Source: a virus. From it: 42,832 nucleotides of DNA. Shown piece after piece: positions 1 through 42,832 of this stretch (position 1 is the first letter of the stretch; the number at the start of each line of letters is the position of its first letter). The notes beneath the pieces are model-generated. The model had not been told where the DNA came from. It ran no database searches and saw nothing but the letters and a program-made list of their open reading frames with translations. A program made the position numbers and the translations under genes. Location of the stretch: positions 1 to 42,832 of the IMG/VR virus record IMGVR_UViG_3300021197_000832. One strand, given 5' to 3'.

Positions 1-118
1 TGCCTTAGAAGCCCCTGAACAGTATGACCTTGGTGATGCGATCGTTGGGGGGTCGGTACTTTCACTACTATGGCCCCTACTTGTCACGGTAGAACTCATG
101 CGCAGGGTGCTATTCTAA
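1..118 (+). CDS. 3' part of a small membrane protein split by the window ends
   Basis: An open frame runs in from position 1 (third base of a Tyr codon) and stops at 116-118. It encodes 38 residues beginning ALEAPEQYDLGDAIVGG, followed by one hydrophobic segment (SVLSLLWPLLVTV) and a short basic end (RR). Joined to the open gene at the right end (42741-42832) the frame is kept and gives a 69-residue protein: a hydrophilic N-terminus (TNRKFTPPTEFPAEY, ending VTILGR) and a C-terminal membrane helix. I have seen similar short proteins starting TNRKFTPPTEFP in tailed phages, but I know of no function. That the two halves are one gene is inference from the in-frame join. Confidence 0.7.
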   Translation, partial: ALEAPEQYDLGDAIVGGSVLSLLWPLLVTVELMRRVLF

Positions 119-133
119 AACAGGAGAGACAGA

Positions 134-328
134 ATGACTGACAAAATAGGACAGATGAAACTAACAGCTGTAACAGAACGTGAAGATGGTGATGTGACGG
201 TTGAATTTGAGTTAGACGACACTACAACCGCCTTGGCACAAGAGTTAGGACTAAAGCTCCTAATCTACTGCGGTGCTACAGGTACAGACTTGGACTACGT
301 ATTTAATTCAATTTTAGGAGAAGAATAA
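134..328 (+). CDS. Small acidic protein of unknown function, upstream of phoH
   Basis: This 64-residue acidic protein has a GGAGAG ribosome site 7 bases before its ATG. The last base of its stop is the first base of the phoH start (TAATG), so the two are probably translationally coupled. I see no motif, signal peptide or membrane segment. It contains many Asp, Glu and Thr residues and one Cys. It belongs to the early block that precedes the RNA polymerase gene. I do not recognise the family. Confidence 0.7.
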   Translation: MTDKIGQMKLTAVTEREDGDVTVEFELDDTTTALAQELGLKLLIYCGATGTDLDYVFNSILGEE

Positions 329-1038
329 TGTCAAGCCAATCAACAGCTAATTTCGTAGCAACACCCAAGCGCGCCACTAAGTACAAAGGCGCTGCGAACA
401 AGCCCCTAGTCCATCTTATCCCTAAGACGGAGAACCAAGCTCTCTACATGAAAGCACTACAGGAAGAGGCACAGGTTATCTGTATGGGTCCAGCTGGAAC
501 AGGTAAGACCTACGTAGTGGCCACACACGCAGCCAATCGTTACATCAGTAAGGATATTCATAAGATCATCATCACACGCCCTCACGTGCCCGTAGGACGC
601 GACATTGGGTTTTTGAAGGGTGACCTAGCCGACAAGACGTTACCGTGGGCTATGCCCGTCCTAGACGTCCTAGAGACGCATCTAGGTAAGGGAGCTGTAG
701 AGACTGCTTTGAAGAACGGTAATATCGAAGTTGCTCCTATGGCTTTGATGCGTGGTCGCTCTTTTGACAATGCCTACATTATCGTCGATGAGGCACAGAA
801 TATCACCATCCCAGAGTTAAAGATGGTGGTCACGCGGGTAGGTGAGAACTGCACATTGGTTCTGAATGGAGACATTAAACAGTCAGACATTGAAGAACAG
901 TCTGGATTGTCTAAGGCCATCCACCTCGCTAAGAAGTATAATATCAGTGCTCCTGTTATCGAGTTCACCACAGACGACATTATCCGCTCTGACGTTTGTA
1001 AGCAGTGGATCGTAGCATTTGACGCGGAGGGCCTATAA
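328..1038 (+). CDS. phoH: PhoH-like P-loop ATPase
   Basis: This 236-residue protein is a PhoH-family P-loop NTPase. Walker A is GPAGTGKT at residues 54-61 and Walker B is YIIVDEAQN at about 150-158. Between them is IITRPHVPVGRDIGFLKGD, and NGDIKQSD follows; both are typical of the PhoH core. PhoH-like genes are very common in marine phages. They were named after the phosphate-starvation gene of E. coli, and their role in phage is unsettled, with RNA or nucleotide metabolism proposed. The length fits a PhoH core without an N-terminal PIN domain. It is tightly packed between small early genes, so it is probably made before the phage polymerase takes over. Confidence 0.93.
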   Translation: MSSQSTANFVATPKRATKYKGAANKPLVHLIPKTENQALYMKALQEEAQVICMGPAGTGKTYVVATHAANRYISKDIHKIIITRPHVPVGRDIGFLKGDLADKTLPWAMPVLDVLETHLGKGAVETALKNGNIEVAPMALMRGRSFDNAYIIVDEAQNITIPELKMVVTRVGENCTLVLNGDIKQSDIEEQSGLSKAIHLAKKYNISAPVIEFTTDDIIRSDVCKQWIVAFDAEGL

Positions 1039-1039
1039 A

Positions 1040-1243
1040 TTGATTAGAGAAGTGCAAGCAGAATACAGTAGCCCTGATCTTTATATCGAGTTTGTAGCCG
1101 ATGAAAGACACTCTGAGATTATGAACATTGACCTATACAAGGTGACGATCGCAGGTGTTACTTTTGACCCTTGGGAACTACCTACAAAACTCACAGACGA
1201 GCTCCTGAGAATAGGAGAGGACCTAGAATACTACTCTGCATAA
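1040..1243 (+). CDS. Small protein of unknown function (TTG start)
   Basis: I chose the TTG at 1040 because GGAGG at 1026-1030 lies 9 bases before it, whereas the TTG at 1019 has no ribosome site and would overlap phoH by 20 bases. The product is 67 residues (MIREVQAEYSSPDLY and on), acidic, with alternating hydrophobic residues (YKVTIAGVTF) that suggest a small beta-rich fold. No ATG is available early in the frame. The family is unknown. Confidence 0.6.
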   Translation: MIREVQAEYSSPDLYIEFVADERHSEIMNIDLYKVTIAGVTFDPWELPTKLTDELLRIGEDLEYYSA

Positions 1244-1254
1244 GGAGAGATACT

Positions 1255-1497
1255 TTGTTTACAGTAGAAATGGACACAGACGAAGGTGTGAGCACTACAA
1301 TAACCACACTGGATCACACAGGGACACACCCAGATGTCGAAGTTATTATCTTTGATGGGATGGTAGCTATTCGACAGGTGACAGATATCGAGGCCGACAC
1401 GCTTCTAGATTTGGTAGTGATGTCCCCTGAGCAGTGGGCAGATATCTTAGCCGCAATGAAGATGCCCACAGGGGTTTATAATAGGGAGGTTGTATGA
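1255..1497 (+). CDS. Small protein of unknown function (TTG start)
   Basis: The TTG at 1255 is preceded by AAGGAGAG at 1243-1249, a good ribosome site that starts in the stop codon of the upstream gene. The product is 80 residues: MFTVEMDTDEG, a probable beta-strand part (VEVIIFDGMVAIRQV) and a helical end (SPEQWADILAAM). Its TGA overlaps the RNA polymerase start (ATGA), so polymerase translation may be coupled to it. I do not recognise the family. Confidence 0.65.
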   Translation: MFTVEMDTDEGVSTTITTLDHTGTHPDVEVIIFDGMVAIRQVTDIEADTLLDLVVMSPEQWADILAAMKMPTGVYNREVV

Positions 1498-4028
1498 CAG
1501 ACAAAACAAAGATGGAAAGACAATTAGAACTGGAGATGCGAGCTAATGACTACTCGCATGACCGCCTAATGAAGATCGTACAACGCAGAGCAGCTACAGG
1601 TAATGCGGATGAGTTGTTGGAGGGTCGTATGATCCTTCTACATAGCATCGACAGGCTTGCAGCTAAACTCACCGAATACTTCGACGCTCCTCTACGTGGT
1701 AAGGCGGGGACGGTACGTAATCTCCTAGCTGAGGAGTTTCACAAAAGCCCTAAAGACCTAGCTTACGTGGTTCTTGTGACGGTAGTACGTTATATCTCAC
1801 AGGAAAATATGGTCCCTGTGTCGCATATGGCACGATCGCTGAATAAAAACATCCACGATAGCATCTTAGTCCGCCGTTTGGATAACAAAGAGAAGACACT
1901 CAGTTCTTATGTTGACAGACGCTACAAGAAGCGGGGCGCTAAGTGGTGTAAAAACGAGAAGCTTAAGATTGCTCATCGTCAGAACCAAATGAAGGATAGT
2001 AACCTGACAGCTCTGACAGCATATGTTGGAGGCCTGCTTATTGATATTGTGATTAAAAGTGGTATCAATATTATCGAACTCCGTAATGTCAGACAGGCTG
2101 ATAAGACAACACAGCACATTGTCTACACCGACGAGTGCTACCGAATGGTCCTACAGAGCCGTGAGATACTCTTGGAGGATTATCGTAAATACCCTATCCA
2201 TCTGGTGAAGCCTAAGGACTGGACGAGCTATAAAGGCAGTGGAGGTTATCACACAACCGACATCTACAAGTTGTCTATGATCAAAGCTCGTAACGAGACA
2301 CGGGGTATTCTACAGCGTTATTTTGACCAGAATAACACCGACAACCTCGCCAAAATCCTCAACACACTTCAGGGCACACCTTGGCGTATTAACCAGCGGG
2401 TGTTTGAGGTTATGGACTATATCTTTGATAATAACATCGAGGACCCTAGCTACCCTAGGCACAACCCACGCCTCATCGGGCGTCTTCCTCTTAATGTCAA
2501 CATGGAACCAGAGGACTACATCAACCCTCACAACTACGGAGAGCTGCATAAAGAGGGACCGCATAAAGGGTTACCGATGCACAATAATATGATACGTAAA
2601 CGTCACAAAGATTTAGAAGATCAGCGTGATATCTGCATATCTAACAACGGCAAGGCTCTTATGCAGAATATGATCTTAGCCAACGCAAAGGAGTATTTGA
2701 ACGAAGACGAAATATACTTTAGTTATCAATACGATAGTAGAGGTCGTATCTACCCAATCCAACAACACCTCCAGCCTCAGGGCTCTGGTAACATCAAAGC
2801 TCTGCTGGAGTTCGCTGAGGGCAGTAAGATCACTACCGAAGAACAGCGGCGTTGGTTCCTGATTCATGGTGCTAACACATATGGCTTCGACAAGCTATTG
2901 TATGATGATAGGATAGTTAAAATCTTAGAGCTTGAAAGCGATATCCTAAAGACTGCTGATGATCCCCTAGCTAATCGGGACTTCTGGGGTAGCTCTGACG
3001 ACCCTTATATGTTTCTGGCGTGGTGTTTTGAGTATGCGGATTACAAACGTGATCCTGAGGTGTTTGTCAGTCACATCCCCATTGCTCTAGATGCTACCTG
3101 CAGCGGCATACAGCTCTACTCAGGCCTCTTACGAGATGCTGAGGGGGCTAGCTCAGTAAACGTCATTGGGGACACCAGAGAGGATATTTACCAGAAGGTC
3201 GCTGATCGTGTTAATTCCTACCTAGAGGCAGGTGATTATCAGAAATTCTTCTACTACACTGATAAAGCTGGCGTCGATCATGTGCTAGACACCGTACCGA
3301 TGGCTAACAGCTTCAAAGGTAAGGTCTCCAGAAGTCTTGTGAAACGAAATGTAATGACACAACCCTACTCTGTGACTAAGCGGGGGATGTATGACCAGAT
3401 CGTAGAAGAGCTCATGGAGTTGGAGAACAACAACAAGAAGTTCTGGGTAGGTGACATCTGGGCAGCTGCTAAGTTCCTATCAGACCTAAACGACAAAGCT
3501 ATTCAAGAGATTGTGAAAGGCGCTAGGGTCGGTCAGGAGTACTTGAAGAGGGTCACACAAGACCTTGTAAAGAGAGGAGAACATATTGCCTACAGAACAC
3601 CCCTTACTTACTTCCCCGTAGTCCAGAGAATAGGGACTCGTAAAGAGGAGCGTATCCGAACACCTATCGGGAGGATCACAATCCGAACACCAACCGAGAC
3701 CTTAGACAAACTTAGGATGGGCAACGGTATTGCACCTAACTTCATTCACAGTCTCGATGCTGCTCTACTGGCTACAACAGTTCTAAAGCTAGCTGAAAAA
3801 GGTTGTATTAACTTTCACATGATCCATGATAGTTACGGTGTTCCTATCGGTCACGTAGAAAACCTTAACAAGTTAGTCCGAGAGACTTTTGTAGAGCTTT
3901 TTGAAGCTGACCCACTGCACATCTTTGTGAACACAGTCAATCACACATTCGAACAATCACCAGAGGAGGTAATGATCAATACCCTAAATCTTAACGAAGT
4001 GCTTGAATCTAAATACATTTTCTCATAG
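1494..4028 (+). CDS. T7-like single-subunit DNA-dependent RNA polymerase
   Basis: The 844-residue product matches the single-subunit phage RNA polymerase family (T7 gp1 is 883 residues). Palm motif A is IALDATCSGIQLYSGLLRD, with the catalytic Asp at 533 (T7 D537). The finger motif is SLVKRNVMTQPYS, with Lys617 and Tyr625 at the places of T7 K631 and Y639. NFIHSLDAALLATTV follows, then HMIHDSYG with the second catalytic Asp at 779 (T7 D812). The start overlaps the previous stop by ATGA. It should transcribe the middle and late genes from the three promoters sharing GAAAGCCCCCTATAGA. The Gln for T7 Leu in MTQPYS and differences near the specificity loop fit its promoter, which is unlike that of T7. 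One such promoter lies just after its stop codon. Confidence 0.98.
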   Translation: MTDKTKMERQLELEMRANDYSHDRLMKIVQRRAATGNADELLEGRMILLHSIDRLAAKLTEYFDAPLRGKAGTVRNLLAEEFHKSPKDLAYVVLVTVVRYISQENMVPVSHMARSLNKNIHDSILVRRLDNKEKTLSSYVDRRYKKRGAKWCKNEKLKIAHRQNQMKDSNLTALTAYVGGLLIDIVIKSGINIIELRNVRQADKTTQHIVYTDECYRMVLQSREILLEDYRKYPIHLVKPKDWTSYKGSGGYHTTDIYKLSMIKARNETRGILQRYFDQNNTDNLAKILNTLQGTPWRINQRVFEVMDYIFDNNIEDPSYPRHNPRLIGRLPLNVNMEPEDYINPHNYGELHKEGPHKGLPMHNNMIRKRHKDLEDQRDICISNNGKALMQNMILANAKEYLNEDEIYFSYQYDSRGRIYPIQQHLQPQGSGNIKALLEFAEGSKITTEEQRRWFLIHGANTYGFDKLLYDDRIVKILELESDILKTADDPLANRDFWGSSDDPYMFLAWCFEYADYKRDPEVFVSHIPIALDATCSGIQLYSGLLRDAEGASSVNVIGDTREDIYQKVADRVNSYLEAGDYQKFFYYTDKAGVDHVLDTVPMANSFKGKVSRSLVKRNVMTQPYSVTKRGMYDQIVEELMELENNNKKFWVGDIWAAAKFLSDLNDKAIQEIVKGARVGQEYLKRVTQDLVKRGEHIAYRTPLTYFPVVQRIGTRKEERIRTPIGRITIRTPTETLDKLRMGNGIAPNFIHSLDAALLATTVLKLAEKGCINFHMIHDSYGVPIGHVENLNKLVRETFVELFEADPLHIFVNTVNHTFEQSPEEVMINTLNLNEVLESKYIFS

Positions 4029-4030
4029 TT

Positions 4031-4052
4031 GCGCATGAAAGCCCCCTATAGA
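4031..4052 (+). promoter_or_regulatory. Phage RNA polymerase promoter 1 (middle genes, putative origin)
   Basis: The core GCGCA-T-GAAAGCCCCCTATAGA occurs here directly after the polymerase stop. It occurs again at 36951 with no mismatch in these 22 bases, and at 13527 with one mismatch. By analogy with T7 (TATAG with G as +1), transcription would start at G4051. It faces the replication genes that begin at 4221. Confidence 0.85.
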
Positions 4053-4070
4053 TAGAACCGATTTAAGAAC

Positions 4071-4190
4071 CTCTTTAAGATGCTTAAAGATACTTAAAGA
4101 TGCTTAAAGATGCTTAAAGACTTCTTAGATAATTATTATTATAATAACTATAATAGTAATCTCTTAAAGAAGCTTTAAGATGCTTAAAGA
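4071..4190 (+). repeat. 10-bp repeat array and AT-rich dyad, putative primary replication origin
   Basis: Units of the 10-mer TTAAAGATGC repeat almost perfectly at 4074-4120 (about five copies). An AT-rich block of about 40 bases (4121-4160) follows, then three more copies at 4161-4190. The copies flanking the AT block also form an inverted repeat: CTTAAAG-CTTCTT at 4113-4126 opposes AAGAAG-CTTTAAG at 4165-4177. In T7 the primary origin lies in the same place, just after the polymerase gene, and consists of phage promoters followed by an AT-rich segment. That this is the origin is inference from position and composition. Confidence 0.65.
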
Positions 4191-4220
4191 CCCCAAACTC
4201 AAAGCCTAAAGGAGACACAC

Positions 4221-4850
4221 ATGGCTATTACAAAACCTTTCGCGGTAAAAGGAACTAACGTAACATCACCAAAAGGTAAGGCACTCTGGTGTAAATTCAA
4301 AGAGCCTGACACAAAATTCAATGCTAAGGGTGAGTTCTCTACCGATGTGGTATGTGATCCCAACGACCCCTCGGTCAAAGCTTACATTGAAAAACTAGAG
4401 AACCTCTTGGACATTGCCTACAACGAAACCTGTGAGACACTCGGCGCTGCCCGTGCTCGTGAGGTTCGTAAGAGCTCTGTCTACAAAGAAGAGTATGATG
4501 CTGATGGTAACCCAACTGGTAAAGTCATCTTCAAATACAAACTTAAAGACCTAGCCGATCGCCGTGAACGTGGTGATACAGCTGAGGTTCTCGTAGTAGA
4601 TGCTAAACGGAACCGCCTCGGTAACGAAGCACCTCTCGTAGGTAACGGATCGACTATTCGCGTAGTTAGTTATGCAAACCCATACTTCATGCAGTCCACA
4701 AAGACTGTTGGTATTAGTCACATCTGGTCAAAGATGCAGATCATTGAGCTTGTAGAATACACAGGTGCTGGCTCTGACGACTTCGATGATGAAGATGGTT
4801 TTATTGATGTTGCTGCTGACGAAGTCTCAGACTTTGCAGACGACTTTTAA
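4221..4850 (+). CDS. Single-stranded DNA-binding protein, T7 gp2.5-like
   Basis: This 209-residue protein is the first gene after promoter 1 and has AAAGGAGA as its ribosome site. The body is basic to mixed (ALWCKFKEPDTKFN near the start). The last 28 residues form a very acidic tail rich in Asp that ends FADDF. An acidic tail ending in Phe is the hallmark of T7 gp2.5, where it contacts the DNA polymerase and the helicase. The length is close to gp2.5 (232 residues). It would coat single strands and coordinate the replisome with the primase-helicase and polymerase encoded downstream. Its stop overlaps the RusA-like gene by one base (TAATG). Confidence 0.88.
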   Translation: MAITKPFAVKGTNVTSPKGKALWCKFKEPDTKFNAKGEFSTDVVCDPNDPSVKAYIEKLENLLDIAYNETCETLGAARAREVRKSSVYKEEYDADGNPTGKVIFKYKLKDLADRRERGDTAEVLVVDAKRNRLGNEAPLVGNGSTIRVVSYANPYFMQSTKTVGISHIWSKMQIIELVEYTGAGSDDFDDEDGFIDVAADEVSDFADDF

Positions 4851-5308
4851 TGACTACTAACGCAAAGCACGATAATCCTCTGTCCAGCAATGGGCAGGGG
4901 GTTCCTGCTAAACAGTCCTTTGACGTTCCTATTCGTTTGGAAATTGGTGTGAATAAGAAAAAAACACACTACCTCAACCTTGGCAACTACCGTAATTGGC
5001 AGTTCCAAATTTCAAACCAAATGAAGAAGACTTTTAAAATTAAGATTGCGGAGACTGTCCGCGCTCTTACACCTGTGGCGGGTCCTGTTAGGATTACATA
5101 CTCAATCTTCTATCCGACCCGTAGACTATTCGACGTTGATAACATCGGCTCTGTGGTGTGTAAGTTCACCCTAGACGCTTTGGTTGAATTTGATATCCTA
5201 GAGGATGATAACTATAAGTTCGTCCCTGAGATCAATTTCGAGTTCGGTGGTGTCGATAAAGAGAACCCACGCTGTGTGGTGACAATCGAGGAGATATCTT
5301 ATGAATGA
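4850..5308 (+). CDS. RusA-like Holliday junction resolvase
   Basis: This 152-residue protein carries the RusA signature: a pair of acidic residues in RRLFDVDN (Asp95 and Asp97), then LDALVEFDILEDDN with Asp109 and Asp119/Asp120. RusA enzymes are dimers that cut four-way DNA junctions with these Asp residues and a metal. T7 uses a different enzyme, gp3 endonuclease I, at this place, so RusA probably replaces it. It would debranch replicating DNA and free it for packaging. The N-terminal 25 residues look disordered. The start shares a base with the SSB stop, and the stop overlaps the next start. Confidence 0.85.
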   Translation: MTTNAKHDNPLSSNGQGVPAKQSFDVPIRLEIGVNKKKTHYLNLGNYRNWQFQISNQMKKTFKIKIAETVRALTPVAGPVRITYSIFYPTRRLFDVDNIGSVVCKFTLDALVEFDILEDDNYKFVPEINFEFGGVDKENPRCVVTIEEISYE

Positions 5309-5417
5309 CTTTGGAATGTTTGAATATGAGCTTAAAGAGGCCCGTAGATATGGGATCACTCTAAAAGATTACATGGATTATAAAAAAGATATGGAGGCTC
5401 TCTATGATTTTAAATAA
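5301..5417 (+). CDS. Small protein of unknown function (38 residues)
   Basis: A GAGGAGA ribosome site at 5288-5294 precedes this ATG, which overlaps the end of the RusA-like gene by 8 bases. The product is 38 residues, charged and helical (FEYELKEARRYGITLKDY). Its 3' end overlaps the next small gene by 14 bases. Close packing and good ribosome sites support a real gene. No family is recognised. Confidence 0.6.
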   Translation: MNDFGMFEYELKEARRYGITLKDYMDYKKDMEALYDFK

Positions 5418-5571
5418 AGCACAGCTTATTGCTGCAACACGGTCTGAGCTCATGTACGAAAACGACTGGATGGATTATGCAGAGGCTTCCCAACTAGCCT
5501 ACGAAGAGTGGGAGGACTACGACTACTTGATTGGCGATTTGATTGATGGAGACCTTGAGGATGTACAATGA
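5404..5571 (+). CDS. Small acidic protein of unknown function (55 residues)
   Basis: GGAGG at 5393-5397 lies 6 bases before the ATG. The 55-residue product is acidic (WEDYDYLIGDLIDGDLED) and probably helical. It ends inside the start of the primase-helicase gene, with an 11-base overlap. Nothing in it suggests a known function. It is supported by spacing and ribosome site only. Confidence 0.6.
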   Translation: MILNKAQLIAATRSELMYENDWMDYAEASQLAYEEWEDYDYLIGDLIDGDLEDVQ

Positions 5572-7201
5572 AGACGCTGAAAGTGAATTCCTGTATCACA
5601 GCCAGTGTGATTCTTGTGGTAGCTCTGACGCCAATGCTAATTATTCTAACGGTACTAGCTACTGTTTTGCCTGTAGTACGTGGAATAAAGGAGAAAGTGG
5701 AGACGCTCCAATGCAGTCACACAATAAAAATACAAACATGGACCTACTAACATTCGATTATGTTGAGCTCGCTAAACGAAAGATACCAGAGAGCATCTGC
5801 AAACAGTTTCGCTATGGCGTAGGTCAGGATCGTAACGGCAACAAGGTTCAGGTCGCTAACTATTTCGATAAAGACAAACAGGTTGTCGGTCAGAAGCTTC
5901 GGTATGCTGACAAGAGCTTCAAGTTTATTGGCGATGCTAAAACTTCTACGTTGTTCGGTCAGTCCCTCTGGGGCAACACAGGTAGGAAGCTTGTGATCAC
6001 CGAGGGTGAGATCGACGCTCTGTCCTACGCTACCGCAACAGACGGGAAGTATCCTGTTGTGTCACTAAAGAACGGAGCTTCTTCCGCTAAGAAAGAGATT
6101 GCACAGCATATTGAATGGATCGCAGGATACGACGAGGTCTACATCTGGTTCGATAATGATGACGCAGGACGCCAAGCCGTTAATGACGTTGTCCAGCTCA
6201 TTCCAGTAGACAAGCTGCGGATCGTCCGTCACCCAGACTACAAGGACGCTAACGAGGTCCTACAGTACAAAGGTAAAGCTGGGGTAGTTCAATGCTTCTA
6301 TAACGCAGAGCGCTATAAGCCAGATGATATCGTAACCCCGATGGATATGCTGGACACTGTTGCCGAGCCTATTGAAGTTGGTTTTGCGTATGCCTACGAT
6401 GGTCTCACACAGATGCTATATGGACGCCGCTTCGGTGAGGTAGTAACAGTAGGTGCTGGTGTTAGCGTTGGGAAAACAGACTTTGTTATGACACAGATGG
6501 CTCACGATATTAGTAAGGGCTGGAAAGTAGCAACCTTTATGCTTGAGCAAAGTGTTAAAGAGACGCTTCTACGAACAGCTGGTAAACTTGATGGTCAACA
6601 CTATCACTTGCCGAATATCGAGGTCGATAAGGAGGCCCTGAAAGAGACTGTACGTTCAATGGACGGTAATCTGTTTATGTTTGACAACTTTGGTGCTAAT
6701 ACTTGGGAGGTCATTCGTGAGAAGATCAGATACATGTCTTACAACTACGAATGTCGTATCTTCTATATCGACAACCTAACAGCCCTCAACTCTCATGCGG
6801 CTGACGAGAGGCGTAACCTCGACGCTCTTATGAGTGAGGTTGCTGGACTAGCTAAAGAGCTAGACATCTGGATTATGTTGGTGTCTCACCTAAACCCACC
6901 AAAGACAGGTGCTTCACACGAAGCTGGTGGTAAGACTGAACAGAACCAGTTTACAGGGTCTAGGGCTATCATGCGGTGGAGTTACACAATGCTAGGTATT
7001 GAAAGAAACACACTCCACGAGACCGCTGATGAGAGAAACAAAGGCCTTATCCGAGTTCTTAAAGATCGCTTCTCGGGTAATGCTACAGGACGCACAGTCG
7101 GGTTCTACTACGATCGTGATACAGGTCTTGTACATGAGACTGAGACTGACTTTGAGATCGAAGTAACTGAAGGAGACAATAATGACGGTTGCGATTTTTG
7201 A
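5561..7201 (+). CDS. Primase-helicase, T7 gp4-like
   Basis: The 546-residue product has the full T7 gp4 layout. A zinc-binding primase domain carries CDSC and CFAC (Cys16, 19, 35, 38). A TOPRIM domain follows, with ITEGEIDALS near 147-155 and FDNDDAG at 197-203. The RecA-like helicase has Walker A GAGVSVGKT at 298-306, then MLEQS, Walker B IFYIDN and SHLN. I chose the ATG at 5561 because GGAG at 5548 is correctly spaced; upstream TTG and ATG codons lack a ribosome site. Met51 (ATG 5711) has its own GGAGA 7 bases upstream and would give a product without the zinc domain, like T7 gp4B. It unwinds DNA and makes primers for the polymerase that follows, whose gene overlaps it by 20 bases. Confidence 0.97.
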   Translation: MYNEDAESEFLYHSQCDSCGSSDANANYSNGTSYCFACSTWNKGESGDAPMQSHNKNTNMDLLTFDYVELAKRKIPESICKQFRYGVGQDRNGNKVQVANYFDKDKQVVGQKLRYADKSFKFIGDAKTSTLFGQSLWGNTGRKLVITEGEIDALSYATATDGKYPVVSLKNGASSAKKEIAQHIEWIAGYDEVYIWFDNDDAGRQAVNDVVQLIPVDKLRIVRHPDYKDANEVLQYKGKAGVVQCFYNAERYKPDDIVTPMDMLDTVAEPIEVGFAYAYDGLTQMLYGRRFGEVVTVGAGVSVGKTDFVMTQMAHDISKGWKVATFMLEQSVKETLLRTAGKLDGQHYHLPNIEVDKEALKETVRSMDGNLFMFDNFGANTWEVIREKIRYMSYNYECRIFYIDNLTALNSHAADERRNLDALMSEVAGLAKELDIWIMLVSHLNPPKTGASHEAGGKTEQNQFTGSRAIMRWSYTMLGIERNTLHETADERNKGLIRVLKDRFSGNATGRTVGFYYDRDTGLVHETETDFEIEVTEGDNNDGCDF

Positions 7202-9032
7202 CATTGAGTCAAACGGTCTCTATGAGGAGGCCACAAAGCTTCATTGCGTATCTATCAAGGTAGACGATGAAGAGACAAAGGTTTACACAAACCACCCTAT
7301 TGAGGGTAGTGATGGTAGTCTTGAGGAGGGCCTTGAGATACTCAATAGTGTGGACCTTGTGGTAGGCCATAATATCATCAACTTTGACCTTCCAACTATG
7401 GAGAAGCTGGGGTATCAAATCACAAGCCCTTGCCACGATACTCTAATAATGAGCCGCTTGGCATATCCAAACATCAGCTTTCAAGACTCTAACCGTAAGA
7501 CTATCCCACCTAAGATGAAAGGCTCACACAGTCTCAAGGCTTGGGGTTACCGACTACGGAAACTCAAAGGAGACTTTGGCGGCGACATTGAGCAATGGGA
7601 AGTGCTCACACCAGAGATGGTTACTTACTGCCGACAAGACAGCGAAGTCACTTACGCTTTGTATCAGAAGCTTTTGGGACGTAATATCCCCGATGATGCT
7701 ATCTGGCTCGAACAAGAGTTTGCTAAGATCATCAGTCGCCAAGAGAAATATGGTGTCTACTTTGATATCAAGTCGGCGGAACAGCTACACATCGACCTCA
7801 TTCACGAAGTTGATAAAGCAGAGGCTGAGTTGTTTAAGACCTTCACACCTCTCCAGACATGGACCCCTAAGCCTTACCCAAAAACTGCCTACAAGCAGAA
7901 CGGGGAAAAGTCACAGGTTCTAATCAATCAGGAGAAGCTAGGTTGCCACCTCAACAAACAAGGTGAGTGGGGGTACTTCAAGGAAGTTCACTTCAACCCT
8001 TCAAGCAGGCAGCACATTGCTCGGTGGCTCTCTGAGGTCTACGGGTGGAAACCCAAGGATCACACAGAGAAGGGGACCCCTATAATCAATGAGAAGGTCC
8101 TAGAGCGTCTCGATTTTCCAGAAGGTAAGGTCTTAGCCCACTACTTCAACGTAGTGAAACTTAAAGGCCAGCTCGCAGATGGTAAGAACGCTTGGATGAA
8201 GATGGTTGGCGGTGACAGCCGCATACATGGCCGTGTGAACACACTAGGAGCTGTTAGCCGTAGATGCACCCACAGCAATCCAAACATGGCTCAGGTCCCC
8301 TCAGGGCGGGCCTACAAGGGTCATGAGGCACGACAGTTATTCACCGTACCAAAGGGCAAGAAGCTTGTTGGGTGTGATGCTGATGGCCTAGAGCTCAGAA
8401 CACTCAGTCACTATATGGCTAGGTTTGACAATGGGCAATATGCTAGGGCTGTTGACGAAGGTAACAAAGAAAATGGCACTGACATTCACACACTAAACCA
8501 GACAGGCGCTGGTCTCCCGACAAGGGACGATGCTAAGACTTTCATCTACGCATTTCTATATGGAGCGGGGGATGCAAAGATCGGCAGCATTATCAACGGG
8601 ACAGCTGAGGCTGGTAGAAAGCTAAAAGAGAAATTCTTTAGACAGATACCAGCAATCAAAAGATTGGTTGATGCGGTCAGTGAGGCTTACAAACAGAACG
8701 GCACACTACGCGCCCTTGACGGTAACCCTTACCACATCCGATCAGCACACTCAGCACTCAACACCCTACTGCAGGGGGCAGGGGCATTGGTCATGAAGTA
8801 CTACTTGGTGTTTCTGGATCGTAACCTCGCCGCTAAATACACAGTAGGTGAACAATACGAGTTCGTATTAAATGTCCACGACGAAGTCCAGATCGAATGC
8901 GATGCTAATATAGCTGAAGAGGTGGCGCGGATTGCCGAAGACACTTTTGGTGATGTAACCCACCATCTAAACTTTCGTATCCCATTAAGAGGCTCTGCCG
9001 ATATTGGCAACTCTTGGGCAGATACACACTAA
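7182..9032 (+). CDS. Family A DNA polymerase, T7 gp5-like
   Basis: The 616-residue protein has an N-terminal proofreading exonuclease (FDIESNGL with Asp7 and Glu9, VGHNIINFD with Asp69, YCRQDSEVTY with Asp153). The family A polymerase motifs follow. Motif A is GCDADGLELRTLSHYMA with Asp399. The O helix is RDDAKTFIYAFLYGAG with Arg448, Lys452 and Tyr456, equivalent to T7 Tyr526. Motif C is VHDEVQIE with Asp567 and Glu568. It is shorter than T7 gp5 (704 residues), mostly in the thumb and exonuclease linker, so binding to host thioredoxin cannot be assumed. GGAGACAAT before the ATG is the ribosome site; the start overlaps the helicase gene. Confidence 0.98.
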   Translation: MTVAIFDIESNGLYEEATKLHCVSIKVDDEETKVYTNHPIEGSDGSLEEGLEILNSVDLVVGHNIINFDLPTMEKLGYQITSPCHDTLIMSRLAYPNISFQDSNRKTIPPKMKGSHSLKAWGYRLRKLKGDFGGDIEQWEVLTPEMVTYCRQDSEVTYALYQKLLGRNIPDDAIWLEQEFAKIISRQEKYGVYFDIKSAEQLHIDLIHEVDKAEAELFKTFTPLQTWTPKPYPKTAYKQNGEKSQVLINQEKLGCHLNKQGEWGYFKEVHFNPSSRQHIARWLSEVYGWKPKDHTEKGTPIINEKVLERLDFPEGKVLAHYFNVVKLKGQLADGKNAWMKMVGGDSRIHGRVNTLGAVSRRCTHSNPNMAQVPSGRAYKGHEARQLFTVPKGKKLVGCDADGLELRTLSHYMARFDNGQYARAVDEGNKENGTDIHTLNQTGAGLPTRDDAKTFIYAFLYGAGDAKIGSIINGTAEAGRKLKEKFFRQIPAIKRLVDAVSEAYKQNGTLRALDGNPYHIRSAHSALNTLLQGAGALVMKYYLVFLDRNLAAKYTVGEQYEFVLNVHDEVQIECDANIAEEVARIAEDTFGDVTHHLNFRIPLRGSADIGNSWADTH

Positions 9033-9043
9033 GGAGACAAACA

Positions 9044-9271
9044 ATGACTGATTCAGTAAATAACCCCGCTCACTACAATCAAAATAGTATTGAGTGTATT
9101 GAGGCTATAACCGCCATGACTGGCACTATGAAAGGTGCTAGCGCTTACATGAGCGGTAATATCCTAAAGTACTTGTGGCGACACGAATTTAAGAATGGCC
9201 TTGAGGACCTCCAGAAGGCCCAATGGTATCTAGACCGACTCATTAAGGATTACAAGGAACGCCATAAATGA
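9044..9271 (+). CDS. DUF3310-type small protein
   Basis: The 75-residue product shows the DUF3310 pattern: NPAHYNQNSIECIEAI, then GNILKYLWRHEFKNGLEDLQKAQWYLDRL (only part of that run is diagnostic: NILKYLWR and DLQKAQWYL). Family members are common in phages next to nucleotide-metabolism genes and are sometimes annotated as nucleotide-kinase-like; the biochemical role is not established. The ATG at 9044 follows AAGGAGACAAAC, better than any start inside the polymerase gene. It sits directly before MazG-like and NrdJ, with 4-base overlaps, which supports a role in nucleotide supply. Confidence 0.82.
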   Translation: MTDSVNNPAHYNQNSIECIEAITAMTGTMKGASAYMSGNILKYLWRHEFKNGLEDLQKAQWYLDRLIKDYKERHK

Positions 9272-9579
9272 CCTTTGACGAATACCAAGCCCAAGCAGTT
9301 ACAACTGCAATTTACAAATCAGAACACCAACTCACCTACCCCGCTATGGGGTTGGCTAATGAAGCTGGAGAAGTTCTGGGAAAAGTTAAGAAGATTATGC
9401 GGGACGGAGTTTATGATCGTAACGCGATAGCTAAAGAAGTCGGAGACGTACTGTGGTACGCAGCGGCTCTATGCAGAGATTTGAACGTAAGTATGAGCGA
9501 TGTTGCTCAAATGAATTTAGATAAACTACGGAGCCGCCAAGAGCGCGGAACCCTTCAAGGAAATGGCGACGAGCGATGA
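9268..9579 (+). CDS. MazG-like nucleotide pyrophosphohydrolase
   Basis: This 103-residue protein fits the all-helical MazG/NTP pyrophosphohydrolase fold. It has LANEAGEVLGKVKK (ExxE-type metal site), then KEVGDVLWYAAALCRDL (ExxD). Family enzymes hydrolyse nucleoside triphosphates to monophosphates and pyrophosphate, and in phage have been proposed to alter ppGpp or clean nucleotide pools. The length suits a single-domain phage MazG. Both ends overlap neighbours (ATGA with DUF3310, ATGA with NrdJ), so it is translated with them. The exact substrate cannot be read from sequence. Confidence 0.87.
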   Translation: MTFDEYQAQAVTTAIYKSEHQLTYPAMGLANEAGEVLGKVKKIMRDGVYDRNAIAKEVGDVLWYAAALCRDLNVSMSDVAQMNLDKLRSRQERGTLQGNGDER

Positions 9580-11474
9580 ACAACTACCTTCCCACAGACT
9601 ATCAATCCTTTATCCACAAGTCCCGTTATGCCAAGTATGTTGAAGGCAAAGGACGCGAGAGTTGGTCAGAGACCATCCAGCGTTTCTCACACAACATCAT
9701 CGGTGACAAGGTAGACGAAAAGACCAAGAACGAACTTGAGCGGGCAATCCTTGGGCTAGACGTAATGCCCTCTATGCGTGGTCTAATGACAGCAGGCCCT
9801 GCAGCTGAGCGTGACAACACATGTATGTACAACTGCAGCTACCTGCCTGTTGACGACATCAAGTCTTTTGACGAAGCTATGTTTATCCTTCTGTGTGGTA
9901 CAGGTGTGGGCTTCTCTGTAGAACGTCAGTTCATCAGCAAGCTCCCAGAGGTCCCTGATCAGCTGTTCCCGAGCGATACAAACATCGTCGTAAAGGACAG
10001 CAAGGAAGGCTGGGCTAAGGCTCTACGGCAGCTTGTGGCTCTCCTGTACAGCGGTGAGGTCCCCACATGGGACGTCTCTAAGGTTCGTCCTGCAGGCGCA
10101 CCACTGAAGACCTTTGGTGGTCGAGCGTCAGGCCCAGCGCCTCTGGTTGACCTCTTCAACTTCACGATCGCTGCCTTTAAGGGCGCACAGGGCCGTAAGC
10201 TTTCCTCTCTGGAATGCCACGACATCATGTGTAAGATCGGTGAGGTTGTTGTAGTTGGTGGTGTTCGTCGGTCAGCTATGATCAGCCTCTCGAACCTGAG
10301 TGACGATCGTATGCGTCACGCTAAGTCTGGTCAGTGGTGGGAGAACAACCCACAGCGTGGCCTAGCGAACAACTCTGTAAGCTACACAGAGAAGCCAGAC
10401 GCTATGTCGTTTATGCGAGAGTGGATGGCACTGGCTGAGAGCGGCTCAGGTGAACGTGGCGTGTTTAACCGTCAAGCATCTAAGGTGCAGGCAGCTAAGA
10501 ATGGTCGTCGTGATCCAAACTATGAGTTCGGGACCAACCCGTGCAGTGAGATCATCCTGCGTCCATACCAGTTCTGTAACCTTACGGAGTGCGTGGTACG
10601 TGCCACAGACACAATCGAAGACCTTGAGCATAAAGTTCGTCTTGCAACTATCTTGGGAACCATTCAGGCCACATACACCAAGTTCCCTTATCTGCGTAAG
10701 ATTTGGCAGCGTAACACAGAAGAGGAGCGTTTGCTTGGCGTAAGCCTTACGGGCATCATGGACAACCCACTGATGACCACAAAGAACAAGGCACTCGACA
10801 AGACACTCAAGCACCTCAAGTCTGTAGCAGTTGCGACAAACGCTGAGTGGGCCAAGAAGCTTGGTATCCCTGTAGCCGCAGCGATTACTTGTGTGAAACC
10901 ATCTGGCACAGTCAGCCAGCTTGTAGATAGTGCTAGCGGCATCCATGCTCGTCACAGCCCTTACTACATCCGCACAGTTCGTGGTGACAACAAGGACCCC
11001 ATGACGCAGTTCATGATTGACCAAGGTATCCCTAACGAGCCTGAAGCGTTCAAGCCCGACCAGACCACAGTGTTCAGCTTCCCTATGAAAGCACCAGAGA
11101 AAGCTGTGTGTACAGCGGACCTGACTGCGATTGAGCAGCTAGAGATGTGGTTGGCCTATCAGCGTGCGTGGTGTGAGCATAAGCCTAGCGTTACGATCAA
11201 CGTGAAAGCGGACGAGTGGTTTGAAGTTGGTGCGTTTGTGTACAAGCATTTCGACGAGATGTCAGGCGTGTCCTTCTTGCCGTACAACGAACACACGTAT
11301 CAGCAAGCGCCTTACCAAGAGATTGGCAAGAGCGATTACAAGACACTACTATCAGTCATGCCAAAAGTGATTGATTGGGAGAAGCTCTCAGAGTACGAGA
11401 GCGAAGACAACACAGCAGGAAGTCAGACACTAGCGTGTTCTGGTGACAGCTGTGAGATTGTTGACCTGACGTAA
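9576..11474 (+). CDS. nrdJ: Adenosylcobalamin-dependent (class II) ribonucleotide reductase, monomeric type
   Basis: The 632-residue protein resembles the monomeric B12-dependent reductase of Lactobacillus. FGTNPCSEIILRPYQFCN carries Cys323, Glu325 and Cys334, the same spacing as Cys408, Glu410 and Cys419 in that enzyme. The C-terminus has a redox pair Cys621/Cys626 five residues apart (CSGDSC), as in the family. Cys83 or Cys87 near the N-terminus would be the other active-site disulfide partner. It reduces ribonucleotides to deoxyribonucleotides without oxygen or a second subunit and needs host cobalamin. It follows MazG-like with an ATGA overlap. I saw no intein or intron. Long antisense frames inside it are codon-use shadows. 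Confidence 0.95.
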   Translation: MNNYLPTDYQSFIHKSRYAKYVEGKGRESWSETIQRFSHNIIGDKVDEKTKNELERAILGLDVMPSMRGLMTAGPAAERDNTCMYNCSYLPVDDIKSFDEAMFILLCGTGVGFSVERQFISKLPEVPDQLFPSDTNIVVKDSKEGWAKALRQLVALLYSGEVPTWDVSKVRPAGAPLKTFGGRASGPAPLVDLFNFTIAAFKGAQGRKLSSLECHDIMCKIGEVVVVGGVRRSAMISLSNLSDDRMRHAKSGQWWENNPQRGLANNSVSYTEKPDAMSFMREWMALAESGSGERGVFNRQASKVQAAKNGRRDPNYEFGTNPCSEIILRPYQFCNLTECVVRATDTIEDLEHKVRLATILGTIQATYTKFPYLRKIWQRNTEEERLLGVSLTGIMDNPLMTTKNKALDKTLKHLKSVAVATNAEWAKKLGIPVAAAITCVKPSGTVSQLVDSASGIHARHSPYYIRTVRGDNKDPMTQFMIDQGIPNEPEAFKPDQTTVFSFPMKAPEKAVCTADLTAIEQLEMWLAYQRAWCEHKPSVTINVKADEWFEVGAFVYKHFDEMSGVSFLPYNEHTYQQAPYQEIGKSDYKTLLSVMPKVIDWEKLSEYESEDNTAGSQTLACSGDSCEIVDLT

Positions 11475-11570
11475 CAGTAGCACCTGAGCATGTGTTTAAA
11501 CTGCTCATTTACTCCATGACGTAAAAACCATGAACTTACGCTATGGCGTATAGTCCAAAAAGGAAACAAA

Positions 11571-12341
11571 ATGACAAAGATGCTATTTATAGATATCGAA
11601 ACTGCCCCTATCCTCGGCCATGTGTGGAGCCTTTGGAAACAAAATGTAGGTCTCAACCAGATCAAAGAAGATTGGTATATTATGTCTTTCTGCGCCAAGT
11701 GGGCAGGGGATGATGAGATCATTTACGAAGACGGACGCGACACACCTGAGGATGATTACTCAATGTTGCTGACGCTTCATAAACTTCTCGACCAAGCAGA
11801 CTACGTTGTAGCACACAATGGTGATCGTTTTGATATCAAGAAAATCAAAGCTCGTATGATCCTTAATGGTATTGCACCGCCTTCACCATTTAAGTCGATC
11901 GACACATTGAAGATTGCTAAGAAAGAGTTTGCCTTTACCTCCAACAAGCTTGCATATCTCACAGACAAACTCTGTACGACTAAGAAGTTGGACCACGCTC
12001 GGTTCGCAGGCTTCTCACTCTGGACTGAATGTCTCCGTGGTAATGAAGAGGCTTGGGAAGAGATGCGTGAGTATAATATCGTAGATGTTAAGTCTCTTGA
12101 GGAGCTCTACGAAGTACTACGTCCTTGGTCCTCTATGCACCCTAATATCAACGCACAGGATGATTCCGAGGTTATGGCCTGCCCTAAGTGTGGCTCAGAT
12201 CACATCATTAAACGTGGTTACTTCCATACCAATAAAGGTAAGTTCCAGCGCTACCAGTGCCATACTTGCTATGGTTGGTCATCAGCAACTACAACAACTA
12301 ACACAAAAGAAAAGCGGGCTTCCCTGCTTCAATCCCGATAA
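11571..12341 (+). CDS. DnaQ-fold 3'-5' exonuclease with C-terminal zinc ribbon
   Basis: This 256-residue protein starts with an RNase H-like exonuclease: FIDIETAP with Asp8 and Glu10, VVAHNGDRFDIKK with Asp85 and Asp88, and YNIVDVKSLEELY with Asp172. It resembles the YprB/RNase_H_2 group. Residues 204-233 form a zinc ribbon (CPKCGSDHIIKRGY, then QRYQCHTC), like the ribbon found in some transposases. It follows the only sizeable gap among the replication genes (11475-11570). That gap contains a weak inverted repeat (CCATGACGTAA opposed by TTACGCTATGG) and no promoter I recognise. It probably acts in DNA degradation or repair; T7 has no counterpart with a ribbon. Confidence 0.85.
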   Translation: MTKMLFIDIETAPILGHVWSLWKQNVGLNQIKEDWYIMSFCAKWAGDDEIIYEDGRDTPEDDYSMLLTLHKLLDQADYVVAHNGDRFDIKKIKARMILNGIAPPSPFKSIDTLKIAKKEFAFTSNKLAYLTDKLCTTKKLDHARFAGFSLWTECLRGNEEAWEEMREYNIVDVKSLEELYEVLRPWSSMHPNINAQDDSEVMACPKCGSDHIIKRGYFHTNKGKFQRYQCHTCYGWSSATTTTNTKEKRASLLQSR

Positions 12342-12353
12342 GGAGACAAACAT

Positions 12354-12779
12354 ATGAGTATTCTCAAAGCCTACCGAGCTAATTTCGTGCCACGTAATGC
12401 CGATGAAATCGTAGCCTCGTTCCAACATGCTCTTGATGACGCACTTGATCAAGGGGCCCTCACCCGAGATGCTGTGGTATCTCTCGTCGCATTCTATGCG
12501 GAGTTCGGGGTTAACTATCTCCGCACCGTAGCCTATACCCTACGTGACCCTCATGGAGCACAGGAGAGTATGAAGTTTATGAACAGTGTGATTGCGGAAG
12601 CAGTCCACGAAGCAGGCCTCCACTACTACAACAAGGAACATGGTTACTCAATCATTGATAAGACTGTACAAGAGGCTCTCGATAACGAGGGTGTTGCAAC
12701 AGTTTCAATCATTAACCAAATCATTGATGAAATTGAAGAGACCTATATCGAAGATGAAGAAGTAGAAGTGGAACACTAA
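12354..12779 (+). CDS. Helical protein of unknown function between two exonuclease genes
   Basis: The 141-residue product is predicted from composition to be mainly helical, with a very acidic end (IEETYIEDEEVEVEH). AAGGAGACAAAC precedes its ATG. It contains no Cys and no nucleotide or metal motif that I see. The next gene, a 5'-3' exonuclease, starts one base after its stop, so the two may be co-translated and could work together. I do not recognise the family. The acidic tail could also mimic DNA or contact a replication protein, which is inference only. Confidence 0.8.
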   Translation: MSILKAYRANFVPRNADEIVASFQHALDDALDQGALTRDAVVSLVAFYAEFGVNYLRTVAYTLRDPHGAQESMKFMNSVIAEAVHEAGLHYYNKEHGYSIIDKTVQEALDNEGVATVSIINQIIDEIEETYIEDEEVEVEH

Positions 12780-13547
12780 ATGATTGCCCTCGTAGACGCA
12801 GACAGCCTCTTATACAAAGTTGGTTTCGCTATCGAGGACAAGGTGGTTTGGAATGAACAGGAAGTTGCTCTGGGGACCGAAGAGCCAGAAGTCGAATATT
12901 ACACAGACATGGCCGTCTGTAAGGAGACTTTTGATAGGTTCGTAGGTAACATCCTGTTCGCCACTGATTGCGAAGAAGCATTCCTTGTATTCTCAGGAGG
13001 TGGTAACTTTCGTGATGCTATACCATCATCATACAAAGAGAACCGCACAGGCTCTCGTAAGCCTTTAGGGTATCCAGAACTACGTGAGTATGCAGAGACA
13101 GCTTACAAAACTCACACACCCAGAGGAATGGAAGCCGACGACTTCGTTGTCTACCTTAAAACTCAAAACCCCGAGGACTATATCCTATGTGCTATTGATA
13201 AGGATGTTCTGTATCAGACTGTAGGTACACATTATAATTATGGTCGGGATGAGGAAGTCACAGTTAACGACTTCGAGGCTATTTGGTATGCTTACTTTCA
13301 GGTCCTCACAGGGGACACCTCAGATGGTTACAAAGGAGCTAAGAACGTAGGCCCTGTGAAAGCTAAAAGGATACTTGCAGATTGTGAGACCGAACAAGAG
13401 CTCTGGCAGGCTGTTGTGACCGCATATGAAGACCGTGGTCAATCTGAAGAAGAAGCCCTACATACTATGCAGCTAGCAAATATGCACCAATATGATGGAA
13501 ATAAAATTACGTTGTGGACCCCTCCCGCGCAAGAAAGCCCCCTATAG
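12780..13547 (+). CDS. 5'-3' exonuclease / flap endonuclease, T7 gp6-like
   Basis: The 255-residue protein has the PIN-like flap nuclease pattern: LVDADSLLY (Asp6, Asp8), SSYKENRTGSRK, GMEADDFVVY (Glu118, Asp120, Asp121), CAIDKDVLY (Asp140, Asp142) and LTGDTSDG (Asp179, Asp182). A helix-three-turn-helix, KNVGPVKAKRIL, follows. T7 gp6 degrades host DNA, removes primers and helps packaging; this gene sits at the same place, last of the replication block. Its start immediately follows the previous stop (TAAATG) without a clear ribosome site. Its last codons contain phage promoter 2, so the C-terminus (PPAQESPL) is encoded by promoter bases. Confidence 0.93.
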   Translation: MIALVDADSLLYKVGFAIEDKVVWNEQEVALGTEEPEVEYYTDMAVCKETFDRFVGNILFATDCEEAFLVFSGGGNFRDAIPSSYKENRTGSRKPLGYPELREYAETAYKTHTPRGMEADDFVVYLKTQNPEDYILCAIDKDVLYQTVGTHYNYGRDEEVTVNDFEAIWYAYFQVLTGDTSDGYKGAKNVGPVKAKRILADCETEQELWQAVVTAYEDRGQSEEEALHTMQLANMHQYDGNKITLWTPPAQESPL

Positions 13548-13548
13548 A
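13527..13548 (+). promoter_or_regulatory. Phage RNA polymerase promoter 2 (virion genes)
   Basis: The core GCGCA-A-GAAAGCCCCCTATAGA differs from promoters 1 and 3 only at the sixth base. It overlaps the last codons and stop of the exonuclease gene (TAG at 13545-13547). Transcription should start at G13547, some 15 bases before the 13562 gene, and run into the portal, capsid and tail genes. The position corresponds to the T7 promoters ahead of gene 6.5 and gene 9. Confidence 0.85.
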
Positions 13549-13561
13549 AGGAAACGAAATA

Positions 13562-13735
13562 ATGTTACCCAAGATATCTAAGGACTCTTTGACAGCTACC
13601 ATTAACACTTTAGAGGATCGTTTCCCAGATAAACTTCCTCATAAAGCTGTAACGATGGAGCACATGTACATGCTACTGGGTCAACAGTCGGTTATCCGAT
13701 ACCTTAAAGAGATATTAGAGGTCAGTTATGAGTAA
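13562..13735 (+). CDS. Small protein of unknown function, first late gene
   Basis: The 57-residue product (MLPKISKDSLTATINTLEDRFPDK and on) is charged and likely helical. AAGGAAACG precedes its ATG; longer forms would start inside the exonuclease gene. It is the first gene after promoter 2 and overlaps the acetyltransferase-like gene by 8 bases. Small helical proteins of this kind occupy the place of T7 gp6.5/6.7, but I see no sequence evidence of homology. Confidence 0.7.
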   Translation: MLPKISKDSLTATINTLEDRFPDKLPHKAVTMEHMYMLLGQQSVIRYLKEILEVSYE

Positions 13736-14189
13736 AATTACTATTGAACTTTACGATAGTAAATACGCATCTGACTTAGAAGAAATGCTCGTAGACTTCT
13801 CTAGGGAGGTCTACGGGGCAGGTACTGCCGATTTAGATAAATTTATAGATGGACATTGGTTTATCTACTTGGCGATGAGAGGCGATGAGGTAATAGGCTT
13901 CTCTAGTTACATCTACAATAACTACTTTGGGCTGCGGCCCCCTACACTAGGCAACTCTTATCTGTATGTGAAGCCTCCTTATAGGAAGGGCAGAGCAGCT
14001 TACCTGCTCACAAAGCAGACTGGCTATGTTAGTGTGGATACTAACTTACCTCTTGAATTATATTACGCTTCCAACGAATCAAGGCTCATTGGAGAACGTA
14101 CCTTAGGACTTGAGGGTTCTGAGGTATACAGCGTCCACGAATATTCCCTTGAACACACCAAACAAAGTTACAAATTCTATAAGAAATAA
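13728..14189 (+). CDS. GNAT-like N-acetyltransferase (putative)
   Basis: The 153-residue protein has a plausible GNAT fold: a strand with GDEVIGFSSYIY, then NSYLYVKPPYRKGRAAYLLTKQ. In the latter YRKGRA stands where the acetyl-CoA pyrophosphate loop (Q/RxxGxG/A) is expected. The C-terminal part, with EYSLEHTKQSYKFYKK, is basic. Acetyltransferase-like genes just before the portal gene occur in T7-like phages of marine bacteria. The target is unknown; modification of a host protein or a virion protein is possible. The second Gly of the loop is replaced by Ala, so activity is uncertain. Confidence 0.65.
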   Translation: MSKITIELYDSKYASDLEEMLVDFSREVYGAGTADLDKFIDGHWFIYLAMRGDEVIGFSSYIYNNYFGLRPPTLGNSYLYVKPPYRKGRAAYLLTKQTGYVSVDTNLPLELYYASNESRLIGERTLGLEGSEVYSVHEYSLEHTKQSYKFYKK

Positions 14190-14199
14190 GGATAAACCA

Positions 14200-14487
14200 A
14201 TGAGCTACAAATTCTACAACCCCTTCATGCCTGATTTGGCAATGCGTCCCGATGGGATGGTATTTGGAGGTAAAGGCGGCGGTGTCGTTGAGAAACCAGT
14301 TTACGTCCCACCTCCCCAAGCCCCTCAACTGGATGCGGCTGCTACACAAGAAGACGCTATCACACCTGAAGAGGAAGCAATGCGTCAGAGAGAAGCCACA
14401 AAGAAAGGCGCTAAGTCTCTCCAGATTCCAGTAAGCGGGAACGGAGGCGGTGCTACAGGTACAGTCGGTACGGGCTCTGGCAGTTAA
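14200..14487 (+). CDS. T7 gp7.3-like small virion/tail assembly protein
   Basis: The ATG at 14200 follows AAGGATAAACC and gives 95 residues. The order is a short aromatic start (SYKFYNPFMP), a Gly-rich patch (GGKGGG), a Pro-rich linker (PVYVPPPQAPQ), an acidic helix with a basic KKGAKSL motif and a Gly/Ser/Thr-rich end. T7 gp7.3 has the same size, the same position directly before the portal gene and a similar KKSL then Gly-rich ending. gp7.3 is a virion protein needed for infectivity. Similarity here is low-complexity, so the call rests on position plus pattern. Confidence 0.6.
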   Translation: MSYKFYNPFMPDLAMRPDGMVFGGKGGGVVEKPVYVPPPQAPQLDAAATQEDAITPEEEAMRQREATKKGAKSLQIPVSGNGGGATGTVGTGSGS

Positions 14488-14502
14488 TAAAGGATATTAT
14501 CA

Positions 14503-16065
14503 ATGGCAACTACTAAACAGTACAATCCAGAAGAATTGATTGAGTTGCTATCGAGTTCCAAAGAGAAGTTTAGTAAACTAGATACAGGACGCTCCTCAGT
14601 ACTTGACCGTGCTCGGGAGTGTTCGAATCTGACTATTCCTTCTGTAATCACAGAAGATGGTCACACAGAATCAGATGATCTGCCTACACCGTATCAGGCC
14701 GTAGGTTCCCGTCTGGTTCACAACCTAGCTAATAAACTTCTTATGGCCCTCCTGCCGCCTAATACTTCCTTCTTCCGCCTACTGCCTCAGCCTGAGGTGG
14801 TGGCATTTGCCAAAGAAAATGATGCAAATGAGGATTTGGAGAAGAACCTTGTCACAATCGAGAATGAAATCCAACGTCAGATCGAGCGTGAAGCACTGCG
14901 AGTACCTACCTTTGAAGCGATTAAGTCGTTAATCATCGGCGGCAACGCATTGCTGTATAAGACTGAAGGTGGTGTGAAGAGTTACAAAATGTCTGACTAT
15001 GTTGTCAGTCGTGACTTCTCAGGTAACCCGATAGAAATAATTACAAAGGAAGCAGTCTCCAAAGAGGCACTTCCAGATGACGTCCGTGACCAAGTCATGA
15101 GCGACCCAGACCTGCGTGAATCAGAGAAGGTTACGATCTTTAGCCGTGCTATTCTTAAGGAAGGTGTTTGGTACACTTTCCAAGAGGTAGAAGGGTTCCT
15201 TGTTGAGGGCTCGGAAGAAACATTTAAGAAAGATGGAAACTTCCCTTACATCCCTCTCCGCTGGACATCAATCAATGGTGAAAGCTATGGCCGTGGTCTG
15301 GTAGAGCAATACCTAGGCGACTTCCGTAGTCTCGAAGCTTTGTACCAACTACTGCTAGAAGCGTCCTCGGTGATGAGCCGTGTACTCTTCGGTAAACGAG
15401 CAGGTGCAGTCCTCGATATCGACGACATCAACAATGCTGAAAATGGTGTTTGTATCCTCGGAGACCTCGAGAACGACATCACAACTCTACGAGTAGACAA
15501 AGGTTCGGACCTTACTGTTCCTATGAACATGGTTCAAGACCTCACACGCCGCCTAGAAGCAGCGTTCCTCGTGGCTTCTTCAGCTGCTCGTGACTCTGAG
15601 CGTACCACAGCTACTGAAATCCGTTTCATGGCCGCAGACCTCGAACAGTCACTAGGTGGTGTTTACTCACTACTCGCACTTGAGCTACAACGTCCACTTG
15701 CTAGCCTGTTGTTGAAACAGTCTAAAGCTCCCCTTGATCAATTAGGGGTTGATGTTGTTGTAGTCACAGGTGTTGAAGCATTGGGTCGTACAGCCGAGCT
15801 CGATCGCCTACGTCAATTTAACTCACTCCTACATGAGACAGGCGCTGCAGAACAAATCATGCAACGTATGAACATTGGTGTGTACATCGAGAAACTGGCT
15901 AATGCCCTCTCTATGGACGCTACTGGGTTGATTAAGACTGATGAGCAGCTTCAAGCTGAAGCTCAAGCACAACAACAACAAATGCAACAACAGCAACAGA
16001 TGCAGATGCAACAGGAAGGCGCTAAAGCCCTCGCTGGCGCTGCACAAGCACAACTTTCAAAATAG
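14503..16065 (+). CDS. Portal (head-tail connector) protein, T7 gp8-like
   Basis: The 520-residue product is close to T7 gp8 in length (536) and lies at the same place, before scaffold and capsid. It has portal-like features: SSVLDRARECSNLTIPS and PYQAVGSRLVHNLANKL near the N-terminus, a wing or stem part with RWTSINGESYGRGLVEQYLGD, and an Ala- and Gln-rich C-terminus of about 35 residues (AQAQQQQMQQQQQ) that may form the crown. Twelve copies would make the DNA channel at one capsid vertex, docking terminase and then the tail tube. AAGGATATTATCA precedes the ATG. Confidence 0.95.
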   Translation: MATTKQYNPEELIELLSSSKEKFSKLDTGRSSVLDRARECSNLTIPSVITEDGHTESDDLPTPYQAVGSRLVHNLANKLLMALLPPNTSFFRLLPQPEVVAFAKENDANEDLEKNLVTIENEIQRQIEREALRVPTFEAIKSLIIGGNALLYKTEGGVKSYKMSDYVVSRDFSGNPIEIITKEAVSKEALPDDVRDQVMSDPDLRESEKVTIFSRAILKEGVWYTFQEVEGFLVEGSEETFKKDGNFPYIPLRWTSINGESYGRGLVEQYLGDFRSLEALYQLLLEASSVMSRVLFGKRAGAVLDIDDINNAENGVCILGDLENDITTLRVDKGSDLTVPMNMVQDLTRRLEAAFLVASSAARDSERTTATEIRFMAADLEQSLGGVYSLLALELQRPLASLLLKQSKAPLDQLGVDVVVVTGVEALGRTAELDRLRQFNSLLHETGAAEQIMQRMNIGVYIEKLANALSMDATGLIKTDEQLQAEAQAQQQQMQQQQQMQMQQEGAKALAGAAQAQLSK

Positions 16066-16081
16066 CTAAAGGAGACACCAT

Positions 16082-16270
16082 ATGGCTAAATCACATCATG
16101 AGATCAAGCAGAATGCTTTGAAATCGAAAAACTCTAATACGATCACAGACAGCGATTACATCCTTCGGGATATCGGGACAGCTGAAGATACCGCTAAGAA
16201 TATTATTGATATCACACCCGAAGCTTTTAAGACAAAGGCTCCAGTAAAAGCTTCTAAAGCGGAGGGCTAA
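16082..16270 (+). CDS. Small protein of unknown function between portal and scaffold
   Basis: This 62-residue protein is hydrophilic and basic at both ends (MAKSHHEIKQNALKSKN; KTKAPVKASKAEG). AAAGGAGACACC precedes its ATG, and the scaffold gene starts right after its stop. T7 has no gene here, but short genes at this position are found in related marine phages. It may be a minor head protein. No motif supports a precise function. Confidence 0.7.
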   Translation: MAKSHHEIKQNALKSKNSNTITDSDYILRDIGTAEDTAKNIIDITPEAFKTKAPVKASKAEG

Positions 16271-16271
16271 T

Positions 16272-17108
16272 ATGTCTGAGCATGATCAAGTAGCTGAAAC
16301 AGTCACTGAGGCCCCTACGGGGGTCTCGGAGGCCCCTCAGAACACACCTGAGGAACAAGCAGCTATCGAGCGTTATCGTAAATCCCAAATGTCAGCTGAA
16401 GAAAAAGAAGCTGGTGTACCTGAGGGTTACAACGAAGACGGTACAAAGCAGGAAGAGCTCATAGCTGGTAAGTTCAAGTCCCAAGAGGACTTGCTCAAAG
16501 CTTATGAAGAACTCCAGAAAAAAATGGGACAACCACAGGAAACACCTGAGGAAGCCCCTAAAGCTGAAGAGAAGATTATTGAGGAAGCAGATGCTGACAC
16601 AACTACCTCATTTTCAGCAGAGAAATACGAGCAGGAAGTTGCCTCTGAAGGCGGTCTTTCTGATAAGTCATATGCCGAGTTGGAATCTAAAGGCTTCACA
16701 CGCACACAGGTTGATTCTTACATTCAGGGACAGCAAGCATACGCTGCCTCAGTTCGTAATAACGTCTACGACTCTGTAGGTGGTGAGGAAGCATACACAA
16801 ACCTAATCCAATGGGCATCACAGAACATGGACCCATCAGCCATCAAAGAATATAATGATGCTGTGGACTCTATGGACCAGCCACGTATGTTGCGTTCGCT
16901 GGAATACATGAACCTAAAACATGGACAAAATGCCCCACGCGAAGCGAGACGTCTAGAGGGTGATAGCCCTGCTGGAGGCCTCCAGCCATACGCTAATAAA
17001 AACGAATGGCAGCGTGACAGCACAAGTCGCCTCTATGGCAAGGACGCTAAGTTTACCAAAATGGTTGATCAACGCTACTTGGCTTCCCGCCGTAAAGGTA
17101 TCTTGTAA
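16272..17108 (+). CDS. Capsid assembly scaffolding protein, T7 gp9-like
   Basis: The 278-residue product is strongly acidic and Glu/Pro/Ala-rich in its first half (TPEEAPKAEEKIIEEAD), helical in the middle and basic at its end (RYLASRRKGIL). Acidic helical body plus basic C-terminus, with position between portal and capsid, fits the scaffold of T7-like phages. It would nucleate the prohead and leave before DNA packaging, with the basic end binding the capsid protein. A hairpin-forming segment (GAGGCCCC and GGGGGTCTC) lies in the first 70 bases of the gene. Length is near that of T7 gp9 (307). Confidence 0.9.
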   Translation: MSEHDQVAETVTEAPTGVSEAPQNTPEEQAAIERYRKSQMSAEEKEAGVPEGYNEDGTKQEELIAGKFKSQEDLLKAYEELQKKMGQPQETPEEAPKAEEKIIEEADADTTTSFSAEKYEQEVASEGGLSDKSYAELESKGFTRTQVDSYIQGQQAYAASVRNNVYDSVGGEEAYTNLIQWASQNMDPSAIKEYNDAVDSMDQPRMLRSLEYMNLKHGQNAPREARRLEGDSPAGGLQPYANKNEWQRDSTSRLYGKDAKFTKMVDQRYLASRRKGIL

Positions 17109-17115
17109 AGGTTAG

Positions 17116-17149
17116 CCCCTGAGGAGTTCTGTCTCCTTCTCCTTGGGGG
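17116..17149 (+). terminator. Hairpin between scaffold and capsid genes
   Basis: CCCCTGAGGAG (17116-17126) pairs with CTCCTTGGGGG (17139-17149), an 11-bp stem with two G-U pairs and a 12-base loop. Only a weak TTATTC follows, so it may be a partial terminator or an RNA-processing site. The remaining leader to the capsid gene (17150-17315) holds no gene or promoter that I recognise. Confidence 0.6.
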
Positions 17150-17315
17150 TTATTCAAACATCTAAGGAACACTCACTCTTATGTTGTGCGTTTATTACGT
17201 AGACTCTAAGCCCTAAAACACTCTTGCGGGAGTTGTTGGTGGATAACTTACAGTAACAAAATAACAAACAGCGATAGAGATTTACCACTTTAAATCACAC
17301 ATAGGAAAAAATACA

Positions 17316-18266
17316 ATGGCACTTACAGTAAACAACATCGGTAACAACGCAGGTACACGCGGCGTCCCAACGGATATGGACAACGCAATGGAAATCTATT
17401 ACGGCTCAGTGCTTACAGCATTTGAACGTAAGAACGTATTTCTTGACCTCGTTACTACAAAATCAATCGACTCAGGTAGCTCAGTCTCGATCCCTGTGAT
17501 CGGCCAAGGTTCTGACACTGCGACAAACACGCACGTTCCAGGAACCGACCTGACAATGAGCACCATCCCAGTCAAAGAGCGTATCATCAACATTGATGCT
17601 CTTGAGTACTTCGCGTTGGCAGTAGATAAGTTTGAAGAAAAAGTTCTTCACTTTGAAACACGCGGCGAGCTTGCAAAGCAGGCTGGTGAAGCACTTGCGA
17701 CTAAGATTGACAAAGCTGTAGCTAACGCACTCCGTTTGGCAGCTGAAACATCAGGTACAATCGGTGGTTCCGCAATCCAAGCAGACGGTACTGAAGTCAA
17801 CAATGACGCAATCGGTGCTGGTGCAGACGCAAAAGCAAAAGGCGAAGCAATCATTGAAGCCGTATTTGCGGCTGTTGCAGCTATGGAAGCTAAAGACGTA
17901 TCTGGTGACAAGGTTCTTGTTGTCGATCCGCTCCACTACAGCTACCTCGCACAATCTTCAGCAGTCAACAAAGACGTTACTTCAGGCGACAATGGCGGTA
18001 TCAACAAAGGTACAGTCATGGAAGTTGCTGGTATCCGTATCTACAAGTCTAACCACTTGGGCACTGGTACTGCAATGACTTCTACTAAGCTGTTGAAGGG
18101 TCTTATCTTCACTGCAGAAGCTGTTGCTGTTGCGAAACTGATGGACGTAACTTCAGAAGTTAACTACATCCCAGAGCAACTCGCTACACTCATGACCACA
18201 TACTACTCATACGGTATGGGTGTACTGAAGCCAGCTGGCGCATGTGCAATCACATCTACTACATAA
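17316..18266 (+). CDS. Major capsid protein, T7 gp10-like
   Basis: The 316-residue protein follows scaffold and precedes the tail tube genes, as T7 gp10A does (344 residues). TDMDNAMEIYYGSVLTAFERKN near the N-terminus, KERIINIDALEYFALAVDKFEE and GIRIYKSNHLG toward the C-terminus are typical of T7-like HK97-fold capsid proteins. Codons here are strongly biased (GCA, AAA, CTT with few rare codons), as expected for the most abundant product. A long leader and hairpins on both sides suggest its mRNA is handled as a separate unit. There is no frameshifted longer form like gp10B that I can see after the stop. Confidence 0.95.
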   Translation: MALTVNNIGNNAGTRGVPTDMDNAMEIYYGSVLTAFERKNVFLDLVTTKSIDSGSSVSIPVIGQGSDTATNTHVPGTDLTMSTIPVKERIINIDALEYFALAVDKFEEKVLHFETRGELAKQAGEALATKIDKAVANALRLAAETSGTIGGSAIQADGTEVNNDAIGAGADAKAKGEAIIEAVFAAVAAMEAKDVSGDKVLVVDPLHYSYLAQSSAVNKDVTSGDNGGINKGTVMEVAGIRIYKSNHLGTGTAMTSTKLLKGLIFTAEAVAVAKLMDVTSEVNYIPEQLATLMTTYYSYGMGVLKPAGACAITSTT

Positions 18267-18283
18267 TCGTTAGTAGTCTTCTT

Positions 18284-18309
18284 GAAGGCCTCCCTTACGG
18301 GGGGTCTTC
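18284..18309 (+). terminator. Terminator-like hairpin after the capsid gene
   Basis: GAAGGCCTCCC (18284-18294) and GGGGGGTCTTC (18299-18309) form an 11-bp stem with two G-U pairs and a TTAC loop; TCTCCT follows. T7 carries its late terminator at the same place, after gene 10. The position supports partial termination, which would keep tail genes below the capsid level. Confidence 0.75.
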
Positions 18310-18353
18310 TCCTAAGGCTATTAGCACCATAAAATTCAACAAGGATACTTACC

Positions 18354-18923
18354 ATGATTACAGAGATTGACGCAATCAATCGAATGCTGAGGTATATCGG
18401 TGAACTTCCGATCCCCTCAGCGGTCACTATCGACCAACTCCCAGAGGGCCACGAAGCTGTGTATGCACGGACTGTCCTTGAGGAAACACTTAGAGAAGAA
18501 CAAGAAGAGAAATGGTGGTTTAATACTTTCGATATTAAACTCGTACCAGACTCACAAGGTTACTTACTCCTTCCAAACAACGTAGTCGGCTATGAAGACC
18601 CAGACGTCTTCCAAGAAGGTGGCCTACTGTACGATCGCTCCTCACAGAGCCCTATCTTCTCAGGTCCAAAAGAGATGACCGTTAGATACAACATCACCTT
18701 CGACAACCTCCCCGATGTCTTTAGAACTTATGTGATCCTCACAGCAGCCCGCTACCTCCATACATATTTGAATGGGGACGAGACAACACAGCGTGAGTTG
18801 GAACAGAAAATCAACACAGCTCGTATTAAGGTTGAGCGTGAGCATTTGAAGCAAAAGAAATTCAACCTAGTTAGAGGTAACCGCCTCATTGATCGCGGCA
18901 CAAACCCAACCGCAGTCATTTAA
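18354..18923 (+). CDS. Tail tubular protein A (head-tail adaptor), T7 gp11-like
   Basis: The 189-residue product matches T7 gp11 in size (196) and position. ITEIDAINRMLRYIGELPIPS at the N-terminus, EETLREEQEEKWWFNT and the AARYLHTYLNGDE helix are typical of this adaptor family. It forms a ring of twelve subunits between portal and nozzle. The C-terminus is basic (REHLKQKKFNLVRGNRLIDRG). CAAGGATACTTACC gives the ribosome site. The nozzle gene begins 11 bases after its stop. Confidence 0.93.
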   Translation: MITEIDAINRMLRYIGELPIPSAVTIDQLPEGHEAVYARTVLEETLREEQEEKWWFNTFDIKLVPDSQGYLLLPNNVVGYEDPDVFQEGGLLYDRSSQSPIFSGPKEMTVRYNITFDNLPDVFRTYVILTAARYLHTYLNGDETTQRELEQKINTARIKVEREHLKQKKFNLVRGNRLIDRGTNPTAVI

Positions 18924-18934
18924 GGAGTTAGTCT

Positions 18935-21091
18935 ATGTCTAAAATAAACAAAGTCTATGGCGCTTTCTTTAACGGGGTTACTGAGCAAAGTCCTGAGTTG
19001 GCGTTGGATAACCAATGCAAGGAAATGATTAACTGTATTCCAGACCTTGTACGTGGTATTAAGAAACGCCCACCAGCTAAGCTAGCACTAGCACAAACAC
19101 CCTCAGACAACGCTTACATCCCTACCTCTAAGATATTCCATTCATACGATCGTGGTGAAGACAACGAAGAATATTTCCTTATGTCTACAGGTAATAGCAC
19201 TACCCCTCTACGTATCTTTGATAGAGACGGTGCTGAGATGACTGTTACGTATGATGGCCTTACAGCAGCCTCTTGTAAAGCGTACCTCGCACAAGGGGGC
19301 CTACGCGGTCTTACAGTTCAGGACAGAACTTGGTTGTACTCTCGAAATCAAGCCACCTTCCTAGACAAGTCCCAGACAGCACCCCTCAACGCCACTTACG
19401 ATCAAGTAGCTTTCTACTGGATCAAGAGGGGTTCGGGCGACCGCTTCAACCCTTTCAACTACGCTGTGTATCTAAACGGTACGTCCTTTGCGGTTGATCC
19501 TGACAAACCTGAGCAAGGCGGTACTGCTGCTTCTGATCCGCCCACAGGCGCTGAAGACTCTGATGTTGCTGCGGCACTGCTTGCAGCTAAGATCAATGCT
19601 AATGCTGGTTGGGATTGTGTTGTTATAGGTTCAATCCTTAAGATCACCAAAGCAGGTGGAGGTGATTTCTCATTCTCCAGTTGGGACTCTTGGGGTAACC
19701 AAGCCTCCGAAGGTTGGAAGGGGAGTGTGAATAAAATCACAGACCTTCCTAAGGATATGCCATTCACTGGAGTCTATGTTGAGATTACAGGTGTTGAGAC
19801 TAACCAATTCACAAACTACTTTGTTAAGTGGAATGGGTCCTCATGGGAGGAGTGTCTAGACCCTAAAGCGGATCGCGGACGTCTCTCAGGTATGCCTTTG
19901 CGTATGGATCGTGTTTCTCTAACTAATGGCGTTGCTACCTTCTATATTGATCAGATTGATTGGTCACTCCCTCGTGTAGGTAATGAAGATAACAACTCCG
20001 ATCCATCTTTCGTAGGTCGTAAGATTACTGACCTGTTCTTCTACAAGAACCGCCTTGGTATTGCGTCTGATGACTCTATTACAATGACAGAAGCAGCTAA
20101 CTACACAAACTTCTACGCTTCAACCGCTGTAGACCTTGTAGCTACTGATGTAATTGATATTACAATCTCAACCAACCAAGCTTCTAACATTTACTTTGCT
20201 AAACCTTTTAACAACTCTCTATACATCTTCACAAAGTATGCCCAATACGAGCTTGCTTACGAGGGTGTGTTCTCACCTACTACAGTGTCTATTGAGAATG
20301 TCACAAACTACCCAATGAAAACAGAAGTAGAGCCTATTGTGATGAACAACTCCCTCTACTTTGTTTCCGTTAGTAATAACCGACAACAGTTACGTGAGTA
20401 CATTAAAGCTGATAACTTGAGTGTTCAGGGTGTTGACCTTAATCTGGCTACCCCCACATACCTCAAAGAGCCTATTACAAGTCTCGTAGCGGACGGTGTG
20501 GTAGGTCTTATCCTATGCTGTACAAACTCAGGCACTACGTATGTGTACAACTATAAAGATGATGGTTCACAAAGGGTTCAATCAGCATGGTCCTCATGGG
20601 AGCTTTTCGAGGGTACTTCACCTACATCTGTAGAGTGGATAAACCTTGGTAATCTAGTTGGAATCTGGACAAAATTACACGGTAGTTACATCTATCACAA
20701 GATGTTGCTAGACGATAATGCAGCTGACAACCGCTTTGATGTGACTTACGACCCAGACTACTTCTTTGTCGATCTCCCTTATAAAGCATCAATTCTGCTT
20801 CCAGACTTCTATCCGCAGATTACAGGTGTTCGTACTCCTCTCAACAAAGCGCTTATTAAACGTATTGTTGTTGAAGGCGAAGGGGACTTTGACTCTGCTG
20901 TGTATCGTAAGGATTACAATGTGACCTACAACAAGAGCCATACACTCTCGCTACGAGACGGTGACTTCTATGTGAACTCCCGTGTGGAGAACGTAGATAT
21001 CACACTATATGACTCTTCACCGAATGACTTCACGATCTCTTCGGTAGTCGTCGAAAGTCTCTATCAACCAACATCAAGAGAGGTTAAGTAA
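18935..21091 (+). CDS. Tail tubular protein B (nozzle), T7 gp12-like
   Basis: The 718-residue protein is close to T7 gp12 (794) and follows the gp11-like gene. The start (GAFFNGVTEQSPELALDNQCKEMINCIPDLVRG; key part VTEQSPEL and GIKKRPP) is the usual beginning of nozzle proteins. KITDLFFYKNRLGIASDDSITMTEAANYTNFY in the middle is another typical segment (RLGIASDD). Six copies form the tail nozzle through which DNA leaves. AAGGAGTTAGTCT precedes the ATG; its stop overlaps the next start by one base (TAATG). Confidence 0.95.
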   Translation: MSKINKVYGAFFNGVTEQSPELALDNQCKEMINCIPDLVRGIKKRPPAKLALAQTPSDNAYIPTSKIFHSYDRGEDNEEYFLMSTGNSTTPLRIFDRDGAEMTVTYDGLTAASCKAYLAQGGLRGLTVQDRTWLYSRNQATFLDKSQTAPLNATYDQVAFYWIKRGSGDRFNPFNYAVYLNGTSFAVDPDKPEQGGTAASDPPTGAEDSDVAAALLAAKINANAGWDCVVIGSILKITKAGGGDFSFSSWDSWGNQASEGWKGSVNKITDLPKDMPFTGVYVEITGVETNQFTNYFVKWNGSSWEECLDPKADRGRLSGMPLRMDRVSLTNGVATFYIDQIDWSLPRVGNEDNNSDPSFVGRKITDLFFYKNRLGIASDDSITMTEAANYTNFYASTAVDLVATDVIDITISTNQASNIYFAKPFNNSLYIFTKYAQYELAYEGVFSPTTVSIENVTNYPMKTEVEPIVMNNSLYFVSVSNNRQQLREYIKADNLSVQGVDLNLATPTYLKEPITSLVADGVVGLILCCTNSGTTYVYNYKDDGSQRVQSAWSSWELFEGTSPTSVEWINLGNLVGIWTKLHGSYIYHKMLLDDNAADNRFDVTYDPDYFFVDLPYKASILLPDFYPQITGVRTPLNKALIKRIVVEGEGDFDSAVYRKDYNVTYNKSHTLSLRDGDFYVNSRVENVDITLYDSSPNDFTISSVVVESLYQPTSREVK

Positions 21092-21504
21092 TGGCAGACG
21101 TAGTTACCTACACTTTTCAGATTGATGGGAGTAATCGTCAATTCCCTATTCCTACTCTGGTAGAGGGTTTGGAGTATCTCCGCGTAGATATAGATGATGT
21201 TGTCATAAGTGACCCAACTAAGTTTAGGTTGATACATAATGCTCTCGTCTTTGAAGATACCTCTTTATTGACAACAGGCAGCATTCTGAGGATAATCACA
21301 ACTGATACCATCGGAGAATACGCTGATGACAATATCCTTATGAACTTCATAGGGCTAGGGGTTGGCACACAGCTGACCCTGAGTCTCGCAGGTACTCCCG
21401 CAGGTGTAGACCTCTCAACAAACACAAACAACCTACAAGCAGGTCTATCAACAGGAACAAGCATCACCCTCGAATTTGATGGTGTGAATTGGAACCCTGT
21501 ATAA
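21091..21504 (+). CDS. Small tail protein related to the fiber N-terminal domain
   Basis: This 137-residue protein begins VVTYTFQIDGSNRQFPIP and continues with LRVDIDDVVISD, then KFRLIHNALVFED. The next gene, the fiber, begins FTFSPDGSTTVFQIP, VRIDINNTTIND, KFDIVNNSIVFVS: the same order of motifs at the same spacing. The N-terminal domain of T7 gp17 fibers attaches to the tail, so this looks like a stand-alone copy of the attachment domain plus a short beta-rich end (GTSITLEFDGVNWNPV). It may be an adaptor or a competitor for fiber sites. Its start overlaps the nozzle stop. Confidence 0.75.
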   Translation: MADVVTYTFQIDGSNRQFPIPTLVEGLEYLRVDIDDVVISDPTKFRLIHNALVFEDTSLLTTGSILRIITTDTIGEYADDNILMNFIGLGVGTQLTLSLAGTPAGVDLSTNTNNLQAGLSTGTSITLEFDGVNWNPV

Positions 21505-21510
21505 GTAATT

Positions 21511-21530
21511 GGGGCCCCTTCGGGGGCCTC
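21511..21530 (+). terminator. UUCG-loop hairpin before the tail fiber gene
   Basis: GGGGCCCC, loop TTCG, GGGGCCTC form an 8-bp stem with one G-U pair and a very stable cUUCGg tetraloop. TCTCACAAC follows, so there is no strong U tract. It could end or protect the upstream mRNA. The fiber gene then starts with its own AGGAGG. Confidence 0.7.
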
Positions 21531-21572
21531 TCACAACAAACATAATTCCTAATTAAAACAGGAGGACTCCTC

Positions 21573-24062
21573 GTGGAGACGCCAAGCCGCTTTACCTTCT
21601 CCCCCGATGGGAGTACAACTGTCTTTCAGATTCCCGTTCAAATGAAGGGTGACAACTACGTTCGTATAGACATCAACAACACAACTATCAACGATCGTAA
21701 CAAATTTGACATTGTTAACAATAGTATTGTTTTCGTAAGTAACACAGACGTACCAGCTGGTAGTCAACTAGATATTCTTGTTGTGCAAACCGATGAAGGT
21801 ATTGCCAACCTCGGTAACGTGAACTCGATTGACCTCGTATCACAAAACATTGTAGCAATTAACACAGTAGCTACGGACATAGCCGCAGTCGTCAGTAACT
21901 CAAATAACATGACTGCAATTCAAACAGTGAATAGTAATATGTCCTCTATTCTCACAGCTGTTTCTGCGGCCTCTAATGCAGCTGCTAGTGAGGCAGCGGC
22001 GGCTACATCGGCAACCAACGCATCTAACTCAGCATCGGCTTCAGCTACTTCTGCATCAGCGGCACAGGCTTCGCAGTCTGCGGCGGCTACATCAGAGGCA
22101 GCGGCCTTAGTCTCAAAGAACCAAGCTGCAAGCTCCCAAACAGCAGCCGCGTCTTCAGAGACAGCTTCAAACGCTTCAAAAGTAGCGGCAGCGGCCTCTC
22201 AATCAGCCGCAGCTACATCAGCATCTAACGCAGCTGGGTCAGCGACCGCAGCGTCTACATCAGCAACTAACGCAGCTAACAGTGAGTCGTCAGTAGCCGC
22301 CAACGCAGCCTCAGCTCTCAGCTCTAAGAATGCTGCAGCTGCTTCTGAGTCAGCGGCTCTTAGCTCTAAAAACGCAGCGGCGTCTTCAGCGTCTAGTGCT
22401 TCTACCTCTCTAACTAACGCCATTGCAGCTGAACTAACAGCACTTCAAGCTAGTGCGGATGCGGACACAGCTAAGAACACAGCGGTTACATCAGCAACTA
22501 ATGCTGCGACCTCTGAAGGCAATGCAGCTACTTCTGCGTCTACAGCTACAACTCAAGCATCTAATGCAGCAACGTCAGCATCTGCCGCTTCTACAAGTGC
22601 AAGCAATGCAGTCACATCTGAGACCAATGCTGCGGCCTCTGAGAGTAATGCGGCTACTTCTGCGTCCTCCGCTCAGACTTCTAAAGATGCTGCCCTCGCA
22701 GCCTTGGACTCGTTTGATGATCGTTACCTCGGCCCGAAGGCATCTGACCCTACACTGGACAACGATGGTGATCCTCTTGTAACTGGTACTTTGTATTTCA
22801 ACACCACTGACGAAATCATGAAGGTTTACGAGGGCTCTGCTTGGGTCGCTGCTTATGCCTCTTTGTCAGGCTCTATGAATGGCGCTAACAACCTTTCGGA
22901 CGTTGCTGACATTGCTGCGTCACGCACTAACCTCGGCCTTGGGACGGGTGACAGCCCTACATTTGCTGCTCTTGACGTAACTGGCACAGTGACGGCTGAT
23001 GGGCTGGTTGTGGATGGGGCAAACGCTACGGCAAATTTTGGCAGCAACGTAGTTGTTCAATCAGCTAATAACACCTTAGCTTTGTCAGATAATGCTTATT
23101 TTGATGGTGCGTGGAAATACAAGATTACAGGGGCGGCAGCAAGTATTGATGCTTATCGGGACACCCATGCCATCAGAGTTAGGTCTGCCTCAAGCGGAAC
23201 AGCAGGAACTGGAATTACATGGGCCAATCGCTTTAATGTATCCAACAACGGCGACATCAGCTTCTACGAGGACACAGGCACGACACCAAAGTTCTTCTGG
23301 GATGCGAGTGCGGAGAGCTTGGGCATTGGGAACTCAGCCCCAGCTACAGGCTTAGACGTTACAACTACTAACTATACTTACAGCGGCACAACCTATGACA
23401 TTTACGGAATCATAGGCACAACGGGTGGTGGTGTACGTTTAGGTGCAGATAGTACAAATGACGACTCTGTTATAGGTACAACAGGCAACGGTAACATGCA
23501 GTTCGTCACCTACGATGGCTCCGCATGGGACAGTAGGATGACCCTAAGCAGCACAGGAAACGTAGGCATTGGGGCGAGTTCGCCTAGTTCAAAGTTAACT
23601 ATATCCGACGGTGACTTAACTTTAAGCAGTAATTTCAAACTGCGTTGGTTCAATGACAATAACTACATTGTTGGTTCAAACTCAACGGACCACATAGGCT
23701 TTCACACCCTTGACGGCTCAGAACGTATGCGCATCAGCAGCACAGGTGTAAACGTCACTGGAGACTTCGTTGCCTCTGGAAACGTAACTGCATATTCAGA
23801 TGAGCGTTTGAAGTCTAATATCAAGACCATCGACAACGCTGTTGACACAGTCAAGAAGCTCCGAGGTGTTACCTATGAGAAGGACGGGCAGGACAGCTTG
23901 GGTGTAATTGCCCAAGAGGTACAGAAAGTTCTCCCAGAGCTTGTACTTGAGGGTGATGAATATCTGTCAGTTGCCTATGGTAACATAGTAGGACTGCTAA
24001 TCGAAGCCATCAAAGAACAGCAGGCTCAGATTGACGAGCTTAAAACTAAACTAGGAGAATAA
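21573..24062 (+). CDS. Tail fiber with C-terminal S74 intramolecular chaperone
   Basis: The 829-residue protein starts with GTG at 21573 behind AGGAGG. Residues 1-80 form the tail-attachment domain. About 130-375 is an Ala/Ser/Asn/Thr-rich heptad region (NAAASEAAAATSATNA repeated with variation), a probable trimeric coiled coil. 376-740 is beta-rich, with GTGDSPTFAALDVTGTV and GIGASSPSSKL turns. The end is a Peptidase_S74 domain: AYSDERLKSNI, LRGVTYEKDG, LGVIAQEVQKVLPE. In this family the chaperone helps trimer folding and cuts itself off just before the Ser of SDERLK (here Ser742), using Ser and Lys. The mature fiber would then be about 741 residues and contact the host receptor. Confidence 0.93.
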   Translation: METPSRFTFSPDGSTTVFQIPVQMKGDNYVRIDINNTTINDRNKFDIVNNSIVFVSNTDVPAGSQLDILVVQTDEGIANLGNVNSIDLVSQNIVAINTVATDIAAVVSNSNNMTAIQTVNSNMSSILTAVSAASNAAASEAAAATSATNASNSASASATSASAAQASQSAAATSEAAALVSKNQAASSQTAAASSETASNASKVAAAASQSAAATSASNAAGSATAASTSATNAANSESSVAANAASALSSKNAAAASESAALSSKNAAASSASSASTSLTNAIAAELTALQASADADTAKNTAVTSATNAATSEGNAATSASTATTQASNAATSASAASTSASNAVTSETNAAASESNAATSASSAQTSKDAALAALDSFDDRYLGPKASDPTLDNDGDPLVTGTLYFNTTDEIMKVYEGSAWVAAYASLSGSMNGANNLSDVADIAASRTNLGLGTGDSPTFAALDVTGTVTADGLVVDGANATANFGSNVVVQSANNTLALSDNAYFDGAWKYKITGAAASIDAYRDTHAIRVRSASSGTAGTGITWANRFNVSNNGDISFYEDTGTTPKFFWDASAESLGIGNSAPATGLDVTTTNYTYSGTTYDIYGIIGTTGGGVRLGADSTNDDSVIGTTGNGNMQFVTYDGSAWDSRMTLSSTGNVGIGASSPSSKLTISDGDLTLSSNFKLRWFNDNNYIVGSNSTDHIGFHTLDGSERMRISSTGVNVTGDFVASGNVTAYSDERLKSNIKTIDNAVDTVKKLRGVTYEKDGQDSLGVIAQEVQKVLPELVLEGDEYLSVAYGNIVGLLIEAIKEQQAQIDELKTKLGE

Positions 24063-24064
24063 CT

Positions 24065-24367
24065 ATGGCTATAACACTTACATGGTCTGTATCAAATATG
24101 GAACGCAACACGGATGACGGTGGTGTCATTGTAATTCACTGGCGCTGCACAGGCGTTGACGGGGATGTAACAGCTACTTCATATGGCACGGTGTCTGCTA
24201 CCCCTGACGCCTCTGCCCCTGATTTCATTGCGTTTGACAACTTGACTGAGGACGCAGTGCTAAACTGGGTCTGGGGCGGCGTGGTTCGTGCTGATATCGA
24301 ACAGTCTATCACAGACAAAATTAACGCTGAGTTAAACCCAACAACAACTGCTGGTGTTCCTTGGTAA
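24065..24367 (+). CDS. Small protein often found beside phage fibers (DUF7936-like)
   Basis: This 100-residue protein begins MAITLTWSVSNMERNTDDGGVIVIHWRC (key parts TWSVSNMERNTDDGG and VIHWRCTGVDGD). I recall this pattern from small proteins near tail genes in marine and cyanobacterial phages (DUF7936-like). It starts 2 bases after the fiber stop. It has a Trp-rich middle (VLNWVWGG) and probably a small beta fold. Role is unknown; a tail or fiber accessory part is likely from position. Confidence 0.75.
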   Translation: MAITLTWSVSNMERNTDDGGVIVIHWRCTGVDGDVTATSYGTVSATPDASAPDFIAFDNLTEDAVLNWVWGGVVRADIEQSITDKINAELNPTTTAGVPW

Positions 24368-24400
24368 TCTTACAGCTAATAACTCGAAAGGAGAGTAACT

Positions 24401-25450
24401 ATGGCTTTACCTTCAAGTGGTAAGATTTCACTTAACGATTTCAGAGTAGAGCTGGGCACTAGCGGTCAAATATCATTTAATGATGCAGTTGTCCGTGCCC
24501 TTATTGGGAAAGCTGCAGGAGCTCAGGCTTCTATGAGTGAGTACTATGGGGCCTCTAGTGAGATTGTTGTTACATTGAGTGCCGCTTCTTCTGTCAATGC
24601 TCAGACCTCTTTTGGTGGAGGCTGGACCTCAGACACACCAAAGCGCCTAGTAATCCCCTCAGGGGTTACAATCGGCACTCTCACCATCCCAACAGGGCTC
24701 GTTGGCGGGCTTATTGTCGATAACAGTGGAGAAATCCAAGGACTTGGTGGTAGCGCTAATAGTGGCTCTGGTGGCCACGCTATTACCGCTGCAAGTTCCT
24801 TTATCTTGAATAACTCTGGAGCTGTCCGTGGTGGCGGCGGTGGAGGCGGTCTCGGGGGTGTCGGCGGCGGCGGTGAGGCATCTACCATCCAAGAGGTCAG
24901 GGAGCCCGCTACAGGCGAGTATTATTCGGCGTCAGGTCCAAACACCTATTGGGGCGCGCCAGGTCTTTGTGCACACCCTGGAAGTTTTTGGTCTGACTCG
25001 AGTCTGGGCAACCCCACGGGGGATTCTGTAACTATCGGTAACTATACGTATTACAAAGGTACACTTAGGTCCAACCCACCAGCGGCGATTTGTGGTCCAT
25101 ATGAAGGTCCAGCTTGGTTCGAGTATGGTATCTACCGAACATATAATGATACGGCTGTCACCCAGACCTCTGGTGGTGCTGGTGGCGCAGGTGGTCGGGG
25201 ACAAGGCTACGGCCAATCTTCCGCTACAGGTAACGCAGGCTCTGCTGGTGGAACTAATGCTGGTACAGGCGGTACAGGCGGTACTGGCGGTGGCTGGGCT
25301 GCGGCTGGCTCCACAGGTGCTACAGGTGCTAATGGTAACCGAACAAACGGTCTTGCAGGTAGCGCTGGTGGCGCTGCGGGTAAGGCGGTACATATGACCT
25401 CTGGGTCTGTTACTGTTAACAATACTGGTACGATAAATGGAGCATACTAA
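24401..25450 (+). CDS. Glycine-rich tail adhesin (putative receptor-binding tip)
   Basis: The 349-residue protein begins with a domain seen in many phage structural proteins (MALPSSGKISLNDFRVELG, then ISFNDAVVRALIGK, MSEYYGASS). The middle has a short beta part and then long Gly runs: about 140-155 (GGGGGGGLGGVGGGGE) and 255-330 (GGAGGAGGRG, GTGGTGGTGGG). Such runs form polyglycine-II helix bundles in adhesins like gp38 of some T-even phages, where loops between them bind the receptor. Loops rich in Trp, Tyr and Pro (PNTYWGAPGLC) interrupt the Gly runs here. Receptor binding is inferred from these features and position after the fiber. Confidence 0.8.
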   Translation: MALPSSGKISLNDFRVELGTSGQISFNDAVVRALIGKAAGAQASMSEYYGASSEIVVTLSAASSVNAQTSFGGGWTSDTPKRLVIPSGVTIGTLTIPTGLVGGLIVDNSGEIQGLGGSANSGSGGHAITAASSFILNNSGAVRGGGGGGGLGGVGGGGEASTIQEVREPATGEYYSASGPNTYWGAPGLCAHPGSFWSDSSLGNPTGDSVTIGNYTYYKGTLRSNPPAAICGPYEGPAWFEYGIYRTYNDTAVTQTSGGAGGAGGRGQGYGQSSATGNAGSAGGTNAGTGGTGGTGGGWAAAGSTGATGANGNRTNGLAGSAGGAAGKAVHMTSGSVTVNNTGTINGAY

Positions 25451-25452
25451 CT

Positions 25453-25677
25453 ATGAAAACAATTAAAGAGTGGAAAGAGGAGCATAAGGTTGAAGACCTC
25501 ACTAAATGGCTTCCTCTTGAAACAGAGCAGTCCAAAGAACGTCTAAAAATATGCGGGGGCTGTCCAGCCTTCGACAGCGTATCTGGTAACTGTAGTGAAT
25601 GCTCCTGTTACATCCCAGTTAAGTGCCGCTTCTTCTTTCTGAGCTGTCCTCTCAACAAGTGGGAAGACAAACAATAA
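25453..25677 (+). CDS. Cys-rich, probably zinc-binding small protein
   Basis: The 74-residue protein has seven Cys (34, 37, 47, 50, 52, 58, 65) in the pattern ICGGCPAF, NCSECSC, VKCRF, LSCPL. This suggests one or two metal sites. The N-terminal half is a charged helix (KEWKEEHKVEDLTKW). There is no signal peptide, unlike the next four genes. Similar Cys-rich proteins occur among phage structural genes, but their role is not known to me. Its start lies 2 bases after the adhesin stop, so it is probably translated with it. Confidence 0.72.
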   Translation: MKTIKEWKEEHKVEDLTKWLPLETEQSKERLKICGGCPAFDSVSGNCSECSCYIPVKCRFFFLSCPLNKWEDKQ

Positions 25678-25693
25678 ACTACGGAGCTATGTA

Positions 25694-25915
25694 ATGAAAC
25701 TAGCAGCCTCCCTACTTCTCCTCGTGGCGGCTTGCTCGCCAGTATCACAGCCAACTGCTCTCAACAATGGGCCTTTGGTTGTGATACCGTGCATTGTGTG
25801 GTGTACAACTTCAATCGTACTCGATGAGGCTGACAACAACTCAGCTCCAGTTAGCACCAGTGTGTCAGAGAGCGTGTCAGTTGGCCCGCCAGCAAGCAGT
25901 CAAGATTTTAATTGA
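25694..25915 (+). CDS. Small exported lipoprotein
   Basis: The 73-residue product has a lipoprotein signal, MKLAASLLLLVAAC, with Cys14 as the lipid-anchored residue (LVAAC lipobox). The mature part is about 60 residues, Ser/Val/Pro-rich, with two more Cys (PCIVWC). Ser after the anchor Cys points to the outer membrane by the usual Lol rule. It opens a run of export-targeted genes. It could be a spanin component, but another Rz/Rz1 pair is present at 28543-28894, so an envelope role is more likely. GGAGCTATGTA gives the ribosome site. Confidence 0.7.
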   Translation: MKLAASLLLLVAACSPVSQPTALNNGPLVVIPCIVWCTTSIVLDEADNNSAPVSTSVSESVSVGPPASSQDFN

Positions 25916-25936
25916 ATTAACTCTCGGAGTCTTTAA

Positions 25937-26428
25937 ATGAAACAACTACTTTTAACTGCGTCCTTCGTTTGTGTAGGCTCTGTAGCCTTTGCAGACATCA
26001 CAGGACCAGCAATGTCTCAGACGCTCAACGTGACCACTCTGGCTACGTCTTGTTCGTTTGCTGGCCCGTTGACAGGCTCTATGCCCTATGACGAGCCCAA
26101 TGCTCAGTTTACGTCTGTAGGCGGTACAGCCGCTACTATGGACATCACCTATCGTGAACTGACCACACTGAATATCGTCAACGATGGTGTCTTTGATAGT
26201 AAAGCAGGTGCAATCACTGAGATTGACTACACAGGCTCTACATTCGATGGCACTGCCTTTGTCAATGGAGCCGCTGGTTCCTTGGCAGCTTCAGCAACAC
26301 TAACACCTGCTGGTACATTGGTTATTGGGACATTGTCTCTATTACCTACCAGTATTGATGTTGCTCTGTCTCAGATTGACGACTATGGCGCTTACCCGAC
26401 ATCCTTCACAGTTACCTGTGTTGAGTGA
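25937..26428 (+). CDS. Exported beta-rich protein, pilin-like
   Basis: The 163-residue protein has a signal peptide, MKQLLLTASFVCVGSVAFA, with cleavage expected before DITGP. The mature part is beta-rich, Thr/Ser/Gly-rich and nearly free of charge. It has one Cys near each end (Cys39 in TSCSF and Cys161 in FTVTCVE). A single N-to-C disulfide in a small exported beta protein is typical of chaperone-usher pilins and spore-coat-U-type subunits. I have no sequence match to prove it. The next gene, overlapping by one base, may encode a PapD-like partner. No T7 counterpart is known to me. Confidence 0.7.
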   Translation: MKQLLLTASFVCVGSVAFADITGPAMSQTLNVTTLATSCSFAGPLTGSMPYDEPNAQFTSVGGTAATMDITYRELTTLNIVNDGVFDSKAGAITEIDYTGSTFDGTAFVNGAAGSLAASATLTPAGTLVIGTLSLLPTSIDVALSQIDDYGAYPTSFTVTCVE

Positions 26429-26805
26429 TGTTGAGGTCACTTATATTAGGGGCTTGGCTGGTATTACTCACTGGCCCAGCCCTCCCCCACCAATCATCTA
26501 CGTATGACTTAGACACCAGTAGTAACTTCTCAGGTGATATTCGTCTATGGTTGATTAACAGGTATGATGTTATTAAGACCTACGAAGTTCAGGTGCTCAA
26601 TAAAGACCTTACCCCAACAGACGCAGTGTGGTCGTCAAACTTACTCAACAACGAAATTAGACTGGACCCTGATCAACTTATTGATATCAATGTTCAGGTC
26701 TATAGAAGAGGTAAATATTATGTGTGTACGACTGTTAAACGTGATAAAAACACAGTTGCTATCCAGCTACGTAGTCGCGTTTGTCTTCGTCTCTGGTATC
26801 GCTAG
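26428..26805 (+). CDS. Exported Ig-like protein, possibly PapD-like mini-chaperone
   Basis: The ATG at 26428 overlaps the previous stop (TGATG). The product is 125 residues with signal peptide MLRSLILGAWLVLLTGPALP. The mature part reads DIRLWLINRYDVIKTYEVQVLNKDLTP (strand-rich), then NEIRLDPDQLIDINVQVYRRGKYYVC and SRVCLRLWY. Short strands with N-x-x-x-V, L-x-P-x-Q and a terminal strand resemble the single Ig domain of periplasmic pilus chaperones. Full PapD has two such domains, so this would be a half-size form. Cys100 and Cys119 could form a disulfide. Assignment to the PapD fold is inference; an exported beta protein is what the sequence shows. Confidence 0.6.
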   Translation: MLRSLILGAWLVLLTGPALPHQSSTYDLDTSSNFSGDIRLWLINRYDVIKTYEVQVLNKDLTPTDAVWSSNLLNNEIRLDPDQLIDINVQVYRRGKYYVCTTVKRDKNTVAIQLRSRVCLRLWYR

Positions 26806-27103
26806 TGCAGACAGTTTAAGCACACGCTACGGTCAGGCTACGTGTTCTGAGACTATAGATAATAACACGGGCGAGTCACTGGAGTTCTACGGGGAGATTG
26901 TTGATAACAACCCTACGATCGGCTTCAAGTATGTTATAGAGTTTCAAAAGCCTTTGAGAATTGGTAAGTGTGACGATCTGAACCGACTAACTATTAAGCG
27001 TATGCAACTCGATTTAGAACGCCAGCGTCTGGAGCTCCAGATGTTGAGAGAGCGTCGAGAAGCTGAACAAAGAGAAACCAACAGATTAGACCCTGATTGG
27101 TAA
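26720..27103 (+). CDS. Exported protein with C-terminal coiled coil
   Basis: The ATG at 26720, 8 bases after AAGAGG, gives 127 residues. The signal peptide is residues 1-30 (ending VSGIASA before DSLST), and its codons lie inside the 3' end of the upstream gene in another frame (86-base overlap). The mature domain has Cys42 and Cys84, then a highly charged helix (RMQLDLERQRLELQMLRERREAE), a likely coiled coil. A long coiled coil after an exported domain could span the periplasm or bind a partner. Function is unknown. It closes the export-targeted run. Confidence 0.65.
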   Translation: MCVRLLNVIKTQLLSSYVVAFVFVSGIASADSLSTRYGQATCSETIDNNTGESLEFYGEIVDNNPTIGFKYVIEFQKPLRIGKCDDLNRLTIKRMQLDLERQRLELQMLRERREAEQRETNRLDPDW

Positions 27104-27134
27104 AACAATAACAACTAAAAGAAAGACCCACCTA

Positions 27135-27413
27135 ATGCCTGAACAAGGACTAGAACTTAAGGTGGTCAAATTAGAAAACTCTCACGTTAACCTAGTGGAA
27201 ATTACTAAAGATTTAAAAAGGGAACAAGCTGATTTATACAATTTAACCCATGAACTAAACACAAACATTGCTTTGATTACACACTCCTTAAGGGAGCTCA
27301 CTCAACGAGAAGACTCCCGCAAGGCGATCGGTGAGCGTGTTACATTGTTTATAGTAGGCGGCTTCATAACGGCTGCTGTGTCGTGGGTTATTAGAGGGGG
27401 TTTAGGGGCATGA
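27135..27413 (+). CDS. Coiled-coil protein with C-terminal membrane anchor (lysis-associated)
   Basis: The 92-residue protein has a charged helical N-terminal part with heptads (VVKLENSHVNLVEITKDLKREQADL) and one membrane segment near the end (LFIVGGFITAAVSWVI, about 70-86). This plan resembles XhlA-type membrane-associated lysis proteins. It stands just before three more membrane genes and the endolysin, which supports a lysis role. No signal peptide. Its stop overlaps the next start by 4 bases. Confidence 0.65.
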   Translation: MPEQGLELKVVKLENSHVNLVEITKDLKREQADLYNLTHELNTNIALITHSLRELTQREDSRKAIGERVTLFIVGGFITAAVSWVIRGGLGA

Positions 27414-27607
27414 CAGAACGGCTGCGAACAAATATTGCGTGGCTGCTTACAGGGGCTGTTATGGTCGCTGTGCTGACTAATGTCTATATAAACAGCCGAG
27501 AGCAACACCTAAGACATCATCTTGAGTCTTACCCCCACTACCTCAATCATAATAATAATAAAGAAAGTGAAACTTTATGTCCGTGTATTTCGATACCATC
27601 ACCTTAA
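27410..27607 (+). CDS. Small single-span membrane protein
   Basis: The 65-residue product has one hydrophobic helix at about 9-27 (IAWLLTGAVMVAVLTNVYI) followed by a His/Asn-rich tail (HLRHHLESYPHYLNHNNNK) and a Pro/Cys end. It overlaps the gene before by 4 bases and the gene after by 31. The AAT-repeat that encodes NNN is repeated as AAC/AAT in the end of the next gene. It may be part of the holin system. The length of its C-terminus past residue 50 is uncertain because of the overlap. Confidence 0.55.
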   Translation: MTERLRTNIAWLLTGAVMVAVLTNVYINSREQHLRHHLESYPHYLNHNNNKESETLCPCISIPSP

Positions 27608-27858
27608 TAATGTCATGTATGGTTCTTGCTGTGTATTCTAGATGGTTACTGACTGAAATAACGTGGATCAACTTCATTGGGTTCGCCTCTGTTGTGTTGT
27701 ATCTATTTGCACAAACTGGATGGACCCTAGCCTTCTTCCAAGGCGATGTATGGGGTCGTGACTTTAATAATTATATTTGGTTCGGTTTCAACACACTTAT
27801 TATGATTCTATTAGGCTTGATCTGGTTTGATCACAACAACAATAACAATAACAACTAG
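27577..27858 (+). CDS. Three-helix membrane protein, candidate holin
   Basis: This 93-residue protein has three hydrophobic stretches (about 7-24, 32-50 and 67-83), short loops and an unusual end of one Asp, one His and seven Asn. Three membrane helices, small size and a place one gene before endolysin fit a class I holin, which would open the inner membrane at lysis time. The Asn run comes from AAC/AAT triplets. The start has only a weak ribosome site (AAGAAAGTGA), so expression may depend on coupling to the overlapping upstream gene. Confidence 0.62.
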   Translation: MSVYFDTITLIMSCMVLAVYSRWLLTEITWINFIGFASVVLYLFAQTGWTLAFFQGDVWGRDFNNYIWFGFNTLIMILLGLIWFDHNNNNNNN

Positions 27859-27867
27859 GAGATTTAT

Positions 27868-28365
27868 ATGGTTCAAGTACTAGAGTTAGTACTCGGTATT
27901 CTACGCCAGCTACTCAATGGTAAGCCACTGCCTCCCGAAAAGATAACCTCGGTAGGACGAACAGAGCTTATACGTGCATTTGAAGGTTTGGAGCTTAAGG
28001 CTTATAAGTGTCCTGCAGGTGTCCTGACTATTGGATACGGCCACACTAAAACAGTTACAGCTGGGATGGTGATTACTGAGGAAGAAGCTGAGGCCTTGCT
28101 TCGTGAAGACCTCCTGTGGGTTGAGGAGACTATCAACAACAAAGTCACAACCCCTCTCACACAAAGCCAATATGATGCCCTAGCATCCTTTATTTACAAT
28201 GTAGGCTCAGGTGCGTTCACCAAATCTACACTATTACGTAAACTAAACACAGGGGACTATGTCGGTGCATCCGCAGAGTTCAAACGATGGAATAAGGCAG
28301 ACGGTAGGGTCCTTAAGGGTCTTGTAAGACGCCGTAAAGCAGAACAGGAACTATTCGATGAGTAA
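27868..28365 (+). CDS. Endolysin, GH24 lysozyme
   Basis: The 165-residue product is a phage lysozyme of glycoside hydrolase family 24. FEGLELKAYKCPAGVLTIGYGHT holds Glu39, Cys48 and Thr54 in the E-x8-C-x5-T pattern, with Glu39 as the acid. FIYNVGSGAF and LVRRRKAEQELF are typical later motifs. Residues 1-20 (VQVLELVLGILRQLL) are hydrophobic and could act as a weak signal-anchor, but charged residues interrupt it. It cuts the glycan chains of peptidoglycan. T7 uses an amidase instead. AGGAGATTTAT is the ribosome site; its stop overlaps the next start by 8 bases. Confidence 0.95.
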   Translation: MVQVLELVLGILRQLLNGKPLPPEKITSVGRTELIRAFEGLELKAYKCPAGVLTIGYGHTKTVTAGMVITEEEAEALLREDLLWVEETINNKVTTPLTQSQYDALASFIYNVGSGAFTKSTLLRKLNTGDYVGASAEFKRWNKADGRVLKGLVRRRKAEQELFDE

Positions 28366-28543
28366 TGAGGTACGACACAGAACATACAAACGTGAACTTG
28401 CTTGTGCAATGCTAGTAGGTTTCTCAGGTATTGTGTTTATGGGTGATATCGAAATGGTGAAGGTTCTGGTATGGCCTATCGTAGGCTTTGCAGCAGCTGC
28501 TTTCGGGCTCGATGCTGTAGGATCACAATGGAAGGCTAGATAA
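28358..28543 (+). CDS. Small two-helix membrane protein, candidate holin
   Basis: This 61-residue protein has two hydrophobic segments (ACAMLVGFSGIVFM, about 15-28, and VLVWPIVGFAAAAFGL, about 36-51) between a basic start and a basic end. This is the plan of T7 gp17.5-like class II holins, and similar proteins lie beside endolysins in marine T7-like phages. It overlaps the endolysin stop by 8 bases and the Rz-like start by one base (TAATG). Which of the membrane genes here is the true holin cannot be told from sequence. Confidence 0.7.
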   Translation: MSNEVRHRTYKRELACAMLVGFSGIVFMGDIEMVKVLVWPIVGFAAAAFGLDAVGSQWKAR

Positions 28544-28758
28544 TGTTACTTCGAATTAAACTAATGGTGCTAGGGGTCTTTGGGTCCCTAGCTTTCCTCT
28601 ATGTTGCATATGTTAAGGGCCGATCATCGCAGCGAACTAAAGAAGAAGTAAAGACCTTAACGGACTATATAAACACAAGGGAACGTATTGATGAGGCTAA
28701 TAGTATTACTCGCAGTGCTGACAGTGCCCGTGAGTGGCTGCGCAACCGCAATAAATAG
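28543..28758 (+). CDS. Inner-membrane spanin (Rz-like)
   Basis: The 71-residue product has one N-terminal membrane helix (LMVLGVFGSLAFLYVAYV) and a hydrophilic, charged helical part (SSQRTKEEVKTLTDYINTRERIDEANSI; key part EEVKTLTDYI). A second gene encoding a lipoprotein starts inside it in another frame. That nesting is the classic Rz/Rz1 arrangement. The pair links inner and outer membranes and fuses them after the wall is cut. The periplasmic part is short for Rz. Confidence 0.8.
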   Translation: MLLRIKLMVLGVFGSLAFLYVAYVKGRSSQRTKEEVKTLTDYINTRERIDEANSITRSADSAREWLRNRNK

Positions 28759-28894
28759 TAATGCTATCTGCGATGGCTCTGAGAGGCTCAGAGAGGCCCA
28801 TACAGAGGCCTTACTGAAAGATGGTGGGGATACCTCCGTAATAACAGGAGCGGCTCTCATAGACGCTCTAGACAGGGCCTGCGGGCCTCGCTAA
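28691..28894 (+). CDS. Outer-membrane spanin lipoprotein (Rz1-like), nested in the Rz-like gene
   Basis: I chose ATG 28691, with AAGGGAA 8 bases upstream, over the TTG just before it. The 67-residue product starts MRLIVLLAVLTVPVSGC, a lipoprotein signal with Cys17 as anchor, and 68 bases of it overlap the Rz-like gene in a different frame. The mature part is about 50 residues. Unlike most Rz1 proteins it is not Pro-rich. Position and signal support an outer-membrane spanin. Confidence 0.8.
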   Translation: MRLIVLLAVLTVPVSGCATAINSNAICDGSERLREAHTEALLKDGGDTSVITGAALIDALDRACGPR

Positions 28895-28913
28895 TAATTG
28901 AAAGGACTACACT

Positions 28914-29456
28914 ATGGCAGGACCAATCGCAGCTGCGGCTGTCGGCGGTGCGCTGAGTATCTTAGGTGGTATCGGACGTAACGCCGCTATAACCAAACAA
29001 GCTAATGAAAACTGGAACAACACTCTAACAACACTCGGTGTCCAGCGAAGTGTGGGTGAATCCAATCTCCTATTCCAAGGGGACGAGATCAACAGAAACA
29101 TCGGCGCTGAACTAACCGCTCTCCTAGGTGAGAAACGGAGTGTCAAAGCCGACACAGCTGTCAGCACATCCGAACGTAATGTCTACGGTAACACAGCAGC
29201 CCGTCAACAAGGACAGGTTGAGATGAAGGCCGCTCAGATGGCGGATAACATCGCTCAAAGCGGTGAAGCAGCGATGACACAGGTACAAGCAAACCTCACA
29301 AACACTATGTATCAATACAACAACGGTGTTTATGGTGCTTCACAGCAACGGGCCAATGCCCTTAATCAGCGTCAAGGCGCTTTCGAAATGCTGGCAGGGG
29401 CTGCGAGCCAAGGCTTTAGCTTCGCAAGTGGCTACAAGACTATGAAGGGTAATTAA
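28914..29456 (+). CDS. Internal virion protein, T7 gp14-like
   Basis: The 180-residue protein starts MAGPIAAAAVGGALSILGGIG, a Gly/Ala-rich hydrophobic stretch, and continues as an Ala/Gln/Asn-rich helical protein (GQVEMKAAQMADNIAQSGEAAM). T7 gp14 (196 residues) has the same size, the same hydrophobic N-terminus and the same place, ahead of the gp15- and gp16-like genes. gp14 is ejected and forms the pore in the outer membrane. AAAGGACTACACT precedes its ATG. Confidence 0.88.
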   Translation: MAGPIAAAAVGGALSILGGIGRNAAITKQANENWNNTLTTLGVQRSVGESNLLFQGDEINRNIGAELTALLGEKRSVKADTAVSTSERNVYGNTAARQQGQVEMKAAQMADNIAQSGEAAMTQVQANLTNTMYQYNNGVYGASQQRANALNQRQGAFEMLAGAASQGFSFASGYKTMKGN

Positions 29457-29459
29457 GCA

Positions 29460-31541
29460 ATGACTATTAAATATACGCCTTCACAGGCAAACATCGACAC
29501 TGGCGCTGTAAACTACAACGTCTCTCCCAACCTCACAGCCTCCCGAGGACTTGAGAAGGTGGGTGAGGCCCTCCAGAAGGGTATGCAGTACAAAACACAA
29601 GTAGAAGAAGCAGAGTTCCAACGTAAGCAGACTGACCTTCGTAACACTATGAGTACTTTCAACGAAGAGTATGCTAATGCCTCCTACGCTGAGCGTAAGA
29701 TGATGGCGAAAGAGTTGGACGATCTTAAGTCAGGCTCAACAGGTCGTGATAACAAATGGGATCGTGAACTGGACCGTATGGGTAATGAGTTCTCAAGTAA
29801 TGTTAGAGTCCAACTAGCGCGGGAAACTGAGCAGCGTCAAAAGGCTGCGGCTGCGGCTGCAAAAGCAGCTGCACGTAACAAACGTATCGCTACACAGCAG
29901 ATTGCCTACCTAGAACTTCAGAAGAATATGGCGGAAACCACAGACGTTGCTGAGCAGCGTACGATGACTAACGACTACTACGCAGCACATGTAACTCCCT
30001 ATGAAGGCTCAGACGATCCTGATGCTGTAGAGATGTACGCTCGTGGACTAGGTGATTACAACCAAGCTAATAAATTTGTTATTGAGCGTAGACGTAGTAT
30101 TGCTAACCAAGAAATCACATCGGATGTTATGTCTGGTGTGCAAGCAGAGGTTATATCTCAAGGCGGTATCACACCAGAGCGTTACGGAGAGCTTCGGAGT
30201 CAACTAGAGTCCCGCACGGACTACGCAGAAAACAAAGGTGCTCTTAACCAGCAGTTTGCTGACCTAGTTCTCAGTGCAATCCAAACACCGTTCAATGACC
30301 CTAGCTACGTACCTACTGAGGAGGATGCAAAGCTCTTCCAAACACAGCTAGCTGATATTGCTAAGGCTGATCCTTATGTGGTGGGTTCACAATCCTACCG
30401 CGTAGCTCAGAATTTTGGAGCGTCTCTTGGGGCCACAGTTAACAAACAGCAGGAAGTAAACCTTCTGTCTATGTTGAGTGATGGTACTGTATCGGAAGCT
30501 GTCTTCAATAAACGTGTAGACGAAGTCTATTCTAAAGGTATTATATCCGAGGAGCAAGCTAACGATTACAGATATCGTAAAGTAGAAGCCAACAGTGAAT
30601 CCAATCAACGAGCCCGTATGGCTCCGTTTGTGAATACTGGGGATGTTGCAGGTCTTAGAGCTGAGCTGGATGCCAACCCGCGTCTAAACCCAGCTACAGC
30701 ACGTACTATGGTGGGTGATACTCTCGCTTACACCTATGAGCAGCTGGAGGGTCAAGAGGACGTCACAACAGGGGCTAATGTCCGCCATGCTTTGACTGAG
30801 TGGAAGAAGTATAAAGAACAGGGTCTCGCACCTACTAAGCTTCCTTTCATTGATGCAATCCTTACATCACCACGTAATGGTGAGGAGCTGAGTAATCAAG
30901 AGGTCGCAGGTTTCATAGAGGTTTATGACGCAGCTACTGAAGCTGGTTACTTTAAAGGCGGCAAGAGCGGTAGTACTAAGATTACAGCTGACTACCTCAC
31001 AATGAAATCTATGATTGAGATGGGTGTTCCTGATATCGGCGCTACAGTCTTCAACGCTCGTCAAAACCGTATCTCGGTGAGACAAGCTGATGTAGATGCT
31101 TCTATTATGGAAGCTATTGCTTCTAACCCTTATTGGACTGAGAACCTCAACCCCGAAAACCAGAGATTTATGCTGAATGCTATGAGACCTGTTGCCAAGA
31201 CAATGATGGAAGGTGGTTACAGCCCGAGTGATGCTGGTGGATTTATTGAACGTACCCTAGACGATAACTGGATGCGTGTTGACCCCCGCTTTGGCGGTTC
31301 TTCAGAAGTATGGATTCCTCGCACGACAGAGGTTCCAGATGATGCTTCTTATAATAGAGCTTTCGGCACAATAAGTGACAATCTTAAGGCAGGAGGCTTT
31401 GATCGCTTGGATTACCTTGCGCCTATGTCGGCCTCTGACCCAGAAGGTCCTTGGATGGCTGTCGATAAAAGCGGTAAAGTTGCTAGGTTCACTAATGAAG
31501 AAATTGGTGTTATCTCTAGAACTGGCCGACTTCCAGATTAA
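29460..31541 (+). CDS. Internal virion protein, T7 gp15-like
   Basis: The 693-residue product is near T7 gp15 (747) in length and lies between gp14- and gp16-like genes. It is hydrophilic and mostly helical, with long Lys/Gln/Ala-rich heptads (KAAAAAAKAAARNKR, about 128-142). In T7 gp15 forms the periplasmic ring of the DNA-ejection channel with gp16. No catalytic motif is visible. A 3-base gap separates it from the gp14-like gene; AGGAGAAACT after its stop serves the next gene. Confidence 0.88.
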   Translation: MTIKYTPSQANIDTGAVNYNVSPNLTASRGLEKVGEALQKGMQYKTQVEEAEFQRKQTDLRNTMSTFNEEYANASYAERKMMAKELDDLKSGSTGRDNKWDRELDRMGNEFSSNVRVQLARETEQRQKAAAAAAKAAARNKRIATQQIAYLELQKNMAETTDVAEQRTMTNDYYAAHVTPYEGSDDPDAVEMYARGLGDYNQANKFVIERRRSIANQEITSDVMSGVQAEVISQGGITPERYGELRSQLESRTDYAENKGALNQQFADLVLSAIQTPFNDPSYVPTEEDAKLFQTQLADIAKADPYVVGSQSYRVAQNFGASLGATVNKQQEVNLLSMLSDGTVSEAVFNKRVDEVYSKGIISEEQANDYRYRKVEANSESNQRARMAPFVNTGDVAGLRAELDANPRLNPATARTMVGDTLAYTYEQLEGQEDVTTGANVRHALTEWKKYKEQGLAPTKLPFIDAILTSPRNGEELSNQEVAGFIEVYDAATEAGYFKGGKSGSTKITADYLTMKSMIEMGVPDIGATVFNARQNRISVRQADVDASIMEAIASNPYWTENLNPENQRFMLNAMRPVAKTMMEGGYSPSDAGGFIERTLDDNWMRVDPRFGGSSEVWIPRTTEVPDDASYNRAFGTISDNLKAGGFDRLDYLAPMSASDPEGPWMAVDKSGKVARFTNEEIGVISRTGRLPD

Positions 31542-31553
31542 ATAGGAGAAACT

Positions 31554-34500
31554 ATGAGTAGTATTACAGACAGATTTGGGGACCCTTTTGGGTCTCCAAG
31601 CTTCTCTACGAAGGGGTACACCCCAGAGCAGATAGCTGAAAGAGAGGAGGTCTTCAACGCACCGTTGGATCGAGACCTCTACAACACAGGCAAAGCTAGT
31701 CCTGCAGATAGCGGTGGTCAATATGGTCCCTTCGGAACAGGCGGGAAGCCCGTTGAGCCGCAGGTAGTAGCACCCGCACCATCACTCAGCGAATACACCC
31801 CAGAGCGCTCCAGTGCTGCCGAGGTAGCTTTTAACCAAGACAACATTGTTGGTGCTATTGGTAACTATTATGAAGAGAAAAACATTTTCCCTAAGAAGGG
31901 TGGGCTTCCTGTCGACCCCAACTTCAACCCAAATGATCACCTAGCTCTTTATGACCTTGTGTCACCTGACTACTTTGATGAGCTGAACGAAGCTACCTCG
32001 AAAGAAGACCTCGTTCGTCGTGTTCAGTATTATGGTCGTATTTCAAAAGATGCTGACTACCTTGACACACTCGGTGTAGAAGGCTTCGGCTACCGTGTTG
32101 CAGCCTTGATGCTTGATGTACCTTTCACACAGGTCCTCAAGGTCGGTAAAGGGATCAAAGCGACTGCTGGTATCGCAAACAAACTAGACAGTACTTATCT
32201 AGGCCGTGCTCTTGTAGCGGGGACCACAGAAGGTGCTCTAGAAGGTATCAAGATGTCCTTGGCCCCTCACACACGCGACGAAGCGGACATGCTACTCGCG
32301 GTTGGTCTCGGAGGAGCCCTAGGAGGACTGTTTAAAGCAGGTGTTTATACTGATGATGTACAAACCGCACTCATGCAGCCTATTAAAGACCTCGGTAATG
32401 ACATTGTCGCTAATGGCGGTAAATTAGTAGTACCAGAACGAACCCTGAGCACTCTAGATAAGCTTCAGGTGAATGTCGCTACAGTGTTGCGTACATCTAA
32501 GTCCCCTACACTAGCTAAGTTTGGTGATGAGGCTTTCCTTGATGTAACACGAGCGGCTCCTTCACAAGTCAAAGCTGCTGAAGTACAGACAGCTGTTATT
32601 GATGGTATTCAAACGGAGTTCAACCTCCGCTTCACACCTCTCTACAAAGACTTTCTAAAAGAGACCCAAGGTACTTCTGTTGGTGCTCGTTACCGCGTCA
32701 CAAGCCAAGACGACTTTTATGAACTTGCAGGTAAAATCGCCAATCAACCTAACCGTAATTGGGAAGGTGTAGTCTCTCCAGAGCTTCTCGGTAAAATCCG
32801 TAAAGCTAACGAGGAGATGGGCGAGGCAGCTTACGATGTTCTCCAGCGTAACGGCCATGAGATGTTTGTGAACGGCTCTATTAAACGGGGTGAGTATTTA
32901 CCACGTAAGTGGAACCGAGCTAAGCTCCTTGAAGATATCAATGAGGGCAGGTTTGGATTAAAGGGTAAAGAAGGGGCATCAGAGATGTTTGCCGCTGGTA
33001 TCCGCAGCGCTGTGAAGCAGCTGGGTTACGATCTCACAGATGAGAAAGTACTCGAAGCTGGTAAGAAGTTTGTGGACTCACTCACCAAAACACAGGTGAG
33101 AGCAGGTCAAGCTGGTTTCATTATGGAAGACAACGCTTTCCGTAAGGCCATTGACGATGTGCAGCGTGTCCTCGATCTCGATGAGCAAGAAGCTGAGATG
33201 CTGGAAAAGGCCCTACAAGGTCGTCGTACAGCTAAAGGTATCCAAAAAGGTACAGCATCTGCCACAAAGAAACGTGGTGATGTAGATATCGAAGCTACTT
33301 ATATCTCGGCAGATGGCACAGAGCATGTGCTCAGCGATTACCTCGAAAACAATGTCCAATCTCTTTGGATGGGCTACAGTCGTCAGATGGGCGGTGATAC
33401 AGCCCTCCGTAAGATGGGTGTTAATAGCCGTGAGGAGCTTGCAGCTCTACGCAACAACGTAGAAAAGGAGCTCTTAGGGCCCTCAGGACAGCTGGATGCA
33501 GCTGCTAAGCGGGACCTGACTAACTTTGATGCTGTTATCGGTGACTTCCTAAACATCAGTGGTAAGAATGATCCTGATGGAAATCTTTGGAAGGCTACAC
33601 GTATCGCGAACAACCTCACACGCGCCTCTAAGCTAGGGGCCACATGGTATGCGATGAGTGCAGAACTTGCTCAGGTAGTTGCAACCAACGGAGTCGTGAG
33701 TGTCGTAAAGGCTATCCCTGAGTTAGCTAAGATGAGTAAGGTACTACGTGGTCCCAAGTCTCAAGAGCTTCTTGATGAAATCCAGAGTTTCTACAACCTT
33801 GGTGATGAGATTCTGCAGATGCCTTCAGCGGCTCGTATTGAAGACATGTACTCCGCAGGTAGCACCAAAGGACGTCTAGCTACGGCAGAGGCTATCTCGG
33901 ATCGTGCTGCAGAAGCTGCTTATATCCTAGGCGGTACTAAGTCAGGTACGTCAGCACTTGAGACCCTCTTTGCTACATCAGCTAACAACCGTATTGCTAA
34001 GATGGCTGGTAAACAACGCCTGAATGCTAGTGATAAGTGGTTACTGGATCAGATGGGCTTCACAGATGACTTATCAAAGGCTAACCTCCTTGATAATGTC
34101 CGAGTTAATGCTGATGGTACAAATAAGTACCTCCTGAATCTCTCTAACTGGGGAGACGCAGAGACTGCACAGAAGCTTGCCTACGGTATGCGTCGAGTAT
34201 CTAACATTGCTATTCAACGTGGTAACATTGGTGATCAGATGGGTAAGTTCACAGTAGGTGGTCAGCTCATCAAAGACAACGCAATGGGCTCAATGGCTAT
34301 GAACCTTCGTAACTATATGCTCACCGCGTGGAACAAGCAGTTCAGTCGTATGGTGGGTCAATCACAACGTGGTGGCTACGAGAGATGGCAAGCCTTTAAA
34401 AACATTACCTATCAAATGGTCATTGTTGGTGGCCTAGGTTACTCAGCAAAGAACGGTCTGGACTATGCAGCTGGTGTGATTGACGACGATGAGTTTGAGA

Positions 34501-34838
34501 AGCGTATGTCACCTCAGGCCATTGCAGCAAACACATTCAATATGACAACCTTTGCTTCTATGTTGCCTGTGGGACTAGACGCAGTCAGTCAGTTTGCTAC
34601 AGGAGAGTCCCTAAGCGGTCGTCCCGTTCGCGGAGGCACTACAAACATCCTCGGTGCTACTGGAGGATACCTCAACGATGCCTACAACACAGGTATGGCG
34701 ATTGGTAAAGGTATTGATCCAAACCGTGATGTCACTGAGTACGAAGCGCGTAGAGCTCTTGGACTTTTACCACTATCAACTATGATTGGCGTTAAGCAAG
34801 GCCTTGCTGGCTTGGCCGATGTTATGACAGGAGATTAA
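31554..34838 (+). CDS. Internal virion protein, T7 gp16-like
   Basis: The 1094-residue protein has the position and most of the size of T7 gp16 (1318). The first 120 residues are Pro/Gly-rich and look flexible (YTPEQIAEREEV occurs, then a similar YTPERSSAAEVAF). The rest is mixed helical with SNIAIQRGNIGDQMGKFTVGGQ and NLRNYMLTAWNKQFSRM, which resemble the conserved C-terminal part of such proteins. I could not find the N-terminal lytic transglycosylase domain that T7 gp16 has, which agrees with the shorter length. It would be injected into the cell and form the cytoplasmic end of the DNA channel. A small hairpin (GGGACCC, TTTT, GGGTCTC) lies 20 bases into the gene. Confidence 0.87.
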   Translation: MSSITDRFGDPFGSPSFSTKGYTPEQIAEREEVFNAPLDRDLYNTGKASPADSGGQYGPFGTGGKPVEPQVVAPAPSLSEYTPERSSAAEVAFNQDNIVGAIGNYYEEKNIFPKKGGLPVDPNFNPNDHLALYDLVSPDYFDELNEATSKEDLVRRVQYYGRISKDADYLDTLGVEGFGYRVAALMLDVPFTQVLKVGKGIKATAGIANKLDSTYLGRALVAGTTEGALEGIKMSLAPHTRDEADMLLAVGLGGALGGLFKAGVYTDDVQTALMQPIKDLGNDIVANGGKLVVPERTLSTLDKLQVNVATVLRTSKSPTLAKFGDEAFLDVTRAAPSQVKAAEVQTAVIDGIQTEFNLRFTPLYKDFLKETQGTSVGARYRVTSQDDFYELAGKIANQPNRNWEGVVSPELLGKIRKANEEMGEAAYDVLQRNGHEMFVNGSIKRGEYLPRKWNRAKLLEDINEGRFGLKGKEGASEMFAAGIRSAVKQLGYDLTDEKVLEAGKKFVDSLTKTQVRAGQAGFIMEDNAFRKAIDDVQRVLDLDEQEAEMLEKALQGRRTAKGIQKGTASATKKRGDVDIEATYISADGTEHVLSDYLENNVQSLWMGYSRQMGGDTALRKMGVNSREELAALRNNVEKELLGPSGQLDAAAKRDLTNFDAVIGDFLNISGKNDPDGNLWKATRIANNLTRASKLGATWYAMSAELAQVVATNGVVSVVKAIPELAKMSKVLRGPKSQELLDEIQSFYNLGDEILQMPSAARIEDMYSAGSTKGRLATAEAISDRAAEAAYILGGTKSGTSALETLFATSANNRIAKMAGKQRLNASDKWLLDQMGFTDDLSKANLLDNVRVNADGTNKYLLNLSNWGDAETAQKLAYGMRRVSNIAIQRGNIGDQMGKFTVGGQLIKDNAMGSMAMNLRNYMLTAWNKQFSRMVGQSQRGGYERWQAFKNITYQMVIVGGLGYSAKNGLDYAAGVIDDDEFEKRMSPQAIAANTFNMTTFASMLPVGLDAVSQFATGESLSGRPVRGGTTNILGATGGYLNDAYNTGMAIGKGIDPNRDVTEYEARRALGLLPLSTMIGVKQGLAGLADVMTGD

Positions 34839-34840
34839 AT

Positions 34841-35089
34841 ATGTCTAAAAAAGCAAGTATGGATGAACTCAATAACCTGCACAATATGGTTGCACAGCAA
34901 CTTGCAGGGGACTTGGCCGATCCTAAAATACTGTCTATGGCAATCCGTTTCCTAAAGGATAATGAGATTACTGCAGACATTCTGGAATCTGAGAGCATGA
35001 TGTCTCTTACAGAATCCATCAAGCGTATCGCTACAGAGAGCAGGGAAACTTCCTACTCTGTGGACGAGATGCTCAATAAGACTCACTGA
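34841..35089 (+). CDS. Small terminase subunit, T7 gp18-like
   Basis: The 82-residue product matches T7 gp18 (89 residues) in size, acidic-basic helical make-up and position next to the large terminase. MAIRFLKDNEITADILESE is a segment typical of the family (ARFLKDNGI in relatives). It recognises phage DNA and regulates the large subunit during packaging. It starts 2 bases after the gp16-like stop. A strong hairpin follows its stop, before the large terminase gene. Confidence 0.85.
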   Translation: MSKKASMDELNNLHNMVAQQLAGDLADPKILSMAIRFLKDNEITADILESESMMSLTESIKRIATESRETSYSVDEMLNKTH

Positions 35090-35100
35090 GAGCCTCTCTG

Positions 35101-35154
35101 AGGGCCTTCAGGCGTTTTGGGGACCCATCATACCCTAGAACGCCTGAAGGCTCT
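35101..35154 (+). other. Long hairpin between the terminase genes
   Basis: AGGGCCTTCAGGCGTT (35101-35116) pairs with AACGCCTGAAGGCTCT (35139-35154). The stem is 16 bp with one G-U pair and a 22-base loop that can itself pair GGG with CCC. There is no U tract, so a simple terminator is unlikely. GAGAGCC and GGCTCTGAGAG lie on either side and may add an outer pairing. The whole gap is 35090-35196 and contains no gene. RNase III-like processing or control of terminase translation is possible. Confidence 0.7.
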
Positions 35155-35196
35155 GTACGGGCCTCTCCGTGGCTCTGAGAGATAATAGGAGAACAT

Positions 35197-36897
35197 ATGG
35201 AACAACAAGAAATTAAGAGAGCGATTGGAGACTTTAAGTACTTCCTAAAGCTTACGTGGGAACACCTACGACTACCTCCTCCTACGGAGATGCAGTATTA
35301 CATTGCGGACTTCCTTCAGGAGGGTCACAAACGCTCTGTGTTGCAGGCCTTGAGAGGTATTGGTAAAACATGGGAGACAGGTGCGTTCGTCGCTTGGCGT
35401 CTCTTACGTAATCCCAACGAAAAGATTTTGATTGTATCACAATCGGGGTCACACTCTGATGCTATTGCGATCTTTATACGCAAGCTAATTGATACGATGC
35501 CTATATTGGAACATTTACAACCACGACCCGACCAGCGATCCTCTGTGATTGCATTCGATGTTAATGGTTGTGACGTATCTGTACAGCCCTCGGTAAAATC
35601 CTTGGGTATTACCTCGCAGCTACAGGGTAACCGTGCGTCTTTGCTGATCTCAGACGATATTGAAGGCCAGCAGAACTCAGCCACTGAGAAGCGTAGGCAG
35701 GACCTACTGAATCAGGCAGCTGAATTTGAAGCTATCCTACAGACTGGTAACGATTCACAGATTCTTGTGCTTGGTACACCCCAGTCCTCTGAGAGTATTT
35801 ACAATAGGATGATTGAGAAGGGTTATGTGACCCGTATCTTCCCAGCGAAGTACCCTGAGGATGTATCGGTTTACAAAGGTTGTCTTGCGGATTACATCCA
35901 ACAACGATTAGCCTCTGATCCAAACCTCGTTGGTAAATCTATTGATAGTCGTTTCTCTGATGAAGACCTTATGCAGCGTGAGTTGTCCTACGGACGCTCT
36001 GGGTTCAAACTACAATTCCAACTCGATACTACACTAAGTGATGCTGAGAAGTATCCACTGAAGAGTAAGGATTTGATTGTAACTGATCTGACCTATGAGA
36101 CAGCCCCTACGAGGCTCGTATGGAGCTCACAGAGCAAGGACTCGATCTCTGAGCTACCTAACGTAGGCTTTACGGGAGATACGCTTCAGAGGCCCTCTGT
36201 GCAGGAGGATTATGGTAACTACGAAGGCAGTATCCTTGCTGTTGACCCTAGTGGTCGAGGTAAAGATGAGATGGCATGGTGCATTGTTAATCACCTATTG
36301 GGTAAAGTCTTTGTGCCTGACTTCGGAGGACTCCATGGAGGCTATATCGAAGAGAACCTAGTGTTCTTAGCTGAGAAGGCTCAGGAATATAATGTTAATA
36401 AGGTTGTGGTAGAAAGTAACTTTGGTGACGGGATGTTCAATAGTCTCCTAGCTCCTGTAATGAATGCTATCTATCCTGTTGCGATTGAGGAGGTGAGGAA
36501 TAATATCCAGAAAGAAAAGAGGATAATTGATACCCTCGAACCATTGCTTAACCAACATCGACTTGTAGTAGACTATGGTGCTATTAAGAGAGATATTGAG
36601 TATGGTCTGAGTGATCCTAAAAGCATCTACTATTCTATGATGTACCAGATGACCCACCTAACGCAGGAACGAGGGGCCTTGGTGCATGACGATAGACTCG
36701 ATGTATTGGCTCTAGGTGTCCAGTTCTGGAACGATTATGGAATCCTGAAGCAGAATAGTGACGATGCTCTGGGGTTGTATAAGAAGAAGATGGTGACTGA
36801 TGAGCTCTCTAGGCGAGCAGGTATCTATAAGGCTCTGAATGCTCCTAAAAGGAAGTCAGGATCGACTGCTTTGAGTAGGCTAAAAAGCTTCAAATAG
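35197..36897 (+). CDS. Large terminase subunit, T7 gp19-like
   Basis: The 566-residue product is close to T7 gp19 (586). The ATPase has Walker A ALRGIGKT (residues 51-58) and Walker B ASLLISDDIE (147-156). The nuclease domain begins ILAVDPSGRGKDEMAW with the metal Asp350, then VVVESNFGDG and HDDRLDVLALGV with further acidic residues. It pumps DNA through the portal and cuts concatemers. It is the last gene of the late block, as in T7. AGGAGAACAT precedes the ATG. The gene-free region with promoter 3 follows, where packaging cuts are expected. Confidence 0.97.
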   Translation: MEQQEIKRAIGDFKYFLKLTWEHLRLPPPTEMQYYIADFLQEGHKRSVLQALRGIGKTWETGAFVAWRLLRNPNEKILIVSQSGSHSDAIAIFIRKLIDTMPILEHLQPRPDQRSSVIAFDVNGCDVSVQPSVKSLGITSQLQGNRASLLISDDIEGQQNSATEKRRQDLLNQAAEFEAILQTGNDSQILVLGTPQSSESIYNRMIEKGYVTRIFPAKYPEDVSVYKGCLADYIQQRLASDPNLVGKSIDSRFSDEDLMQRELSYGRSGFKLQFQLDTTLSDAEKYPLKSKDLIVTDLTYETAPTRLVWSSQSKDSISELPNVGFTGDTLQRPSVQEDYGNYEGSILAVDPSGRGKDEMAWCIVNHLLGKVFVPDFGGLHGGYIEENLVFLAEKAQEYNVNKVVVESNFGDGMFNSLLAPVMNAIYPVAIEEVRNNIQKEKRIIDTLEPLLNQHRLVVDYGAIKRDIEYGLSDPKSIYYSMMYQMTHLTQERGALVHDDRLDVLALGVQFWNDYGILKQNSDDALGLYKKKMVTDELSRRAGIYKALNAPKRKSGSTALSRLKSFK

Positions 36898-36950
36898 AGG
36901 CTATAAATTGGCTAAAATTCGGCTGTAATTTGACCTATAAAAACTTGGTT

Positions 36951-36972
36951 GCGCATGAAAGCCCCCTATAGA
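36951..36972 (+). promoter_or_regulatory. Phage RNA polymerase promoter 3 (right-end promoter)
   Basis: The 22-base core is identical to promoter 1, and GGGGAAAC follows +1 (G36971), close to the GGAAAC after promoter 2. It lies 54 bases after the terminase stop and points into about 0.87 kb without genes. T7 has a promoter (phi-OR) at the same place near its right end, linked to replication and packaging. Confidence 0.85.
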
Positions 36973-37113
36973 GGGGAAACTCAGAGCTACCTAGTATATA
37001 GACTAAAGAAAAGAGAGAGTCTTAAGGCTTCTTTATGATGCTGGGGAAAGCACTCCGTAGGGGGCAGCACTCAGCGTCATAAACTTACCTTAATGTTCCT
37101 AGGTTGCTAGGGT

Positions 37114-37150
37114 AATTATCATTACAATTATCACAATAACAATTATCACA
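37114..37150 (+). repeat. Three copies of AATTATCA
   Basis: AATTATCA occurs at 37114-37121, 37126-37133 and 37141-37148, the last two extended to AATTATCACA. Spacing is 12 and 15 bases in an AT-rich stretch of about 40 bases. They could be binding sites for a phage or host DNA-bending protein near a secondary origin or packaging site. Confidence 0.6.
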
Positions 37151-37422
37151 GTGAGAGCTGAGCCTCGAGGTTTGGATTCGAGAGCCTTAAGACGATGTTA
37201 GGATTCGATTAGGCTGCTTGGGGACAGCTGTTTATTATTATAACTACAATTAACAGTCAGGATTTCTACAAGAAACAGTGGGTGATCCCTAGGGTTTTAA
37301 AAAAATACTAAAAAATCTGAGGGGGTATTCATCAAGAGTCTGCCAGCGATTCCCCCCATGCCCCCCCTTTAAGCTCCTATCCTAATCGAAACCTAACGCT
37401 CCTTAAGGCAGCGGAGCAACAT

Positions 37423-37510
37423 AGCGTATCCTTCGGGATGCGCAAAGCTACCAATAGGTCCGCTTCGGTCCTATCTATAAGCGTATCCTTCGGGATGCGC
37501 AAAGCTACCA
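37423..37510 (+). repeat. Twin 31-bp repeat with UUCG-tetraloop hairpins
   Basis: The same 31 bases occur at 37423-37453 and 37480-37510 without mismatch. Each begins AGCGTATCCTTCGGGATGCG, a stem GCGTATCC/GGATGCGC with loop TTCG (8 bp, one G-U). Between them a smaller hairpin forms (ATAGG-T-CCG, CTT, CGG-T-CCTAT). Three hairpins in a row downstream of promoter 3 suggest a structured RNA or a stacked terminator. Confidence 0.8.
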
Positions 37511-37533
37511 TTAGTTACAGCTGCAACTATCTC

Positions 37534-37735
37534 AGGGGCCTAAATTAGGGCCTCTGTTCTAGCAGTTTCACATAGAGCTACAGCATGATGCTTGCAGCAG
37601 TTTCACATAGGGGCCTGCATTAAGGGCTTATGTGATGCTATAAGATGCTGCTAGACGCTGTGAGTGATGCTATTAGATGCTGCCACATATCCTTAGGGGC
37701 CTACATTAGGTCTCTGTTTTAGCAGTTTCTATATG
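37534..37735 (+). repeat. Three-copy direct repeat, iteron-like
   Basis: AGGGGCCT-NN-ATTAGG occurs at 37534, 37609 (ATTAAGG) and 37695. The first and third copies extend to about 42 bases with CTCTGTTYT and AGCAGTTTC. AGCAGTTTCACATAG is itself exact at 37561-37575 and 37596-37610. GATGCTAT-W-AGATGCTGC appears twice around 37634 and 37667. T7 has short repeat arrays beside its terminal repeat, so these may play the same part. Confidence 0.7.
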
Positions 37736-37793
37736 CTAACTCACTGAAAACAAACGATAACCAAAATAAATCCAAATAAATTCACTTTTCTAC

Positions 37794-37822
37794 TTGCAAT
37801 CATTTGGACCCGTTGCTATCTC
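37794..37822 (+). promoter_or_regulatory. Sigma70-like early promoter
   Basis: TTGCAA (37794-37799) and TATCTC (37817-37822) are separated by 17 bases; read as CTTGCA and CTATCT they fit the alphaproteobacterial CTTGAC-17-CTATAT style. Transcription would begin near 37829, some 15 bases before the 37844 gene. It is the first plausible host promoter before the early genes. Confidence 0.5.
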
Positions 37823-37843
37823 TATCTCATCGGAAGCGACAAG

Positions 37844-37969
37844 ATGCTTACTGATTACGGGGACCCACTAGCCCAAGAGCATACAACAAGTGGCGGCGTA
37901 AGTGCTCCGATCAATCCACACGGCGAGGTGTGGCGAACATCTGAGAAAACAGAGCTAGTCCAGCGGTAA
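37844..37969 (+). CDS. Small hydrophilic protein, first early gene (putative)
   Basis: The ATG follows GGAAG at 37832-37836 with 7 bases between. The 41-residue product (MLTDYGDPLAQEHTTSGGV and on) is hydrophilic, with no membrane segment or motif. A sigma70-like promoter ends 22 bases before its ATG. First early genes in T7-like phages often encode anti-defence proteins such as Ocr, but nothing here shows that. The reading frame is short, so it could be chance. Confidence 0.45.
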   Translation: MLTDYGDPLAQEHTTSGGVSAPINPHGEVWRTSEKTELVQR

Positions 37970-38037
37970 CTGGAGCCATTAGGCTATAAACAAGCACATC
38001 ATGAGGTGTGTTTCTTATTAACCTAAGGAGAAACAAA

Positions 38038-38172
38038 ATGACAAATCGCAAACGTATGACAAACCGCCAGAAGATTGCCAAGCGCAACCGTGAAGAATTT
38101 ATTCTCTGCATCGGTGCAGCCGCTCTCGCCACTACAGTCACGGCCTTGTTAGTAATGGGGGCTTTGGTCTAA
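38038..38172 (+). CDS. Small basic membrane protein
   Basis: AAGGAGAAACAAA precedes the ATG. The 44-residue product has a very basic start (MTNRKRMTNRQKIAKRNREE) and one membrane helix (FILCIGAAALATTVTALLVMGALV). MTNRK is nearly repeated as MTNRQ, and the second Met (38056) is a possible alternative start. Its stop overlaps the next start (TAATG). Confidence 0.65.
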   Translation: MTNRKRMTNRQKIAKRNREEFILCIGAAALATTVTALLVMGALV

Positions 38173-38246
38173 TGGTCTCAGCTCTAGCATTGCTCGCAGT
38201 ATCAATCGCAATACCTACTGCTATCGCGGTATGGTTCAACATTTAA
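38172..38246 (+). CDS. Membrane micropeptide (24 residues)
   Basis: ATG at 38172 overlaps the upstream stop by one base. The 24-residue product is hydrophobic from end to end (MVSALALLAVSIAIPTAI and so on), one membrane helix with a Pro. GGGGGC lies about 10 bases before the start. Coupled translation with the membrane gene before it supports a real micropeptide, though chance cannot be excluded. Confidence 0.5.
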   Translation: MVSALALLAVSIAIPTAIAVWFNI

Positions 38247-38272
38247 TACACACACACAAAGGACTAGACACC

Positions 38273-38653
38273 ATGACACGCAAGGTAACACACGAGATTG
38301 TAGACGCTTTCCTCAAGGGCAAGTCTAAGAAGATCAAGAGCACACGCACTGACGGCAAGGGTCTTTACCTACATGGTCACAAGATTGCTTGGGTGTGTGA
38401 CGAGCCGAACCCCAAGACTGGCCTCACTGATATTGCTTTTAGCATGTGTGGTTGGGGTTCAGTCACCACAAGAGAGCGCCTGAATGGCCTGCTAGATGCA
38501 CTAGGTTACCCTCAAGTAGGCATTAGCCAACGCAAGGGCGAGCAGTGGATTGTCTACAAAGCGGACAAAGTGCAAGAGATTGACGCACACGATACATTCA
38601 TGTTAAGCGATATTAACGAATGGGTTGCAGCCCATAACGCAGCGAAAGGGTAA
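38273..38653 (+). CDS. Early protein of unknown function (126 residues)
   Basis: AAAGGACTAG precedes the ATG at 38273. The product has a basic N-terminus (LKGKSKKIKSTRTDGKG), then GLYLHGHKIAWVCDEP, AFSMCGWGSVTTRERLNGLL and a helical end. I have the impression that proteins with GWGSVTTRERLN are frequent among early genes of marine podoviruses, without known role. The compact alpha/beta look and two Cys do not point to an enzyme. It follows the membrane micropeptides and precedes another unknown. Confidence 0.8.
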   Translation: MTRKVTHEIVDAFLKGKSKKIKSTRTDGKGLYLHGHKIAWVCDEPNPKTGLTDIAFSMCGWGSVTTRERLNGLLDALGYPQVGISQRKGEQWIVYKADKVQEIDAHDTFMLSDINEWVAAHNAAKG

Positions 38654-38657
38654 CACA

Positions 38658-39047
38658 ATGGACAACGTAATTTTTGCAATCGACAACAACTCGGACACAC
38701 ACACAGTCGCAAAGTTTATGCGCCATGTAGACACACAACGTAGCATGGGCAAGCTTAAGGGTAACATGGTGCAAGCGATTGGCTACTGGGAAGGTATCTT
38801 GGAGCCAAGCTATATCATGACCCGCGCAGATTATGAGGCACACGTTATGGCCTCAGGCTATGTTGACAAGCAAGAGGCGGTCCTCGTCGCACCACAAGAC
38901 AGCCGCCAGCCCGCACACGTTGCCTCTGTTAATCTGAAAGAGGTCTTTGCAAGCTTGGGTGCTATTCGTGAGATTACATCAGAACAGGCCAAGGCGGCTA
39001 ACGCTTGGACCTTTAACATGTCCACAAACAAATATTTTGCAGCATAA
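38658..39047 (+). CDS. Early protein of unknown function (129 residues)
   Basis: The ATG at 38658 lies 4 bases after the upstream stop, with AAAGGG as the ribosome site. The product reads MDNVIFAIDNNSDTHTVAKFM, a likely helix (AIGYWEGILEPSYIM), a middle with SRQPAHVASVNLKEVF and a C-terminal SMSTNK-like end (FNMSTNKYFAA). No domain is recognised. The balanced composition and tight spacing make it a real gene. Together with the gene before, it makes up most of the coding length near the early promoter. Confidence 0.8.
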   Translation: MDNVIFAIDNNSDTHTVAKFMRHVDTQRSMGKLKGNMVQAIGYWEGILEPSYIMTRADYEAHVMASGYVDKQEAVLVAPQDSRQPAHVASVNLKEVFASLGAIREITSEQAKAANAWTFNMSTNKYFAA

Positions 39048-39059
39048 GGAGCTAGTACA

Positions 39060-39227
39060 ATGAACACACTCACACATATTTGCGACCTATGCGCAGAAAA
39101 TGAGACACACACCTCAACTGAATGCGGCACGTTTATATGTGAACCTTGCATAGATGCGGGCGAAGGTATTGTAGAAGAACATGTAAACAACGGTGAAGTT
39201 TTTTATTATCTAGGGGCAGAAGGATAA
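39060..39227 (+). CDS. Small zinc-finger-like protein
   Basis: AAGGAGCTAGTAC precedes the ATG. The 55-residue product has HICDLCAENE (Cys8, Cys11) and TECGTFICEPC (Cys22, Cys27, Cys30), the pattern of a small zinc-binding module with two CxxC pairs 16 residues apart. Its C-terminus is acidic (GEGIVEEHVNN). It could bind a host protein or nucleic acid early in infection. Confidence 0.7.
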   Translation: MNTLTHICDLCAENETHTSTECGTFICEPCIDAGEGIVEEHVNNGEVFYYLGAEG

Positions 39228-39232
39228 GCACA

Positions 39233-39355
39233 ATGGAAAGCGTACTTTATGAAGTCTTTTACGGACTAGAGGGCTGGCTTATGATTGGCCTTGTAGCATT
39301 CGGGTACTGGCTTGGAAAAAACAACGGCGGTCTGAGAGGCGATCAAAATGATTAA
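39233..39355 (+). CDS. Small membrane protein (40 residues)
   Basis: The ATG is 5 bases after the upstream stop; AGAAGGATAAG is a fair ribosome site. The 40-residue product has one membrane helix (GWLMIGLVAFGYWLG) and a hydrophilic end (KNNGGLRGDQND). It overlaps the next micropeptide by 8 bases. Confidence 0.6.
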   Translation: MESVLYEVFYGLEGWLMIGLVAFGYWLGKNNGGLRGDQND

Positions 39356-39434
39356 ATCAGGTGAATTGGCGTTAATACTCGCAGCGTTATTCGTTGTGTT
39401 TATGTTCTTTCAAGTTTTTACAGCTATAATCTAA
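39348..39434 (+). CDS. Membrane micropeptide (28 residues)
   Basis: ATG at 39348 lies inside the end of the previous gene, with GAGAGG 9 bases upstream. The 28-residue product is almost entirely one hydrophobic helix (LALILAALFVVFMFFQVF). With the gene before it, it makes a second pair of tiny membrane genes in the early block. It may be a regulator of a membrane complex; no family is known. Confidence 0.5.
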   Translation: MIKSGELALILAALFVVFMFFQVFTAII

Positions 39435-39445
39435 GGAGAAACACA

Positions 39446-39904
39446 ATGAAAACTCTTATTGCAGCGGCCTTGATTGCCGCAACAACAACTCCTGCACTCG
39501 CAGACAACTTCAACACAACGAAAGGCTTCTTTGGTTCTACCTATGAATATACGGGTGCAACAGACAGTGACGCGGTTCACCATTACCTTGCTCAGGCAAC
39601 AGAGGCCAACGAGACCGCTCTAAGCCACATCAAGGGCGAAGGAGAAGCGTCTGTTTATTACAAGCCCGAGGTAGGCCGAGTTGTTGTGAAAACATCTAAG
39701 CACCGTTTTGACGTCAGAGAGCTTGCGATAATCCGCGAGTTTACATCTAGAGACTTGTTCGTTGGCGAGTTGTTTGTGATAAACTCTAACGGGGTCCTGA
39801 AAGAATACCGCAAGGTCTATGTGAACCCTGAAATGTCGCGTGGTGGTGTTCGCTGGAAAGCACTCCGCGCCCACAATCAAAAGGTTACATTGGGGACAAA
39901 CTGA
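39446..39904 (+). CDS. Early exported (periplasmic) protein
   Basis: The 152-residue protein has a clear signal peptide, MKTLIAAALIAATTTPALA, cut before DNFNTT. The mature part of about 133 residues is mixed (GFFGSTYEYTGATDSD, then VVVKTSKHRFDVRELAIIREF, VNPEMSRGGVRW), with no Cys and a basic end. It has AAGGAGAAACAC as ribosome site. T7-like phages rarely encode early exported proteins. A role at the envelope, such as blocking a second infection, fits timing and location but is inference. Its stop overlaps the next start (ACTGATG region, one base). Confidence 0.75.
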   Translation: MKTLIAAALIAATTTPALADNFNTTKGFFGSTYEYTGATDSDAVHHYLAQATEANETALSHIKGEGEASVYYKPEVGRVVVKTSKHRFDVRELAIIREFTSRDLFVGELFVINSNGVLKEYRKVYVNPEMSRGGVRWKALRAHNQKVTLGTN

Positions 39905-40173
39905 TGCACACGACAGATTATTACGTTAACAGAGACGTTGATGCACGTACAATGCTCGGGCTGCTAGCTTGGGGGCGTAAGACCACCACAGAGCGGGCCC
40001 AAGAGGTTTGTGATACCCTCAAAGAGGACATCGCGGAGCGTGTTCGTAACTACAAAGACACAAGTGAGCTAGAGCGCGCCCAAAGCTCTTACTGCCTGTT
40101 GCTTTCATACCGCAAACAGTGGGCAGAGCAGGGGCCCTTTGACGATTGTTCGCACTGGGCAGGCAGCGTATGA
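39904..40173 (+). CDS. Small charged protein of unknown function
   Basis: The 89-residue product is helical and charged, with RTMLGLLAWGRKTTTERAQEVCDTLKED and SYCLLLSYRKQW as its main hydrophobic parts (key residues Trp and Cys). It begins at the last base of the previous stop and its own stop overlaps the following ATG by 4 bases. No signal peptide. Function unknown. Confidence 0.7.
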   Translation: MHTTDYYVNRDVDARTMLGLLAWGRKTTTERAQEVCDTLKEDIAERVRNYKDTSELERAQSSYCLLLSYRKQWAEQGPFDDCSHWAGSV

Positions 40174-40391
40174 AACTTTATTTCTTTCGAGTTGCGATCG
40201 CTTTATCAATATTGCTGAACGTCCTGTTGGGGGGTTACAGTAATCAAACATTTAGCGCTCGCAATTATCAACGAATGCGTGAGGGGCGGTTAAATATTTC
40301 AGGTTTTATTGACCGTCTCTTAGGCCAAGGGCACTGCCTAGAATGCTGGACAAATTGGATTACAAGAAAAGGAAACTTACACGATGGATGA
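40170..40391 (+). CDS. Small membrane-anchored protein with CxxC
   Basis: I use ATG 40170 (ATGA overlap) rather than an earlier codon in the upstream gene. The 73-residue product has one N-terminal helix (FFRVAIALSILLNVLLGG) and a hydrophilic part with NQTFSARNYQRMREG, LIDRLLGQGHCLECW-like text (FIDRLLGQGHCLECWTNW) and a basic end. I have seen similar proteins with NQTFSARN and HCxxCW in other marine phages, always of unknown role. The CLEC pair could bind metal or be redox-active. Confidence 0.75.
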   Translation: MKLYFFRVAIALSILLNVLLGGYSNQTFSARNYQRMREGRLNISGFIDRLLGQGHCLECWTNWITRKGNLHDG

Positions 40392-40587
40392 ATACACCAC
40401 CAAAGAAGTACTCAGCGAGCTTCGCTCTATTGCAAAGATAGCCTATTACGCCTCAGAGAGCGGCGCGAGCCATAGCGATACCCTAAACACCTTGGACGAT
40501 ATTGAAGCGGACATCGAACGCCTCATTGATATGATCGAATACCAAAAAATGACACAAAACCTCTGGAAGGATGGACAAAATGCTTAA
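40384..40587 (+). CDS. Small helical acidic protein
   Basis: This 67-residue protein is probably a helical hairpin (TTKEVLSELRSIAKIAYYA; DDIEADIERLIDMIEYQKM). It overlaps its neighbours by 8 bases on each side. AAAAGGAAACTTAC gives the ribosome site. No motif is recognised. It may act as a dimer, judging by the heptad-like spacing. Confidence 0.7.
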   Translation: MDEYTTKEVLSELRSIAKIAYYASESGASHSDTLNTLDDIEADIERLIDMIEYQKMTQNLWKDGQNA

Positions 40588-40723
40588 TATTGATACCCCT
40601 GTTTTCGACAACACACCTAGCGGCGCTCTGTTTGTGAGTGACGAACATGAAATTAACAGTCAGGCTTTCGATTATGTCCTTGACATGATGCTGGAAGAGT
40701 TTTTGGGAGGCTATGATGCGTAG
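40580..40723 (+). CDS. Small acidic protein (47 residues)
   Basis: AAGGATGGACAAA precedes the ATG at 40580. The 47-residue product (MLNIDTPVFDNTPSGALFV and on) is acidic with a helical end (FDYVLDMMLEEFLGG). It overlaps the preceding gene by 8 bases and the following one by 8. Function unknown. Confidence 0.6.
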   Translation: MLNIDTPVFDNTPSGALFVSDEHEINSQAFDYVLDMMLEEFLGGYDA

Positions 40724-41015
40724 TTTTATCGAGTCCTCGCTTAACTTTTGGAGTTTTCTGCGTTATGGGGAGTGCTTAGGTGCTCTGGTGGCAGTCACCC
40801 AATCCCGCAGAGATGAAGGATTGGCCTTGCAACGCAGTACGATCGCAGAAGGCCTCAACTGCCGCGTTAAAATTGTAGAAAAAACCCTTGAAATTGGTGA
40901 TATGGTGTTTGAAGTAGACGATAATTCAATTATTGTGGTCAATGAGTTTTCTGGCGGGCCTCTTGGAAGTCCTTCTTATCAAATTTATACCTTGACAATC
41001 ACAGAGGAGACCTAA
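40716..41015 (+). CDS. Small protein of unknown function (99 residues)
   Basis: Two ATG codons are adjacent (40713, 40716). GGGAGG at 40705-40710 is better spaced for the second, giving 99 residues. The N-terminal third has Trp and Phe residues (ESSLNFWSFLRYGECLGALVAV) and the rest is beta-like (DMVFEVDDNSIIVVNEFSGG). No family recognised. The SleB-like hydrolase gene starts 1 base after its stop. Confidence 0.65.
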   Translation: MRSFIESSLNFWSFLRYGECLGALVAVTQSRRDEGLALQRSTIAEGLNCRVKIVEKTLEIGDMVFEVDDNSIIVVNEFSGGPLGSPSYQIYTLTITEET

Positions 41016-41016
41016 A

Positions 41017-41388
41017 ATGCTAGCCGCCCACTGCCTCGCTCTTGCGATGTACTACGAAGCCCGCAATCAACCTGTTGACGGTCAGTTTGCCGTTGCTCAG
41101 GTTATCATGAACCGCGTTGAGTCCCCTAGGTATCCAGACACAGTCTGTGAGGTTGTGTGGCAACCTAAGCAATTCTCGTTCACTCATGACGGGCTTCCTG
41201 AGCGCCCTAAACACCATTCATGGGGGGACATACAGCAACGAGCAGACTTGGTGCTCTCAGGGGCCTCTACGGGCTTCTCAGGGCTATCTGCGACCCATTA
41301 CCACGCAACCTACGTTCAACCCTATTGGACCTCACATATGGAACTTGAAGGGAAGATCGGTGACCACATCTTTTATATTGATAATTAA
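41017..41388 (+). CDS. SleB-like cell wall hydrolase (early)
   Basis: The 123-residue protein is a minimal Hydrolase_2 (SleB) domain: LALAMYYEARNQPVDGQFAVAQVIMNRV near the start, with the probable catalytic Glu in YEAR, then YPDTVCEVVWQPKQFSFT and SATHYHATYVQPYW. SleB enzymes cut peptidoglycan glycan strands. There is no signal peptide, and the gene lies in the early block, far from the endolysin and spanins (27868-28894). It may act at entry, on wall precursors, or only after holin opening. GGAGACCTAAA precedes the ATG. Confidence 0.85.
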   Translation: MLAAHCLALAMYYEARNQPVDGQFAVAQVIMNRVESPRYPDTVCEVVWQPKQFSFTHDGLPERPKHHSWGDIQQRADLVLSGASTGFSGLSATHYHATYVQPYWTSHMELEGKIGDHIFYIDN

Positions 41389-41401
41389 GAAGGAGAAACC
41401 T

Positions 41402-41593
41402 ATGCCAGTATTTCACGTTACAGTTACGTCCACCCACCCACGTACAATCATTGAGGAAGTCATTGAGATTGAGGCTAATGATGCAGCAGAAGCTAAAGAA
41501 TATGTGATGATGGGTGATGGCTACCAAATGAGCACAAAGACCTCATATGGAGATGCCGAAGTCGAAATTGTTGATAATGTTGTTGAAGTTTAA
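41402..41593 (+). CDS. Small acidic beta-alpha protein
   Basis: AAGGAGAAACCT precedes the ATG at 41402; longer versions lie in the hydrolase gene and have no ribosome site. The 63-residue product reads MPVFHVTVTSTHPRTIIEEVI, then a helix EANDAAEAKEYVMM, then strands (DAEVEIVDNVVEV). Beta-alpha-beta order and acidity suggest a compact fold. Unknown function. Confidence 0.68.
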   Translation: MPVFHVTVTSTHPRTIIEEVIEIEANDAAEAKEYVMMGDGYQMSTKTSYGDAEVEIVDNVVEV

Positions 41594-41641
41594 CTGCTCA
41601 GTGTCTACATTCAATAGTCAGGCTATAAGAAAGGGCTAAAT

Positions 41642-41821
41642 ATGTATCTACTCAATAATGAGTCAGTGGTTCCACTAACGCGGATCATAAACAGCACAAT
41701 GCGAAAGATTGACGATCTTGAATGGGAAGGTGACTTTGAGCGGGCTGATATTGAAATAAAGTTTCTAGACCATCTTTTTGATCTGGAGGCTAAAGGCGAT
41801 ATCTTCTACCCACTATTTTAA
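41642..41821 (+). CDS. Small protein of unknown function (59 residues)
   Basis: The ATG follows AGAAAGGGCTAAAT. The 59-residue product has a start MYLLNNESVVPLTRII and an acidic helical end (DDLEWEGDFERADIEIKFLD). It lies in the early block before the glutaredoxin gene. The gap before it (41594-41641) shows no promoter I can support. Confidence 0.62.
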   Translation: MYLLNNESVVPLTRIINSTMRKIDDLEWEGDFERADIEIKFLDHLFDLEAKGDIFYPLF

Positions 41822-41830
41822 GGAGACGAG

Positions 41831-42052
41831 ATGTTCACAGTAATTACCCGTAACAATTGTGTGTTTTGTGATAACGCTAAAGAGGCTTTGAAGGAGGCAC
41901 ATCAATATGTCCAAGAGTTTAATATCGAAGAGGAGCGATGGGTTCTTGACCTGATTAAAAAGGCAGGTTTCAAAACAGTACCTCAAATCTATAGCCCGAC
42001 TGGTGATTATATTGGCGGTTTCACAGAACTTAAGGAGTATCTAGACAAATGA
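41831..42052 (+). CDS. Glutaredoxin
   Basis: The 73-residue protein is a small glutaredoxin. The redox pair is in NNCVFCDNAK (Cys10, Cys13), the cis-Pro is in FKTVPQIY, and the glutathione-side Gly pair is in DYIGGFTEL. It probably reduces a phage enzyme; the NrdJ encoded at 9576 needs a disulfide reductant and has a C-terminal Cys pair. It overlaps the thyX start by 4 bases (ATGA), which links it to deoxynucleotide synthesis. AAGGAGACGAG is the ribosome site. Confidence 0.92.
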   Translation: MFTVITRNNCVFCDNAKEALKEAHQYVQEFNIEEERWVLDLIKKAGFKTVPQIYSPTGDYIGGFTELKEYLDK

Positions 42053-42744
42053 CACAGATTACAGCAACATACATCGACCACATGGGCAGTGACCTGTCCG
42101 TTGTTAACGCAGCACGGGTTAGCTTTGGTAAGAAGTCACACTGCACAGAGACTAAATGGGTAGAGATGGGTGATTGGTCTGGCGACATGCCTGTTGTCGA
42201 TGGTCGTGACGCCAAGCTCATCAAGTACCTCGCCAAGCACAAGCACATCAGCCCATTCGGACATGCCTTCGCGAGCTTTCACATCAAGGCCCCGATCTTT
42301 GTGGCACGACAACTTGTGAAGCATAAATTTTTGAGATGGAACGAAATATCGAGGCGATACTGCGATGATGAGCCTGAGTTCTATGCGCCTGACGTATGGC
42401 GTGGACGTAGTGCTGACAAGAAGCAAGGGTCTGAGGGTGAGGTTAAACTTGGAGCACTTGATGATGCTATAGTGTCGGACAGCCCACATGAGGCACTCTG
42501 TGCGTATAACTCATTGCTTGATGCAGGAGTAGCACCTGAACAGGCTCGTATGGTATTACCACAATCAACTATGACAGAGTGGTACTGGTCGGGTTCACTG
42601 GATGCCTTCGCTGACATGTGTCGCCTACGTTGCAAAGAGGATACGCAATACGAGACAAGGTTAGTTGCAGATAACATTAGTGAGGAGATGGGAAAACTGT
42701 ACCCTGTATCATGGGCTGCACTTATGAAAGGAGAAAAGCAATGA
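42049..42744 (+). CDS. thyX: FAD-dependent thymidylate synthase
   Basis: The 231-residue product is ThyX. VNAARVSFGKK and HISPFGHAFASFHIKAP lead to the signature at 88-104, ARQLVKHKFLRWNEISRRY. The classic RHRxxSxNE reads KHKFLRWNE here, a substitution also seen in other phage ThyX, and Ser101 is kept. PEQARMVLPQSTMTEWYWSGSLDAFADM (key part ARMVLPQS) is the conserved C-terminal part. It makes dTMP from dUMP using FAD and methylene-tetrahydrofolate. It overlaps glutaredoxin upstream and the junction gene downstream by 4 bases each. Confidence 0.96.
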   Translation: MTQITATYIDHMGSDLSVVNAARVSFGKKSHCTETKWVEMGDWSGDMPVVDGRDAKLIKYLAKHKHISPFGHAFASFHIKAPIFVARQLVKHKFLRWNEISRRYCDDEPEFYAPDVWRGRSADKKQGSEGEVKLGALDDAIVSDSPHEALCAYNSLLDAGVAPEQARMVLPQSTMTEWYWSGSLDAFADMCRLRCKEDTQYETRLVADNISEEMGKLYPVSWAALMKGEKQ

Positions 42745-42832
42745 CTAATCGTAAATTTACACCGCCAACAGAGTTTCCCGCTGAGTATGAAGATGGATAT
42801 GGGTGTAAGGTCACTATCTTGGGGCGTTCTTA
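42741..42832 (+). CDS. 5' part of a small protein cut by the window end
   Basis: The ATG overlaps the thyX stop (ATGA), with AAAGGAGAAAAGC as ribosome site. The frame is open to the last base: 30 residues beginning TNRKFTPPTEFPAEYEDG and ending VTILGRS plus two bases of a Tyr codon. The first base of the window completes TAT, and the frame continues to 118. See the entry at 1-118 for the other half. Confidence 0.75.
   Translation, partial: MTNRKFTPPTEFPAEYEDGYGCKVTILGRS

Follow-up and report, generated by a model that had tools for sequence, protein, structure and literature searches.

A helically phased CTTWAAG heptamer array at the putative T7-type primary origin of an uncultured phage

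The gap between the RNA polymerase (RNAP) gene and the single-stranded-DNA-binding protein (SSB) gene of a T7-like phage contains eight copies of the heptamer CTTWAAG, which lie in a single 10-bp register on both sides of an AT-rich block. The phage is represented by IMG/VR virus record IMGVR_UViG_3300021197_000832, and the window analyzed here is the whole stretch of 42,832 bp. On balance, we favor the interpretation that this region is the primary origin of a T7-like phage, which is primed by transcription and uses the phased heptamers as sites for a dimeric protein. The array is an expanded form of an element that is widespread in the T7 group; it is not unique and does not constitute a new system. 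The positions of the array and of the surrounding features are listed in Table 1.

Table 1 Features of the window that bear on the putative origin.
Feature	Position	Strand	Evidence or remark
T7-type single-subunit RNA polymerase gene	1494..4028	+	Pfam RNA_pol PF00940, E 9.1e-88
Putative phage promoter TTGCGCATGAAAGCCCCCTATAGA	4029..4052	+	Identical 24-mer at 36949-36972, imperfect copy at 13527-13557
Left array, five CTTWAAG heptamers in a 10-bp register	4073..4119	.	Starts at 4073, 4083, 4093, 4103, 4113; direct reading, TRF
AT-rich block with internal dyad	4120..4162	.	Stability and folding computations
Right array, three CTTWAAG heptamers in the 10-bp register of the left array	4163..4189	.	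Starts at 4163, 4173, 4183
gp2.5-like single-stranded-DNA-binding protein, first gene after the array	4221..4850	+	Pfam SBB_T7 PF21265, E 2.7e-9
T7-type primase-helicase	5543..7201	+	Pfam Helic-prim_T7_N, DnaB_C, Toprim
Family A DNA polymerase	7182..9032	+	Pfam DNA_pol_A, E 2.3e-42
Second putative promoter copy, imperfect	13527..13557	+	End of 5'-exonuclease gene, phi6.5-like position
Third putative promoter copy, exact 24-mer	36949..36972	+	Behind terminase, phiOR-like position

The motif CTTWAAG occurs 17 times in the window, and eight of these copies form the array at 4073-4189. The register spans the AT-rich block, as the last copy on its left and the first on its right are 50 bp apart. 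TRF returned a 10-bp unit with 4.8 + 2.8 copies. A search with the 18-mer CTTAAAGATGCTTAAAGA allowing up to 3 mismatches gave 7 matches in the window, all within the array, while 0.04 were expected. In 60 second-order Markov genomes, no stretch of 120 bp had more than one heptamer in a 10-bp register, compared with the eight observed. The phased array is not due to chance, and a scan of the whole window found no second phased CTTWAAG chain. The layout described by a sequence-only reading of this DNA, with a promoter after the polymerase gene followed by about five repeats, an AT-rich block and three more repeats, is confirmed by these coordinates. Its 10-bp period is exact, but what is conserved is a palindromic heptamer, CTTWAAG (CTTAAAG or CTTTAAG), and not the 10-mer TTAAAGATGC that had been taken as the repeat. 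Since CTTWAAG is its own reverse complement except for the center base, a symmetric dimer could be bound by each copy. This near-self-complementarity also explains why the array contains direct as well as inverted repeats.

The least stable 44-bp, 60-bp, and 120-bp segments of the genome start at 4125, 4121, and 4047, respectively, and all are located at the array or the AT-rich block. The left 50-bp array also ranks in the top 0.4% of curvature as predicted with wedge parameters. Such properties would be expected if the region had no specific binder and the phased TTAA-type steps were a structural signal, aiding the RNA-primed opening of the AT-rich block by curvature or easy unwinding. However, the predicted curvature over 100 bp at the array is unexceptional, and the element that is kept is a specific palindrome with C/G ends, which ranks above palindromes richer in AT, for example TTTWAAA. 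We consider a purely structural signal unlikely.

The strand at the array folds with a z-score of -4.7, and the inner heptamer copies pair across the AT-rich block, in agreement with the earlier proposal that the copies beside this block form an inverted repeat. The array and dyad might therefore act as RNA, either as an RNase III-type hairpin or as a 5' stabilizer of the SSB messenger, as the leader folds far better than shuffled sequences and RNase III stem-loops are annotated after several promoters of T3. Comparison with the related phages described below speaks against such a role. The consensus structure across 11 relatives contained 0 pairs, and neighboring copies share the center base in 17 cases and alternate in 10, while perfect stems need the opposite. 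The inner dyad of the AT-rich block has only weak support among the relatives (Fisher p 0.018). Moreover, three loci (L028, L195, and L206) have six or seven copies behind the terminase promoter with no gene directly following, and this is hard to reconcile with a role in translation or as leader RNA alone. A leader-RNA element is thus very improbable in our judgment.

T7 is the textbook model of replication and is taught as needing only the phage RNA polymerase and an AT-rich block. Its origin activity is reported at phi1.1 and phiOR, and perhaps at phi6.5. In the window, the putative promoter starts at 4029, immediately after the end of the RNAP gene at 4028, and an easily melted AT-rich block lies behind it. 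T7-type replication proteins (SSB, primase-helicase, family A polymerase, and RNAP) are encoded in the same genome. The remaining T7-type genes identified with Pfam are a T7-type terminase and weak matches to a RusA-like endonuclease and a 5'-exonuclease. No Rep- or O-like initiator was recognized among the 20 window proteins scanned with Pfam. Third-position GC skew showed no clear switch at the array and likewise none in T7, and is uninformative as an origin marker. The two other promoter copies of this phage differ from the first in their surroundings: no array is present at 13527-13557, and no phased chain was found behind 36949-36972, where only degenerate heptamer-like words occur (about 37021 and 37032). 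The exact promoter 24-mer had no match in IMG/VR, and megablast of window positions 3001-6000 against named phages gave no match. The window also carries metabolic and lysis cargo (328-1038, 9576-11474, 41831-42052, 42049-42744, and 41017-41388), the products being PhoH, ribonucleotide reductase (a weak match with a B12-type insertion domain), glutaredoxin, a ThyX-type thymidylate synthase, and an early-region cell-wall hydrolase.

In the mechanism that we propose, the phage RNA polymerase would start at 4029-4052 and transcribe rightward through the AT-rich block. The transcript could prime DNA synthesis there, and transcription would separate the strands for the primase-helicase. On either side of the block, the CTTWAAG heptamers would be bound by a dimeric protein positioned on one helix face, and this protein may bend or wrap the region and mark it as the origin. 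Origin activity, protein binding, the choice of candidate protein, and the bending or wrapping are all what we infer from the arrangement of the site. We consider it most likely that the candidate protein is part of the phage replication module or cooperates with it. The primary origin of T7 style that had been suggested at this place appears well supported by the position, the promoter, the AT-rich block, and homologous arrangements including the T3 origin. Support for the suggested binding on one helix face is indirect; the 10/11-bp spacing, the palindromic unit, and the loss of the array together with the replication module (see below) are consistent with a putative bound protein.

An RNAP search of IMG/VR yielded 22 loci, of which 14 were close, and 78 loci were obtained with a wider profile search. 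In most relatives with an RNAP about 51-82% identical, the RNAP-SSB gap has a promoter-like sequence, heptamers, usually an AT-rich block, and heptamers again. The bases between the heptamers have changed in these relatives, while the heptamers are kept. Neighboring strict heptamers are spaced by 10 bp (21 cases), 11 bp (6 cases) or 12 bp (1 case), and never by 9 bp. The array is present without the AT-rich block in L050 and L052, indicating that it can persist without this block. Three loci (L041, L006, and L045) have loose or 9-bp repeats only.

Promoter-like sequences are found at three positions in the relatives, namely the RNAP-SSB gap, after the exonuclease, and after the terminase, and correspond by position to phi1.1, phi6.5, and phiOR of T7. 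The heptamer arrays occur in the RNAP-SSB gap, after the terminase, and in some relatives also after the exonuclease. In 12 genomes or large contigs, every phased chain scoring at least 2 was located either in the terminal non-coding region or after one of three genes (RNAP, exonuclease, and terminase), and a control word (the motif read backwards) formed no phased chain in the same set. The arrays behind some exonuclease promoters count against the origin interpretation, as the array may belong to promoters generally. A protein-bound or polymerase-slowing array could regulate transcription from the phage promoters or insulate units without any role in replication. The arrays indeed come directly after phage promoters, and in this clade such promoters are also found where the early, middle, and late units end. 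On the other hand, many promoters have no array (two of the three in the window and most T7 promoters), and the arrays concentrate at origin-type sites. L051, which keeps its RNAP and promoters, has lost the arrays. A transcription element of this kind is therefore a minority possibility in our view.

The loss in L051 and L004 links the array, which we interpret as part of an origin, to replication. Both keep RNAP (58%), TerL (77%), and the promoters at both sites, but their primase (31%) and polymerase (25%) are foreign, no SSB match was found, and the arrays are absent at both promoters. In L051, the swapped module (12576-16465) places a foreign primase-helicase and DNA polymerase directly behind the conserved RNAP and promoter. 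The concurrent loss of the arrays separates them from transcription and packaging and ties them to the replication module, although the two cases represent one evolutionary event. L043 retains a close replication module (primase 72%) and has no array in the gap, the whole gap being lost, so the element can be lost or moved. Loss of the array in relatives that replicate normally had been named beforehand as an outcome that would refute an origin; loss was found in only a few lineages, L051/L004 with the module swapped and L043, and most relatives keep the array.

The choice of the motif was examined by ranking all 128 palindromic heptamers. CTTWAAG was first in the clade with 27 pairs, the next having 2. 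It was independently first behind the annotated promoters of T7, T3, and ICP3, with 9 pairs at 10/11 bp and the next having 2; a confounder in T7 is that some of the words sit in ribosome-binding leaders. IMG/VR was also scanned for three phased copies without assuming a T7-like context, and the control word was run alongside. The two forms of the motif returned 84 and 82 stretches, and the control word returned 23. T7-like core genes were present within short flanks at 45 of 88 triple-repeat loci, and at 26 of 88 the array lay no more than 700 bp downstream of RNAP, TerL or Exo, compared with 0 of 23 for the control word. The 88 loci are not all independent, because several share a contig. 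The matches include FE44 (Berlinvirus) and KP32 and KpV767 (Przondovirus).

Shorter forms of the array are present in named phages. The annotated primary origin of T3 (rep_origin 5682-5758) begins exactly with CTTTAAGacaCTTTAGG and contains three strict heptamers, compared with 0.06 expected. The sole phased chain in the T7 genome is CTTAAAGagaCTTAAAA, directly behind phiOL, and CTTAAGG, CTTTAAG, and CTTAAGT follow in close succession behind phi1.1B. The best chain of ICP3 is directly behind the promoter downstream of the terminase. FE44, KP32, and KpV767 have 3-4 CTTWAAG copies at the phi1.1 position. The copy number at T7 phiOL and in ICP3, FE44, and KP32 is two to four. The sequence-only reading, which knew of no regular array at the primary-origin position of T7, is corrected by these short phased versions in T7, T3, ICP3, FE44, and KP32. 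Together with the T7-type anatomy of the site, they indicate a variant and not a new system. Like the window, the primary origins of T7 (phi1.1A/B) and T3 (phi1.05) lie behind the RNAP gene and have a promoter followed by AT-rich DNA with CTTWAAG words, and the T3 origin has a phased pair at its start. The window differs in having eight exact heptamers in one register flanking the AT-rich block, in place of a few loose copies, and in its gap leading straight to the SSB gene. Erwinia phage FE44 and Klebsiella phages KP32 and KpV767 (Studiervirinae) similarly have a promoter behind RNAP followed by copies mostly 10-11 bp apart, but the copies are fewer and no AT-rich block separates half-arrays. 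Their arrays carry no repeat or origin annotation in the record stretches covered. In open-access papers, we found nothing relevant on a heptamer or iterons at T7 origins, and the CTTWAAG array is apparently an undescribed element of T7-type origins.

T7 also has terminal CCTAAAG arrays, which we take to be SRL/SRR, and their heptamer differs from that of the window by one base. A packaging or terminal signal related to these arrays next to the terminal repeats would be in keeping with the C(C/T)TAAAG arrays at the T7 left end and with several relatives that have arrays near their genome ends. However, the T7 terminal copies are mostly 13 bp or longer apart (13 bp or multiples for the C(C/T)TAAAG heptamers at 175-332), not 10 bp, and lie by the terminal repeat instead of the primary origin. 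The RNAP-SSB gap, an internal site, is the most regular position of the arrays; on the circular map, the array of the window is separated by about 9 kb from the terminal non-coding region and is not adjacent to the terminal repeats. L051 keeps its terminase (77%) and loses the arrays. A packaging signal is extremely unlikely.

Several observations concern the genome ends. About 1.3 kb between the terminase and the early genes (36899-38230) has no clear long gene and contains short hairpins and repeats; the record thus appears to have been opened within the early region, and 36899-38230 probably holds the ends of the genome. Behind the terminase, at 37290-37370, there is a conserved AAAAAATACTAAAAAAATCTGA-GGGGTATCAT-type stretch with a C-run some 20-30 bp later. 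The stretch is also present in L028 (about 3085), L160, G001, G007, and G014, and partly in a T7-close phage, and with the C-run it is perhaps a terminal-repeat or packaging signal. The terminal regions of G014 (13300-14250) and G016 (26200-27090) are crowded with CTCAAAG/CTTAAAG-like words, several of them spaced by 10-11 bp, and these words are denser there than in the rest of the two genomes.

Iteron origins of plasmids and some phages resemble the window in having short direct repeats in helical phase beside an AT-rich stretch. Their iterons are 18-22 bp long, in contrast to the palindromic heptamer every 10-11 bp, and no Rep-type initiator was recognized among the 20 window proteins scanned; a promoter and the phage RNAP are part of the site. 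The term iterons used in the sequence-only reading is apt for helically phased direct repeats by AT-rich DNA, but the strict Rep-bound sense is not established. Two further candidates were rejected. CtrA sites (TTAA-N7-TTAA) have an 11-bp spacing, while the window has N6 between adjacent CTTAAAG copies and the relatives mix 10 and 11 bp. A primase site, formed by a heptamer and ACCC (GGGTC on the other strand), was discarded because most copies lack ACCC and GGGTC in the AT cluster of the T7 origin is reported to be unused for priming (PMC12839067).

The phased palindrome recurs at origin-type promoters of enterobacterial as well as environmental T7-like phages and is lost when the replication module is swapped, which makes it a candidate signal for origin choice. 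To our knowledge, no sequence signal explains which of the 17 annotated promoters of T7 act as origins. We tentatively suggest that T7-type phages may have a phage- or host-encoded origin-binding factor that reads phased CTTWAAG and selects the origin promoters, with T7 carrying a minimal version and this clade the full array. Such a factor, if it exists, would add an initiator-like step to T7 replication. The CTTWAAG array could also serve as a sequence marker for T7-type origins in uncultured phages.
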